Source: an uncultured Methylococcaceae bacterium | Lineage (GTDB): Bacteria > Pseudomonadota > Gammaproteobacteria > Methylococcales > Methylomonadaceae | NCBI GenBank assembly: GCA_903866825.1 | Contig: CAIPPE010000255.1 | Location: 1 to 55,684, forward strand | Reading direction: 5' to 3' | Length of the DNA: 55,684 nt | In this document: positions 1-55,684 of the stretch, one piece after another | Layout of the letters: the number at the start of each line of letters is the position of its first letter | Position numbering within the stretch: position 1 is the stretch's first letter | Translations under genes and position numbers: made by a program | The notes under the pieces: generated by a model | What the model saw: only the letters and a program-made list of their open reading frames with translations | Database searches by the model: none | Told to the model about the DNA's origin: nothing

Positions 1-764
1 AAATCACCGAGTCTCGTAATCTCCCAATCCCCACTAAACCCTAGCAAACGAGTCTTACCAGTAAGAAGTTGTTGCATGGTGGCTTGTTTGATGTTTCGCT
101 TCTTTGTGATGAGTTGGTCTAATTTAGTGAGTAGGGCATCAACATCGGATAGTGCTGTGGCGATAGTGCTTTGTTCAAGAAGTGAGGGAAGTGGAATTGT
201 CATTGGACGCAACATACCCGCGTTCAAAACTCCCATAGTTCCACCTTGGGCACTCCGAGCTAATAATGTTTGTATTGTATTTGCTTCAAATAGGTATTTG
301 AAGAATAACGGACATACACGTTTCTTATCAAACGAAAATCTAATTAGTCGAGGATTTATAACGCCGGCTGGAGCATCTTTAGGAATAACAAGAAGTTTAC
401 CTGTAGTACCTACCAAAGATAAAAGTATATCGCCTGGACTAACGGTACACGTTTCAAGCTCTTTAAGTTTAGCTGCCGATATAAAATAATCACCGTAAAG
501 ATAGTCTCCTCTAATAACTTGTTCTTGGCCGTACACTTTGTAACCAATTGGAACATAGGTGTCTTTTGTTAACGACGAACCGAAAGGCCCCGCTTTTATT
601 GGAGGAACAAAGCCAGAGCCAAGCGAATCGAGTTGACAAACAACCCAATCCTCTGGAATCACTCCTATTTCAGTCTGCTTATAACCTTTAGGCAATCCAC
701 AATTATCAACCGCCAATTGATACGAACTTCTCACTTCTTCAACAATAAATCCTCCTTTATTCAT
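1..764 (-). CDS. hsdS: Type I restriction-modification specificity subunit HsdS (3' end outside window)
   Basis: Specificity subunit of a type I restriction-modification enzyme; it carries the target-recognition domains that dictate which sequence HsdM methylates. Translation of the minus strand from ATG at 764 is open to the window edge (254 codons). It shows the family N-terminus LPKGYKQTEIGVIPEDW, a first target-recognition domain, then the conserved spacer helix (IATALSDVDALLTKLDQLI followed by KKRNIKQATMQQLLTGKTRL), and then the start of the second half (GFSGDWEITRLGD). The gene is therefore intact as far as visible but lacks its C-terminal recognition domain here. Its ATG shares one base with the stop of the upstream KilA-N gene, so the two are probably translationally coupled. 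About 25 residues precede the usual family start; an AAAGGAGG run lies just inside the reading frame, so a start downstream of 764 is possible. An hsdR gene is not visible and may lie beyond the left edge. Confidence 0.93.
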   Translation of the reverse strand, partial: MNKGGFIVEEVRSSYQLAVDNCGLPKGYKQTEIGVIPEDWVVCQLDSLGSGFVPPIKAGPFGSSLTKDTYVPIGYKVYGQEQVIRGDYLYGDYFISAAKLKELETCTVSPGDILLSLVGTTGKLLVIPKDAPAGVINPRLIRFSFDKKRVCPLFFKYLFEANTIQTLLARSAQGGTMGVLNAGMLRPMTIPLPSLLEQSTIATALSDVDALLTKLDQLITKKRNIKQATMQQLLTGKTRLLGFSGDWEITRLGD

Positions 765-1012
765 CAATATTCCCCAAGCCTTGTCCCAATAAGCTTGTTT
801 TTAAAGGTCTCGAATTCGCAACCTTTAAAACCCAGATTATTGATTCGTCCCCAAATGCCCAAAAACTCAACTGTATTAGAGTTCGGAATCCAACTGTATA
901 TCAGTGGGTCATCACCAAACTTCTTGTACATATCAGTGAGAGATATAACATCCTCTTCTCTATGCGACAAAATACTAATGGCTGCTCCTTGCAAGTTAAG
1001 CTTCAATTCCAT
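764..1012 (-). CDS. Truncated KilA-N domain protein between hsdM and hsdS
   Basis: 82 codons. The sequence has the first half of a KilA-N DNA-binding domain: an N-terminal strand, then ISLTDMYKKFGDDPLIYSWI, then NTVEFLGIWGRINNLGFKG and EFETFKNKL, which matches the typical N-terminal segment of bacterial KilA-N proteins (ISLTDIA..., TIEFLGLWE..NNP.FKG.EF..F). Family members usually run to about 250 residues and continue with a segment around FTLSPKKW; here the frame ends right after that point, so the protein is either a deletion remnant or a deliberately short form. It overlaps the end of hsdM by 10 bases and shares one base with the hsdS start, so it sits inside the operon. KilA-N genes are often found between hsdM and hsdS. 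Their role there is not established. Confidence 0.75.
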   Translation of the reverse strand: MELKLNLQGAAISILSHREEDVISLTDMYKKFGDDPLIYSWIPNSNTVEFLGIWGRINNLGFKGCEFETFKNKLIGTRLGEY

Positions 1013-3405
1013 ACAAAACCCATCCTCTTAATATGCTCATCAACCCGATTAGCCAATACATCAAGCTCTTCGGTCAATTGTGGCAACGGTGTGGCATAGC
1101 GTTCTGCGAGTTGTTTGATGCGTCCTGTTAAGGCCTGACTCACTCGATCTAATTCACTTTGTACGCTGATAGCCAAGGCAGTTAACCATTTATCTTCCAC
1201 CACCAGTGTTTTTATCTCGTCCTCGCTGAGAAGTGCATATTGCTGAATCACCTGACTATCCAAGGCTTTTTGTGCAGCTTTTACTTTCTTTGCCGCAACG
1301 GCCTCTTGTTCAATCAAGACTAAATAAGCTTCTAAAGCAATCTGTTCTTCAATTGCCTCGCTATCAGGTTTAATCGTTTTCAGGCGCTCTTTGATACTTT
1401 TAACACTTAGTTTACCTTTATCATTTTTGGCTTCTGCGAGTAAGCCGTCTTCGCCCCCCTGTTCTTCGTCTTGCTCTTCCATTTGCCGACTAATGGCTTC
1501 TCGATCAGTCTCTAATTGCTCAATAGCAAGTCGCTCTGCATTAAAATAACGCTTTACCATCAAGCCGGTTGGTATTAAATCCGTATTAGCGACGCCATCC
1601 AAAACGGCTAACCAGCCTTCATGGCTCAGTTGATACACATCATCCTGCATCGTTTCACTCCAATAATCCAGCAGATGTTGGTATACATCATAGGCATCAA
1701 TGAGTGGTACGGTGCGAAACGTTTCAAGCAGGTTTTCGGCTAAGGTTTCAATTAATACTTTAGGGCGATCACCAAGCTGAATGCCCGTGAGCAAGGGGCG
1801 ATTGCTTGCCTTCCATTCGGCAAAGCGCTGAGTAACCAGTTGGTTAAAGGCGGTAAATTCTGGATGTGCAAAGATGGTGGTTTTTATCTGACTGGGTTCT
1901 ACATTAAGCTGGCTGTAGTGGTTGGCACCGAACACTAACTCAGACGCTGAAAACAATTGTGCCCGGACCGCAGGAAAAACCTGCCAATAAGCCGCCAGCC
2001 CATCAATATCAGCATTCGGTATGCCTCCTTTAAGATGCGCGGCGATGTCTTGCAGGTCTTCGGCTTCACTGCTATCAATATAACGGGGTAAGTTTAAATT
2101 AAAGTCGTTAGCTTCAATGTCTGCCAGAGCAACCAGGCGGGCATATTTAGGCGTTTCTATTTGCTTGTTAAAAGTGTCTACAATTTTATGAATATCTTGT
2201 GCGCGTAGGCGGTTTTTGTTGCCATCTTTGATAAAGCCTTTGCTGGCATCCATCATGAAAATGCCTTTACGGGCACTGGCATTTTCTTTATCCAGTACGA
2301 TAATACAAGCGGGTATGCCAGTGCCATAAAACAAGTTGGCGGGTAGGCCAATGATTCCTTTGATGTAACCGCGTTGAATGACATTTTTACGGATAACGCC
2401 TTCGGCACCGCCTCGGAATAATACCCCATGCGGTAAAATCACTGCGCCTTTACCGGTGCTTTTTAAGGAGGCGAGGATATGTTGAAAGAAGGCGTAGTCG
2501 CCATTTTTAGCGGGTGGGATGCCAAAACAGAAGCGATGATATTCATCTTCTGCCGGGTTAAAGCCGTTGCTCCACGCTTTGGTAGAAAAGGGTGGATTAG
2601 CCACCACGAAGTCGAAGGTTTTAAGTTGTCCATCGGCTTGTTTAAAATAGGGATTCGAGAGCGTGTTGTCTTTCCATATTTCTGCGGTGGGACAGTTATG
2701 CAGAATCATGTTCATTTTGGCTAACGCGGCGGTGGCGTTATCCATTTCCTGCCCATACAGAGTAATATCCAGACCGGTTTTACTGAGTGCTTCATGATGC
2801 GCTTTAAGTATTAATGAACCCGAACCACAGGTTAAATCATAAAGGCTTTGATTGGGGCTAGTCACGTTTTCAATACCTATGACTTTGGCCATTATCAACG
2901 AGGCTTCTGCTGGGGTATAGAATTGGCCTTTGCTCTTGCCGGATTCGGTTGCAAAGTGACGCATTAAATATTCGTAAGCATCCCCTAAGATATCATCATC
3001 TTCGGCCCGATTACCTTTAAAATCGAGTCCGGGGTTGTTAAAGATGCTGATCAGGTTAGAGAGTCGATCCACCATTTCTTTACCTTTGCCCAGTTTCTCG
3101 GCATCGTTAAAGTCGGCGACATCAATCACGCCTTTTAGATCATTGGCTTCGGCAAGATGGCTGATGATGATATTAATTTTATCCCCAATCTCTTTGTCGC
3201 CTATTAATGCAACCATGTCGGCAAAACTGCCTCCAGCGGGCACTTCTATCAAGGCGTCATGTTGACCGGCGTATTTATCAGAAATGTATTTAACGAAGAG
3301 TAATACCAGTACATAGTCTTTATACTGAGAGGCATCCATACCACCGCGTAATTCGTCGCAGCTTTTCCATAGTGAACTGTACAATTCTGATTTTTTAATA
3401 GCCAT
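1003..3405 (-). CDS. hsdM: Type I restriction-modification DNA methyltransferase subunit HsdM
   Basis: N6-adenine DNA methyltransferase subunit of a type I restriction-modification system, using S-adenosylmethionine and acting with HsdS. The 800-residue protein has an N-terminal HsdM helical domain (about 1-140), the segment GQFYTPAEAS near 160-169, the SAM-binding motif I DLTCGSGS at about 190-197 and the catalytic NPPF at about 270-273. Residues about 500-800 form a long C-terminal extension rich in Glu, Lys and Gln that looks helical or coiled-coil; ordinary HsdM proteins are nearer 500 residues, so this belongs to the larger HsdM subgroup. ATG at 3405. It is the first gene of the minus-strand operon and overlaps the following KilA-N gene by 10 bases. 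No sign of disruption. Confidence 0.96.
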   Translation of the reverse strand: MAIKKSELYSSLWKSCDELRGGMDASQYKDYVLVLLFVKYISDKYAGQHDALIEVPAGGSFADMVALIGDKEIGDKINIIISHLAEANDLKGVIDVADFNDAEKLGKGKEMVDRLSNLISIFNNPGLDFKGNRAEDDDILGDAYEYLMRHFATESGKSKGQFYTPAEASLIMAKVIGIENVTSPNQSLYDLTCGSGSLILKAHHEALSKTGLDITLYGQEMDNATAALAKMNMILHNCPTAEIWKDNTLSNPYFKQADGQLKTFDFVVANPPFSTKAWSNGFNPAEDEYHRFCFGIPPAKNGDYAFFQHILASLKSTGKGAVILPHGVLFRGGAEGVIRKNVIQRGYIKGIIGLPANLFYGTGIPACIIVLDKENASARKGIFMMDASKGFIKDGNKNRLRAQDIHKIVDTFNKQIETPKYARLVALADIEANDFNLNLPRYIDSSEAEDLQDIAAHLKGGIPNADIDGLAAYWQVFPAVRAQLFSASELVFGANHYSQLNVEPSQIKTTIFAHPEFTAFNQLVTQRFAEWKASNRPLLTGIQLGDRPKVLIETLAENLLETFRTVPLIDAYDVYQHLLDYWSETMQDDVYQLSHEGWLAVLDGVANTDLIPTGLMVKRYFNAERLAIEQLETDREAISRQMEEQDEEQGGEDGLLAEAKNDKGKLSVKSIKERLKTIKPDSEAIEEQIALEAYLVLIEQEAVAAKKVKAAQKALDSQVIQQYALLSEDEIKTLVVEDKWLTALAISVQSELDRVSQALTGRIKQLAERYATPLPQLTEELDVLANRVDEHIKRMGFVWN

Positions 3406-3518
3406 GTATGATTTAACGGTTCCGGTAAGGGGGTGTTGAATTATAGGGGATAGTAGCTGGCTTTACTCTTTAAAAAAATATCAAATTTAATCAATTAGGT
3501 TGAGTTGGTGCATGATTC

Positions 3519-3829
3519 AATCAGAAGCTTGACTCGATCGATTCAAAGCCTAACCGAACCGATCAGACGCTTAACTCGACCGATCGAAAGCTTAACCGAA
3601 CCAATCAGACGCTTGACTCGCGTACCGAACGCTAAACTGATTCGATCAAAAAATTAACTCGACCGATCCAAAGCTTAACCGGACCGATCAAAAGCTTGAC
3701 TCGCCTACCAAATGCCAAACTGATTCGATCAGAAGCTTAACCCGACCGATTCAAAGCCTAACCGGACCGATCAATAGCCTAACTCACCCGACCCCAAACT
3801 TCATTCGCCCAATGAAGCTCTTAACCCGT
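3519..3829. repeat. Degenerate tandem array of ~21-bp units with an 83-bp higher-order repeat
   Basis: About 15 contiguous units of 18-22 bp follow the hsdM promoter side. Typical units read ATCAAAAGCTTAACTCGACC plus G. Four neighbouring units form a larger period: 3604-3686 and 3687-3769 are both exactly 83 bp and share the same order of unit types (19, 22, 21, 21 bp), including a distinctive unit beginning TACC and ending ACTGATTCG. Units before 3604 and after 3769 are less regular. The units are not all multiples of three and contain no open frame, so the array is not coding. There are no spacers, so it is not CRISPR. The recurring AAGCTT/GATCG words make it locally GC-richer than its surroundings. 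Confidence 0.85.
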
Positions 3830-4138
3830 CAATATAGCCCAGATGATCGCACATAAATCGCTTTAAAATCACGATGAGTGGCTTTAAATAAAAAATAATT
3901 TAAATAATCGACTTAAAAATACATTATATTTTAAATGTTAGACAACCTATTGATAAGCTGAAGTATTTATTACAAAACTAAGCCAACATCTAGCATGATA
4001 CCAACAAATTTAAAGACAATATCCGCATAATCAATACTATTTACGACATTTATTTAATATATTAACGAAGATATAAAATAATAAAAGCAAATAGAGACTA
4101 CACTTGACCATTCACACTACTTTAATAAGAGATATGAA
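3830..4138. other. AT-rich intergenic region with no recognised gene
   Basis: Between the repeat array and the fibronectin-type gene the sequence is strongly AT-rich with runs of A and T. I see no RNA gene or convincing open frame. It presumably holds the promoter of the gene starting at 4139, but no clear -35/-10 pair stands out. A weak ribosome-binding stretch (AAGAGA) lies just before that start. Confidence 0.5.
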
Positions 4139-4753
4139 ATGAGATATGTCAAAGTGTTGTTAGATTTTATTCTACTAACCCTGTCAGAAAAAATTACCTT
4201 CTATCGGAATATCATTTCCGCCCTGACAGATAACATCCTATTCAGTGGTCTTGATGCTTCTTTAGCAGAGGCTAAAGCGGCAATTGATGCCTTAGAATTG
4301 TCGATATTAAATGCCGCCGATGGCAGCCATACGGCTAAAGCGCTTATGCATGCCCAAGCGGAGGCAACAGATAAAATATTCCGTAAACTCGCCGCCTCTG
4401 TCGATATAATGGCTGACGGTAATGAAGCCAGTATTTTGTCTAGTGGTTTTCGGGCATCTAAACCGTTACCAACAAGACAAAAGGACACCCTCACTGCAAA
4501 AGAAGGGAAAAACTCAGGTTGTGTTGATTTAGCGGGTAAAGCTCATGAGAAAGGTAAAGCCTATATTTGGCAGTCTGCAGAAGAGCCACTCCCCGGCAAT
4601 GAAGAGGTATGGATAATCATAGGACACAGCACGTCTGCAAGCTTTTCGGTCTGTAACCTGATAGTCGGAAAGCGATACAGGTTCAGATTTGCTGCGATCA
4701 CCCCAGATGGCGTGACTGATTATTGCGAACCCGTTTCAAGGATTGTCACCTAA
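4139..4753 (+). CDS. Single fibronectin type III domain protein, unknown role
   Basis: 204 residues. The N-terminal half (about 1-115) is helical and Ala-rich (LAEAKAAIDALELSILNAAD) and ends in a short conserved-looking segment ILSSGFRASK. The C-terminal half (about 120-204) has the strand pattern of a fibronectin type III domain, with a Trp (AYIWQS), SASFSVCNLIVGKRYRFRFAAI, then DGVTDYCEPVSRIV. This helix-plus-FnIII layout occurs in a family of uncharacterised bacterial proteins. There is no clear signal peptide, although the first 18 residues are hydrophobic. It stands alone, with a strong hairpin terminator after it. It may mediate protein or surface contacts; that is inference only. Confidence 0.72.
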   Translation: MRYVKVLLDFILLTLSEKITFYRNIISALTDNILFSGLDASLAEAKAAIDALELSILNAADGSHTAKALMHAQAEATDKIFRKLAASVDIMADGNEASILSSGFRASKPLPTRQKDTLTAKEGKNSGCVDLAGKAHEKGKAYIWQSAEEPLPGNEEVWIIIGHSTSASFSVCNLIVGKRYRFRFAAITPDGVTDYCEPVSRIVT

Positions 4754-4781
4754 GTTAAGGCTTGTCTAAAAGCCACATTAA

Positions 4782-4816
4782 AAACCGGAGTGCTAGAAAC
4801 GCTAGCACCCCGGTTT
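4782..4816. terminator. Bidirectional hairpin terminator
   Basis: AACCGGAGTGCTAG (4783-4796) pairs with CTAGCACCCCGGTT (4802-4815) around a 5-base loop with one mismatch; the flanking A at 4782 and T at 4816 extend the stem. A-runs on the left and T/A on the right allow use from both strands. It lies between the convergent fibronectin-type gene and htpG. Confidence 0.8.
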
Positions 4817-4862
4817 AAAATTCTGGATTACTCCAGCCTTTTGGGTGAATGCTTACTTATAA

Positions 4863-6824
4863 TTAATTCAACAAACTTTGTAACAAGCCGTTTAACTTAT
4901 GAACAAAAGCAGAAGGATCATCTAAATGACCACCTTCACTTAAAATCGCTTGATCAAACAAGATATGGGTTAAGTCCCCAAAGCGCGTATCATCTTGCTC
5001 GGCTTTCAAACGAACGACTAATGGATGAGTCGGGTTAAGTTCAAAGATTGGTTTTTTACCGCCAAACCCCATGGATTGACCCGCATCTTTCATGATTCTT
5101 TCCATATTAAGACTCATGCCATACACATCAGCCACCAAACAGGCGGGCGATTCAGTTAAACGATGACTCAATTTAACTTCACTCACTTTGTCAGCTAGTA
5201 CCTCTTTAATTTGTTTAAGAACACTTTCAAAGTCTTTATTGACTTCTTCTTGAGCGGCTTTATCTTCTTCTTTTGTATCATCCAGGCTGCCTAAATTCAA
5301 ATCGCCTTTAGCCACCGATTGTAAATGTTTTCCGTCAAATTCATCCAGGTTGGACACTAGCCATTCATCAATACGATCAGACAACAATAAGACTTCAATA
5401 CCTTTCTTACGGAAGATTTCTAAATGTGGGCTATTTTTTGCCGCAGCAAAACTATCCGCTGTTACATAATAGATATTTTCCTGGCCTTCTTTCATACGGC
5501 TTACGTAATCTTCTAGTGACACTGATTGTTTATCAGTATCCGTATGTGTAGAAGCAAAACGCAATAATTTAGCCACCCGTTCTTTATTTGGATGATCTTC
5601 AATCGGGCCTTCTTTAATCACGTTACCAAATTGAGTCCAGAACGTTTCGTACTTTTCTGGCTCGTTTTTAGCCAGATTTTCCAACATACCTAATACTTTC
5701 TTAACAGCTCCCGATTTAATAGAGCTGATTTGTTTACTTTGTTGCAGAATCTCTCTCGATACGTTTAACGGTAACGAGTTCGCATCAATAATACCTCTAA
5801 TAAAACGCAAATAACGCGGCATTAATTGCTCAGCATCATCAGTAATAAAGACTTTACGAATATACAGCTTTACACCGTGCTTCGCATCTCTATCCCATAA
5901 ATCAAAAGGCGCACGTGCGGGGGCATACAATAATAAAGTGTACTCGTTAGTCCCTTCTACTTTACTGTGTACATAAGTCAAAGGATCTTGAAAATCATGC
6001 CCTACATGTTTGTAGAATTGATTGTAATCGTCCTCTGAAATATCTTGACGTGCTTTAGTCCATAGCGCAGAAGCACTGTTAATGGTTTCTTCTTCAATTT
6101 GAGCAACGGGTTTTTCAGCTTTTTCTGCTGCACCTTCTTCGCCCTCTTCGTCTTCATCTTCATAAGAAGGCAGTACCTCTTTATCCATCACAATAGGTAA
6201 AGAAATATGATCAGAGAATTTTCTGACGATAGAGCGAATACGATAGCCGTCTAAGAACTCAGTTTCAGCTTCTTTAAGATGCAACACGATTTCAGTACCA
6301 CGGGTGGCTTTTTCAACGGCTTCAATCGTGTAATCACCTTCACCCGCTGATTCCCAACGAGTTCCTTGATCTTTATCAGCACCGGCTTTACGCGTGGTTA
6401 AAGTCACTTTATCAGCAACAATAAAGGCAGAATAGAAGCCCACCCCAAATTGACCAATTAACTCACTGTCTTTCGCTTGTTCACCGGTTAAGGCTTCAAA
6501 GAATTGTTTAGTACCTGATTTTGCAATCGTACCGATATGTTCTTGAACTTCAGCACGGGTCATACCAATGCCGTTATCAATGATGGTGATCGTGTTTTTT
6601 TCTTTATCGAATTCTATACGGATTTTAAGATCACTGTCGCCTTCGTATAAAGCATCATTTGATAATGCTTCAAAACGCAGTTTATCCGCCGCATCAGAGG
6701 CATTAGAAATTAACTCACGGAGGAAAATTTCCTTGTTGCTGTACAAGGAGTGGATCATTAAATGCAGGAGGTGCTTTACTTCAGTTTGAAAGCCAAGGGT
6801 TTCTTTTTTTGTTTCAACAGTCAC
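4863..6824 (-). CDS. htpG: Molecular chaperone HtpG (bacterial Hsp90)
   Basis: Cytosolic ATP-dependent chaperone of the Hsp90 family. The 653-residue protein starts with the N-terminal GHKL ATPase domain: [35 protein letters not shown] (the conserved Glu/Asn/Asp of the ATP site), the DNGIGM motif and [11 protein letters not shown]. Middle and C-terminal domains follow to a normal length. The start is GTG at 6824 with AGGAAT 8-13 bases upstream; no better ATG is nearby. A near-consensus sigma-32 promoter lies 40-67 bases upstream, so the gene should be heat-shock induced. It is monocistronic, bounded by a hairpin at its 3' end and by the divergent glcD at its 5' side. Confidence 0.98.
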
Positions 6825-6863
6825 AATATTATTCCTAAGATGGGTTAAAAATTATTTCAGACA

Positions 6864-6891
6864 ATGTGGGGACGTATGTTTTTTTTTCAAG
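6864..6891 (-). promoter_or_regulatory. Sigma-32 (heat-shock) promoter of htpG
   Basis: On the minus strand CTTGAAA (6891-6885) is followed after exactly 13 bases by CCCCACAT (6871-6864). The sigma-32 consensus is CTTGAAA, 13-15 bases, CCCCATNT. Position and orientation fit htpG. Confidence 0.82.
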
Positions 6892-6973
6892 TCTACGCTC
6901 GCCAAATCAAACTTAATGATCTATGTTAAAATGACAGCAATCTCTGTTTACATTGACGCCTCATTACTTCATC

Positions 6974-8443
6974 ATGGCCTCATCAAAAACGACCCGCGAT
7001 CGTTTAATTACCCATCTGAAAAAGATTTTACCTAAGGAATCGCTCTTGCATGAAACTGAAGCGATGCAACCTTTTGAGTGTGATGGCCTTTCCGCTTACC
7101 GTCAATTACCGGCACTGGTTTGTTTACCCGATACAGTTGAACACATTCAGGCCATTATGCGTATTTGTCATGAGCTACAGGTTCCTGTCGTACCCCGTGG
7201 AGCCGGGACTGGTTTATCAGGTGGCGCCTTACCGAATAGTGATGGGGTACTGTTAGTATTAAGCAAGCTTAATCATATTTTAGACATTGATACCCAAAAC
7301 TTTTGTGCACGCATTGAACCCGGCGTGCGTAATCTGGCCTTATCAGACGCAGCACGACCATTAGGACTTTATTACGCGCCCGACCCTTCCTCTCAGTTTG
7401 CCTGCACGATTGGCGGTAATGTTGCCGAAAACTCGGGCGGTGTCCATTGCTTAAAATATGGCCTCACTGTTCATAATGTCCTTGGTTTAAAGATCGTTAC
7501 CCCAGAAGGTGAACTGCTCACGCTGGGCGGTAAAACACTGGATTCGCCAGGTTATGACTTACTGGCTTTATTATGTGGTTCCGAAGGCTTGCTCGGCATT
7601 GTAGTAGAAATTACCGTCAAATTATTACCCTGCCCTGAATTCGCACAAGTCATCCTCGCAGTCTTTGATGATGTTGCAAAAGCAGGATTGGCTGTGAGTA
7701 ATATTATTTCTGCGGGCATTATTCCTGCCGGTCTGGAAATGATGGATCAAGTAGTTATTCAAGCCGTTGAAGGTTTTGTGCATGCTAACTTTCCTAAAGC
7801 AGCCCGTGCGATTCTTCTTTGTGAAATGGACGGTGCCACATTAGAAGTTACCGAACAAATACAACGCGTAGAAAAAATCATGTTTGACTCCGGCGCCATT
7901 GAAGTTAGAACTGCAAAGGATGAAGCAGAACGCGCCTTATTTTGGAAAAGCCGTAAATCCGCATTTACAGCGTTGGGCAGACTATCGCCCGATTACTATT
8001 GTATGGATGGCACGATTCCACGCCGCAGTTTACCCGAAGTGCTCACCCGCATCGCTGAATTATCCCGGGAATTTAATTTAACGGTGGCTAATGTTTTTCA
8101 TGCCGGTGATGGTAATTTACACCCCTTGATTCTCTATGATGTGAATCGAGAGAATGAACTTGAGAAAGTTGAGCAACTCGGTAAACGTATTTTAGATCTT
8201 TGCGTGTCAGTCGGCGGTACGATTACGGGTGAACACGGCGTAGGCATTGAGAAACTGGACGGCATGTGTATGCAGTTTAAACCCCTAGAGTTAACCCAGT
8301 TTCTTACTATTAAAACAGCTTTCGACCCACACAAGTTGCTGAACCCAGGTAAAGCATTACCTACCCTACACCGTTGTGCCGAGTTTGGTGGGATGCATGT
8401 TCATAAAGGTCAATTATCCTTTCCTGAATTGGAGCGTTATTAA
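6974..8443 (+). CDS. glcD: Glycolate oxidase FAD-linked subunit GlcD
   Basis: FAD-binding catalytic subunit of glycolate oxidase, which oxidises glycolate to glyoxylate and passes electrons to the GlcF iron-sulfur subunit and the quinone pool. The 489-residue protein has the FAD-binding type 4 fold (PVVPRGAGTGLSGGALP near 75-91, then TIGGNVAENSGGVH and LLGIVVEITVKLLP) and the C-terminal oxidase domain with VFHAGDGNLHP and GGTITGEHGVG. I chose ATG 6974; the frame also contains a TTG at 6953, and neither has a clear ribosome-binding site. The next gene begins directly after the stop, so glcD, glcE and glcF form one operon. Close relatives act on D-lactate or other 2-hydroxyacids, but the three-gene set favours glycolate. 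Confidence 0.93.
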   Translation: MASSKTTRDRLITHLKKILPKESLLHETEAMQPFECDGLSAYRQLPALVCLPDTVEHIQAIMRICHELQVPVVPRGAGTGLSGGALPNSDGVLLVLSKLNHILDIDTQNFCARIEPGVRNLALSDAARPLGLYYAPDPSSQFACTIGGNVAENSGGVHCLKYGLTVHNVLGLKIVTPEGELLTLGGKTLDSPGYDLLALLCGSEGLLGIVVEITVKLLPCPEFAQVILAVFDDVAKAGLAVSNIISAGIIPAGLEMMDQVVIQAVEGFVHANFPKAARAILLCEMDGATLEVTEQIQRVEKIMFDSGAIEVRTAKDEAERALFWKSRKSAFTALGRLSPDYYCMDGTIPRRSLPEVLTRIAELSREFNLTVANVFHAGDGNLHPLILYDVNRENELEKVEQLGKRILDLCVSVGGTITGEHGVGIEKLDGMCMQFKPLELTQFLTIKTAFDPHKLLNPGKALPTLHRCAEFGGMHVHKGQLSFPELERY

Positions 8444-9508
8444 ATGAATAACGATCTCTCTCAAGCATTACAAGCTGAAGTGGCAGAAGCACTGACCCAT
8501 AAGCAAACATTGGCGATTATTGGGGGTAACAGCAAGCGCTTTCTACAACCTGCAAATGCTGATAAAACCATACACCTTGCAGACCACAAGGGCATCATAG
8601 ATTATCAACCCAGTGAATTGTATATCACCGCGCGTGCGGGGACACCCCTGGATGAAATTGAAGCTTTATTAGCGCAACATAATCAAATACTAGGCAGTGA
8701 ACCGCCGCATTTTAGCCACTGCTCAAACAAAGCTACCTTGGGCGGTGCGATTGCCTGTGGATTCTCAGGCTCTCGAAGACCCTTTTCAGGCAGTTTACGT
8801 GATCATGTTTTAGGTGTAAAAATACTGAATGGCCAAGGTCAGATACTCAGCTTTGGTGGACAAGTCATGAAGAATGTAGCAGGCTTTGATGTCTCGCGTT
8901 TAATGGTCGGCGCTAGAGGAACCCTGGGAGCTGTATTAGAAATCACGCTTAAAGTCATTCCAAAACCAGAAGTAGAGACAACACTTCGCTTTGACTGTTT
9001 ACTCCAATATGCACCACAACGTATGGCTGATCTCGCCCGAATGTCTTTACCCCTATCAGCAATGGCTTGGTTAGAAGGAGCCGTTTTTATTCGCTTACAA
9101 GGCACAGCACAAGTTGTTCGTAACGCCCAACTGAAAATCAGTGGTGACGAGATTTTAAACAGTCCACAATTCTGGCTGGGCTTACGCGAACACACACATC
9201 CATTCTTTCATTCTAAACAACCGTTATGGCGCTTATCAGTGCCACCTGCCACCCCATTAACAATGCCTGAGAATGAAGTCTTTGTTGACTGGTGTGGTGG
9301 CCTGCATTGGTGGCATACCGATAAACTGGCTGCAGAGGTTAATAATATGGCTAATCAAGCAGAAGGTTATGTTTACCTATTTCGGGATATTCAACCCGTT
9401 ACGGGCCCACAACCCCCAAAAGCTTTATTGCCACTCCATCAGCAGTTAAAAAAGGCCTTTGATCCTTATGGCGTCTTTAACCCTGGCATCATGGGAGTAT
9501 CCAGTTAA
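8444..9508 (+). CDS. glcE: Glycolate oxidase FAD-binding subunit GlcE
   Basis: Second FAD-binding subunit of glycolate oxidase, a shortened relative of GlcD. The 354 residues comprise an FAD-binding type 4 domain: ITARAGTPLDEIEALLAQHN, then KATLGGAIACGFSGSRRPFSG, then GGQVMKNVAGFDVSRLMVGA. The C-terminus AFDPYGVFNPG is the usual family ending. ATG at 8444 abuts the glcD stop and its own stop shares one base with the glcF start, so translation is probably coupled. No anomalies seen. Confidence 0.94.
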   Translation: MNNDLSQALQAEVAEALTHKQTLAIIGGNSKRFLQPANADKTIHLADHKGIIDYQPSELYITARAGTPLDEIEALLAQHNQILGSEPPHFSHCSNKATLGGAIACGFSGSRRPFSGSLRDHVLGVKILNGQGQILSFGGQVMKNVAGFDVSRLMVGARGTLGAVLEITLKVIPKPEVETTLRFDCLLQYAPQRMADLARMSLPLSAMAWLEGAVFIRLQGTAQVVRNAQLKISGDEILNSPQFWLGLREHTHPFFHSKQPLWRLSVPPATPLTMPENEVFVDWCGGLHWWHTDKLAAEVNNMANQAEGYVYLFRDIQPVTGPQPPKALLPLHQQLKKAFDPYGVFNPGIMGVSS

Positions 9509-10710
9509 TGCAAATTTCACTGACTTCTGGCCTGACCCAGTCACCTGAGGGTCAAGAACTTGAATCGATTTTACGTAGCTGTGTACATTGTGGGTTATGT
9601 AATCCTGCCTGCCCAACCTATAATTTATTAGGTAATGAACTGGATGGTCCTCGTGGTCGAATTTATCAAATCAAAAACCTGTTTGAGGGTAAAGCCGTAA
9701 CCCATGAAACACAACGTCATCTTGATCGTTGCTTAACCTGCCGCGCCTGTGAAACAGCGTGTCCCTCCGGTGTGCACTATGCAAAATTACTTGAACTAGG
9801 CAGAGTAGAAATAGCTAAACAGGTTAAACGCAGTTATCTACAACGCAGTATCCGCAAGGCCTTATGCTGGATTATTCCATCGACACAACGCTTTGGCTTC
9901 CTACTAACGCTAGCCCGTGGCTTTCGTCCTTTAATACCCTTTTCTACCTTAAAACGCCATATTCCAATCGCCAAAGCAGCCGGTGTTTGGCCTGAGATTC
10001 GTCATACCAAACGCGTCCTTATTTTAGCAGGTTGTGTGCAACCCACTCTGGAACCCGGCATAGATTCAGCCTTAGCCCGTGTATTGGATCAACACGGTAT
10101 TTCTGCCAGTGCTTTTTATTCAGGCTGTTGTGGTGCCGTCAGTCATCATTTAAGTGCGATAGATCAAACAACAACACGTATTAAAGCGGCGATTGATGCG
10201 CTATGGCCAGAAATTGAAGCCGGTATTGAAGCCATTATTATCACTGCAAGTGGTTGTGGTGCTATGTTACAAGATTATGCTGACCTGATGAAACATGAAC
10301 CTGATTATGCGGATAAAGCCGCTAAAGTCAGTGCGCTTTATCGTGATCCCGTGCAACTCATTGAACAATTAACGCTCAATAAGGTGGGGCAAGGTCGTCG
10401 TGTAGCTTTTCATGCTCCCTGTACTTTAGTGAATGCACTTAAACTGGAAGGTCGTGTTGAAACGGTATTAAAACAGGCAGGATTTGAGGTATTACCTGGG
10501 ACGCAATCCAGTCAGTGCTGTGGTTCTGCGGGCACTTATTCATTGTTGCAACCGACCTTAGCGAGGCAATTACGCGATCGTAAACTTGATCAATTACAAC
10601 AGCCTCAACCGGAGCTTATTGCCACCGCCAATATCGGGTGCTTAGTGCATTTAAATACAGCAAGCGAAATACCAGTAGTGCATTGGCTAAGCTTGCTGGA
10701 AGCAAAGTAA
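9508..10710 (+). CDS. glcF: Glycolate oxidase iron-sulfur subunit GlcF
   Basis: Iron-sulfur subunit carrying electrons from GlcD/GlcE to the membrane quinones. Two [4Fe-4S] motifs of the form CxxCxxCxxxCP are visible: CVHCGLCNPACP near residue 26 and CLTCRACETACP near 74. They are followed by two cysteine-rich CCG domains with CCGAVSHH and CCGSAGTYSLLQP. 400 residues is normal. The start overlaps the glcE stop (TAATG). The gene converges on the fumarase gene with only a 6-base gap, leaving no room for a separate terminator between them. Confidence 0.95.
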   Translation: MQISLTSGLTQSPEGQELESILRSCVHCGLCNPACPTYNLLGNELDGPRGRIYQIKNLFEGKAVTHETQRHLDRCLTCRACETACPSGVHYAKLLELGRVEIAKQVKRSYLQRSIRKALCWIIPSTQRFGFLLTLARGFRPLIPFSTLKRHIPIAKAAGVWPEIRHTKRVLILAGCVQPTLEPGIDSALARVLDQHGISASAFYSGCCGAVSHHLSAIDQTTTRIKAAIDALWPEIEAGIEAIIITASGCGAMLQDYADLMKHEPDYADKAAKVSALYRDPVQLIEQLTLNKVGQGRRVAFHAPCTLVNALKLEGRVETVLKQAGFEVLPGTQSSQCCGSAGTYSLLQPTLARQLRDRKLDQLQQPQPELIATANIGCLVHLNTASEIPVVHWLSLLEAK

Positions 10711-10716
10711 AAGAAC

Positions 10717-12240
10717 TTAAACCACAACCACTGGGATCTTGCCGATTTTACCTTGCCAAATCCTAGGGGCTATTTGATGTATGGATACACCTTGTGTATC
10801 AACGGCAACGGTAACAGGCATGTCCTCAACAACAAATTCATGAATCGCTTCCATACCCAAATCAGCAAAGGCCACAACCCGTGATTGTCGAATTGCTTTT
10901 GAGACTAAATAAGCCGCGCCACCCACTGCCATTAAATAGACAGCTTGATGTTTTTTGATTGAATCTATTGCGCTTTGTCCTCGCTCAGATTTACCAATCA
11001 TACCCAGCAAACCTGTTTTGGCGAGCATAGTTTCAGTAAACTTATCCATCCGTGTTGCAGTGGTCGGACCCGCCGGACCCACCACTTCATCACGCACGGG
11101 ATCAACTGGACCCACGTAATAAATAAACTTATCAGTAAAATCAACGTTTTCTGGTAGCGATTCACCCCGCTCAATCATATCAACCAGACGTTTATGTGCG
11201 GCATCACGACCCGTCAATAAGGTGCCGCTCAACAATAAGGTTTCTCCTAATTTCCAGGTAGCCACCTCTTCACGCGTCACGGTATCTAAATTAACTCTAC
11301 GCGCAGCAGCACCTGCTTCCCAAGTAACCTTAGGCCAATCTTCCAAACGGGGTGGGGTAAATTCAACAGGACCTGATCCATCAAGTACAAAATGAGTATG
11401 ACGAGTCGCGGCACAATTAGGAATTATCGCGACCGGTTTATTGGCAGCATGAGTGGGATAATCTTTAACTTTAATATCCAGCACAGTCGTTAACCCACCT
11501 AAGCCTTGGGCTCCAATCCCTAAAGCATTCACTTTATCGTACAGCTCAAGCCTTAACTCTTCCAAAGCATTGTGTGGACCACGGGCGATAAGCTCTTGTA
11601 TATCAATGGATTCCATACATGCCTGCTTAGCCAGTAGCATGGCTTTTTCTGCAGTTCCACCAATGCCAATACCCAAGATACCCGGAGGACACCATCCAGC
11701 ACCCATTGTGGGTACAGTCTTCAACACCCAATCTACAATACTGTCGGAAGGATTGAGCATTACAAACTTTGATTTGGCTTCTGAACCACCACCTTTGGCA
11801 GCGATTTCAACCTCAACCGTATTACCCAACACAACTTCCATGTGCACAACAGCCGGCGTGTTATCTAGGGTATTAATACGTTTCCCGGCGGGATCTTTTA
11901 AGATAGAAGCACGTAAAACATTATCAGGGTTTTTATAGGCTTGCCTTACCCCTTCATTCACCATGTCAATAACACTAAGTTGAGAATCCCATTGCACAGA
12001 CATACCGATCTTTAAAAAGACCGTAACTATCCCGGTATCTTGACAGATCGGTCGATGGCCTTCGGCGCACATTCTCGAATTAATGAGGATTTGTGCCATG
12101 GCATCTTTGGCGGCAGGACTTTGCTCTTTTTGATACGCCGTATTCAAGGCCTGGATAAAATCCAGGGGATGATAATAGGAAATGTATTGCAAGGAATCTG
12201 CAATACTCTGAATAAAATCATCCTGGCGTATCAATGTCAT
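10717..12240 (-). CDS. fumA: Class I (iron-sulfur) fumarate hydratase
   Basis: Interconverts fumarate and L-malate in the citric acid cycle, with an oxygen-sensitive [4Fe-4S] cluster. The 507 residues have N-terminal alpha-type sequence (CAEGHRPICQDTGIVTVFLKIG, GWCPPGILGIGIGGT, PNCAATRHTHFVLDG) and C-terminal beta-type sequence (LLSGTLLTGRDAAHKRLVD, VGPAGPTTATRMDKFTE, LMAVGGAAYLVS). The Cys residues in the ICQDTG, GWCPPG and PNCAATRH segments are the expected cluster ligands. ATG 12240 is preceded by AAAGG. It follows the GH17-GT2 gene after 13 bases on the same strand and may be cotranscribed. Tartrate dehydratase-like activity cannot be excluded from sequence, but fumarase is far likelier. 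Confidence 0.93.
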   Translation of the reverse strand: MTLIRQDDFIQSIADSLQYISYYHPLDFIQALNTAYQKEQSPAAKDAMAQILINSRMCAEGHRPICQDTGIVTVFLKIGMSVQWDSQLSVIDMVNEGVRQAYKNPDNVLRASILKDPAGKRINTLDNTPAVVHMEVVLGNTVEVEIAAKGGGSEAKSKFVMLNPSDSIVDWVLKTVPTMGAGWCPPGILGIGIGGTAEKAMLLAKQACMESIDIQELIARGPHNALEELRLELYDKVNALGIGAQGLGGLTTVLDIKVKDYPTHAANKPVAIIPNCAATRHTHFVLDGSGPVEFTPPRLEDWPKVTWEAGAAARRVNLDTVTREEVATWKLGETLLLSGTLLTGRDAAHKRLVDMIERGESLPENVDFTDKFIYYVGPVDPVRDEVVGPAGPTTATRMDKFTETMLAKTGLLGMIGKSERGQSAIDSIKKHQAVYLMAVGGAAYLVSKAIRQSRVVAFADLGMEAIHEFVVEDMPVTVAVDTQGVSIHQIAPRIWQGKIGKIPVVVV

Positions 12241-12253
12241 TATTTTACCTTTC

Positions 12254-14860
12254 TTATTCTTCGTCTAACGCTTCAGCATCCAGCTTGCCTTTTTTTCCAT
12301 AGTTAGGCGCAATACTGATTAATAAAGTTAATAATGCCGCAACATAAGGTACTGCTTGAACAGACAATACCGCAATCCATAAGCGACCACTTAAGTTATC
12401 AAAATGATCAATAGAACTAATCGCAGCAATGCTTGCGCTGAGTAACAATAACAAGAATAGCTCTTGTCGAATGGTCACTAAACCTGTGAACAGCGGACCT
12501 TGTTTTTCGTATTTAGGCGTACGCATAAACGGTTTTCCTGAGGTAAACAAGCCCTGTACGGTTCCTCTTGCCACGGTATGTGTCAAGGATAAACCTGTTA
12601 ACGCAGCACCCAATGATTGCCATACTGAACACGGTACACGGGCTTGATATAACCATAAGCCACGTAAAATTTTAAAACTAAACAAGCCGACTGTCGGTAA
12701 TAAAAAGACGTTGGCAGGCAATTCACTATGAATCGGATCAGTTAAGATAATAGCCGTCAAAATCAAACTAGATGTGGTAAATAACAACGCCAAGGCATCA
12801 GAAAACCAGGGAAGCCAACCTGCAATAAAATAGTAACGTTGCGCGGCTGTTAATGGAGATGATTTGGTGGGTAAAAAACTACGCCAGTGACCTTTAATAA
12901 TTTGCATCGCCCCATAAACCCAACGGAAACGTTGCGTCATGTAACCTGACATCGTATCGGGCATTAAACCGCGTCCGAAAGAATCTTTTACATAAACTGA
13001 ATCGTAACCGGCTTCAAATAAACGTAAACCTAACTCACTGTCCTCACAAATACACCATTCAGCCCAATTACCCACTTCAAGTAAAGCTGATTTTCTAATC
13101 ATAGTCATGGTGCCATGTTGAATGATGGCGTTGTATTCATTTCTTTGCACCATACCTATGTTAAAGAAACCAGCATATTCCCAATAACAAAACGATTTGA
13201 ACAAACTTTGATCTCTATCCCGATAATCCTGTGGAGACTGAATAAAGCCTACATTTTCATTATCAAAATAAGGCACCATACAATTCAACCAATCCGGTGA
13301 CAAGACATAATCACTGTCGATAACGGCGATAATTTCCGCATCACTGGCGGTTTGTTCCAAGGCATGGTTAATCGCTCCTGCTTTAAATCCAGGCCAGTTT
13401 TCTAAATGGAAGAATCGGAACATAGGCCCCAAACGTTCGCAATCGTCACGAACAGGTTCCCATACCGCAGGATCTTTAGTGTTGTTATCCATAACCAACA
13501 CCTCCATGTTTGGGTAATCCACTTTAGCTAATGCTTCAAGCGTTTTACGCACCATCATCGGAGGTTCGTTATGAATGGGTAAATGCAGAGAAACCTTTGG
13601 ATATTTAAAGCTTGGACTGGGCTGCAACGGCTGGAAAGTTCTGGCTGTACTTCTATGCCAAACCACCTCTGCAATTTCAAGACTTTCAATCAGCAGTATG
13701 ACTACCGCCATAATCTGCATTAATAACATCAATCCCCAAAACAATATCCCTAATTTGGTTTGATACTGCTGTGCGCCAATTGAGGCCGACCAAAAGATAA
13801 CCGATACCGCTAAATTAGCAATAAGACCTAAAAACAAAACTCCCGGCAACTTTAACGCACTACGGGTAAATAAAAACAAACCCATTAAAACGATACTGAT
13901 ACCCGCAGCACCGGCTGCCCAGTTTTTCCATGTAGGCATGGTAATAACATCACCATCCATTGGATATTTAGGCTGACGGTCCGCATTAAAAATGCCCCAA
14001 TAGGCTCCGGCTGATCCTTCTATCGATTTCTTCCAGGGTTGATCAAATGCTTCAACAATATAATAGGTCACCTTCTCAGCATCTGCTCTATTCAAGAACT
14101 CTCTCAAGAATCGCGCTTGATTAGGAATAGAGGCTTCTGCATGCTTAAACGGTTGACCATCTGAAGGCCAACCCACTTCTGTAATGATGATAGGTTTATT
14201 GGGATAAGCCGCCGCCACTTCGTGATAACGATCAAACACGTAATCCACAGCGTCATCTGCTGAAATACCTTCCCAATAGGGCAAAATATGTACCGCTATA
14301 AAATCCACTTCATCAACAAGATCAGGATTCTTTAACCACACATCCCATGTTTCAGACGTGCTCACTGGCCGCCAGCTGTTTTTCTTAACTTCCCGGATAT
14401 AATCAATTAAGGCCGTTTTGGGAATATCAGCACGTAACAAAACTTCGTTGCCAACCATCAAACGAATAATTCTGGGGTTGTTCTGGCGTCCAGCTTCAAT
14501 TAATGTCTCGACTTCTTGACGATTCTTTTCCAGATCACCATCTATCCAAGCCCCTAAGGTCGTGTTCAGGTTGTATTTTGCCGCGAGTTCAGGAATTTTA
14601 TGCTGCCCTTTTAGCATGCTATAAGTTCTTACGGCATGGACTTTGTTGGCCAGCAAAGCCAAATCATGATCCATATCCTCTTCACTAGGATAAGTGTCAC
14701 CATTTTGTGCATCCTGCTTACGGTGAGGATCATAGGTAACACCCATGGTTGTCTTAGTCCAGGGTTGCAATTGCAAAGGGTTATTGATATAGCTCCAAAT
14801 ACTAAAATTAACAACAACAAGTAATGCAACAACAAATAGAATGGCTAACTTTCTTTTCAT
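12254..14860 (-). CDS. GH17-GT2 fusion, beta-glucan synthase/transglycosylase (NdvB-like)
   Basis: 868-residue membrane protein joining two enzymes. After an N-terminal membrane anchor (about 7-25), residues about 40-300 form a glycoside hydrolase family 17 domain with MVGNEVL (acid/base Glu) and PIIITEVGWPSDG (nucleophile Glu). Several membrane helices (about 310-400) follow. Residues about 415-680 form a GT2 glycosyltransferase with LPIHNEPP, MDNNTKD, VIDSDYVLSPDW, CEDSELGLRLFEAGYDS and the QRFRW (QxxRW) product-binding motif, followed by C-terminal helices. This order is known from proteobacterial NdvB-type proteins that make or remodel beta-1,3-linked glucans; a periplasmic or surface glucan is therefore the expected product. 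The Lys/Asp/Glu-rich tail is short. Fumarase follows 13 bases downstream. Confidence 0.85.
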   Translation of the reverse strand: MKRKLAILFVVALLVVVNFSIWSYINNPLQLQPWTKTTMGVTYDPHRKQDAQNGDTYPSEEDMDHDLALLANKVHAVRTYSMLKGQHKIPELAAKYNLNTTLGAWIDGDLEKNRQEVETLIEAGRQNNPRIIRLMVGNEVLLRADIPKTALIDYIREVKKNSWRPVSTSETWDVWLKNPDLVDEVDFIAVHILPYWEGISADDAVDYVFDRYHEVAAAYPNKPIIITEVGWPSDGQPFKHAEASIPNQARFLREFLNRADAEKVTYYIVEAFDQPWKKSIEGSAGAYWGIFNADRQPKYPMDGDVITMPTWKNWAAGAAGISIVLMGLFLFTRSALKLPGVLFLGLIANLAVSVIFWSASIGAQQYQTKLGILFWGLMLLMQIMAVVILLIESLEIAEVVWHRSTARTFQPLQPSPSFKYPKVSLHLPIHNEPPMMVRKTLEALAKVDYPNMEVLVMDNNTKDPAVWEPVRDDCERLGPMFRFFHLENWPGFKAGAINHALEQTASDAEIIAVIDSDYVLSPDWLNCMVPYFDNENVGFIQSPQDYRDRDQSLFKSFCYWEYAGFFNIGMVQRNEYNAIIQHGTMTMIRKSALLEVGNWAEWCICEDSELGLRLFEAGYDSVYVKDSFGRGLMPDTMSGYMTQRFRWVYGAMQIIKGHWRSFLPTKSSPLTAAQRYYFIAGWLPWFSDALALLFTTSSLILTAIILTDPIHSELPANVFLLPTVGLFSFKILRGLWLYQARVPCSVWQSLGAALTGLSLTHTVARGTVQGLFTSGKPFMRTPKYEKQGPLFTGLVTIRQELFLLLLLSASIAAISSIDHFDNLSGRLWIAVLSVQAVPYVAALLTLLISIAPNYGKKGKLDAEALDEE

Positions 14861-15065
14861 CTGTGTATTGAAAAATATCGCCTAAAGCGGAAAATGTGAA
14901 TATAAATGACTAAATATATTATCTTACACGGGTACAACACTAACTAAAAATTATTTCGTTAGCTTAATCTTATGATTAATATATTTGTACCTTAGTTCTA
15001 AAAGAAAATGACTCTAACTTAATTAAAGCCAATCTTAATCAAAATCGACAAACTTTTTTAAAACA

Positions 15066-16319
15066 TTATTTTTTGGATGGCAAAAACTTAACTAGCTTAA
15101 GCGCATTTTCATCCCTCTTTATTATTTCCAGATGAAGCCCGAATAATTTAACACTAGTGCCTACATCAGGAATCGTTTCCATAAACTCAACAATGAGTCC
15201 ATTCAAAGTCTTTGGTCCCTCTATTGGCAAAGACCATTGCATAACCCTGTTAAGCTCTCTCACGGTAATACCTGCATCAATCAAATAACTACCATCACTT
15301 TGTTTTCTGGCTGCCGCTTCATCAGTAATAAGCTCACCGACTATTTCGTGAATCAAGTCGTCCAGTGTAACCAACCCCTGGACATCTCCATATTCATCAA
15401 CGACCAAACCAATATCAATTTTTTCAGTTTTAAACCTCAGCATTTGAGCATGCACTGGCGTATTTTCCGGGATAAACGCCGGCTTATTCAGCAAGTTTAT
15501 AATAGCCTGTTTATCAAAATCATCCTGACCGACTAACAATAATACTTTTCGCAAGTGTAAAAAACCAACCACCCGGTCGATGCTTTTCTTATAAACTGCC
15601 AATTGGGTATGAGGACTATTTCTGATGTGCCCAACTATATCTTCAATGGGAGCCTCAAGATCTATACCTACAATTTCATTACGGGGTGTCATGATATCTT
15701 CTACTGTTGCTGTCTCAAAATCTAAAATGCCCAGCAACATTTTTTGATACCGAATAGGCATCAAACCTTCAGCTTCGGAAATAATATTTTTTAAGGCTTC
15801 CTTATTAAGTGAATCATGACGACTGTTTTTTACATCTATACCCATAATTCGTAATAAAGTATTCACGAACAAATTTACTAAACAGATAACAGGATAAAAT
15901 AAATTTAATAGAGGGGTATACAGCCAAGCAGCTGAAAAAGCGAGCCATTCTGGCTTTGCGCCAGCAAGAGTTTTAGGTGTTATCTCTGAGAATATCAGCA
16001 TCACTAAAGTCAAAACGCCTATTGCTATCGCAATCAAAACTTCGTCATCTACATACAGTTTTAAAGTAATAATCGTTGCTATTGAAGACGCCAGGTTTCT
16101 AAGAAAATTATTTCCCAATAAGATAAAACTTAATAAACGTTCAGGTTTTTGCAATAAATTATGGACTTTTATAGCTCCTGAATGCTTAAGCTTTACCAAA
16201 TGTTTTAATCGATAGCGATTAATAGACATTAAGGAAGTTTCTGATCCAGAAAAAAAAGCTGACAACAAAAGTATAAAAGCAAGTATGCCGAATAACATAC
16301 TTAAGGGAATATCATTCAA
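15066..16319 (-). CDS. CNNM/CorC-family membrane protein with CBS pair
   Basis: Inner-membrane protein of the CNNM (DUF21) family linked to divalent cation, mainly magnesium, transport. The order is DUF21 membrane domain (about 1-190, with SAFFSGSETSLMSINRYRL and LIFSEITPKTLAG), a CBS pair (about 205-330, starting VEDIMTPRNEIVGID and ending VVDEYGDVQGLVTLDDLIHEI), and the C-terminal CorC/HlyC transporter-associated domain. 417 residues. The frame starts with TTG at 16319; the resulting MNDIPLSMLFG matches the usual N-terminus of this family, so I prefer it to the internal ATG at 16298. It is monocistronic in appearance. Transported ion unknown from sequence. Confidence 0.88.
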   Translation of the reverse strand: MNDIPLSMLFGILAFILLLSAFFSGSETSLMSINRYRLKHLVKLKHSGAIKVHNLLQKPERLLSFILLGNNFLRNLASSIATIITLKLYVDDEVLIAIAIGVLTLVMLIFSEITPKTLAGAKPEWLAFSAAWLYTPLLNLFYPVICLVNLFVNTLLRIMGIDVKNSRHDSLNKEALKNIISEAEGLMPIRYQKMLLGILDFETATVEDIMTPRNEIVGIDLEAPIEDIVGHIRNSPHTQLAVYKKSIDRVVGFLHLRKVLLLVGQDDFDKQAIINLLNKPAFIPENTPVHAQMLRFKTEKIDIGLVVDEYGDVQGLVTLDDLIHEIVGELITDEAAARKQSDGSYLIDAGITVRELNRVMQWSLPIEGPKTLNGLIVEFMETIPDVGTSVKLFGLHLEIIKRDENALKLVKFLPSKK

Positions 16320-16457
16320 AGAAAAGTTACTCTACAGTTATGAAAACTGCACTAGTGTCTATGATGGGAGTTTTTTGTCAAGCTTGAATTATAAATTTTC
16401 ATCAATCCAATATTTAAACGAATAATATTTGAAGACTGTATTAACTAGCCTTTTAAA

Positions 16458-16505
16458 ATTAGGAGAATTTTAGCTGAAGCTTTTAAAGCTAAAATCGCTC
16501 CTAAT
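16458..16505. terminator. Hairpin terminator downstream of proS
   Basis: ATTAGGAGAATTTTAGCT (16458-16475) pairs with AGCTAAAATCGCTCCTAAT (16487-16505) around an 11-base loop, with a small internal bulge. It lies 17 bases after the proS stop (minus strand), where the minus strand continues with A/T-rich sequence. It also separates proS from the CNNM gene. Confidence 0.7.
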
Positions 16506-16522
16506 CTAATTTAAATATTAAA

Positions 16523-18235
16523 CTAAACCAACTTTTCTTTCAAAAAAGCAATGATTTCTGAAATCGGGATTTCTTCATTTGCATCGGCTGTTCTGCCCTT
16601 ATATTCGACAGTACCTGTATCTAAACCACGATCACCCACGATAACACAATGAGGGATTCCTATTAGCTCCATATCTGAAAACATAAAGCCCGCACGTACT
16701 TTTCTATCATCAAATAAGACATCAATGCCTGCGGCTAATAAATCCTGATACAACTGCTCAGAAGCAACCTTTAAACGCTCAGACTTGTGCATATTCATAG
16801 GACACAGCGCCACTTGAAAAGGAGCCAAATTAGCTGACCAGATAATCCCTTTATCATCATGATTTTGTTCAATGGCTGCCGCCACCACACGAGAAATACC
16901 AATGCCATAACAGCCCATCAGCATGATTTGATTTTTTCCGCCCTCATTAATAACACCGGCTTTCATAGCTCCGCTGTATTTAGTCCCTAATTGAAATATA
17001 TGACCGACCTCAATACCCCGCGCCAAAGTAATTTCACCTTGACCATCAGGACTAGCATCACCTTCTACAACGGTACGAAGATCAGCAATCAGTTCAGGAA
17101 CCGCTAAATCACGCTCCCAATTAACCCCTTGAAAATGCTTACCATCCTGATTAGCTCCGCAAACAAAATCAGACATTACTATCACGCTACGATCTGCAAT
17201 AACCGGAATAGTTAAGCCTATCGGTCCAATTGAGCCGGGTTTACACTGACAGGCCACTTGAATCTCTACTTCAGTTGCAAACTCTAAAGGGGCCGCAACA
17301 CCTTCAATTTTTTCCGCCTTGATCTTATTAAGTTCATGATCACCACGTAACAATAAGCCGACCAGACTACCTTCTTCCTTACCTTTTACAATCAGGGTTT
17401 TAAGACATTGTGTCGCAGAAATAGAGAAAAACTGACTCACCTCTTCAATGCTATGTTGATCAGGCGTATCAATCAATTGTTTGTCTGCTGTAGGCGCTGC
17501 TCGGGTTCCTGCGGGTGCAACCGCCTCCGCTTTTTCAACATTTGCGGCATATTCACTCACCGTAGAAAAAGCAATCGCGTCTTCACCTGAATCCGCTAAT
17601 ACATGAAACTCGTGAGACACCGCGCCACCAATAGATCCTGAATCAGCTATAACAGCACGAAACTTTAACCCTAAGTGATTAAAAATATTACTATACGCTT
17701 GATACATCACCTCGTAAGTTTCCTGCAAAGAAGCCTGATCCAAGTGGAATGAATAAGCATCTTTCATGATAAATTCTCGCGACCGCATCACCCCAAAACG
17801 CGGACGAATCTCGTCACGAAATTTTGTTTGGATCTGGTAAAAGGTGATAGGGAGTTGCTTATAGCTTTTTAGCTCATTACGCGCTAAATCAGTAATAATT
17901 TCTTCATGTGTAGGACCCAGACAAAAATCCCGATCATGACGATCCTTTAAGCGCGCTAACTCAGGACCATATTTTTCCCATCGTCCTGTTTCCTGCCACA
18001 ATTCGGCTGGTTGTAGCGCTGGCATCAAAACTTCTAAAGCACCCGCCTTTTCCATTTCTTCCCGGGTAATCTTTTCGACTTTGCGTAACACCCGCAATCC
18101 CAACGGTAACCAACTGTATAGACCAGCCGCCAATTTACGAATAAGACCCGCACGTATCATTAATTGATGGCTTGCAATTTCAGCATCAGCTGGTGTTTCT
18201 TTAACGGTATTAAGGGGAAATTGTGTTGTACGCAT
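16523..18235 (-). CDS. proS: Prolyl-tRNA synthetase
   Basis: Charges tRNA-Pro with proline. The 570-residue bacterial-type enzyme has class II catalytic motifs: the N-terminal [24 protein letters not shown] segment, motif 2 region [21 protein letters not shown], the inserted editing domain in the middle (about 225-400, with [16 protein letters not shown]), and motif 3 [19 protein letters not shown]-terminal anticodon-binding domain follows ([32 protein letters not shown]). ATG 18235. It is transcribed away from aceE across a 460-bp gap. Confidence 0.98.
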
Positions 18236-18696
18236 GATATATAAAAGGATAAATAGATAAAGCTGCTATTTTACAGCTTTTTTACCCGTTCCCAAATCCT
18301 AGCAAAGGATTAGGAACTTAAATTTGGTAGAAATAACCTTAGTATATTTCTAAGTAAATAAACTATTCATAGAATCATCATAATAAAGGACTAATGAAGC
18401 CCATAAAGACTCATTACTAAACAGTAAATATTAAAATGGTACTGAAAGACTAGGACTTTTTTGTCATTTTTATCTCTATTTAATTATCACTAATTATAAC
18501 CACTTGCTAAAACGGGTGTATTGCACGCTTTCATTTGTATATACTATGCACGTTACCAAGGCATTAAGGTCGTCTTGATACTCGAAACTTCTCAGGTGGC
18601 CTTACAAAATCAGTCAAAAAGCGCCCCAAAGACTGCATTAATTCAATAGTTAAGATATTTTTAAGCCATGCATAACCCGTTTTAATAGGATCACAC
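18236..18696. other. Divergent intergenic region between proS and aceE
   Basis: 461 bp without a recognised gene. It must hold the proS promoter (minus) and the aceEF-lpdA promoter (plus). A TATACT near 18540 is a possible -10 for aceE but no well-spaced -35 is evident. AGGA before 18697 is the aceE ribosome-binding site. I could not identify a regulator operator by eye. Confidence 0.45.
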
Positions 18697-21375
18697 ATGA
18701 ACAATAGCCTAATTTCAGAGATTACCGGACAAAATGACATTGATCCTACAGAAACTAAAGAGTGGATTGAAGCGCTACAATCAGTATTAGACCAAGATGG
18801 AAGTGAACGCGCGCACTTTCTGATTGAACAATTAGTTGCTGCAACTCGGCAGTCTGGTTTCGATATACCCTTTAGTGCTAACACAGCTTACTTGAATACT
18901 ATCCCCGTTTCTCGACAAGCCCAATTTCCTGGCGACGCAACCATAGAGCAGCGAATTCGCTCTTATGTGCGCTGGAACGCCATGATGATGGTATTAAGAG
19001 CAAATAAACATACCAATGTGGGTGGACATATTGCCAGCTTTGCATCTGCAGCAACTCTTTATGATGTCGGTTATAACCATTTTTGGCATGCGCCCTCAGA
19101 AAATCATGATGGTGACTTAATTTTTACACAAGGCCACTTAACACCTGGCGATTATGCTCGAGCCTTTTTACTGGGAAGACTCACCCAAGAACAAATGGAT
19201 AGTTTCCGCCAGGAAGTCGATGGTAACGGCTTACCGTCTTATCCACACCCTTGGTTAATGCAGGATTTTTGGCAATTCCCTACCGTGTCTATGGGCCTTG
19301 GTCCTATCATGGCTATTTATCAAGCACGCTTTATGCGTTACTTACAAGATCGTGGCTTTACTGATACTTCAAATCGTAAAGTATGGAGCTTCTTAGGTGA
19401 CGGCGAGACCGATGAACCTGAATCATTAGGTGCGATTGGCATGGCCGGTCGTGAGAAACTGGACAACCTGATTTTTGTTATCAACTGTAACCTGCAACGC
19501 TTAGATGGGCCAGTTCGAGGTAACGCTAAAATTATTCAAGAACTAGAAAGTGAGTTCCGTGGAGCGGGTTGGAATGTTATTAAACTGGTTTGGGGGCAAC
19601 GTTGGGATGCCTTATTGGCTCGAGATAATAAAGGACTTCTTGTTGCTCGTATGATGGCTTGTGTGGACGGTGATTACCAAACATTCAAAGCTAAAGATGG
19701 GGCTTATGTTCGTGAACACTTCTTTAATACACCTGAGCTTAAAGCCATGGTTGCAGATTGGTCGGACCGCGATATTTGGGAGCTCAACAGGGGGGGGCAT
19801 GATCCTGCCAAAACATACGCCGCTTTCCATGAGGCAGTAAACCATAAAGGTCAGCCAACCGTTATCTTAGCCAAAACCATTAAAGGTTATGGCATGGGTT
19901 CCTCTGGTGAAGCTCAAAACATTTCTCATCAACAAAAGAAAATGAGTGAAATTTCACTCACCCACTTCCGTGATCGCTATGAATTACCCGTCACTGATGA
20001 AGAAATTCAAAAACTGCCTTATCTAACCTTCCCTGAAGGTTCAAAAGAACTGGCTTATATGCAACAACGACGCGCTGAACTGGGTGGACACCTGCCCTCC
20101 AGACGTGCTAAGTCTTATGCGTTGGATGTACCTGTTTTGAGTGACTTTAAAGCTTTGCTAGAAGCCAGCGGTGAAGGCCGTGAAATATCAACCACGATGG
20201 CTTTTGTACGCTTACTTAACATCTTGGTTAAAGATAAAAACATTGGTAAACGTATCGTCCCGATTGTTCCTGATGAATCAAGAACCTTTGGTATGGAAGG
20301 CATGTTTAGACAGTTGGGTATTTGGTCACAAGTCGGTCAATTGTATACCCCTCAAGATGCTGACCAACTTATGTTCTATAAAGAAGATAAACATGGGCAG
20401 GTGTTACAAGAAGGGATTAATGAAGCCGGTGGTCTTTGTGACTGGATTGCGGCAGGTACCGCCTATTCAACGCATAACGTACCCATGATTCCGTTCTTCA
20501 TTTATTACTCTATGTTTGGTTTCCAACGCGTAGGTGATTTAATTTGGGCAGCAGCGGATCAAAGAACTCGCGGTTTCTTAATGGGCGGTACTGCGGGTAG
20601 AACCACATTAAACGGTGAGGGCTTACAACACGAAGATGGTCATAGCCATTTAATGTCAGCCACCGTGCCTAACTGTATCTCTTATGATCCCACTTATGCT
20701 TATGAATTGGCCGTGATCATTCAAGATGGCTTACGTCGCATGTATGTTGAGCAGGAAGACGTGTTCTATTACATTACCGTAATGAATGAGAACTACAGTC
20801 ATCCCGCTATGCCAAAAGGTATTGAGCTCGACATCTTAAAAGGCATGTATAAATTCCACCAGGGTGAAGAAAGTAAAGCGCCACGCGTACAATTATTAGG
20901 CTCAGGCACTATCTTCCGTGAAGTTGAATTTGCGGCTGAATTACTTAAAAATGACTGGGGTGTTGAAGCCGATTTATGGAGTTGCCCAAGCTTTACAGAA
21001 TTAGCTCGTGATGGTCAAGCCTGTGAACGTTGGAACCGTTTACATCCGACCGAACCTGCTAAACAATCACACGTAGCCAGCTGTCTAGATAATGCGGTAG
21101 GCCCTGTTATTGCCTCAACTGACTATACGCGTGCTTTTGCTGAACAGATTCGTGCTTATGTAAAAGCACCTTATACTGTGTTAGGTACCGATGGTTTTGG
21201 TCGCTCAGATACCCGTGAGAACTTAAGACGTTTCTTTGAGGTTGACCGTTACCATGTCACCATTGCGGCTCTGAAGAGTTTGGCTGATCTAGGTCAATTT
21301 GATGCAAATAAGGTTGAAGTCGCCATTGCCAAATATGGCATTGCGACAGAAATTAAAGCACCTTGGCTAATTTAA
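18697..21375 (+). CDS. aceE: Pyruvate dehydrogenase E1 component, homodimeric type
   Basis: Thiamine-diphosphate enzyme that decarboxylates pyruvate and acetylates the lipoyl group of E2 in the pyruvate dehydrogenase complex. The 892-residue length and sequence are those of the homodimeric gammaproteobacterial E1: NVGGHIASFASAATLYDVGYNHF, the ThDP motif SFLGDGETDEPES ending near NLIFVINCNLQRLDGPVRGN, KTIKGYGMG, and YYSMFGFQRVGDLIWAA with GRTTLNGEGLQHEDGHS. ATG 18697 has AGGA 7 bases upstream. aceF begins 15 bases after the stop, lpdA 19 bases after aceF, so the three form the complex operon. Confidence 0.98.
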   Translation: MNNSLISEITGQNDIDPTETKEWIEALQSVLDQDGSERAHFLIEQLVAATRQSGFDIPFSANTAYLNTIPVSRQAQFPGDATIEQRIRSYVRWNAMMMVLRANKHTNVGGHIASFASAATLYDVGYNHFWHAPSENHDGDLIFTQGHLTPGDYARAFLLGRLTQEQMDSFRQEVDGNGLPSYPHPWLMQDFWQFPTVSMGLGPIMAIYQARFMRYLQDRGFTDTSNRKVWSFLGDGETDEPESLGAIGMAGREKLDNLIFVINCNLQRLDGPVRGNAKIIQELESEFRGAGWNVIKLVWGQRWDALLARDNKGLLVARMMACVDGDYQTFKAKDGAYVREHFFNTPELKAMVADWSDRDIWELNRGGHDPAKTYAAFHEAVNHKGQPTVILAKTIKGYGMGSSGEAQNISHQQKKMSEISLTHFRDRYELPVTDEEIQKLPYLTFPEGSKELAYMQQRRAELGGHLPSRRAKSYALDVPVLSDFKALLEASGEGREISTTMAFVRLLNILVKDKNIGKRIVPIVPDESRTFGMEGMFRQLGIWSQVGQLYTPQDADQLMFYKEDKHGQVLQEGINEAGGLCDWIAAGTAYSTHNVPMIPFFIYYSMFGFQRVGDLIWAAADQRTRGFLMGGTAGRTTLNGEGLQHEDGHSHLMSATVPNCISYDPTYAYELAVIIQDGLRRMYVEQEDVFYYITVMNENYSHPAMPKGIELDILKGMYKFHQGEESKAPRVQLLGSGTIFREVEFAAELLKNDWGVEADLWSCPSFTELARDGQACERWNRLHPTEPAKQSHVASCLDNAVGPVIASTDYTRAFAEQIRAYVKAPYTVLGTDGFGRSDTRENLRRFFEVDRYHVTIAALKSLADLGQFDANKVEVAIAKYGIATEIKAPWLI

Positions 21376-21390
21376 CGTAAGGATAGTGAA

Positions 21391-22704
21391 ATGACTCAAT
21401 TGTTTGAAATTAGAGTTCCTGATGTCGGCAATGTCGCCGAAATTGATGTAGTTGAAGTCTTAATTAAAGCCGGTGATGTAGTAGAACTGGAACAAACCGT
21501 TGCAACGCTTGAAACTGATAAAGCCAGCATGGAGTTACCCTCTAGCGCTACAGGTACCATTCAAGAGGTTTACATCAAACCCGGTGACAAGGTTTCTGAA
21601 GGCACCCTTATCGCAACTGTATTAGCAAGTACCAGCGTAGTCAGTGCCGCTGAAATCGCCACACCTGTCGCAGTTACTGAAGTCCCAACGGCTGCTCCCG
21701 TAGTTGAAAAAGCACCAGAACCTATTGTGGCACCAACCCCAGCTACAGCAGTCGCTGTTACAACTAGCGTATCAATTCCTGTTCTGGACAACAATAACAC
21801 AGCCAATAGAGCTCATGCTTCACCTTCGGTACGTCTTTTTGCTCGTGAACTGGGCGTTGATGTAGCTAAAATAACAACAGGCAGCGGGCGTAAAGGTCGC
21901 ATCTTAAAAGATGATGTGAAGAACTATGTTAAAAAAGCGCTCAATGAAGGCCCTGTGTCTACTGGTGCCGGTATTCCAAGTATCCCAGCTGTTGACTTTA
22001 CGCCGTTTGGAGAGACTGAAGTTTTAAAACTTAGCAAAATCAAACGTCTTACTGGTCAAAACTTAAGTCGTGTCTGGTTAAACTTACCACTGGTTACTTA
22101 CCATGAAGAAGCCGATATCACTGATTTAGAGGCTTTCCGTAATATCCTGAATGCTGAGAAATCCAAAGGTGAAGTTAAGATTACCGGCTTGATGTTTATC
22201 ATTAAGGCGTTAGTTGCGGCAATGCAGCAATTTCCAAACTTTAATTCCTCTTTATCACCCGATGGCGAAAGCTTAATTCTTAAAAAATACTTCAACGTAG
22301 GTATTGCGGTTGATACACCGAATGGCTTGGTAGTACCTGTGTTACGTAACGTTAATACCAAGAGTATTACTGAGCTCGCTCAAGAACTGGCAGAGAAATC
22401 TGAAAAAGCCCGTCAAGGTAAATTGATGCCCGGCGACATGCAAGGCGGTTGTATCACTATTTCAAGTTTGGGTGGCATTGGTGGTACTGCCTTTACACCG
22501 ATTGTTAATGCGCCTGAAGTTGCAATTCTTGGCGTCACACGCGCCAAAATACAACCTGTTTGGAATGGTAAAGAGTTTGTACCCCGTTTAATGATGCCAT
22601 TAGATTTAACCTACGATCACCGTGTAATAGACGGAGCTGAAGGTGCAAGATTTATGGCGGCAGTTAAACAATATCTAGGTGATATTCGCCGCTTATTACT
22701 TTAA
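21391..22704 (+). CDS. aceF: Pyruvate dehydrogenase E2, dihydrolipoyl acetyltransferase
   Basis: Core of the pyruvate dehydrogenase complex; transfers the acetyl group to coenzyme A. The 437 residues contain one lipoyl domain (about 4-75, lipoyl Lys in ETDKASMELP), an Ala/Pro/Val/Thr-rich flexible linker (about 80-140), the E1/E3-binding domain (HASPSVRLFARELGVDV and GRKGRILKDDV), and the catalytic domain ending in the active-site DHRVIDGAEGARF. Many relatives carry two or three lipoyl domains; this one has a single domain. TAAGGATAG before ATG 21391 is a good ribosome-binding site. Confidence 0.97.
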   Translation: MTQLFEIRVPDVGNVAEIDVVEVLIKAGDVVELEQTVATLETDKASMELPSSATGTIQEVYIKPGDKVSEGTLIATVLASTSVVSAAEIATPVAVTEVPTAAPVVEKAPEPIVAPTPATAVAVTTSVSIPVLDNNNTANRAHASPSVRLFARELGVDVAKITTGSGRKGRILKDDVKNYVKKALNEGPVSTGAGIPSIPAVDFTPFGETEVLKLSKIKRLTGQNLSRVWLNLPLVTYHEEADITDLEAFRNILNAEKSKGEVKITGLMFIIKALVAAMQQFPNFNSSLSPDGESLILKKYFNVGIAVDTPNGLVVPVLRNVNTKSITELAQELAEKSEKARQGKLMPGDMQGGCITISSLGGIGGTAFTPIVNAPEVAILGVTRAKIQPVWNGKEFVPRLMMPLDLTYDHRVIDGAEGARFMAAVKQYLGDIRRLLL

Positions 22705-22723
22705 TACGGGATAGACTACTAAT

Positions 22724-24139
22724 ATGACTGAGACAGTTTTAAACGCAGAAGTTTTAGTGTTGGGTGGCGGCCCTGGTGGATATAGCGCTGCTTTTCGTGC
22801 GGCCGATTTAGGTAAACAAGTGGTTCTGGTTGAACGCTTCCCTGTATTAGGTGGTGTTTGCCTTAATGTAGGCTGTATACCTTCAAAAGCTTTATTACAT
22901 GCGGCACAAATCATTCATGAAGTCGATGAATTTGAAGCGCATGGGGTAAGTTATGGCAAACCCAGCATTGATATTAATAAAATCAGAAGCTGGAAAGAAA
23001 GTGTCACCAAAAGCTTAAATGACGGTCTTGCTGGACTCGTCAAACAACGCAAGGTGACTTATGTTCAAGGCACTGGCAAATTTACGTCAGCCAATACCTT
23101 AGCCGTTGAAACACCCGAAGGCATTAAAACAGTTCGTTTTGATCAAGCCATCATTGCTGCTGGCTCTAGACCCACTCAAATTCCCGTTTTTCCTCACGAT
23201 GATCCTCGGCTATGGGATTCCACTGATGCTTTACAACTTAAAGAGATTCCTAAAAAACTCTTGATTGTCGGTGGAGGTATTATTGGCTTAGAAATGGCGA
23301 CGGTCTATCATGCCATGGGCTCAGAAATCAGTGTGGTTGAGTTAATGGATCAGATTATTCCAGGTTGTGATAAAGACTTGGTCACTCCATTAGCAAGACG
23401 CATTAAAACACAATATAAAAACATTTGGCTAGAAACCAAAGTCACTGCGATTGAAGCCCTCACTGAAGGTCTTAAAGTTTCGTTTGAAGGCAAAGGTGCG
23501 CCTGAATCGGAGCTATTTGATGCCGTATTAGTCGCTGTAGGCCGTAGACCTAATGGCTTATTAATCGGTGCTGACTTAGCGGGTATTAATATCAATGAAC
23601 AAGGCTTTATTAACGTTGATAAACAACAACGCACCAATGTAAACCATATCTTTGCTATTGGAGACATTGTTGGTAATCCTATGCTGGCTCATAAAGCCGT
23701 TCATGAAGGCAAAGTGGCTGCAGAAATCATCGCCGGGCATAAGGCTCATTTTGATGCTTTAACCATTCCTTCTGTCGCTTATACAGACCCTGAAATTAGC
23801 TGGATGGGCCTTACCGAAAATCAAGCGAAACAACAGGGCATTGAATACGATAAAGCCGTATTTCCTTGGGCAGCTAGTGGCCGTTCTTTATGCTTAGGTC
23901 GTAAAGAAGGTTTAACTAAAATTATCTGTGAAAAAGAAACCGGTCGGATTTTGGGAGCGGGTATGGTGGGTACCAATGCGGGTGAATTAATTTCAGAAGC
24001 GGTCTTGGCACTGGAAATGGGAGCGGATGCTGAAGATATCAGCTTAACGATTCATCCACATCCTACACTGGCAGAAACGTTTGGTTTTGCCGCTGAAATG
24101 ATCACCGGCACTATTACTGATCTTTATATTAAAAAATAA
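22724..24139 (+). CDS. lpdA: Dihydrolipoyl dehydrogenase (E3)
   Basis: FAD enzyme that reoxidises dihydrolipoamide with NAD+ in pyruvate and 2-oxoglutarate dehydrogenase complexes. The 471-residue protein has the N-terminal FAD site VLGGGPGGYSAAFRAADLG, the redox disulfide GGVCLNVGCIPSKALLH, the NAD site IVGGGIIGLEMATVYHAMGS, the second FAD segment VNHIFAIGDIVGNPMLAHKA, and the C-terminal dimer-domain catalytic pair IHPHPTLAE. It is the last gene of the aceE operon; hairpins follow its stop. Confidence 0.98.
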   Translation: MTETVLNAEVLVLGGGPGGYSAAFRAADLGKQVVLVERFPVLGGVCLNVGCIPSKALLHAAQIIHEVDEFEAHGVSYGKPSIDINKIRSWKESVTKSLNDGLAGLVKQRKVTYVQGTGKFTSANTLAVETPEGIKTVRFDQAIIAAGSRPTQIPVFPHDDPRLWDSTDALQLKEIPKKLLIVGGGIIGLEMATVYHAMGSEISVVELMDQIIPGCDKDLVTPLARRIKTQYKNIWLETKVTAIEALTEGLKVSFEGKGAPESELFDAVLVAVGRRPNGLLIGADLAGININEQGFINVDKQQRTNVNHIFAIGDIVGNPMLAHKAVHEGKVAAEIIAGHKAHFDALTIPSVAYTDPEISWMGLTENQAKQQGIEYDKAVFPWAASGRSLCLGRKEGLTKIICEKETGRILGAGMVGTNAGELISEAVLALEMGADAEDISLTIHPHPTLAETFGFAAEMITGTITDLYIKK

Positions 24140-24157
24140 GCCGTTTGTCAGCAAGGC

Positions 24158-24218
24158 GAGGGGCTACGGGGAATTGATCTAATAAAATCTCCCCTAGCCC
24201 CTCTTTTTTAGAGAGGGG
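24158..24218. terminator. Overlapping hairpins after lpdA
   Basis: GAGGGGCTACGGGGA (24158-24172) pairs with TCCCCTAGCCCCTC (24190-24203). The 3' part of the latter can instead pair with AGAGGGG (24212-24218) across a T-rich loop. The structures exclude each other. The T-run and convergent gene order suggest a two-way terminator; the sequence also looks like a dispersed palindromic element. Confidence 0.6.
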
Positions 24219-24247
24219 GACTAAAGCCTACTCTTGATCGTATATCC

Positions 24248-24970
24248 TTAGACTTCTTTTTTAAGCTCATTAACGTATAAGGTCGCACCTATCACAGCTG
24301 CAGGTGCAATCACTATATTGATAATAGGAAAGGTTAACCCCATAGCGGCAACACCACCAAAACTTAAGGCTCCTAACCGGACACTACCAACTAATTGCTT
24401 CTGTTCAGAAAACAAAACACCTGCATTTTCTAAAGGATAGGCAAAATATTCCAAAGCCATACCCCAGGCACCAAACAAAGCCCACAAAAAAGGCGCCAGC
24501 ACATTAATACCGGGAATAATTGACAGGATTATTAGCGGTAACGCCCTACTTAATAAGTATCCGGCACGCTTTAACTCTGCCAACATGACCTTAACTAAAG
24601 GCTGTTCCTCAATAACACTGGGTTGACCGGTGATCAGCACCAGCGTTTTAGCAGATAATCTACCGTAAAAAGGCGACGCTAATAAGTTAGCTAGCACAGT
24701 AAAGGTAAAGAATCCGGCAATAATGAAACTGACAAAAAACAGCGGCCATAATATCCAGCTTAACCAGCTCAGCCATCCAGGTATAAACTGATTGATCAAA
24801 TCAGAAAGATAGTAGTAGGCCAATACTAAGGCCACACCATACAACACAACATTAATCAGAATCGGAATTAAAACAAAGCGCCGTAGTTCTGTACTGGCTA
24901 ATAAATTAAGCCCTTTAAACAAATATCCAACGGCTAAAACGGGATTATTACCCTTTTTATCAAATAACAT
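24248..24970 (-). CDS. cysZ: CysZ-like (EI24 domain) membrane protein
   Basis: 240-residue inner-membrane protein of the EI24/CysZ family; CysZ mediates sulfate uptake for cysteine synthesis. The N-terminus has GYLFKGLNLLASTELRRFVLIPILINVVLY, typical of the family, and about four to six hydrophobic segments follow, with SPFYGRLSAKTLVLITGQP and the Pro-rich LPLIILSIIPGINVLAPFLW region. ATG 24970 overlaps the mtnA stop by 11 bases, so it is translationally coupled to mtnA. The pairing with a sulfur-salvage gene agrees with a sulfur role, but function is assigned by family only. Confidence 0.8.
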   Translation of the reverse strand: MLFDKKGNNPVLAVGYLFKGLNLLASTELRRFVLIPILINVVLYGVALVLAYYYLSDLINQFIPGWLSWLSWILWPLFFVSFIIAGFFTFTVLANLLASPFYGRLSAKTLVLITGQPSVIEEQPLVKVMLAELKRAGYLLSRALPLIILSIIPGINVLAPFLWALFGAWGMALEYFAYPLENAGVLFSEQKQLVGSVRLGALSFGGVAAMGLTFPIINIVIAPAAVIGATLYVNELKKEV

Positions 24971-26003
24971 CTTTTATCTCCAGCATACCGTGTTGAGTTG
25001 GATTTAAAACAACACCCCGTTCTGTGACAATAGCAGAAATTAATTCAGCAGGGGTGACATCAAAAACAGGATTCCAGGCACTCACTAAAGAACCTTCCGT
25101 ATTATAACAAGTTGGCAGTAACTCATTAGGGTTACGATGTTCAATCTCTATCAGTTCACCGCTCTCAATAGTCCAGTCAATGGTGGTGGTAGGTGCCACT
25201 ACCATCAACTTAACGCCATGCTGTTTGGCTAATATTGCCAGCGAGTAAGTGCCTACTTTATTCGCAGTATCGCCATTCGCAGCAATTCTGTCAGCACCCA
25301 CAATAATCCAGTCTATTGGTCCTGACTTCATTAACCAAGCCGCCGCCGAATCTGCTAACAACGTCACCGGAATATTATCTTGAGCTAACTCCCAAACGGT
25401 CAAACGCGCCCCTTGCAACCAAGGCCTAGTTTCACCAGCATACACGTTTAAAGGTTGCCGACTCACTGCACTGCGAATAACTCCCAAGGCAGTACCATAA
25501 CCGCCTGTTGCTAAAGCACCCGCATTACAATGGGTCATTACTCCCTTAGCGCCGACTAATAAATCAGCCCCGAACTCACCCATTTGCCTATTTGCCATCA
25601 TATCATCGGCATGAATTTTCTCGGCATACGCTACACAGGCCATCACCGGGTTTTCTGGATTCTGTTCTAAAACAGCCTGCATTTGTGCCAAGGCCCAAAA
25701 TAAATTAACCGCTGTTGGTCGAGACTTTGCCAACAAAGCGATATCTTCGGCAACGGACTGCTGCCAATGATTAGGCACCTCTAAATAATGCTGACTAACC
25801 GACAAAGCAACCCCATAAGCTGCAGCAATTCCAATAGCCGGCGCACCCCGCACTCGCATCGTCACTATCGCTTCGGCAACCCCCTTGGCATCATGATACT
25901 CATCATAAATTAGCTTATCAGGCAGTTGTCGTTGGTCGAGCACTCTTAAATACGTACCCGTCCATTGAAGTGCTTTTACCGTCCCGTTATTTTGTTCTGT
26001 CAT
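24960..26003 (-). CDS. mtnA: Methylthioribose-1-phosphate isomerase
   Basis: Isomerises 5-methylthioribose 1-phosphate to the ribulose form in methionine salvage. The 347 residues show VRGAPAIGIAAAYG near the N-terminus, the catalytic Cys region GVMTHCNAGALATGGYGTALGVI and the conserved Asp in IVGADRIAANGDTANKVGTY. Length and motifs match MtnA rather than the eIF2B-type regulators. ATG 26003. It is divergent from mtaD with a 65-bp gap, and the cysZ-like gene follows with an overlap. The mtnA-mtaD neighbourhood is also seen in Pseudomonas aeruginosa, where methylthioadenosine is first deaminated. Confidence 0.95.
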   Translation of the reverse strand: MTEQNNGTVKALQWTGTYLRVLDQRQLPDKLIYDEYHDAKGVAEAIVTMRVRGAPAIGIAAAYGVALSVSQHYLEVPNHWQQSVAEDIALLAKSRPTAVNLFWALAQMQAVLEQNPENPVMACVAYAEKIHADDMMANRQMGEFGADLLVGAKGVMTHCNAGALATGGYGTALGVIRSAVSRQPLNVYAGETRPWLQGARLTVWELAQDNIPVTLLADSAAAWLMKSGPIDWIIVGADRIAANGDTANKVGTYSLAILAKQHGVKLMVVAPTTTIDWTIESGELIEIEHRNPNELLPTCYNTEGSLVSAWNPVFDVTPAELISAIVTERGVVLNPTQHGMLEIKDVI

Positions 26004-26068
26004 TATTTAATAATACCCGATGGTAAAAGTTATAATTCTCTGCATTATCTTTAAAATAGGAGCCACAG

Positions 26069-27382
26069 ATGATCGTCGACACCCTTATTCATGCGCGTTG
26101 GATTATACCTGTTGAGCCTGAATCCGTAACCTACGAACACCATACGCTAGTCATTCATGAAGGGAAAATTATTGACTTATTACCCACGCCAGAAGCCTTG
26201 CGAAAATACACCGGAACCAATACTGAACAGTTAGACAATCATGCCTTACTACCCGGCTTGATCAACTGTCACACTCACGCAGCCATGACCTTGTTTCGAG
26301 GCATCGCCGATGATTTACCGCTCATGGACTGGTTGCAGAATCATATTTGGCCACTAGAGCAAAAATGGCTGAGCCCCGATTTTGTTAAAGACGGCACAGA
26401 ATTAGCTATCGCTGAAATGATTCTAGGTGGAACCACATGCTTTAATGATATGTATTTCTTCCCTGACATTACTGCAGAACAAGTTTTGCACCATGGCATA
26501 CGTGCCAAAGTAGGTTTAATTGTTATTGATTTCCCGTCTGCCTGGGCACAGAACAGCATTGAATATATCACTAAAGGTCTTGCTTTAAAAAAGCAACTCC
26601 AGCATTCTTCCCTATGCACTACAGCTTTTGCTCCTCATGCGCCTTATACCGTATCCGATGCAACATTTCAGAATATCAAGATGCTGGCTGATGAACTGAA
26701 TGTACCCGTACATATTCATGTTCATGAAACAGCTCATGAAGTAGAGCAAGCATTAACACAATTTGGACAACGACCATTACAAAGATTGCATGATTTAGGT
26801 TTAATCAATCCGTCTTTGATTGCAGTTCATATGACTCAATTAACTGACGAAGAAATTAATCTTCTAGCCATATCTGGATCACACATCGTACATTGCCCAG
26901 AATCGAATTTAAAACTGGCTAGCGGATTTAGCCCCATCGCCAAGTGCTTAAGTGCAGGCATCAATGTCGCCCTGGGCACTGATGGCGCAGCCAGTAATAA
27001 CGACTTAGACATGTTTGGTGAGATGCGAATAGCGGCACTGTTAGGCAAAGCAGTTGCTGGTGATGCAAGTGCTATTCGAGCAATGACAGCGTTACGCATG
27101 GCAACCATTAATGGTGCCAAAGCCCTGGGCCTGGATGATTATTGCGGTTCATTAAGTATCGGCAAAGAAGCTGATGTAATTTCCATTGATTTAAGCACGC
27201 TAGAAACTCAACCAGTTTATTGTCCGATTTCACACATAGTTTACGCAGCCAGTCGTCAGCATGTCACAGACGTATGGGTGGCAGGTAAACGCCTATTAAA
27301 ACAACGCCAGTTAACTACCTTCAAAACTGATGACCTGAAAAAAAGAATAACCCTATGGCAACAACGTCTGATAAAAATTTAA
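26069..27382 (+). CDS. mtaD: 5'-methylthioadenosine deaminase (TRZ/ATZ amidohydrolase)
   Basis: Metal-dependent amidohydrolase; family members of this type deaminate 5'-methylthioadenosine to methylthioinosine and may also act on S-adenosylhomocysteine. The 437 residues have the metal motif LLPGLINCHTHAAMTLFRG, FAPHAPYTVSD, VPVHIHVHETAHEV (metal and catalytic His/Glu), AVHMTQLTDEEI and ALGTDGAASNNDLDM (metal Asp). AGGAGC precedes ATG 26069. Divergent to mtnA, so its substrate is probably methylthioadenosine, feeding MtnA through a methylthioinosine phosphorylase that is not in this window. Guanine deaminase or chlorohydrolase-like activity is the main alternative. Confidence 0.88.
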   Translation: MIVDTLIHARWIIPVEPESVTYEHHTLVIHEGKIIDLLPTPEALRKYTGTNTEQLDNHALLPGLINCHTHAAMTLFRGIADDLPLMDWLQNHIWPLEQKWLSPDFVKDGTELAIAEMILGGTTCFNDMYFFPDITAEQVLHHGIRAKVGLIVIDFPSAWAQNSIEYITKGLALKKQLQHSSLCTTAFAPHAPYTVSDATFQNIKMLADELNVPVHIHVHETAHEVEQALTQFGQRPLQRLHDLGLINPSLIAVHMTQLTDEEINLLAISGSHIVHCPESNLKLASGFSPIAKCLSAGINVALGTDGAASNNDLDMFGEMRIAALLGKAVAGDASAIRAMTALRMATINGAKALGLDDYCGSLSIGKEADVISIDLSTLETQPVYCPISHIVYAASRQHVTDVWVAGKRLLKQRQLTTFKTDDLKKRITLWQQRLIKI

Positions 27383-27558
27383 GCTCTGATTCTCGCCAAG
27401 GTTAGCTACAAGTGATATAGTCAGGGTATAAAACTGTTGAGCGACTATTTGCATCGTTAAACTCGCTCAGATAGAATATAAAGAACCTATTCTTGCTAAC
27501 TAAGGAAGAATATCTCAACACGTAGTCTCTTTTTAAAGCTGGAACAGCGTAATTAATT

Positions 27559-28359
27559 ATGAATAAAATTTTGCAAGCTATCATTTCTATTTTCAAGAAA
27601 TCTTATGATTCACTTCCCGAACAAGTCTCAGCGAAAACGCCTATAGCCCCCTCCCCTACTAAGCCAAATATAAATAATGAAACGCAGATTAAGGCTCCCG
27701 TCGTAGAAGAACCCAAGGTTAAAGAATTAGTAGAAACTGAAGCAAAAGCAGAGCCTGTTATAGAAGCAGTAGTAAAAGCTCCAACCATCCAGGCATCAAA
27801 AATCACCTCAGACAACCTTCCGCAAGATTCAATACAAAGACGCCACGCACTTTCTCAATTGCACAATATTATTGAAACCATTAAAGGTCCACGTCCTTCA
27901 GACTCTATTCAAAATCGGCATTACGACGCATTGATTAAAAGCATCATTACGCAAGCGTTAACTGATAAATCAGCTCTTGAAAATTTATATAAAAACTATG
28001 GAAGCATTCCTAAGACTATCCTCCAAGTTATTATAAAACCTACTACTCAAGTTCAAGAAACCATAGTGCAAGCGGAAGAGTCACCTGTAACAGAAGTTAC
28101 TTCTGTCAACACACAGACTGAACCTGTAATTTCTATACCTCCTACTGATTCAATTTTACGTCGTCATTACGATAGCTTGATTAATAATCAAGGTCAGACT
28201 GGAGAAGCACCTGTAGCACAAGAATCTCTAGTACAAGAAACTATAACCCATACAGAGATTGAACCCATTTTATCAGCAGTACCTACAGACTCGATTTTAC
28301 GTCGTCATTACGATACATTGATAAATAATGAACTTAACCGACTTTTAGAAGAACAATAA
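27559..28359 (+). CDS. Unknown protein with four DSIxxRHY repeats
   Basis: 266 residues, no recognised family. It starts with a short helix (MNKILQAIISIFKKSYDSLP) and then alternates low-complexity Pro/Glu/Val/Thr linkers with four copies of one motif: DSIQRRHALSQL (about 90), DSIQNRHYDALI (115), DSILRRHYDSLI (197) and DSILRRHYDTLI (244). Copies three and four are nearly identical, including the preceding PTD, which points to recent internal duplication. Charged linkers and short helical motifs suggest an extended cytoplasmic scaffold or anchor with repeated docking peptides; this is inference. A hairpin follows the stop. ATG 27559 is weakly supported by upstream sequence. Confidence 0.7.
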   Translation: MNKILQAIISIFKKSYDSLPEQVSAKTPIAPSPTKPNINNETQIKAPVVEEPKVKELVETEAKAEPVIEAVVKAPTIQASKITSDNLPQDSIQRRHALSQLHNIIETIKGPRPSDSIQNRHYDALIKSIITQALTDKSALENLYKNYGSIPKTILQVIIKPTTQVQETIVQAEESPVTEVTSVNTQTEPVISIPPTDSILRRHYDSLINNQGQTGEAPVAQESLVQETITHTEIEPILSAVPTDSILRRHYDTLINNELNRLLEEQ

Positions 28360-28374
28360 TAAACAATTTTAATG

Positions 28375-28414
28375 TGTCATAGGATAGCCCTTTAAACTAA
28401 GCCATCCTATGACA
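28375..28414. terminator. Hairpin between convergent genes
   Basis: TGTCATAGGATAGC (28375-28388) pairs with GCCATCCTATGACA (28401-28414) with one mismatch around a 12-base loop. It lies 16 bases after the stop of the repeat protein and 39 bases after the stop of the convergent 61-residue gene, so it can serve both. Confidence 0.72.
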
Positions 28415-28453
28415 GAACTTATAATATGCTACAAAGTCACAAAAAAGTTTTAG

Positions 28454-28639
28454 CTATATTGCTTTAGATTTTGTTTTTGTACAGCGAGTGCATTGATAAA
28501 CAGTCACTAACTTACCCTGCTTAACATCAAACTGCTTCTCTTTAAAGATTTTCCACTTATGGAAACCGAACTGGCAAAGAGATTTGCCTTTATGTCTATC
28601 AGCAACACTGATTTTTTTAAACTGAACAATTTCACCCAT
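28454..28639 (-). CDS. Small 61-residue Cys/His protein, possible zinc ribbon
   Basis: 61 residues: a basic N-terminal half, then CQFGFHKWKIFKEK and, near the C-terminus, YQCTRCTKTKSK. The C...H plus CxxC spacing would suit a single zinc site of a small zinc ribbon. The strong pattern and its position 15 bases after the TetR-type gene on the same strand make a real gene likely. Similar short proteins with a GxHKW segment followed by CxRC occur in bacteria and phages without known function. No signal peptide. Confidence 0.6.
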   Translation of the reverse strand: MGEIVQFKKISVADRHKGKSLCQFGFHKWKIFKEKQFDVKQGKLVTVYQCTRCTKTKSKAI

Positions 28640-28654
28640 AGTTATTTAGTTAAA

Positions 28655-29257
28655 TTATTTTTTAGCGATGGTCTGCCACGCGACTAACCATGTTTGACTC
28701 AGATAAGAATCTGCTTTTTTACCTAAAGCACCATTCAATATGGAAGATAAGGTATGAGTAATCACACCAAAAAAATAAGCATTAATCAATTGGGGATCAA
28801 TATCACGTATTTCACCATTTCGAATACCAGACTGAATAATTTTAAAAATCTTTACAAAAGCTGCCGTATCTAAAACCGGCTTTTGCTCTGGCAAAAACTC
28901 ATTCAGCTTTAGAAAAAATAAAAAACGGATTACATCCGGCGCTTCATCCGCCAACCTAAAAAGCAAGTCCGTTATCCCCCTTAATTGCTCAGAAGACTTT
29001 TGATTTTTGCGTCTGATTTCATCGATTGAAATACTTAAACTATCAAATATACTGACATATAACTCCGCCGCCATCATCTGTTTATCTTTAAAATGATGAT
29101 AAATAAAGCTAGTATTTTGTAAGCCCAACTGTTCGGCAATATCAATTAGCGATGTTTTAAAATAGCCTTTGCTTGTAAATAACTTTAAAGCGACCAATAA
29201 AATCTCGTCTTTTGTTACTGCTCTCACGTATATACTTTCTTCTCTTTCCTGATCCAT
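28655..29257 (-). CDS. TetR-family transcriptional regulator
   Basis: About 200 residues. The N-terminal helix-turn-helix domain reads TKDEILLVALKLFTSKGYFKTSLIDIAEQLGLQ and NTSFIYHHFKDKQMMAAEL, the classic TetR pattern; the C-terminal ligand-binding half is divergent. I chose ATG 29257; the frame also extends to TTG 29281 (eight more residues) and neither start has a clear ribosome-binding site. The 61-residue gene follows closely. Its ligand and targets cannot be told from sequence; no operator palindrome was obvious in the 165 bp upstream. Confidence 0.85.
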   Translation of the reverse strand: MDQEREESIYVRAVTKDEILLVALKLFTSKGYFKTSLIDIAEQLGLQNTSFIYHHFKDKQMMAAELYVSIFDSLSISIDEIRRKNQKSSEQLRGITDLLFRLADEAPDVIRFLFFLKLNEFLPEQKPVLDTAAFVKIFKIIQSGIRNGEIRDIDPQLINAYFFGVITHTLSSILNGALGKKADSYLSQTWLVAWQTIAKK

Positions 29258-29422
29258 TTGTGTTATGCCGCAGCGTTTCAATACACTGTATCTATAAGTG
29301 TTAAAAAAATGGCTTACTCAAAATTTGCTCAACTACCCAGGAAACCCTTCTGTTAAATCGACTCAAATTAGAAACCATAAAGTTCGAAGTTGTTTTTATA
29401 ACAACACCGCTAGCTAATCTAT

Positions 29423-29986
29423 TTATTGTTCCTTAATAACCACAAAAGCAGCATTTAAGTAACTCATCATTGACCATAAAGTCAGCACAGAAGCCACATA
29501 TAACAGAACATAACCCATCATATTTATAGGCAAACCAAATAAGTCCTCACGGTATAACAAAAAACCAATAGCCAACATTTGTGCACTTGTTTTCCATTTG
29601 CCTAATTGAGAAACTTTCACCTTGGCACGCTGACCAATTTCAGCCATCCATTCTCTCAAAGAAGCAATCGTAATCTCACGACCAATAATAACCGCTGCAG
29701 GAATTGCTAAATAAACTGACCCCTGCTGTTGAACAATTAAAACGAGCACGATCGCCACCATAAGCTTATCAGCGACTGGGTCTAAAAAAGCACCAAAAGG
29801 CGTTTCCAATTTTAACCTTCTAGCTAAGTAACCATCTAACCAGTCCGTCACACCGGCCATAAAAAAGATCAAAGTGCAAACAACATTAGAATACTGCCAA
29901 GGTAAATAAAAAACCACGGCTAATAAAGGAATTAACGCGATTCTTAGCAATGTAAGGTTTGTAGGTATATTAAATTGAATCGCCAT
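29423..29986 (-). CDS. pgsA: CDP-diacylglycerol-glycerol-3-phosphate 3-phosphatidyltransferase
   Basis: Makes phosphatidylglycerol phosphate, the committed step to anionic phospholipids, in the inner membrane. The 187 residues carry the CDP-alcohol phosphatidyltransferase motif DxxDGxxARx8GxxxDxxxD as DWLDGYLARRLKLETPFGAFLDPVADK, written here in parts: DWLDGYLARR, then PFGAFLDPVADK. Several membrane helices follow. ATG 29986 lies 17 bases inside the end of uvrC, a gene pair (uvrC-pgsA) that is common in gammaproteobacteria. Confidence 0.96.
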   Translation of the reverse strand: MAIQFNIPTNLTLLRIALIPLLAVVFYLPWQYSNVVCTLIFFMAGVTDWLDGYLARRLKLETPFGAFLDPVADKLMVAIVLVLIVQQQGSVYLAIPAAVIIGREITIASLREWMAEIGQRAKVKVSQLGKWKTSAQMLAIGFLLYREDLFGLPINMMGYVLLYVASVLTLWSMMSYLNAAFVVIKEQ

Positions 29987-31817
29987 CTTGATGATGAAAT
30001 AGTTCGTATATTCGCTCTGCCAACTGCCGACTTATGCCGTCAATGCTACAAAGTGCATCCACGCCTGCGCATTTAATGCCTTGCAGCCCCCCAAACTGTT
30101 TTAATAATAACTGCCGTCGCTTAGACCCTAATCCAGGAATATTTTCCAATACAGATTGCTTTGAGGACTTACCACGACGTGCTCTATGTCCTGTAATTGC
30201 AAACCGGTGAGCTTCATCACGTATTTGCTGAATCAACAACAATCCACTGGAACTCGGCACAATATCCAAAGGCTGCTCCTGATCAACTAAAATCAGTTTT
30301 TCCATGCCCGGCTTTCTATCGGGTCCCTTTGAAACGCCGACTATCATAACATTGTTTATCTCTAATTCAGCTAATGCCTTTTGCGCTTCATGTACCTGAC
30401 CTTTGCCCCCGTCAATAAACAATATGTCTGGAGCGATATGTTCACCTTGTTTGAGTCGCTTAAAGCGCCGATATACGGCCTGATAAATCGCCGCATAATC
30501 ATCTCCGCCGGTAATATCAGTAATATTAAAACGCCGATACGCTGATTTTACGGCTCCTTCTCTATCAAAAACCACGCAGGACGCCACCGTTTGATCACCT
30601 TGCGTATGACTAATATCAAAACATTCCAATCGCTTAGGCACCTCTACACAGCCCAAATCCTCTTGTAAACTTAAGAACCGCGCATAAACACCCTGCTTAT
30701 CAGCTAATTTACTTAGCAATGAGTTTTGGGCATTAGTCATAGCCATTTGTAGCCATTTTAAACGCTCACCTCTTACATTAGCAGAAATAAGTACAGAATG
30801 TTTTGCTTCACTGGTTAAGACTTCAACTAACAAGGCTGTTTCTTCCAAATCATGACTGACAATCAATTCATAAGGAATCGGCTTATCAAGGTAATATTGA
30901 GGAATAAATGCCTGTATAATTAACGCTGGATCTTGCTCACTGTTAATCCCCGGGAAAAAAACTTTATTCCCTAAATGCTGGCCATTACGAATAAAGAATA
31001 CTTGTACACAAGCTACATTACCTTTACTGGCGCAGGCAATAATATCAACATCACCCTTTTCGCCCGAAACAAAATACTTTTCCAGCACAGATCGCAATTT
31101 TGAAATTTGATCTCTATAACCCGCCGCTTCTTCAAATTTAAGCTTGGCTGAAGACTGCTCCATCTTAACAATTAACTGTTCAATCAACAAACTGCCTTTT
31201 CCCTCTAGAAACATCACAGTGCTCTCAACATCCAAGGCATAACTGGATTTATCAATAAAACCCACACAGGGTGCAGTACACCTTTCGATTTGATACTGCA
31301 AACAAGGCCTGCTGCGATTACTATAAATAGCATCATCACACTGACGAACCGGAAATAAACGCTGCAATAATTTTAAACTTTCCCTAACTGCGCCAGAGCT
31401 AGGATAAGGTCCGAAATAGCGGCCCTTTTTACGTTTCGCTCCACGATGATAAGTGATTTGAGGAAAATCATGATCATTAGACAAAAACACATAAGGAAAT
31501 GAACGATCGTCTCGTAAACAGATATTATAACGGGGCTTATGCAACTTGATTTGCTGACATTCAAGTAATAATGCCTCGCCTTCGGTGTGCGTCACAGTTA
31601 CTTCAATAGCGGTCACTTTAGAAACCATCACTTGCTGCTTTATTGAAGCAGTTTGACTTTTAAAATAGCTGGAAACACGATTTTTAAGATTTTTTGCTTT
31701 ACCAATATAGATAATTTCGCCCTTTTCGCTCAGCATTTTATAAATACCAGGGCGCGAGGTTAAATTCTTTAAAAAAGACGCTATATTAAAATCATTAACA
31801 GATTCTTCAAGAACCAC
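29970..31817 (-). CDS. uvrC: Excinuclease ABC subunit C
   Basis: Nuclease subunit of nucleotide excision repair; makes both incisions with UvrB at bulky lesions. The 615 residues contain the GIY-YIG nuclease (GIYKMLSEKGEIIYIGKAKN), the Cys-containing segment PCLQYQIERCTAPCVGFI, the UVR motif (SSAKLKFEEAAGYRDQISKL), the RNase H-like C-terminal nuclease (ECFDISHTQGDQTVASCVVF, DILFIDGGKGQV) and terminal helix-hairpin-helix repeats. The frame starts at GTG 31817; no ATG fits better. pgsA overlaps its end. Confidence 0.97.
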   Translation of the reverse strand: MVLEESVNDFNIASFLKNLTSRPGIYKMLSEKGEIIYIGKAKNLKNRVSSYFKSQTASIKQQVMVSKVTAIEVTVTHTEGEALLLECQQIKLHKPRYNICLRDDRSFPYVFLSNDHDFPQITYHRGAKRKKGRYFGPYPSSGAVRESLKLLQRLFPVRQCDDAIYSNRSRPCLQYQIERCTAPCVGFIDKSSYALDVESTVMFLEGKGSLLIEQLIVKMEQSSAKLKFEEAAGYRDQISKLRSVLEKYFVSGEKGDVDIIACASKGNVACVQVFFIRNGQHLGNKVFFPGINSEQDPALIIQAFIPQYYLDKPIPYELIVSHDLEETALLVEVLTSEAKHSVLISANVRGERLKWLQMAMTNAQNSLLSKLADKQGVYARFLSLQEDLGCVEVPKRLECFDISHTQGDQTVASCVVFDREGAVKSAYRRFNITDITGGDDYAAIYQAVYRRFKRLKQGEHIAPDILFIDGGKGQVHEAQKALAELEINNVMIVGVSKGPDRKPGMEKLILVDQEQPLDIVPSSSGLLLIQQIRDEAHRFAITGHRARRGKSSKQSVLENIPGLGSKRRQLLLKQFGGLQGIKCAGVDALCSIDGISRQLAERIYELFHHQDGDSI

Positions 31818-31945
31818 AATTCATACCAAATAAAATCCAAATTGGACCAACATATCATATTAATTTCATTTGACAAGTTTGACATTTTTAAACTATCCTT
31901 AAATCAAGTTTAATATTTGTAATTTTTTTAATTTTTCCTCTTTTT

Positions 31946-32308
31946 ATGGTATTTCCCATGACTTTCTTACACAAATCGTACCTCAAAACCTGCTTAGCCA
32001 TTACTATTGCTGCTTTTTGTTTTTCTGCACACGCTGAAGTTGATGTCGATGCCGCTAAAGCTTTAGCCAAAGAAAACGGTTGTTTTAGATGCCATGGCAC
32101 TGATAAAGACAAGGATGGTCCAGCCTGGAATAAAGTTGCTGCGAAATACAAAGGGGACGCAAAAGCCCAAGAAAAACTCCTGCAACACCTTTCTTCTGGA
32201 AGAAACGTCAAATTTGCTGACGGACATGAAGAAGCACACACTATCCTAAAGGCCGAAGATCCTAAGGCTGCTGCCAATCTGGCTGATTTTATTCTTTCTT
32301 TAAAATAG
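31946..32308 (+). CDS. Small periplasmic class I cytochrome c
   Basis: 120-residue precursor with a Sec signal peptide (hydrophobic core CLAITIAAFCFSAHA, cleavage after AHA) and one haem site CFRCH near residue 47. GPAWNKVAAKY after the haem and the helix NLADFILSLK at the C-terminus are typical of cytochrome c5/c551-type electron shuttles; the Met ligand of such proteins is not obvious in the expected region, where KFADGHEEAH stands instead, so His ligation is possible. Start ATG 31946; ATG 31958 would also keep the signal peptide. It lies 117 bp ahead of the decahaem cytochrome, with an imperfect hairpin between (32319-32363), and may act as periplasmic carrier for that conduit. Confidence 0.85.
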   Translation: MVFPMTFLHKSYLKTCLAITIAAFCFSAHAEVDVDAAKALAKENGCFRCHGTDKDKDGPAWNKVAAKYKGDAKAQEKLLQHLSSGRNVKFADGHEEAHTILKAEDPKAAANLADFILSLK

Positions 32309-32425
32309 CTAAAACATTGTGGTGAGTGAATACCAAGGGACCTCCTTGTTTTCGCATCACCACTAAATTTAGATTAGCTGCGTGAAAACGATGTAGCTCT
32401 TAAACCTTGCAGGAACTTTAAACTA

Positions 32426-33382
32426 ATGAACACATTAATTAAAATCATCATGCTGTGCGGGCTCCTCGTTGGATCCTCCTATGCTGCAAATAACCCGACG
32501 ACCACCACTAAATCACCTGCTCAAGCATTGGACAGGGATTCAGTGTGTACTACTTGCCACGATGAGAATGAAGCCAAACCCATTCTCTCAATTTATCAAA
32601 CTGCGCACGGCAACAAAGCCGATTCACGGACACCCTCTTGCCAATCATGTCATGGTCAAAGCGAGAAACATCTGAGCAGTAAAAGTTCTGCACCAGATGT
32701 TATTTTTGGTGCAAAAACGACAGGTGCATTTTCACCCAACGCAGCCAAAGAACAAAATGCAAGCTGCTTGTCTTGTCACGAAAAAGATCCTACCCGGACC
32801 CATTGGCAAGGCGGCGCTCATCAGGCGGCAGATCTAGCCTGTACTTCATGCCATGTAGTTCATAATGCACATGACAAAGTACGAGAAAAACAAACTCAAA
32901 GAGACGTATGCTTTACCTGTCATAAGGATCAAAAAGCACAGTCTAACAAGTTTTCACATCACCCAATTCCTGAAGGCAAAATCGCTTGCTCCGATTGCCA
33001 TAACCCACATGGCTCTGCAGGCCCCAAATTACTGGTCAAAAGCACTGTGACTGAAACCTGCTACACCTGTCATGCAGAAAAACGCGGCCCTTTCCTCTGG
33101 GAGCATCAGCCAGTCACTGAAGATTGTACTAACTGCCACACCCCTCATGGATCGAACATTACACCTTTATTGAAATCACGGGCCCCCTTCATCTGTGAAG
33201 AGTGCCACGATGGTCCACATAACAGTAAAACCCCGACTGCTGAAAATGCAGCAGGCATACAAGGAGGACTAACAGGCTCTCCTGCAAACCCAAGTACTAG
33301 CTATACCGGTCGTGCTTGTATGAATTGCCACAGCATGGTGCATGGATCAAATGATCCAGCTGGCGCCTTATTGCAACGCTAA
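32426..33382 (+). CDS. mtrA: Decahaem c-type cytochrome, MtrA/DmsE/PioA type
   Basis: 318-residue precursor with a signal peptide cleaved after about residue 20 (GSSYA) and exactly ten CxxCH sites at about residues 41, 72, 114, 139, 162, 188, 212, 234, 257 and 298. Length, spacing and repeated CHxxH-type segments (CHVVH, CHNPH, CHTPH) match MtrA/PioA/DmsE proteins, which insert in an outer-membrane MtrB barrel and wire electrons across the outer membrane. mtrB follows after 18 bases. No MtrC-like surface cytochrome is next to it, so the direction of flow (reduction of external acceptors, or oxidation of external donors as in PioAB/MtoAB) is not fixed by sequence. Confidence 0.94.
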   Translation: MNTLIKIIMLCGLLVGSSYAANNPTTTTKSPAQALDRDSVCTTCHDENEAKPILSIYQTAHGNKADSRTPSCQSCHGQSEKHLSSKSSAPDVIFGAKTTGAFSPNAAKEQNASCLSCHEKDPTRTHWQGGAHQAADLACTSCHVVHNAHDKVREKQTQRDVCFTCHKDQKAQSNKFSHHPIPEGKIACSDCHNPHGSAGPKLLVKSTVTETCYTCHAEKRGPFLWEHQPVTEDCTNCHTPHGSNITPLLKSRAPFICEECHDGPHNSKTPTAENAAGIQGGLTGSPANPSTSYTGRACMNCHSMVHGSNDPAGALLQR

Positions 33383-33400
33383 CCCACAACGGAGACAATC

Positions 33401-35740
33401 ATGAAAATTCGTAATGACGAAATGAAGGTCAGCATCATGGCTCTAGCGATACGCTGTGCATTGTTGGCAACTACCACACTCCCGTTTGGAGCTTATGCAT
33501 TAGCCGATGAAGCAACGGATGAACTTACAAAACCTTCAAATACGGTTAATTTTGGTGCTTTATATGCAGACCAATCCTCTGCCAGGTTTGGTCAATATAA
33601 CGGATTAAATAACCAAGGTGCCTATGGTTTGGGCGGTTTTGATATACGCGGGGGCAACGGCTACGATCAAAATAGCGGTAGCGGACTCCGCTGGAAATTA
33701 GGCGGCTCTAACCTTGGAACAACATCTAGAGAGCTCGATGGCTCTGCCAGCGATCAAGGTAAATGGAAAATCAATCTTGGCTATGATGAACTGCAACACA
33801 ACATCACTAATAGCTATATAACACCATTACAGGGTAATCCCGGTGATAATAACTTTACCCTGCCGTCAAACTTTGGCTCCATCAATACGGCGAGCGGTCA
33901 ACCAGGGACCAGAAGCCTAACACCTGCCCAGTCCTCTGACTTTCAGGGTGTAAATGAATCGGTCAATCGCAAAACAGGTTCGTTTGGCTCAACTTATACA
34001 TTCAGCCCACAATTAAGTGCACAAATTGATTATAAGCACTTAGATCAATCTGGTGCAAAGCTAATTGGTACAGGATCACAGGGTGGAATAAACTTAGTAG
34101 GTGGCTCTACAGGCAAAGCCGAAGCTAACATGCTGATTTTAAACCCTACCAGCTATCAAACCGACAATGTTAACGCAGCCTTGAGTTGGAGAGGTGATAA
34201 AGGAAATTTGACTGGCGGATATTATGGCTCAATATTTCATGATGATTATAATAGCCTAAGCTGGCAAAGTCCTATGACCTCTGCAGCCAGTAAATGTATA
34301 GGAGTTAATTGTTATTCCAATAACACTATGAGCACTGCGCCAAGCAATAGCTTGCATCAGGCGAATCTCACCGGTGGCTATAATTTTGGCTATGACACCA
34401 AAATAGCGGGAGGGTTTTCTTATGGTTACAACCAGCAGAACTCCAGTTTCGCACCCACCTTGATTCCTCAAGCTAGTGGAGTTGCTTACAATATGATGCA
34501 AGCCAATGGCCTACCTACTTCATCACTTAACGGTGTTGTAGAAACCAAACACGGTGATGTCAAACTAACCAACCAGAGCATTAAAGATTTGACATTGACT
34601 GCAGGCTATAAAATCAATGAGCGCGACAACCGCACCGATTCAAATGCGTATAAATACATGACTATCTCTGTTGAGCCTTATACAGGGGTTAATACTCCTT
34701 ATAGCAATCGTAAGATGCAATATGAAGCAACAGCTGCTTATCGTTTAACCAAATCCCAAAATATAAACTTTGGCTACGAACATGAAAGCATAAAACGTTG
34801 GTGTAACGGAGTATTAGGTGGTGCTCAATGTGTGTCGAGTCCGGCCAGTAACGAAGATAAAATGAATCTGACCTATCGGTTAAAAGCACTCGACAGCGTT
34901 AACTTTAATGCTGGCTATACCTATGCAAACCGCCGCGCTGAGAATGATCCTAATTTCCTCGCAAATGCAGGTAATTATGCTTCAACCACGGCTGTTTCAA
35001 GTTCAGCCCTAAATGCTGGTAATTTCCTTGGCTACATTGCCTATCCTTATGCTAACCGTGACCAAAACTTAGGTAAAGCTGGAGTCACTTGGCAAATCAC
35101 CCAAAAACTGGATTTAGGTGTCAATGGTCGTTATACTTATGACACTTACGATGCAAAACTGGGTGTACAAAATGGTCAGGCAGCAGGGGTGAATGTTGAT
35201 GCGACTTATAACTATGCAGAAAACAGCAATGTGTCTGCCTATTGGAATTGGCAAAATGGACAAAGAAACTTGCGGAGCGCGGCAAGTGGTAATGGTGCAT
35301 CACAAATAGTAGCGCCTACCAATATTTGGAGTAACCGACTCAATGACGTAAGTAATACCGTAGGTATATTGACTCGCCGTAATGGCTTGTTAAACGGGAA
35401 GATAGATCTGATTGGCGATTTATCTTATTCATTGGATACTACCAGCTATTCAACACAAGTGCCTTATAGCTCAACTTGTGGACTGTCAACGACACTTACT
35501 TGCGGTGCTTTATCGCCCATTAAGAATGAAATGTGGAGTTTAAAGTTAACCAGTAATTACCAACTCTACAAAAACGGTAAATTATCTTTAACTTATATGT
35601 ATCAAAAGTTAAACAGCAATGATTACTTTTATAACTCCCAAATGGTTGGCTATACCCCAAACTCTTTAATGCCAACCAACTTACAAATGCAAAATTATGC
35701 GGTTAATGTGATTGGCCTAACATACAACCACAGTTTCTAA
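33401..35740 (+). CDS. mtrB: MtrB/PioB-family outer-membrane beta-barrel
   Basis: 779-residue outer-membrane barrel that sheathes the decahaem cytochrome. A signal peptide (core ALAIRCALLATTTLPFG, cleavage near AYALA) is followed by many amphipathic strands with alternating aromatic and polar residues (KINLGYDEL, YKHLDQSGAKL, NFNAGYTYANRRAEND, SLKLTSNYQLYKNGKLSLTYMYQKL) and a C-terminal strand ending VIGLTYNHSF with terminal Phe, as in barrel proteins. The N-terminal CxxC seen in Shewanella MtrB is absent, as in PioB-like proteins. GGAG precedes ATG 33401. A terminator follows, so mtrA and mtrB form a unit. Confidence 0.92.
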   Translation: MKIRNDEMKVSIMALAIRCALLATTTLPFGAYALADEATDELTKPSNTVNFGALYADQSSARFGQYNGLNNQGAYGLGGFDIRGGNGYDQNSGSGLRWKLGGSNLGTTSRELDGSASDQGKWKINLGYDELQHNITNSYITPLQGNPGDNNFTLPSNFGSINTASGQPGTRSLTPAQSSDFQGVNESVNRKTGSFGSTYTFSPQLSAQIDYKHLDQSGAKLIGTGSQGGINLVGGSTGKAEANMLILNPTSYQTDNVNAALSWRGDKGNLTGGYYGSIFHDDYNSLSWQSPMTSAASKCIGVNCYSNNTMSTAPSNSLHQANLTGGYNFGYDTKIAGGFSYGYNQQNSSFAPTLIPQASGVAYNMMQANGLPTSSLNGVVETKHGDVKLTNQSIKDLTLTAGYKINERDNRTDSNAYKYMTISVEPYTGVNTPYSNRKMQYEATAAYRLTKSQNINFGYEHESIKRWCNGVLGGAQCVSSPASNEDKMNLTYRLKALDSVNFNAGYTYANRRAENDPNFLANAGNYASTTAVSSSALNAGNFLGYIAYPYANRDQNLGKAGVTWQITQKLDLGVNGRYTYDTYDAKLGVQNGQAAGVNVDATYNYAENSNVSAYWNWQNGQRNLRSAASGNGASQIVAPTNIWSNRLNDVSNTVGILTRRNGLLNGKIDLIGDLSYSLDTTSYSTQVPYSSTCGLSTTLTCGALSPIKNEMWSLKLTSNYQLYKNGKLSLTYMYQKLNSNDYFYNSQMVGYTPNSLMPTNLQMQNYAVNVIGLTYNHSF

Positions 35741-35786
35741 CGAGCATTTTAATTAAAGAAAACAGTGTAACCCTGTTAGAGAACTC

Positions 35787-35831
35787 AGCCCAATAAATGC
35801 AGACTCATTGATTTGCTTTATTGGGCTTTTA
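35787..35831 (+). terminator. Intrinsic terminator after mtrB
   Basis: AGCCCAATAAA (35787-35797) pairs perfectly with TTTATTGGGCT (35817-35827), followed by TTTT. The remaining 35832-36056 is AT-rich with no gene and presumably holds the promoter of the next gene; no clear boxes seen. Confidence 0.85.
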
Positions 35832-36056
35832 TAAGCTATACCCAGTTAGACTAAGCCTTCGTACCAACCCGTTTATCTACAAGAAAGCCCATTTTACCTA
35901 ATTAACTGGAGAAACTATTTTCATAAGGACAACTGAAAATATATACCCCACTCTAATATTTTAACACTCATATAGTAATTATTAACTTTTTTTCAAACCA
36001 AACTTTATTCAAGATAACTTAACGAGATTAAATCTCATAACCCTGAGAGTAAAAAA

Positions 36057-36842
36057 ATGATTAATCTAAGAGATGATTTAACTTTAGGTCACCTGTCTGT
36101 GACAAACAGGGTTTTGTTTTCTGGCTTCTTGTTCGTTATTGGTATAGGCCTACTCATGTCAGGACTCCAAATATTGCTGACCCATGGCATGGCGGATGGT
36201 GAACCCGGCCTTTCGAAAAAAGATATTGTTTATAGCTTTTATGGAAATCGCTCAGGCTCTAAATTAGAGACCGCGCTTAACGGAAAGATGAAAAGCAAAG
36301 CCCCACCCGAAGTTAACGAGATGCTGATTCGATGGGCCCATGATGGAGCACCTAAAGCGGAATGGGATAGTAAAATTAGTGCCGCTGTTGAAAAACATTG
36401 TTATAAATGCCATGATGAAGAATCCGACTTACCCCAATTAACTAAATATGATGTCGCGAAAGGCTTGGCTGAAGTTGATCAAGGTGCAAGTATCAGCTCA
36501 CTCACACGCGTCTCACATATCCACTTATTTGGTATCAGCTTTATATTTCTATATGTTGGATGGATTTTCAGCATGGCAGTATTTAACCCTTTCTGGAAAC
36601 TGATTTTAATATCATCACCCTTCGCCTTCTTGGTGATAGATGTTAGTTCATGGTGGATCACAAAATTCTGGCCTGACTTTGCAATTATTACCATGCTAAG
36701 CGGTATCGGCTATAGCATTGCGGTCATGATTATGTTTGTCACCTCTTTTGCCCAAATGTGGTTACCAAAATGGACCAAACCATCGCAATCTAACATTTAT
36801 GCAATCGTAAGAGAAAACTACAACAGAAAAAAAAGTGCTTAA
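36057..36842 (+). CDS. Membrane monohaem cytochrome, paralog A of a three-member family
   Basis: 261 residues. Predicted layout: helix 1 (about 18-42), a periplasmic domain of about 110 residues with one haem site CYKCH (115-119), then three helices (about 155-175, 182-200, 207-230). Strongly conserved with the two paralogs here: LTHGMADGxPGLS, DIVYSxYGNRSGSKLE, RVSHIHLFGISFIF (His 153 and 156 at the start of helix 2), DVxSWWxTKFWP and AQMWLP. The paired His in the membrane helix could bind a haem or interact with quinone; that is inference. Such proteins are sometimes mislabelled elongation factor-1 alpha in databases; nothing here supports that. Located after mtrAB, it is a candidate inner-membrane partner of the outer-membrane conduit. 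Confidence 0.8.
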   Translation: MINLRDDLTLGHLSVTNRVLFSGFLFVIGIGLLMSGLQILLTHGMADGEPGLSKKDIVYSFYGNRSGSKLETALNGKMKSKAPPEVNEMLIRWAHDGAPKAEWDSKISAAVEKHCYKCHDEESDLPQLTKYDVAKGLAEVDQGASISSLTRVSHIHLFGISFIFLYVGWIFSMAVFNPFWKLILISSPFAFLVIDVSSWWITKFWPDFAIITMLSGIGYSIAVMIMFVTSFAQMWLPKWTKPSQSNIYAIVRENYNRKKSA

Positions 36843-37043
36843 TTCCCTTTAAATCCTTTCAGTCATTGGCACTTGGCATCAACCGGACCTGTTCATTGAT
36901 GCCAAATAACACCCTCCTAGCAAAATTAGAAACAAATTCCTTAGTACTTGTCGTAGAATAAACACCTTCGTTAACTGTAGCTTCATTAATTAAGCGACTC
37001 TTCAGTTACCTCAACTTTTAACTCTAACTTTAGGAACAGAAAG

Positions 37044-37769
37044 ATGACTGAAATTTTACATAAGCTAACATTGGGTAAGCTTCCTTTAACCTACCGATTT
37101 TTGTTCACCAGTTTTTTATTGGTAGTTGGCCTGGGTTTGTGTATGGCAGGCGCTCAAATCATGCTCACACATGGGATGGCTGATGGTAAACCCGGATTAT
37201 CCATGGATGATATTGTGTATAGCTATTACGGCAATCGTTCTGGCTCTAAACTGGAATCAGCGCTTACCGGCAAAATGAAAGATAAAGCCCCAGCATCTGT
37301 TAACATTACCCTAATAAAATGGGTACGGGATGATGCGCCAGAAGCCGAATGGGCAAAAGTTGGTCCTTTATTTGAACAACACTGTTCAAAGTGCCACGAT
37401 GCTGAATCAGGATTACCCGAAGTAACTAAATTAGAAGTTGCAAAAAGCCTCGCTGAAGTGGATCACGGTGAAAGTATTAGCTCTTTAACCCGGGTTTCAC
37501 ACATTCATTTATTTGGAATTAGTTTTATTTTCTTATTTGTTGGATTAATTTTTGCGATGGCAGAATTTAACCCTTTTTGGAAGATCGTACTTATAACAAC
37601 GCCTTTTGCTTTTTTAGTCCTGGACGTTGCCTCTTGGTGGCTAACCAAATTCTGGCCCGAATGCGCCTGGTTTACGATGATAGGTGGTTTAGGATATAGT
37701 CTGGCTGCCTTAATTATGTTTGGTGCTTCTTTTGCTCAAATGTGGCTACCTCGCTGGACCCAAAAATAA
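37044..37769 (+). CDS. Membrane monohaem cytochrome, paralog B
   Basis: 241 residues and clearly a duplicate of the preceding gene: same order of helix 1, periplasmic domain with haem site CSKCH (114-118), then three helices, and near-identical blocks (LTHGMADGKPGLS, YYGNRSGSKLESAL, TRVSHIHLFGISFIF, ASWWLTKFWP, FAQMWLPRW). It lacks the 20-residue basic tail of paralog A. A 200-bp gap with a hairpin (36873-36882 with 36896-36905) separates the two, so B may have its own promoter. TTAGGAACAG before ATG 37044 gives a ribosome-binding site. Same proposed role as paralog A. Confidence 0.8.
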   Translation: MTEILHKLTLGKLPLTYRFLFTSFLLVVGLGLCMAGAQIMLTHGMADGKPGLSMDDIVYSYYGNRSGSKLESALTGKMKDKAPASVNITLIKWVRDDAPEAEWAKVGPLFEQHCSKCHDAESGLPEVTKLEVAKSLAEVDHGESISSLTRVSHIHLFGISFIFLFVGLIFAMAEFNPFWKIVLITTPFAFLVLDVASWWLTKFWPECAWFTMIGGLGYSLAALIMFGASFAQMWLPRWTQK

Positions 37770-37796
37770 CCCCGCCCTGTTTTCCCAATATTGACT

Positions 37797-37819
37797 GTGG
37801 GGCGAAATAATCGCCCCAC
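37797..37819. terminator. Bidirectional terminator between convergent cytochrome operons
   Basis: GTGGGGCGA (37797-37805) pairs perfectly with TCGCCCCAC (37811-37819) around AATAA. It lies between the convergent ends of paralogs B and C. Confidence 0.8.
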
Positions 37820-37852
37820 TATTAAACATACCCTCGGCCAACTCAACTTTAA

Positions 37853-38599
37853 TTAGATTGACGCTATATGAACAGGCTGCCTGGAATAAAACCACATCTG
37901 GTAAATACTCATTAAAATCTGAAAGCCCATAGATAGCCCCATTAAGGCCCCGCTATAAACCACGACATAAGCAAATGAGGGTGTTGATTTGGTAATAAAC
38001 CAGGAAATAACATCCAGTAACATTGCAAAAAACGGAATAACCACGGTAACTCTTTTTACATTTGCATCAATATCACAGAGCAGAAAGATTTTGCCTATAA
38101 AAAACAGGATAAAGGCAATCCCAAATAAATGGATATGGGAAACGCGCACCAGCGTGGGTAAGGTTGCTCCTCCCGGATGCGCCACTTGTGACACGGTTTC
38201 ATAATGCGTTAAATCCGGCAAAGACGGGTTAACACTTGGCGTATGACATAAAATACAATCCCGATTCAGAATCGGTGCAATCTCGTCATTATAGCCAGCT
38301 TCATCGGCACCATTATGTATCCATCGCAAAATTACGTCTTTATCACCGATATAACGCAGATTATTTTTCATAATGCCGTTAATTGCATTACCTAAACGGG
38401 TCTGGTTACTATTGCCATGGTAACTGATCACCACATCTTCTACCGAGAGTCCCGCTTTGCCATCCAGGCCTTGATGAGTAAAGTACATATTCGTCAATGC
38501 CATCAAATAGCCCAGACCGATTGTTAAGAGAAATACGGTATTTAAAATTCTCTCACTGACAGAAATATCTTTAAAACGGATATAGTGTTTCTCGTACAT
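37853..38599 (-). CDS. Membrane monohaem cytochrome, paralog C
   Basis: 248 residues, a more distant member of the same family as paralogs A and B. Kept features are GLSVEDVVISYHGN, the haem site CILCH (115-119), RVSHIHLFGIAFILFFIGKIF (here cited in part: SHIH at 154-157), DVISWFITK and QMWF. THGMADG is changed to THQGLDG and the GSKLE block is lost. AAAGGAG lies 7 bases before ATG 38599. It starts only 10 bases after the Cyc2-like gene on the same strand, so the two are certainly cotranscribed. This pairing mirrors the mtrAB-paralog A/B arrangement and suggests it serves that second outer-membrane protein. Confidence 0.8.
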   Translation of the reverse strand: MYEKHYIRFKDISVSERILNTVFLLTIGLGYLMALTNMYFTHQGLDGKAGLSVEDVVISYHGNSNQTRLGNAINGIMKNNLRYIGDKDVILRWIHNGADEAGYNDEIAPILNRDCILCHTPSVNPSLPDLTHYETVSQVAHPGGATLPTLVRVSHIHLFGIAFILFFIGKIFLLCDIDANVKRVTVVIPFFAMLLDVISWFITKSTPSFAYVVVYSGALMGLSMGFQILMSIYQMWFYSRQPVHIASI

Positions 38600-38609
38600 A
38601 ATTGCTCCT

Positions 38610-39980
38610 TTAGAACGCTAACCAGCCATTTAGCATGAAGGTGTTGTTATTTTGTGCATCCGTATTGGAGCCATTAAACTGAGAATAACCAATATACTGT
38701 AAGCTGGTACGCAAGTTCATCAGATAATGATAGGTATCCGATTTACCAAAAGGCACATACACAAGCTCTGCCGTAAAGTATTGACTGTTCGGCCTTGACA
38801 GATAATATCCGGCGTCGGGCGAATAAAGATTCGCATCCTGTGAACCCGTTACCCGATTATAGCCAAAGGTAACACCATAGGTTTGATCGTAGGTATAAGC
38901 GGCATTAATTTTATACGTTGTTAAATAGGTGTTGCCACTGGCAGCAAGCCCCCCGGCCAAACGGGTCGCCGTTAATTTCTGATCTTCGTAAATGTACGTC
39001 GTTTTAGCTTCAAAAATATGCTTGGGATTACCCATATACTGGTAGGTCGCATCAACAGCTAAATCCGAATAATGATCCGTACCGTTGCTGCGGTCCCGCC
39101 CCGGAAAGACATCCGCAATCATGCCATAATGACCCAATGAAACATAATGCCCTTGCCAGTCTTTTTGTAAGGCAGCCCGCCAATAAGGCGCTGCACCATC
39201 AATTTGTTGCTGACCCGCATCCGCAACGCCCAAACCTTTTTGCACCTTGTAATTCAATGAAGAATAACCACCAGCCTCAAGGTATAACAGATTATTAATC
39301 ATGGTATAGGCTGTCGCCCCACCCACCTGGGTAGAAAAAGCACCGTCAATTAAAGAGGAGGCTCCTATACCGGGTTGTACAGCACTCCCAGTATAAGGAA
39401 AGCTCCATGCTGAGGTGGTGTTCCACAAATCCTGTACCGTCGGATTGTTGTTCAGAGAAATACCATAGGTTACAGGGATATCGGTATCTAACTGATCTGC
39501 AAAGCGGATATCGGTATTATCTAGAGCCAGTCTATCCGAATAGCCATCATAGGTAAGCTGGCTAAAAGCCCCCACTTTTCCATAAATACGACCAGCATAA
39601 AACAAAGACGCCTGATCAAAGGTAAAGTTATTGTTCTGGTTATAACCCGAAGCAAAACCTGTAGCATCCTGATCTTTTTGGGTATGCGTTAACGAGCCTT
39701 GGACCATCCCGCTCAAGGCGGGTACTTTAGCCTCAATCCCTTTGCCTCCGCTCATGGTATAACCGCCTAATTTAAACTCACGACCAAAAGGGGTTAAATT
39801 AGGACCAAATGATTGGGTATGGCAAACATTACAATTTTGGCCTGTCTGCCGGGAAAAACTGGGCACTGCATTGGTTGGCGAACTCATCAATAGCAGAACA
39901 GTTGCCAATACCAGTAGGCATGCCTGAAAAACAGTGGGGGTTGTCGTTCGTTTGATAGTAGCTTGCATAAATTTTCTCAT
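38610..39980 (-). CDS. Fused monohaem cytochrome-outer membrane barrel, Cyc2-like
   Basis: About 456 residues. After a signal peptide (core ACLLVLATVLLLMSSPTNA) comes a short haem domain: PSFSRQTGQNCNVCHTQSF with CNVCH near residue 50, then PFGREFKLGGYTM. The rest is a beta-barrel rich in Gly, Tyr, Thr and Asn ending in a strand NTFMLNGWLAF with terminal Phe. N-terminal haem plus barrel and the RQTG..C..CH...FGR.FK..GYT pattern resemble Cyc2, the outer-membrane iron oxidase of Fe(II)-oxidising bacteria, and a broader set of uncharacterised fused cytochrome-porins. It is probably an electron gate in the outer membrane; substrate unknown. I chose ATG 39980; ATG 39968 is equally good (GAGAA upstream) and TTG 39983 is possible. 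Paralog C follows after 10 bases. Confidence 0.82.
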   Translation of the reverse strand: MRKFMQATIKRTTTPTVFQACLLVLATVLLLMSSPTNAVPSFSRQTGQNCNVCHTQSFGPNLTPFGREFKLGGYTMSGGKGIEAKVPALSGMVQGSLTHTQKDQDATGFASGYNQNNNFTFDQASLFYAGRIYGKVGAFSQLTYDGYSDRLALDNTDIRFADQLDTDIPVTYGISLNNNPTVQDLWNTTSAWSFPYTGSAVQPGIGASSLIDGAFSTQVGGATAYTMINNLLYLEAGGYSSLNYKVQKGLGVADAGQQQIDGAAPYWRAALQKDWQGHYVSLGHYGMIADVFPGRDRSNGTDHYSDLAVDATYQYMGNPKHIFEAKTTYIYEDQKLTATRLAGGLAASGNTYLTTYKINAAYTYDQTYGVTFGYNRVTGSQDANLYSPDAGYYLSRPNSQYFTAELVYVPFGKSDTYHYLMNLRTSLQYIGYSQFNGSNTDAQNNNTFMLNGWLAF

Positions 39981-40451
39981 CAATAAAGTCAGTAGCTAGT
40001 TAATATTTTCTTGTATTTAAAATATACAGAGGACAATCTGAATAGAGACTGAATAAACACCCAAGGATGAACTGATAAACCCTGAGATTCGAGCGAATTG
40101 CACCAAATTAATGCAAATAGCGCACTATAATCTGGCGTTTTAATTTTTTATTGATCGTAACCTTTAATTAAGCAATTAAAAAACATCAGCTTTTACTTAA
40201 TGGCTTATAATTTGCTTACAACACGCCAAATTCATTTTTATTTAAGAAGCAAGCTTAGTTGTACTTAACGTATCTTAGCTAAATTAGTAATTTAACAATC
40301 ACTGTTAGTTAGTTTGTTTTCTAAAGTACTTTCGAAAACTCTTTTGCCTTGCTCATGCTAGCTTGGAATATAATAGAAATATAATAAGTACACGCTATCA
40401 CTAAAAATCAAAGTGGTATGCCTAATGTTTACACTATAAATAGAAGACAAT
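39981..40451. other. Divergent intergenic region, Cyc2-like gene / glgX
   Basis: About 470 bp of AT-rich DNA with no gene seen. Several TATAAT words are present (near 40130, 40205 and 40369-40374) but none has a well-placed, convincing -35. It must contain both divergent promoters. Confidence 0.45.
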
Positions 40452-42566
40452 ATGCAGCAAGAGTACCATTTAAAGCATGGAAAGCCTTACCCATCAGGCT
40501 CTAAATATAGCCCAAAAGGTGTAAATTTCTCCATTTTCAGTCGCCATGCTGAATACGTAGAGCTTTTACTTTTCTCAAGTGCTGAGAGCGACGAACCTTT
40601 TCAAATCATTCCGCTAAATAAAGACATCAATAGAACTTTTTTCTCTTGGCATGTCTATGTTTCCAAGCTGCCCGAAGGTACTTGGTATGCGTGGCGCATG
40701 GATGGGCCGGGCCAGGCGCGCGATTCCAGCTTTCGCTTCGAAAAAGATAAAAATCTGCTTGATCCTTGGGCCTATGCAGTCAGCGATAAACGCTGGAACC
40801 GTAAAGCCGCTTGTAAACCTGGCGACAATACCCGAACCGCAATGCGCTGCATGGTAACTGATGATCGTTATGATTGGGAAAGCGATACGCCGTTAGCCAT
40901 TAGAAGTGAAAAAGCCATCGTTTATGAACTTCATGTAGGCGGATTTACTCGTCATAAATCATCAAAAGTTGCAAATCCTGGCACCTTTTCAGGCCTCATT
41001 GAAAAAATACCTTATCTTCAAAAACTAGGCATTAGCCATGTGGAATTATTACCCATTATGGCTTTTGATGAGCAAGATGTGCCACTAAAAACAGCTGACT
41101 TAGGCTTAAAAAATTACTGGGGGTACAGCACTCACAGCTTCTTTAGCCCTCACCCTGGCTATTGTGTAACGCCTGAACAAGGCACTCATGTCCAGGAGTT
41201 TAGAGATTTAGTCAAAGCGCTGCATAAAGCCGGAATCGGTGTCATTATGGATGTGGTGTTTAACCATACTGCAGAAGCAGGTGCGGATGGTCCGGTCATT
41301 AATTTTAGGGGTATTGGCGGCAAATCCTTTTATCATGTCGACAAAATAGACAAAAGCATCTTACGAGACTACACCGGCTGTGGAAATACAGTTAATGCTA
41401 ACCACCCATTGGTTGCACGTTTCATTATTAGCTGCCTTGAATACTGGGTCAGGGAAATGCATGTTGATGGTTTCCGCTTCGACCTTGCCAGCGCGATGGC
41501 ACGCGGAGAAAATGGGGAAGTGTTACAGGATCCACCGGTATTATGGGGGATCGAACTTTCAGAACAACTCATAAAAACCAAACTGATTGCCGAAGCCTGG
41601 GATGCTGCCGGCCTGTATCAGGTAGGAAGCTTTCCTGGTTACCGTTGGGCTGAGTGGAATGGTAGATACCGTGACATCATCCGTCAGTTTGTGCGTGGCG
41701 ACAAAGGTATTTTATCAGAACTCGCAACCCGAATCAGTGGCAGTAGTGATCTTTACCAATATCAAGGCAGGCTACCAATAAATAGTATTAACTTTGTAAC
41801 CTGTCACGACGGCTTTACCTTATATGATTTGTTTAGCTACAACCACAAGCATAATGAAGCTAACGGGGAAGATAACAGAGATGGCTGTAGCAATAATATA
41901 AGCTATAACTGTGGGGTTGAGGGTGATACAACAGATAAAAGTATTTTAGCGTTACGAAAACAACAGGCAAAAAATGTGTTTTCTATTTTACTGATCAGCC
42001 AGGGCGTCCCCATGTTACTGGCCGGTGACGAGTTATTACACAGTCAACAGGGTAATAATAATTGTTACTGCCAGGATAATGAATTAAGCTGGTTAGACTG
42101 GTCTTTAACAGAAAAAAATGCTGACACACTTCGCTTTGTGCAGCAAATGATTGCGCTTCGCAAGAGACATCCCTCTATTATGCGTCGTCGTTTTTTAACA
42201 GGCCAATCCATTGACGGAAAAAACGTAAGCGATGTTTCCTGGCATGGTGTTGAACTTAATAAACCCTTATGGTTTGATCCAGAGGCAAGCCTATTATCCT
42301 ATACGCTTGCAGGCATAGAAGAAAGTGAAGCTAACCTGCATATTATTCTTAACATGTCAGATCAGGCTACTGCTGTGGAACTTCCTCAACTTGAGGGTAA
42401 AAAGTGGTGTGTTGCAGTCGATACTTCAAAACCATCACCTAATGATATTATTCTTCCTGAACAACAAAAAACCTATGAAGAAACTCACTATAAGATCAAT
42501 AATAAATCTGTGGTCATATTAGAAAGTGTCAACACCAAGTCTCACAAATTATTAGGCTTGTTTTAA
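40452..42566 (+). CDS. glgX: Glycogen debranching enzyme GlgX (isoamylase type)
   Basis: Hydrolyses alpha-1,6 branches of glycogen limit dextrins. 704 residues: an N-terminal carbohydrate-binding (CBM48-like) domain (about 10-160; GSKYSPKGVNFSIFSRHAEYVELLLF), then the GH13 barrel with DVVFNHTAE, DGFRFDLAS (nucleophile Asp), IAEAWDAAGLY (acid/base Glu) and INFVTCHDGFTLYDL (third Asp), and a C-terminal beta domain. AGAAG lies 8 bases before ATG 40452. The downstream mutarotase-like gene starts 42 bases later, so the pair may be an operon of glycogen breakdown. Confidence 0.95.
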   Translation: MQQEYHLKHGKPYPSGSKYSPKGVNFSIFSRHAEYVELLLFSSAESDEPFQIIPLNKDINRTFFSWHVYVSKLPEGTWYAWRMDGPGQARDSSFRFEKDKNLLDPWAYAVSDKRWNRKAACKPGDNTRTAMRCMVTDDRYDWESDTPLAIRSEKAIVYELHVGGFTRHKSSKVANPGTFSGLIEKIPYLQKLGISHVELLPIMAFDEQDVPLKTADLGLKNYWGYSTHSFFSPHPGYCVTPEQGTHVQEFRDLVKALHKAGIGVIMDVVFNHTAEAGADGPVINFRGIGGKSFYHVDKIDKSILRDYTGCGNTVNANHPLVARFIISCLEYWVREMHVDGFRFDLASAMARGENGEVLQDPPVLWGIELSEQLIKTKLIAEAWDAAGLYQVGSFPGYRWAEWNGRYRDIIRQFVRGDKGILSELATRISGSSDLYQYQGRLPINSINFVTCHDGFTLYDLFSYNHKHNEANGEDNRDGCSNNISYNCGVEGDTTDKSILALRKQQAKNVFSILLISQGVPMLLAGDELLHSQQGNNNCYCQDNELSWLDWSLTEKNADTLRFVQQMIALRKRHPSIMRRRFLTGQSIDGKNVSDVSWHGVELNKPLWFDPEASLLSYTLAGIEESEANLHIILNMSDQATAVELPQLEGKKWCVAVDTSKPSPNDIILPEQQKTYEETHYKINNKSVVILESVNTKSHKLLGLF

Positions 42567-42608
42567 CAATCTCAGAATTTTATTAAGCTGTGAAAAGCGC
42601 TTTTAATT

Positions 42609-43565
42609 ATGTTTCTTGATTATCATGAAACAGGTGAAGAGAGAAATAATTTGGACATTAACCTACTGAATAGTCAATATGGACTGACAGACCACTTGAC
42701 TTTCATCGAAGGCAAAGGTGAATTTCCATTTATTTCTGTTCAAAATAAAAGCGCCACTGCTGTTATTTCGTTATATGCTGCGCAAGTACTCTCATTTAAA
42801 CCGGTATCTGAAACTGAAGATCTATTATTTTTGAGTAAAAAAACCTTCTATGAAGATGGCCGGGCTATGCGAGGCGGAATTCCTATTTGCTGGCCATGGT
42901 TCGGCCCTAACCAGTCGGGCATTGATTTACCAGACCATGGCTTTGTACGAAATAGCTTGTGGACTGTCGTCAAAACAACTGCGGTTTCCGAAAAAGAAAC
43001 CCTTATTAAATTACGCTTCAAATATAATCCACACCGGACAGACCATTGGCCAGAAACATTTATATTAGAACTTGATATTTCTGTAGGTGAGTCATTAACC
43101 CTCAATTTATCAACGCACAATATAGGTCGTAAAGCGCTCTATATTACCCAAGCATTGCATGCCTATTTTTATATTGGCGATATCCACAAAATCTCTATTT
43201 TGGGTTTAGAGAAAACCGATTATCTAGACAAATTAGATAATGGTCAGCAAAAATACCAATCTCACGCTGTCACAATCCCATTTGAAGTTGATCGAATCTA
43301 CAAAGATGTCAAAAGAGAATTAACTATTACGGATCCGGTGTTTAATCGGGATATTTTATTAACGTCTAATCATTACAAAACTGCTATCGTCTGGAATCCC
43401 TGGCGATATGTCTCGGCTCATATAGCTGACTTAGAACCAGATGACTATAAACGTTTTGTTTGCCTCGAAGCAGGTAACGTAACTACTGATATCCTTGAGA
43501 TTCAGCCTGATAATTCAGTCACGTTAAGTGTTAACTACAAAATAATCTCTAAATCGTATCAATAA
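42609..43565 (+). CDS. D-hexose-6-phosphate mutarotase (YeaD/aldose 1-epimerase family)
   Basis: 318 residues of the galactose mutarotase fold. Characteristic segments are FISVQNKSATAVISLYAAQVLSF, AMRGGIPICWPWFGPN (the RGGIPICWPWFG signature of YeaD proteins), DHGFVRNSLW, ITQALHAYFYIGDI (catalytic His) and FVCLEAGNV (catalytic Glu). The family interconverts the alpha and beta anomers of glucose 6-phosphate-type sugars. Position after glgX fits a role at the exit of glycogen breakdown. The first 30 residues are family-divergent, and the start at ATG 42609 has only a weak ribosome-binding site. Confidence 0.9.
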   Translation: MFLDYHETGEERNNLDINLLNSQYGLTDHLTFIEGKGEFPFISVQNKSATAVISLYAAQVLSFKPVSETEDLLFLSKKTFYEDGRAMRGGIPICWPWFGPNQSGIDLPDHGFVRNSLWTVVKTTAVSEKETLIKLRFKYNPHRTDHWPETFILELDISVGESLTLNLSTHNIGRKALYITQALHAYFYIGDIHKISILGLEKTDYLDKLDNGQQKYQSHAVTIPFEVDRIYKDVKRELTITDPVFNRDILLTSNHYKTAIVWNPWRYVSAHIADLEPDDYKRFVCLEAGNVTTDILEIQPDNSVTLSVNYKIISKSYQ

Positions 43566-43590
43566 AAAAGGTTAACACGCCATGATTACC

Positions 43591-43632
43591 GGTTTACGTG
43601 ACACATCAACCGGTATTTGTGTCACGTAAACC
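43591..43632. other. Perfect 15-bp inverted repeat after the mutarotase gene
   Basis: GGTTTACGTGACACA (43591-43605) and TGTGTCACGTAAACC (43618-43632) pair perfectly around 12 bases. It sits 26 bases after the mutarotase stop, so a terminator is likely, but no T-run follows on the plus strand, and the nested ACCGGT repeats could equally be a protein site. Confidence 0.55.
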
Positions 43633-43732
43633 GCGTTTAAATTTCCAATAACAGTATGGTATCTACTACAAGATAACTACTATACTTATCATAATTAAAT
43701 GAAATAAAAATTTTCACTCAAATAATTTAACT

Positions 43733-43748
43733 TGGCATGATATCCGCT
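43733..43748 (+). promoter_or_regulatory. Candidate sigma-54 promoter of the nasT-like gene
   Basis: TGGCATGATATCCGCT keeps the GG and GC at the required 10-base spacing and TGGCA of the -24 element; consensus is TGGCACGN4TTGCW. The -12 element is only partly matched. Start would fall near 43759, 71 bases ahead of the coding start. Confidence 0.45.
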
Positions 43749-43781
43749 AAATTAAATACAAACACTGTTTTAAATGCGATA

Positions 43782-43799
43782 TCGTTGGTGCACCAACGA
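43782..43799. promoter_or_regulatory. Perfect 18-bp palindrome in the nasT-like leader
   Basis: TCGTTGGTGCACCAACGA reads the same on both strands. It ends 30 bases before the regulator's ATG and lies downstream of the candidate sigma-54 start, so it could be an operator for a dimeric protein or an RNA hairpin (7-bp stem, TGCA loop) near the ribosome-binding site. Confidence 0.6.
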
Positions 43800-43829
43800 C
43801 CCCTTCTTGCAGAACACTAACAACGGTCC

Positions 43830-44405
43830 ATGAATAGGCTTAATGTATTATTGATTGAAGATGATCCTAATATCACTTTGTTAGAAGATGAACTGAAAGA
43901 GATAGGTTTTATCTGTCTAAAGACTCCGTATGACTCAACTTTTTTAACACTGGTTAAAGATATTGCGCCCAATCTTATTATTTTTAATCTGGAGATACCC
44001 TCCAACGCCCTATTCGCTGATCTGCAGACGCTGAGTCATCAATTAGCATTACCGATTATTATGTTTACCCGTGATAACCATATTGGCACTATAAACCAGG
44101 CCATTAAAGCCGATGTGTGTGCATTAATAGTGGGGGACGTTGAACACAAAAGGCTTAATAGCATTATCAATGTCGCTATCGCTAGATTTAAACACCAGCA
44201 AGCATTAAAAACAGCATTAGAAGAGGCCTGTGCAAAGCTTGAAGATAGAAAAGTAACCGACCAAGCGAAAGCCATTTTAATCAAGACCCAAAACTTCACT
44301 GAAGATGAAGCCTATCACACCCTAAGAAAACTCGCCATGGATAGGAAAATCACTTTGGGCGAAATGGCTAAAAATGTCATCGCCATGTCCGATCTGTTTA
44401 AATAG
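43830..44405 (+). CDS. nasT: NasT-like ANTAR-domain antiterminator with degenerate receiver
   Basis: 191 residues. Residues about 5-125 are a response-regulator receiver fold with the acidic pair IEDDP at 9-13, LPIIMFTRD, and FKHQQ at its end, close to NasT. The usual phospho-acceptor Asp is replaced by Asn (IIFNLEIPS, Asn 53), and the conserved Lys loop after strand 5 is absent, so control by phosphorylation is unlikely. Residues about 130-188 form an ANTAR RNA-binding domain: ALEEACAKLEDRKVTDQAKA, then EDEAYHTLRKLAM. ANTAR proteins bind paired hexaloop RNA hairpins and prevent termination; exactly such hairpins lie at 45548-45590. The GAF protein starts 5 bases after its stop, so they are cotranscribed. 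Confidence 0.88.
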   Translation: MNRLNVLLIEDDPNITLLEDELKEIGFICLKTPYDSTFLTLVKDIAPNLIIFNLEIPSNALFADLQTLSHQLALPIIMFTRDNHIGTINQAIKADVCALIVGDVEHKRLNSIINVAIARFKHQQALKTALEEACAKLEDRKVTDQAKAILIKTQNFTEDEAYHTLRKLAMDRKITLGEMAKNVIAMSDLFK

Positions 44406-44410
44406 TTACC

Positions 44411-45349
44411 ATGAATACAACATCGATGAAAACATTTATTAAAGTCACCGAAATATGGATACCCGATAAAGAACGCACCCAACTGGAGTTTGGCTCAGGT
44501 CTATACGGTGAATTAATTGACTTTAAAGCAGACAGTGAACAACTGACCTTTGCTTATAACGAAGGTTTGCCCGGCAAAGCCTGGGCGGAAGGTCATCCCA
44601 TTGTATTAACAGAATTTGAACATTCCTATTTTAAACGAACCATCGCAGCAAAAAGCGCAGGCTTAACCTGTGGCATTGCGATTCCCATTTTTTCGGGGGA
44701 CTTTCTGATGGCGGTGGTGGTTTTTTTCTGCGGAGACGATGAGGATCATGCTGGAGCCATTGAAGTCTGGGATAAAAATGTGAACGTCGAAAATAATCTA
44801 AAAGTGATGAATGGTTATTATGGTACGCTCCAGCACTTTGAGACCATTTCCAGACAACTCAATATGCCAAAAGGTCAAGGACTGGCAGGACTCGCGTGGG
44901 AATCGGGTATGCCGGTTCTTGTTGAAGATATAGGCCAGGCGACAACCTTTATCAGAACACAGGATGCGCAGTTAGCGGGCATTACAGTGGGGATTAGTAT
45001 CCCGGTTTATAACAATCCTAACGAACCTTATATCCTGGCATTTCTTTCTGCTAAAGCCACGCCTATTGCAAAACGCATCCAAATCTGGATACCTAACAAA
45101 GAAGGCACTCAACTTATCTGTCAACAGGGTTATAGCAAACATAATAATGATCTGGCGAAAATTTTTGAAACACTCCCCGTCACCAAAGGCATTGGCGCAT
45201 TAGGTCGCGTCTGGTTAACAGGCATGCCTATCATCACAGGCAATCATGAACCTGGTTACAACCCTGAACTCGATAATCTAAGTAAAATGCTGGCGATACC
45301 TGTCATTGAGCAAGGCCGATTAAAAGCTATTGTTAGTTTTTTGTTTTAA
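44411..45349 (+). CDS. Protein of three tandem GAF-like sensor repeats
   Basis: 312 residues made of three similar modules: about 10-117 (EIWIPDKERTQLEF ... GLPGKAWAEGHPIVL ... GIAIPIF), about 118-215 (EVWDKNVNVENNLKV ... GLAGLAWESGMPVLV ... GISIPVY) and about 216-312 (QIWIPNKEGTQLICQ ... GALGRVWLTGMPIIT ... AIPVIEQ). Each has the GAF hallmark of a Gly-Arg/Ala-Trp helix followed by a Gly-Met/His-Pro turn. There is no output or transmitter domain. Being cotranscribed with the ANTAR regulator, and no NasS nitrate sensor being present, it is a candidate sensor or partner for that regulator; this is inference. Confidence 0.75.
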   Translation: MNTTSMKTFIKVTEIWIPDKERTQLEFGSGLYGELIDFKADSEQLTFAYNEGLPGKAWAEGHPIVLTEFEHSYFKRTIAAKSAGLTCGIAIPIFSGDFLMAVVVFFCGDDEDHAGAIEVWDKNVNVENNLKVMNGYYGTLQHFETISRQLNMPKGQGLAGLAWESGMPVLVEDIGQATTFIRTQDAQLAGITVGISIPVYNNPNEPYILAFLSAKATPIAKRIQIWIPNKEGTQLICQQGYSKHNNDLAKIFETLPVTKGIGALGRVWLTGMPIITGNHEPGYNPELDNLSKMLAIPVIEQGRLKAIVSFLF

Positions 45350-45380
45350 TACTCATCTTGGTGCAAAGAAGCCGATGTTA

Positions 45381-45397
45381 TGCACATTAGTGGCGCA
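45381..45397 (+). promoter_or_regulatory. Candidate NtrC enhancer site
   Basis: TGCACATTAGTGGCGCA matches the NtrC consensus TGCACC-N5-GGTGCA at 10 of 12 defined bases. It lies about 150 bp upstream of the predicted sigma-54 transcription start, a normal enhancer distance. A lone GGTGCA half-site is at 45360-45365. Confidence 0.55.
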
Positions 45398-45517
45398 ATA
45401 AGACCCCAGTCGATCTTTAACCGGCCCCCTAATCATCACCAAGACCACCCCAACATATCAATCTAACACCTTGTAATAAATAAACTATTTAAAATAAATT
45501 CAACTCACCGAAAAAAC

Positions 45518-45533
45518 TGGCAAACTTCCTGCA
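45518..45533 (+). promoter_or_regulatory. Sigma-54 promoter of the nitrate operon
   Basis: TGGCAAACTTCCTGCA has the invariant GG (-25/-24) and GC (-13/-12) at 10-base spacing, with full TGGCA and TGCA elements. The predicted start is near 45544, just ahead of the leader hairpins. Confidence 0.65.
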
Positions 45534-45547
45534 ATAGAATTAGCAGA

Positions 45548-45590
45548 GGTTCCAACGTGGGAATCAGCATTTATTGCTCAATGTAGAGCA
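45548..45590 (+). ncRNA. ANTAR-type two-hairpin antitermination leader
   Basis: Hairpin P1 (45548-45565) has a 6-bp stem (GGTTCC with GGAATC, one G-U pair) and the hexaloop AACGTG. After 9 bases, hairpin P2 (45575-45590) has a 5-bp stem (TGCTC with GAGCA) and the hexaloop AATGTA. Both loops have A at position 1 and G at position 4, the signature of RNAs recognised by ANTAR domains. They precede an intrinsic terminator and the nitrate transporter gene, and an ANTAR protein is encoded 1.1 kb upstream. Expected action: bound ANTAR protein stabilises the hairpins and lets polymerase pass the terminator. Confidence 0.8.
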
Positions 45591-45601
45591 CCAGACAAAG
45601 G

Positions 45602-45654
45602 CGTCGACTTGATCACTGTGTTTTTTAACACACGATTAATCGGCGTTTTTTTTT
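45602..45654 (+). terminator. Leader terminator of the nitrate operon
   Basis: CGTCGA (45602-45607) pairs with TCGGCG (45640-45645), continued by 45609-45614 with 45634-45639 and 45617-45622 with 45627-45632, with a TTTT loop and nine Ts (45646-45654) immediately after. It ends 31 bases before the nrtA start, so it would stop transcription before the structural genes unless antitermination occurs. Confidence 0.82.
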
Positions 45655-45685
45655 GCTAAAAATTTCTGTATAGGACAATATCATC

Positions 45686-47086
45686 ATGAAACAACCTGAA
45701 AAACGATCACTTAAAAAAGGCCTTAAAACCCTTTCTGCTGTCGCTGCCATTATTGCCTTAAGCTTTGCCTCATCAGCGGAAGCGGTAGAAAAATTAGAAA
45801 AGGAAAACCTAAAGTTAGGCTTTATTAAATTAACCGACATGGCCCCGTTAGCGGTTGCTTATGAGAAAGGCTACTTTGAAGACGAAGGACTTTCCGTACA
45901 ACTGGAAGCCCAAGCCAACTGGAAAGTCTTATTGGATCGCGTCATTAATGGCGAATTAGATGGGGCGCACATGTTGGCAACCCTACCCTTTGGCACAGCC
46001 ATTGGTTATGGCACTAAAGCCGATATTGTCAGCGCCTTTACCCTGACTTTAAACGGCGATGCCATTACCGTCTCCAATGATGTTTGGGCGCAAATGAAAC
46101 CACACATACCGATGAAAGACGGTAAACCTGTGCACCCTATTAAAGCGGATACCTTAAAACCGGTGTTAGAAAAATATAAGAATGCAGGCAAGCCCTTTAA
46201 CATGGCGATGACCTTCCCGGTCGGTACCCATAATATGAAACTGCGCTATTGGTTGGCAGCGGGGGGAATTAAGCCCGGTTATTATGCGCCACCCGAAGAT
46301 ACCTCAGGACAAATTGATGCGGAAGCCCTGTTATCCGTCACACCGCCACCCCAAATGCCAGCAACTATGGATTCAGGCACTATTGCAGGCTACTGTGTGG
46401 GCGAACCCTGGAATCAACAGGCCGTTTTCAAAGGGATAGGCGTTCCGGTTATTAGCGATTACGAGCTGATGAAAAACAGTCCAGAGAAAATATTCGGGGT
46501 GACTAAAGACTTTGCCGATAAAAACCCTAATACGCACTTAGCCCTTATTAAAGCACTGATTAGGGCCTCACTCTGGTTAGATGCAGAAAATAACAAGAAT
46601 CGTAATGAAGGTATCGAAATGCTCTCACAAAAACAATATGTGGGGGCTGATTATGAAGTACTGGCTAACAGTATGAATGGCACTTTCGAATACGAGAAAG
46701 GTGATAAACGCCCCTTGACGGACTTTAATGTGTTTTCTCGCTACAACGGTTCTTACCCTTATTACAGTGATGCGATATGGAGCTTGACTCAAATGCGTCG
46801 TTGGGGACAAATCAATGAACAAAAACCCGATGCCTGGTATCTTGAAACCGCAAAGAAAGTCTACCGCCCTGATATCTTTATGACTGCAGCCCATGCCTTA
46901 ATCAAAGAAGGTAAAGCCAAAGCCAGTGATTTTCCTTCAGACCAGGAAACCGGCATTAAAGCCCCGAATGCTGATTATATTGACGGCGTTGTTTTTGATG
47001 CCACGAAACCGAATGATTACTTAAATAAATTTGCTATTGGACTAAAAGGCAAACAAAAAGTAGTCGGTAGCAAAGTGGTTGAATAA
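45686..47086 (+). CDS. nrtA: Nitrate ABC transporter substrate-binding protein
   Basis: 466-residue precursor of the NrtA/CmpA/NasF family that delivers nitrate (or nitrite) to the NrtBC-type transporter. A Sec signal peptide (hydrophobic core LSAVAAIIALSFASSAEA, cleavage after AEA) replaces the lipoprotein signal of cyanobacterial NrtA. Family hallmarks are LKLGFIKLTDMAPLAVAYEKG, QANWKVLLDRVINGELDGAHML, FPVGTHNMKLRYWLAAGGI, GYCVGEPWNQQAV and SRYNGSYPYYSDAIWSLTQM. It is first in the operon, directly after the leader terminator. Having a signal peptide, it is the transporter protein rather than the cytoplasmic sensor NasS. Confidence 0.95.
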   Translation: MKQPEKRSLKKGLKTLSAVAAIIALSFASSAEAVEKLEKENLKLGFIKLTDMAPLAVAYEKGYFEDEGLSVQLEAQANWKVLLDRVINGELDGAHMLATLPFGTAIGYGTKADIVSAFTLTLNGDAITVSNDVWAQMKPHIPMKDGKPVHPIKADTLKPVLEKYKNAGKPFNMAMTFPVGTHNMKLRYWLAAGGIKPGYYAPPEDTSGQIDAEALLSVTPPPQMPATMDSGTIAGYCVGEPWNQQAVFKGIGVPVISDYELMKNSPEKIFGVTKDFADKNPNTHLALIKALIRASLWLDAENNKNRNEGIEMLSQKQYVGADYEVLANSMNGTFEYEKGDKRPLTDFNVFSRYNGSYPYYSDAIWSLTQMRRWGQINEQKPDAWYLETAKKVYRPDIFMTAAHALIKEGKAKASDFPSDQETGIKAPNADYIDGVVFDATKPNDYLNKFAIGLKGKQKVVGSKVVE

Positions 47087-47137
47087 TCACTTTAAAGCAC
47101 TCTAAGAAACCCGTTGAACTTGCTTAAGGTAAAAACC

Positions 47138-48154
47138 ATGAATAACCAACTCATTAAATTTTTTAACATCACCGGTTTAACCTGGTTTGTGCCTTTAGTA
47201 AAAATGGCATCCGGTGAAAACCCCACCCAACAACTTCGGCAATTATTTTTAATCATGGGCGTGCCGATTATCGCCTTTACTGTGTTCTTGGGTGTTTGGA
47301 GTGTCTCTGCTTCACAAGTCAACACCAGCTTAGGTGCAATTCCTGGTCCAACGGCGGTTTGGCATGAAGCCAAGGGCTTATTGTCCGAACACTTTGCTGA
47401 AAAAGAAAAAGAAGCCGCATTTTATCAACGTCAGCAAGACCGTCATGCTCAAGCACTGTTAGAAAATCCAGCCGCCGAGATTAAATCACGGCCTTATAAC
47501 GGCCAGGCAACTTATCTGGATAAAATCTTTACGAGTCTCTACACAGTATTTGCCGGTTTTATAATTGCGACCCTGATTGCCGTCCCGTTAGGGCTACTGT
47601 GTGGCATGAGTTCCGTGATTAATACCGCCATTAACCCATTGATTCAGATATTTAAACCCGTGTCACCTTTGGCCTGGTTGCCGATTGTCACGCTCGTCGT
47701 CAGTGCTATGTATGTGACCACCGATGATTCCTGGTTTGAGAAATCCTTCTTAACCTCGGCCATTACCGTCACCTTATGTTCATTATGGCCGACTTTAATT
47801 AATACCGCAGTGGGTGTTTCATCCATCGATAAAGATTTAGTGAATGTCGGAAAAGTGTTGCGCCTAAACTGGTTTACGCAAATCAGGAAAGTCATTTTAC
47901 CATCCACCTTACCGTATATCTTTACCGGTATGCGTTTATCACTCGGGGTGGGCTGGATGGTCTTGATTGCCGCTGAAATGTTAGCTCAGAACCCTGGCTT
48001 AGGAAAGTTTGTCTGGGATGAGTTTCAAAATGGCAGCTCAAACTCCTTGGGACGCATCATGGTTGCCGTGTTTACTATCGGTATCATTGGCTTTATTTTA
48101 GATCGCATCATGCAATCGTTTCAAAAAGTATTTTCTTTCGGTAACGCCCTTTAA
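47138..48154 (+). CDS. nrtB: Nitrate ABC transporter permease
   Basis: Inner-membrane permease of the nitrate transporter, 338 residues. I chose ATG 47138, with AAGG 8 bases upstream, over the in-frame TTG at 47114. Layout: a first helix (about 28-50), a long charged periplasmic or cytoplasmic loop with LSEHFAEKEKEAAFYQRQQD, then the binding-protein-dependent transport domain (about 125-330) with the coupling EAA-type loop GKVLRLNWFTQIRKVILPSTLP and GMRLSLGVGWMVLIAAEML. Members of this NrtB/NasE subgroup share the loop insertion. It sits 51 bp after nrtA and 13 bp before the ATPase gene. Confidence 0.94.
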   Translation: MNNQLIKFFNITGLTWFVPLVKMASGENPTQQLRQLFLIMGVPIIAFTVFLGVWSVSASQVNTSLGAIPGPTAVWHEAKGLLSEHFAEKEKEAAFYQRQQDRHAQALLENPAAEIKSRPYNGQATYLDKIFTSLYTVFAGFIIATLIAVPLGLLCGMSSVINTAINPLIQIFKPVSPLAWLPIVTLVVSAMYVTTDDSWFEKSFLTSAITVTLCSLWPTLINTAVGVSSIDKDLVNVGKVLRLNWFTQIRKVILPSTLPYIFTGMRLSLGVGWMVLIAAEMLAQNPGLGKFVWDEFQNGSSNSLGRIMVAVFTIGIIGFILDRIMQSFQKVFSFGNAL

Positions 48155-48167
48155 TCTGGAGTCTGTG

Positions 48168-49934
48168 ATGTCTGCCTTAAAACTTAAACTGGTTACAGCT
48201 AACGAAAACACGGACCTAAAAGAAAGCACTGTGTTTATGAATACCCCGTCAAATGACCCGTGCTTGCCTTTAGTTGAATTAAAAAATGTATGCAAAAGCT
48301 ACGGTGAAGGCAACGCTAAAACCTCTATCTTAAAGAACATTAACTTAACAGTGAAAGAAGGTGAATTTATTGCCATTGTCGGTTTTTCTGGCAGTGGTAA
48401 AACGACACTCATTTCAACCATTGCGGGTTTAATCCAGGCGGATAGCGGTGACGTCTTAAAACAGGGTGCTCCGATTACTGGCCCCGGGCCTGATCGGGGT
48501 GTGGTGTTTCAAAACTATTCCTTAATGCCCTGGTTAACCGTTTATGAAAATGTGGCTCTTGCTGTCGATGCCATCTTTAAAGACTGGTCTGCCGCAGAAA
48601 GAAAAGCCCATACCGAAAAATACATTCGTATGGTTAACTTAGGCGCTGCGATGACTAAAAAACCCGCTGAATTATCAGGCGGGATGCGGCAACGGGTTAA
48701 TGTCGCCAGAGCCTTAGCAGCCAGTCCTGATATTTTATTACTGGATGAACCCTTAAGTGCCTTGGACGCTTTAACGCGGGGGAACTTGCAAGATGAGATT
48801 TTACAAATCTGGGCGCAAGAAAAGAAAACTGTAATATTAATTACCAATGATGTGGATGAAGCAATTTATATGGCTGACCGCGTGATTGCTTTAAACCCAG
48901 GCCCTGATGCCACTTTTGGCCCTGACTTTATTATTGATATTGAGCGCCCACGGGACAGAACCGCGTTAAATCAAAACGACACCTTTAAAAAGTTACGCGC
49001 TGAAATCACCCAATACTTAATGGCCATTGGTATTGAAAAGAACCAGGCGGTTGGCACGGATAAAATCACTTTACCTAACGTTCAACCCAATACCAGTCAT
49101 CATTGGCAAGTGGGTAGTTCTGCTCTTAATCATCCCGACGTTGCTAAACCCCGTTATTTAGAGTTTTCTCAACTTTCAAAAATCTATCCAACACCCGATG
49201 GTAACAGTACCGTTAAAGTGGTGGATGGCTTCGATTTAAAAGTTAAAAAAGGCGAGTTTATTTCTATTATTGGCCATTCTGGCTGCGGTAAATCAACCGT
49301 GTTATCCATGACTGCCGGCTTAAATAGTATTTCTGAGGGCGTCATTGTTTTAGACAATAAAGAAATTAACGGTGCGGGGCCAGATAGAGGCGTAGTGTTT
49401 CAAGCACCCAGTTTATTTCCCTGGTTAACCGCGTATGAGAACGTGGCCTTAGGGGTTGAGAAAGTGTACCCCCATGCCACCGCCGCAGAACGCAAAGATA
49501 TTATTGAATATTATCTAACCCGAGTGGGTTTAGGCGATGTCTTACACAAAAAAGCCCAAGCCTTATCCAATGGCATGAAGCAACGGGTCGGTATCGCCAG
49601 AGCTTTTGCTTTATCACCTAAACTGCTCTTATTGGACGAACCTTTTGGCATGTTAGATTCTTTAACCCGCTGGGAATTACAGGAAGTCTTAATGGAAGTG
49701 TGGGAACGCACCCAAGTGACCGCGATTGTAGTGACTCATGATGTGGATGAAGCTATCTTATTAGCCGACCGCGTGGTGATGATGACTAATGGCCCTCATG
49801 CCAAAATTGGCAAGATAGAAACCATTGATTTACCTAGACCTCGAACCCGTAAAGCCTTGTTAGCCCACCCTGATTATTACAAATACCGAGAGAGTTTACT
49901 GAGCTTTCTTGCCGAATGTGAACACACCCATTAG
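48168..49934 (+). CDS. Nitrate ABC transporter, two fused ATPase domains (NrtC-NrtD type)
   Basis: 588 residues joining two ABC ATPases that energise NrtB. Domain 1 (about 30-275): Walker A GFSGSGKTTL (about 70), signature LSGGMRQRV (about 168), Walker B ILLLDEPLSALD (about 187), but its H-loop reads ITNDVDEA (Asn for His, about 224). Domain 2 (about 325-580): Walker A GHSGCGKSTV (about 367), altered signature LSNGMKQRV (about 465), Walker B LLLLDEPFGMLD, intact H-loop VTHDVDEA (about 521). The changes fall together in one composite ATP site. ATG 48168 has TGGAG upstream; GTG 48165 is adjacent. Cyanobacterial NrtC instead fuses an ATPase to a binding domain. Confidence 0.93.
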   Translation: MSALKLKLVTANENTDLKESTVFMNTPSNDPCLPLVELKNVCKSYGEGNAKTSILKNINLTVKEGEFIAIVGFSGSGKTTLISTIAGLIQADSGDVLKQGAPITGPGPDRGVVFQNYSLMPWLTVYENVALAVDAIFKDWSAAERKAHTEKYIRMVNLGAAMTKKPAELSGGMRQRVNVARALAASPDILLLDEPLSALDALTRGNLQDEILQIWAQEKKTVILITNDVDEAIYMADRVIALNPGPDATFGPDFIIDIERPRDRTALNQNDTFKKLRAEITQYLMAIGIEKNQAVGTDKITLPNVQPNTSHHWQVGSSALNHPDVAKPRYLEFSQLSKIYPTPDGNSTVKVVDGFDLKVKKGEFISIIGHSGCGKSTVLSMTAGLNSISEGVIVLDNKEINGAGPDRGVVFQAPSLFPWLTAYENVALGVEKVYPHATAAERKDIIEYYLTRVGLGDVLHKKAQALSNGMKQRVGIARAFALSPKLLLLDEPFGMLDSLTRWELQEVLMEVWERTQVTAIVVTHDVDEAILLADRVVMMTNGPHAKIGKIETIDLPRPRTRKALLAHPDYYKYRESLLSFLAECEHTH

Positions 49935-50034
49935 CCGCAAAGCCACACCAACAACTTAAACGGGGTCGAACACGCTGTTCGAACTCCTCAACCTGAATAA
50001 ATTAAACATCTTAAATTATAAGATAGGGGTCGTT

Positions 50035-51336
50035 ATGTCTAAAAATCAAAGTATTGTGCCATTTTCAGCTGCATTATTATCACTGTCAGTAGTCAGCTTC
50101 TCAGCATTAGCTGATGTTACTCAAGATATTGAAGACGCACTCAACTTTTATCATTACGGTAAAAACGGTGCCATCAAGTTTGATTTAAACACCCGCTTTG
50201 AAGATGTAAATCAATATAATGTCAGAAGCCCTGCACTCAACGGCAAAACACTTCCTGCTTCAAAACAACCTTCGACCGCTAATGCCGTAACATCACGCTT
50301 ACGTCTAGGTCTTCTTTCTCCTGTTTTTCATGGTCTGCAAGGTTACGCCGAATACGAAGGTGTGTATGCCATGGACTCTGATTACAACAGTTCCGTCAAT
50401 GGAAAAACGAACTATTCAACCATTAAAGACCCTTACGTTAATGAATTGGATCAATTATGGCTCAGTTATGCAGGGATCTCCGACACACTGATCAAAGGGG
50501 GTCGTCAACGTATTAAACTCGATGATGATCGATTTATTGGTAATGTGGGTTGGAGACAATTAGAGCAAACCTATGATTCTGTTTTAATCACCCATAACAA
50601 TCAACAGCTTTTTGGTTTAACCATTAATGCCGGCTATATCGGTAATGTTAAAACCTTTACTTCAACCAATGTCGGCATTAACGCCCCGCTGTTAAATATC
50701 AATTATAAAGTCGGTGATTATGGCAACTTGATCGGTTATGGCTACTGGCTAGACTATACAGACCGTGTGAACTATGCAAACTCTAACCAAACCTATGGCC
50801 TACGTTTTACCAATTATCTAAAACCAGGCGACTCGTTCAAAGTGAATGATAACCTGGGACTGCTTTATACCGCTGAATGGGGGATTCAATCTGATTATGT
50901 CAATAGTCCTCAACACTATACCGTTGATCGCTACAACTTCATGGGCGGTGTAACAGCCTTCAATATTACTTTACAAGGCGCAATGGAACAAAAAAATGGC
51001 ATTGGTGCCAATAAAACATTTATTACTCCTTTAGGTACTAACCATGCTTTTCAAGGCTGGGCTGATATCTTCCTCATAACACCCAGCAATGGTATTCGTG
51101 ACATTTTTGGAACCTTAACGACTACTTTAGATAGGGGCAGCGTTTCCTTATCCGGCATATACCATGATTTTTATAACGACACTGGCAGTATTCATTATGG
51201 TAGCGAATGGGACTTTATGGCCACTAAAAAATTCGGAAAACACTACTCCATATTAGCCAGTTACGCTTATTACAATGCGGATCATTATGATACGGATACC
51301 CAAAAAATATGGGTGTCGGGCAATATTAGTTTCTAA
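50035..51336 (+). CDS. Outer-membrane porin of alginate-export-like family
   Basis: 433-residue precursor with a signal peptide (AALLSLSVVSFSALA). The mature part is a beta-barrel with many aromatic-rich strands (GLQGYAEYEGVYAMDSDYN, IKGGRQRIKLDDDRFIGNVG, YSILASYAYYNADHY) and a C-terminal strand ending WVSGNISF with terminal Phe. GRQRIxLDDxRFIGNVGWRQ is the hallmark of the alginate-export-type porins. In this operon, between the nitrate ATPase gene and nirB, the likely cargo is nitrate or nitrite rather than alginate (inference from position). A ribosome-binding GGGG lies 8 bases before ATG 50035. Confidence 0.85.
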   Translation: MSKNQSIVPFSAALLSLSVVSFSALADVTQDIEDALNFYHYGKNGAIKFDLNTRFEDVNQYNVRSPALNGKTLPASKQPSTANAVTSRLRLGLLSPVFHGLQGYAEYEGVYAMDSDYNSSVNGKTNYSTIKDPYVNELDQLWLSYAGISDTLIKGGRQRIKLDDDRFIGNVGWRQLEQTYDSVLITHNNQQLFGLTINAGYIGNVKTFTSTNVGINAPLLNINYKVGDYGNLIGYGYWLDYTDRVNYANSNQTYGLRFTNYLKPGDSFKVNDNLGLLYTAEWGIQSDYVNSPQHYTVDRYNFMGGVTAFNITLQGAMEQKNGIGANKTFITPLGTNHAFQGWADIFLITPSNGIRDIFGTLTTTLDRGSVSLSGIYHDFYNDTGSIHYGSEWDFMATKKFGKHYSILASYAYYNADHYDTDTQKIWVSGNISF

Positions 51337-51399
51337 ATCTTGATCGCTTATCCCTATTAGCTTATCAACATTGCAGCTCTATCAGCATTGAGGTTGAAC

Positions 51400-53940
51400 A
51401 TGAACACATCTAAAAAAACCCTGGTTGTCATTGGTAATGGCATGGTCGGACACCATTTTTTAACCAGTCTAGTCAATAGTCCTATCAAAGAAACCTATCA
51501 CATCGTGACTTTTTGCGAAGAACCCAGAGCGGCTTATGATCGTGTTCACCTCTCTGCTTTTTTCTCAGGACAAACCGCAGACGATTTATCCTTAGTCGAA
51601 CCGGGCTTCTTTGAGCAACACGGCATCACCCTCCATATCGGGGATAAAGCCGCCCAGATTAACCGAGAAGAACAAACAGTCCTCTCAGACAAAGGTGTTC
51701 TCATTCATTATGATACCTTGGTGTTAGCCACCGGCTCTTTTCCATTTGTACCGCCTGTGCCCGGTCATGATAGACCCGAATGCTTAGTGTATCGAACCAT
51801 TGAAGATCTTGAAGCCATTGCCACGGTTGCTCAAAAAAGTAAAGTGGGCGTGGTCGTAGGCGGTGGTTTATTAGGTTTAGAAGCCGCTAAAGCCTTACAT
51901 GATTTAGGTCTAAAAACTCACGTGGTCGAATTTGCCCCCCGTCTCATGGCGGTGCAATTAGATGAAGCGGGTGGCGCCCTGCTAAGACATAAAATAGAAC
52001 ACTTAGGTGTCACCGTACACACCGGAAAAAATACCCAGTTAATTACAGACGGCGAACACTGCTTTAATAAAATGTGTTTTGCCGATGGTGAAGAACTGGA
52101 AACAGACCTCATTTTATTCTCTGCCGGCATTCGTCCCCGTGATGATATTGCCAGAGCGTGCGGACTTGAGGTCGGGCCTAGAGGCGGGATTGTGATCGAC
52201 AATCAATGTAAAACCTCCGATGCGAATATTTATGCGATAGGTGAATGTGCGCTTTGGAATGGCATGATCTATGGCTTAGTCGCGCCCGGTTATGCCATGG
52301 CTCGCACTGTGGTAGCCGATCTTGCTAGCCAACCAGCCAGTTTTACCGGTGCCGATATGAGTACTAAACTAAAACTCATGGGTGTTGATGTAGCCAGTAT
52401 CGGTGATGCCCATGCGAAGTCTCAAGGTGCCCTCACCTACACCTATCAAAACGGTGATCTGGAAATTTATAAACGTATTGTGGTCAGCGCCGATAAAAAA
52501 CACTTGTTAGGCGCAGTCTTAGTTGGTGATGCGTCCGGTTATAGCACCTTATTACAATACTGTTTAAATGGCATAGAATTACCGGAACATCCAGACACCT
52601 TAATTTTACCCAGTCGTTCTGATGAATCCGGCGGACTCGGTCCTGATGCGTTACCACTGTCTGCGCAAATATGTTCTTGTTATGATGTCAGTAAAGGCGA
52701 TATCTGCCAAGCCATTGAAGCCGGTTGCAGCACGGTCGGTGACTTAAAAGCCTGCACTAAAGCCGGTTCGGGTTGTGGCGGTTGTGCGGCTTTAGTTAAA
52801 TCCGTATTAAACTCAGAACTGACTAAACAAGGTATCACCGTTAATACCGATTTGTGTGAGCATTTTGCCTACACCCGACAAGATCTGTTTACCCTCATTA
52901 AAGTCGAAAAGATTACCACTTTTGATGATCTGATTGAAAAACATGGCCACGGTTTAGGGTGTGACATTTGCAAACCTACCGTTGCCTCTATTCTGGCCTC
53001 TAACTGGAATGACTTTGTCTTAAAACCAGAACTCGCACCCTTGCAAGATAGTAATGATGCCTTTTTAGCCAATATTCAAAAAGACGGTACCTATTCAGTA
53101 GTACCGCGCATTGCCGGTGGGGAAATTAGTCCTGATATGTTGATTACATTAGGTCAGGTCGGTAAAAAATACCAACTCTATACCAAGATAACCGGTGGGC
53201 AACGGGTGGATTTATTCGGTGCGAGAGTTGAACAATTGCCGTTAATATGGAAAGATCTGATTGATGCGGGTTTTGAATCCGGTCATGCCTACGGAAAATC
53301 CTTGCGTACCGTTAAATCCTGTGTCGGCAGTAATTGGTGCCGTTATGGGGTTGATGACAGTGTCGGTTTAGCCATCGAACTTGAAAATCGTTACAAAGGC
53401 CTCCGCTCCCCGCATAAAATTAAGTTTGCCGTCTCAGGCTGTACCCGAGAATGTGCAGAAGCCCAAGGTAAAGACGTAGGTATTATTGCAACCGAACACG
53501 GTTGGAGTTTATATGTGTGCGGCAATGGTGGCATGAAACCGCGTCACGCTGATTTATTTGCCACCCATTTAGATAAAGAGACTTTAATTGAATACATAGA
53601 CCGCTTTTTAAGTTTTTATATTCGCACCGCCGACCGTTTACAACGCACCTCGGTATGGATGGAAAACATGGAAGGCGGCCTCGATTATTTAAAGTCCGTC
53701 ATTATCGAAGATAACCTGGGGCTGTGTGAACAATTAGAAGCGCAAATGCAACACGTCGTTGATACCTATCAATGTGAATGGAAAACCACGATTGAAGATG
53801 AATCCAAGTTAAAACGCTTTAAACACTTTATCAATAGCGACCAAGCCGATGACAACATCGTCTTTATTGAAGAACGTGGACAGCTTCGTCCGGCTGAAAC
53901 TAAAGACCAAAAACATTTTAAACTCGTGGAGGTTGCGTAA
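51400..53940 (+). CDS. nirB: Assimilatory nitrite reductase large subunit NirB
   Basis: Cytosolic NAD(P)H-dependent enzyme that reduces nitrite to ammonium. 846 residues: FAD/NAD(P)H oxidoreductase domains (about 6-410; VVIGNGMVGHHFL, VGVVVGGGLLGLEAAKAL, NIYAIGECALW), a BFD-like [2Fe-2S] domain (CSCYDVSKGDIC about 425, then GSGCGGC), and the sirohaem nitrite/sulfite reductase part with cluster ligands CVGSNWC (about 640) and GCTRECAEAQGKD (about 680). I chose ATG 51400, preceded by GAGG, over TTG 51388. Its stop overlaps the nirD start (TAATG). Confidence 0.97.
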   Translation: MNTSKKTLVVIGNGMVGHHFLTSLVNSPIKETYHIVTFCEEPRAAYDRVHLSAFFSGQTADDLSLVEPGFFEQHGITLHIGDKAAQINREEQTVLSDKGVLIHYDTLVLATGSFPFVPPVPGHDRPECLVYRTIEDLEAIATVAQKSKVGVVVGGGLLGLEAAKALHDLGLKTHVVEFAPRLMAVQLDEAGGALLRHKIEHLGVTVHTGKNTQLITDGEHCFNKMCFADGEELETDLILFSAGIRPRDDIARACGLEVGPRGGIVIDNQCKTSDANIYAIGECALWNGMIYGLVAPGYAMARTVVADLASQPASFTGADMSTKLKLMGVDVASIGDAHAKSQGALTYTYQNGDLEIYKRIVVSADKKHLLGAVLVGDASGYSTLLQYCLNGIELPEHPDTLILPSRSDESGGLGPDALPLSAQICSCYDVSKGDICQAIEAGCSTVGDLKACTKAGSGCGGCAALVKSVLNSELTKQGITVNTDLCEHFAYTRQDLFTLIKVEKITTFDDLIEKHGHGLGCDICKPTVASILASNWNDFVLKPELAPLQDSNDAFLANIQKDGTYSVVPRIAGGEISPDMLITLGQVGKKYQLYTKITGGQRVDLFGARVEQLPLIWKDLIDAGFESGHAYGKSLRTVKSCVGSNWCRYGVDDSVGLAIELENRYKGLRSPHKIKFAVSGCTRECAEAQGKDVGIIATEHGWSLYVCGNGGMKPRHADLFATHLDKETLIEYIDRFLSFYIRTADRLQRTSVWMENMEGGLDYLKSVIIEDNLGLCEQLEAQMQHVVDTYQCEWKTTIEDESKLKRFKHFINSDQADDNIVFIEERGQLRPAETKDQKHFKLVEVA

Positions 53941-54275
53941 TGTCACACTGGCAAACTATTTGTGAAGTAGATGCTTTGCAAGCTAATTCAGGGGTCTGCG
54001 CTTTAGTCGAAGGCCAACAAGTGGCGGTCTTTTATATGCCTAAATCACAATCGGTGTTTGCACTGCATAATTATGATCCCTTTGCTAAAGCGAATGTGTT
54101 ATCCCGAGGCATTATTGGCGACATCAAAGGCGAACCTATTGTGGCTTCCCCCGTGTATAAACAACATTTCAACTTAAAAACCGGCTGTTGTCTTGAAGAC
54201 GAGACCGTTAAGATACCCGCGTATTCGGTACGCATTGACCAGTCACACGTTCAGATTAATCTTGATTATGACTAA
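53940..54275 (+). CDS. nirD: Nitrite reductase small subunit NirD
   Basis: 111 residues, a Rieske-like fold without cluster ligands that associates with NirB. Family features are WQTICEVDALQANSGVCALV, FALHNYDPF and GEPIVASPVYKQHFNLKTGCCLEDE. The ATG shares its first base with the nirB stop, and the next gene starts 8 bases before its own stop, so the three are translationally coupled. Confidence 0.94.
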   Translation: MSHWQTICEVDALQANSGVCALVEGQQVAVFYMPKSQSVFALHNYDPFAKANVLSRGIIGDIKGEPIVASPVYKQHFNLKTGCCLEDETVKIPAYSVRIDQSHVQINLDYD

Positions 54276-55479
54276 GCTAGTCGTGATTGGAAACGGGATG
54301 GCAGGAATGCGGACTGTCGAAGAAGTGTTAAGAGCCGACCCGCATCAGTATGAGATTACCGTGTTTGGTGCTGAGCCGCATGCTAATTACAACCGTATTA
54401 TGTTATCTTCTGTACTGAGCGGTGAAAAGAACCTGGAAGACATCTTTATCAATGATCGTGCGTGGTATCAGCAACATAACATTACGCTGCATACCGGTGC
54501 GGATAAAACCGTGGTGTCTATTGATCGGCAATTAAGACAGGTAGTGACTCAAGACGGTACGGTGGCAGCGTATGATCGACTCTTAATCAGCACCGGTTCA
54601 AAAGCCGTGTTGGCCGATATACCCGGTAAGTCTTTAACCGGCGTACTTAGTTTTAGAGACATTGCCGATGTTCAATCTATGTTGTCTTACAGCCAGACGC
54701 ACCAAAAAGCGGTGATCTTAGGTGGTGGTTTATTAGGCCTTGAAGCCGCAAATGGCTTAGCCTTAAGAGGCATGGACGTGACGGTGATTCATAACAACGC
54801 CGTGTTATTGAATCGTCAAATGGATCAACACGCCAGTAAAATACTGCAAAAAGAGCTTGAACAAAAAGGCTTAACATTTAAGATGGCGGCCAACGTTAAA
54901 CAGTTGGTCGGTGATGAAATGGGGCATATCAAAGCGGTGCATTTTGCTAACGGTGACAGCCTAGACTGTGATTTATTTATCATGGCGATTGGTGTGCGAC
55001 CTAATATTAAGCTAGCCAAAGCCGCAGGTCTGTACTGTGAAAAAGGCATTGTGGTCAATGACACTCTGCAAAGTTATGATCCTCGTATTTATGCCGTAGG
55101 CGAATGTATTCAACATCGAGGCGAAACCTTTGGCCTTGTTGCGCCCTTGTATGAGCAAGCTAAAGTCTGCGCCAATCATTTAACCGAACATGGCGTGGCC
55201 CAATACTTAACGTTACCCACGGCCACTAAACTTAAAGTGACAGGCATTAACCTATTTTCGATGGGTGACTTTATCGGTGATGAATCCTCAGAAACGATTC
55301 AGTTTACCGACTCTGACTTAACCATCTATAAAAAACTGATCATTAAAGCGAATAAACTGGTCGGTGCGGTATTATATGGCGACACCCGTGATAGTTTTTG
55401 GTACCAAGAGTTACTCGAATCAGAACAATCGATAGCGGACATCCGAGCAGGACTCATCTTTGGAAAAGCGTATGTTTAA
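54268..55479 (+). CDS. nasB: FAD/NAD(P)H oxidoreductase, nitrate reductase electron-transfer subunit (NasB-like)
   Basis: 403 residues corresponding to the N-terminal oxidoreductase of NirB, to which it is clearly related. It has KLVVIGNGMAGMRTVEE (FAD), VILGGGLLGLEAANGLALRG (NADH) and DPRIYAVGECIQHRG (second FAD motif). It lacks the iron-sulfur and sirohaem domains of NirB. Start ATG 54268 overlaps nirD by 8 bases and gives the correct N-terminus; a longer frame upstream is only read-through of nirD sequence. Lying between nirD and nasA, it probably passes electrons from NAD(P)H to the nitrate reductase. Also called NasC in some species. Confidence 0.88.
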   Translation: MTKLVVIGNGMAGMRTVEEVLRADPHQYEITVFGAEPHANYNRIMLSSVLSGEKNLEDIFINDRAWYQQHNITLHTGADKTVVSIDRQLRQVVTQDGTVAAYDRLLISTGSKAVLADIPGKSLTGVLSFRDIADVQSMLSYSQTHQKAVILGGGLLGLEAANGLALRGMDVTVIHNNAVLLNRQMDQHASKILQKELEQKGLTFKMAANVKQLVGDEMGHIKAVHFANGDSLDCDLFIMAIGVRPNIKLAKAAGLYCEKGIVVNDTLQSYDPRIYAVGECIQHRGETFGLVAPLYEQAKVCANHLTEHGVAQYLTLPTATKLKVTGINLFSMGDFIGDESSETIQFTDSDLTIYKKLIIKANKLVGAVLYGDTRDSFWYQELLESEQSIADIRAGLIFGKAYV

Positions 55480-55684
55480 TCAACCCAGAATCATTCAAAC
55501 CACTTGCCCTTATTGCGGCGTAGGTTGTGGCATTAGTGCCGCAGTGAATGAAGCGCATCACGCCGTTAAAATTGCAGGCGATCAAACACACCCTGCCAAT
55601 ACCGGACGCTTATGTTCTAAAGGTTCTGCTTTAGGTGATACGCTTGACTTAAACAGTCGCTTATTAAACCCGCATATTAACGGT
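55472..55684 (+). CDS. nasA: Assimilatory nitrate reductase catalytic subunit NasA (5' part)
   Basis: First 71 codons of a molybdopterin nitrate reductase that reduces nitrate to nitrite in the cytoplasm. The N-terminal [4Fe-4S] ligands are visible as TCPYCGVGCGI and RLCSKGSALGD, typical of NasA. ATG 55472 overlaps the stop of the preceding gene by 8 bases, with GGAAAAG upstream as ribosome-binding site. The gene is cut by the window end. No twin-arginine signal is present, in keeping with the cytoplasmic assimilatory enzyme rather than periplasmic NapA. Confidence 0.93.
   Translation, partial: MFNQPRIIQTTCPYCGVGCGISAAVNEAHHAVKIAGDQTHPANTGRLCSKGSALGDTLDLNSRLLNPHING

Follow-up and report, generated by a model that had tools for sequence, protein, structure and literature searches.

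The window, a 55,684-nucleotide stretch of DNA from the genome of a Methylococcales methanotroph, carries two sets of electron-conduit genes side by side. An mtr cluster followed by two membrane cytochrome genes (M1 and M2) occupies the plus strand, and a gene for a fused cytochrome-porin (CycP) with a third member of the same membrane family (M3) converges on it from the minus strand. This arrangement raises the question of whether one family of membrane cytochromes could serve two kinds of outer-membrane conduit. All of the genes named in a first-pass annotation of this DNA were recovered by profile matches, haem motifs and structural models, and the class I cytochrome c gene is an addition to its gene list.

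31946..32308, plus strand: class I monohaem cytochrome c, periplasmic, which opens the mtr cluster (PF00034, E 2.5e-8); it precedes mtrA in most related loci
32319..32363, plus strand: hairpin 3' of the cytochrome c gene and 5' of mtrA (-22.2 kcal/mol, z -5.1)
32426..33382, plus strand: MtrA/DmsE-family decahaem cytochrome (10 CxxCH; TIGR03508, 292.6 bits, cut-off 192.2)
33401..35740, plus strand: MtrB/PioB-family outer-membrane beta-barrel (PF11854, 427 bits; TIGR03509, 450.6 bits, cut-off 240)
35787..35827, plus strand: terminator-like hairpin with a T-run, 3' of mtrB (arms 11/11 complementary; -19.9 kcal/mol, z -4.3)
36057..36842, plus strand: M1, four-helix membrane monohaem c-type cytochrome, on a long branch; an extra copy between mtrB and M2
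36873..36905, plus strand: hairpin in the M1/M2 interval (10-bp perfect stem, z -2.9)
37044..37769, plus strand: M2, paralog of M1, nearest to the copy directly 3' of mtrB in relatives
37797..37819, no strand assigned: hairpin between the convergent gene sets (9-bp perfect stem; -18.2 kcal/mol, z -6.4), neither side showing a clear T-run
37853..38599, minus strand: M3, third paralog, of a subfamily often adjoining fused cytochrome-porins
38610..39980, minus strand: CycP, fused monohaem cytochrome-porin resembling Cyc2 (single CxxCH; 16 strands predicted)

Judged by sequence, the plus-strand pair is a porin-cytochrome conduit of the MtrAB/PioAB type, in which a decahaem MtrA/DmsE cytochrome is followed directly, after a gap of 18 bp, by an MtrB/PioB barrel. 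Together with the fused cytochrome-porin CycP, this bears out the proposal of the first-pass annotation that two conduit types are present. The region from 29000 to 43000 holds no further multihaem gene, so no outer-surface decahaem of the MtrC/OmcA type lies beside mtrAB at this locus, a difference from MtrCAB of Shewanella. The locus shares with MtrCAB-CymA of Shewanella and MtoAB-ImoA-MtoD of Sideroxydans the combination of MtrA in MtrB with an inner-membrane cytochrome in the pathway, and with Mto a periplasmic monohaem cytochrome, but its membrane partner is the four-helix monohaem M protein rather than a one-helix NapC/NirT tetrahaem. The annotated mtrAB-M1-M2 operon holds as a gene order, whereas co-transcription is doubtful in this genome because M1 begins only after 316 bp that include a terminator-like hairpin with a T-run, and a further hairpin precedes M2. 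Of 20 relatives, 13 have no more than 24 bp between mtrB and M. A single terminator had been placed between the converging gene sets; a hairpin is indeed there, but it has no clear T-run. The spacer between CycP and M3 is exactly the 10 bases described (38600-38609).

The mtr part of the locus has a published counterpart. A cluster of cytochrome c, mtrA, mtrB and a 4TM monohaem gene was described in Methylobacter in June 2026, with synteny across Methylococcales (PMC13322032), and the suggestion of an undescribed module is therefore not supported for this part. In the Methylobacter PCC/EET cluster 02045-02048, which is scattered in Methylococcales, a monohaem cytochrome, an MtrA-family decahaem, an MtrB/PioB barrel and a 4TM inner-membrane monohaem protein match the window in order and orientation, a comparison made on the published gene descriptions; methane-dependent anode current enriched Methylobacter carrying the same mtr cluster (PMC13322032). 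That cluster has one 4TM cytochrome where the window has two (M1 and M2), no adjacent CycP-M3 pair is described for it, and Cyc2 does not occur in the text (PMC13322032). Cyc2 is listed in Methylobacter in a separate report (PMC12810054). Literature searches for earlier accounts of the M family in alternative terms turned up PMC13322032 alone, and no description of the CycP-M3 pairing was found; this pairing appears to be new.

M1, M2 and M3 are paralogous membrane monohaem proteins, as had been claimed: M2 and M3 are 67% and 36% identical to M1, and each contains one CxxCH and an RVSHIHLFG helix. The AF2 model of M (mean pLDDT 92.8) shows four long helices; the CxxCH sits in a domain of 100 residues that follows helix 1. 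Invariant in both family alignments are the haem-site residues C115, C118 and H119, together with H154, H156, D195, W199 and T202, which lie in helices 2-3, nearer the side predicted to be periplasmic. H43 was considered as the distal haem ligand and rejected as a rule, being absent from some M3 proteins (L120, L141, L109). No Pfam or NCBIfam model matched M or CycP above its cut-off, and sequence searches of the PDB with either gave nothing useful. By fold, M has no relative in the PDB (best E 0.59), and thus no quinone site can be transferred to it.

The M proteins likewise show no match to PF03264 and no detected sequence relation to NapC/NirT/CymA. Both groups are membrane-anchored c-type cytochromes adjoining mtrAB, but a NapC/NirT/CymA protein carries four haems and has a single helix, whereas M has four helices and one haem. 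No NapC/NirT tetrahaem lies beside mtrAB in the window. Of 16 mtrAB loci that lack M, 5 are flanked by a NapC-family tetrahaem (PF03264, 212-235 bits), compared with none of 20 loci that have M (p 0.012); the other 11 M-less loci have no NapC protein either. This distribution fits the earlier claim that M stands in place of CymA.

A survey of 301 Methylococcales genomes found M in 259, MtrB in 51 and CycP in 92. The first-pass annotation had named a family mostly unlinked to outer-membrane cytochromes as the outcome that would contradict it, and for M as a whole this is what the counts reveal. The linkage is concentrated in subfamilies. M adjoins 31 of the 47 decidable mtrB loci in these genomes; the M2-type copies group together in a clade (25 rows, SH-aLRT 99), as do the CycP-linked M3 copies in a separate one (39 rows, SH-aLRT 100), in agreement with the idea that each conduit has its own member of the family. 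Most M copies outside Methylococcales have no link to outer-membrane cytochromes, with solitary loci in Thiomicrorhabdus, Methylovorus and Gallionella, and the window's own genome has another copy between tilS/pyrG and trpS (C323). We rejected the family as a general electron-conduit marker, since it is mostly unlinked outside the two subclades. Given that M is near-universal and common without mtrAB or CycP alongside, its main function may lie elsewhere.

M3 lies less than 1 kb from CycP at 53 of 80 CycP loci, and 60 of the 66 CycP genomes of the window's family have M3 (Fisher p 9e-13, a statistic that ignores kinship). An exclusive tie of M3 to CycP was rejected, as M3 is present and CycP absent in 67 genomes of the family, and in G133 M3 sits beside glgX with no CycP (L202). 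The second CycP in the window's genome, 89% identical, has no M alongside, and full-length CycP-like proteins outside Methylococcales occur in 17 genomes, none with M.

We consider the chances about evenly balanced that the window carries a double trans-envelope electron-transfer locus in which M proteins act as inner-membrane electron-exchange modules for two kinds of conduit, a scheme whose quinone contact, partners, substrate and direction of flow we infer. M1, M2 and M3 would reside in the inner membrane, their four helices carrying one periplasmic c-haem domain. They would exchange electrons with periplasmic cytochromes on one side and with the membrane, most likely its quinone pool, on the other, the position taken by NapC/CymA tetrahaems in other Mtr systems. 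For the plus-strand set, the path may lead from M2, with M1 as an extra copy, by way of the 120-aa cytochrome c to MtrA in its MtrB barrel, and to or from an acceptor or donor outside. For the minus-strand set, CycP would swap electrons with a small soluble partner outside, and M3 would link CycP to the inner membrane. Quinone oxidation or reduction by M is suggested by a single feature, its invariant membrane residues.

The two conduits need not cooperate, and we think it slightly more likely than not that their adjacency is a coincidence, M3-CycP being an old neighbor of glgX in the genus with the mtr cluster merely alongside. Same-genus relatives have CycP-M3 beside glgX without mtrAB (L094, L096), M3 occupies the glgX locus even where CycP is missing, as in L202, and both sets side by side were seen only in the window and in G224/L015. 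Against this, in G183, of the same genus, CycP immediately precedes mtrA and shares its strand (L107), and cytochrome c, M3 and CycP stand in line in G017 (L143).

CycP has 456 residues, a signal-peptide-like N-terminus and one N-terminal CxxCH (residues 50-54), and its model, with a pLDDT of only 72.8, is a 16-strand porin with OprP (2O4V) as best PDB match and OprO (4RJW) as another. OprP and OprO are the porins named for Cyc2, and the outside partner of characterized Cyc2 is Fe(II). CycP therefore has the architecture of Cyc2 (a single N-terminal CxxCH and a 16-strand porin in more than 365 residues), and it shares its nearest porin folds; both argue against a substantial, if less than even, possibility that CycP is a haem-plug porin of other function, for example in handling copper or small redox molecules, with M3 giving or taking its electrons. 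In favor of such a function, the CycP branch is well apart from the Cluster-1-type Cyc2 of Gallionella/f47, and the match to those proteins covers only the N-terminal ~140 residues at about 37%. The Cyc2 motif upstream of the CxxCH, defined as PXFAR[QK][TY] (PMC8406198), reads PSFSRQT in the window's CycP, with FSR for FAR, although several near relatives (e.g. L092, L097, L114) have the exact motif as PSFARQT. A PXL four residues after the CxxCH is likewise absent; the PNL of CycP starts five residues after, one later than in Gallionella Cyc2.

It is less likely than not that the M proteins are membrane-anchored carriers linking periplasmic cytochromes to a terminal oxidase, with a general respiratory role, no quinone chemistry and some copies recruited beside conduit genes for co-regulation: their near-universal and mostly stand-alone occurrence beside housekeeping genes, at C323 as in Thiomicrorhabdus, Methylovorus and Gallionella, would suit such carriers, and an oxidase of the Cyc2 type that delivers electrons to a high-potential oxidase would need no quinone step, but four helices and invariant polar membrane residues (HxH, D195) exceed the needs of an anchor, and some mtrAB loci without M have NapC-type quinol dehydrogenases. 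Tentatively, we put forward M as a possible novel inner-membrane quinone-cytochrome c oxidoreductase, with one c-haem and a four-helix domain unrelated to NapC/CymA or bc1, near-universal in gammaproteobacterial methanotrophs and also found in iron and sulfur oxidizers, which may be a common port for MtrAB and Cyc2-like conduits.

Low-oxygen methanotrophs and Cyc2-type iron oxidizers share a gap in our understanding: the electron step that links the quinone pool with the outer membrane. With one uncharacterized family tied to both conduit types, this step can be tested directly by complementation in Shewanella. Should M be the port, it would be a marker of electron-conduit potential in methane-oxidizing bacteria, which limit methane emissions.

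We located all genes that the first-pass annotation had named in the two convergent sets; its one omission was the cytochrome c gene of the plus-strand set, hereafter the mtr cluster.

31946-32308, plus strand: class I monohaem cytochrome c
32426-33382, plus strand: decahaem MtrA (10 CxxCH; TIGR03508, 292.6 bits)
33401-35740, plus strand: MtrB/PioB barrel (TIGR03509, 450.6 bits)
35787-35827: terminator candidate after mtrB (11 perfect pairs, T-run, z -4.3)
36057-36842, plus strand: M1, membrane monohaem protein, paralog of M2
37044-37769, plus strand: M2, membrane monohaem protein, paralog of M1
37853-38599, minus strand: M3, ten bases downstream of CycP
38610-39980, minus strand: CycP, fused cytochrome-porin with one N-terminal CxxCH

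Full-length alignment of M1 with M2 (67% identity) and M3 (36%), together with the CxxCH and RVSHIHLFG motifs common to all three, confirmed them as paralogs of one membrane monohaem family (M). Their top matches are from Methylococcales MAGs and Methylobacter. The window's genome (4.28 Mb) is 98.9% complete. Elsewhere in the window, a 266-aa ORF (27559-28359, plus strand) contains repeated DSI(L/Q)(R/N)RHYDxLI units.

The M family has no model in Pfam or NCBIfam, and searches by sequence and by fold found no relative in the PDB. AF2 predicts its structure with confidence (mean pLDDT 92.8): there are four long helices (15-43, 146-171, 178-204 and 206-235), the first two flanking the haem domain. 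Alignments of 52 M-family members and of 23 M3 proteins both show C115/C118/H119, H154, H156, D195, W199 and T202 (M1 numbering) as invariant; these residues may make up a site for a quinone or a second haem. Of 301 Methylococcales genomes, 259 encode M, with 1-8 copies per genome, as do 61 of 399 genomes sampled across the phylum, mostly from family f47; M also occurs at named Gallionella, Sideroxydans, Thiomicrorhabdus, Methylovorus and Hydrogenothermus loci. Nearly all M genes outside Methylococcales adjoin housekeeping or unrelated genes; among the loci fetched there, a CycP-like gene lies beside M only at one Nitrosomonadales locus (L054), and MtrB at none. The link to outer-membrane conduits that had been proposed for the family thus holds for the mtr and CycP subclades, while the family as a whole is mostly unlinked. 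The window's genome encodes a fourth M paralog with a C-terminal extension (contig C323, L085, 7301-8308) between tilS/pyrG/kdsA/eno and trpS, possibly a core copy. Family f47 has small genomes with a Cluster-1-like Cyc2 (AIPAFARQTGAACLSCH); most of its members also carry an unlinked M, and the family may be iron oxidisers.

The mtr half of the finding is already known, since a four-gene cluster was described in Methylobacter enriched on a methane-fed anode (PMC13322032, June 2026), comprising a periplasmic monohaem cytochrome, a decahaem MtrA/DmsE, an MtrB/PioB porin and an inner-membrane monohaem cytochrome with four transmembrane helices, with conserved synteny and scattered distribution in Methylococcales. 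By description its gene order is that of the window's cluster, and the suggestion of an undescribed module is not supported for this part. MtrB occurs in 51 of the 301 Methylococcales genomes, at 52 loci; M adjoins it at 31 and is absent beside it at 16, the other five being undecided (contig ends or loci not fetched). The mtr-linked M proteins form one clade (25 rows, SH-aLRT 99), of which 22 are mtr-linked, two face CycP and one lies at a contig end. The proposal that M acts in place of CymA fits the distribution of NapC/NirT tetrahaem proteins (PF03264, 212-235 bits), found at 5 of the 16 mtrAB loci without M versus 0 of 20 with M (Fisher p 0.012), although the numbers are small, the test ignores kinship and the 20 loci were chosen via M. 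The NapC/NirT-bearing loci often also hold an ethylbenzene-dehydrogenase-like monohaem protein (PF09459 in two tested). Clusters of mtrAB with both proteins in other Methylococcales (L153, L154, L156 and L165) are a different Mtr variant.

In 13 of 20 related mtr loci the gap between mtrB and M is 0-24 bp (up to 296 bp in the others), so M is most likely part of the mtr operon in most relatives, as had been proposed for M1 and M2; in the window, with a 316-bp gap and a hairpin after mtrB, M1 and M2 may or may not be part of it. The single terminator reported between the convergent sets corresponds to a hairpin at 37797-37819 (9-bp perfect, z -6.4), but this lacks a clear T-run, and the hairpin after mtrB is the better candidate. 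A further hairpin lies between M1 and M2. M1 forms a long branch within the mtr-linked clade and therefore looks like an additional, diverged copy inserted ahead of M2. Two same-genus genomes (G200 and G274) likewise have tandem M copies after mtrB, and L015 (G224) has a fragment of M1 ahead of M2.

CycP has 16 predicted strands, and its PDB fold search returned OprP (2O4V) first and OprO (4RJW) at rank 10, the porins named as fold relatives of Cyc2. The window's CycP narrowly misses the published Cyc2 motif (PSFSRQT, with PNL one residue late), several near relatives satisfy its first part, and in the tree CycP is separate from the Cyc2 sequences of Gallionella and f47. We regard CycP as Cyc2-like and do not call it Cyc2.

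Close CycP relatives, fragments included, occur at 80 loci; 53 of these have an M3-type gene no more than 1 kb away, almost always immediately downstream and in the same orientation. Across 227 genomes of the window's family, 60 have both, 6 CycP only, 67 M3 only and 94 neither (Fisher p 9e-13, ignoring kinship; some of the six may fall outside the second sample; in G175, for example, M3 is truncated at a contig end, L130). Thus, CycP implies M3 in this family, and the converse fails. Since a same-genus genome (G133, L202) has M3 at the same glgX-side locus without CycP, CycP appears to be the element gained or lost. The window's genome has a second CycP, 89% identical and with no adjoining M gene (L091, C256, 24093-25448), and a third fused cytochrome-porin, 40% identical (L150, C273, 19796-21151), with genes for two small monohaem cytochromes (152 and 114 aa) after it in the same orientation. 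At L098 (G186, 3915-9401) a pair of CycP genes lies within 6 kb; one is accompanied by M3, the other follows an M3 fragment.

The two sets were seen side by side only in the window and at L015. At L107 (G183, contig C33, same genus), CycP immediately precedes mtrA-mtrB in the same orientation, possibly forming a single operon of both conduit types. In the reading we favour, M proteins would link periplasmic carriers to the inner membrane, probably to its quinone pool, by passing electrons between them; M2/M1 would serve MtrAB, and M3 would serve CycP. Under oxygen shortage the mtr conduit could be an outlet for electrons, and methane-dependent current has been observed (PMC13322032). Alternatively it may take electrons up, given that MtrC is absent beside the mtr cluster, as in Mto/Pio. 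By analogy to Cyc2 (208 mV; PMC8406198), CycP would more likely take electrons from a dissolved donor.

The finding is real, coherent and half published. FeGenie 'Cyc2, cluster 2' and MtrA/MtrB are listed for Methylobacter genomes in PMC12810054 (2025); in the text consulted, neither this paper nor PMC13322032 describes a CycP-M3 pairing or M proteins tied to Cyc2-like porins. Apparently new are the pairing of the CycP and M3 genes, the lack of NapC at mtrAB loci that have M, and the presence of one family behind both conduits.
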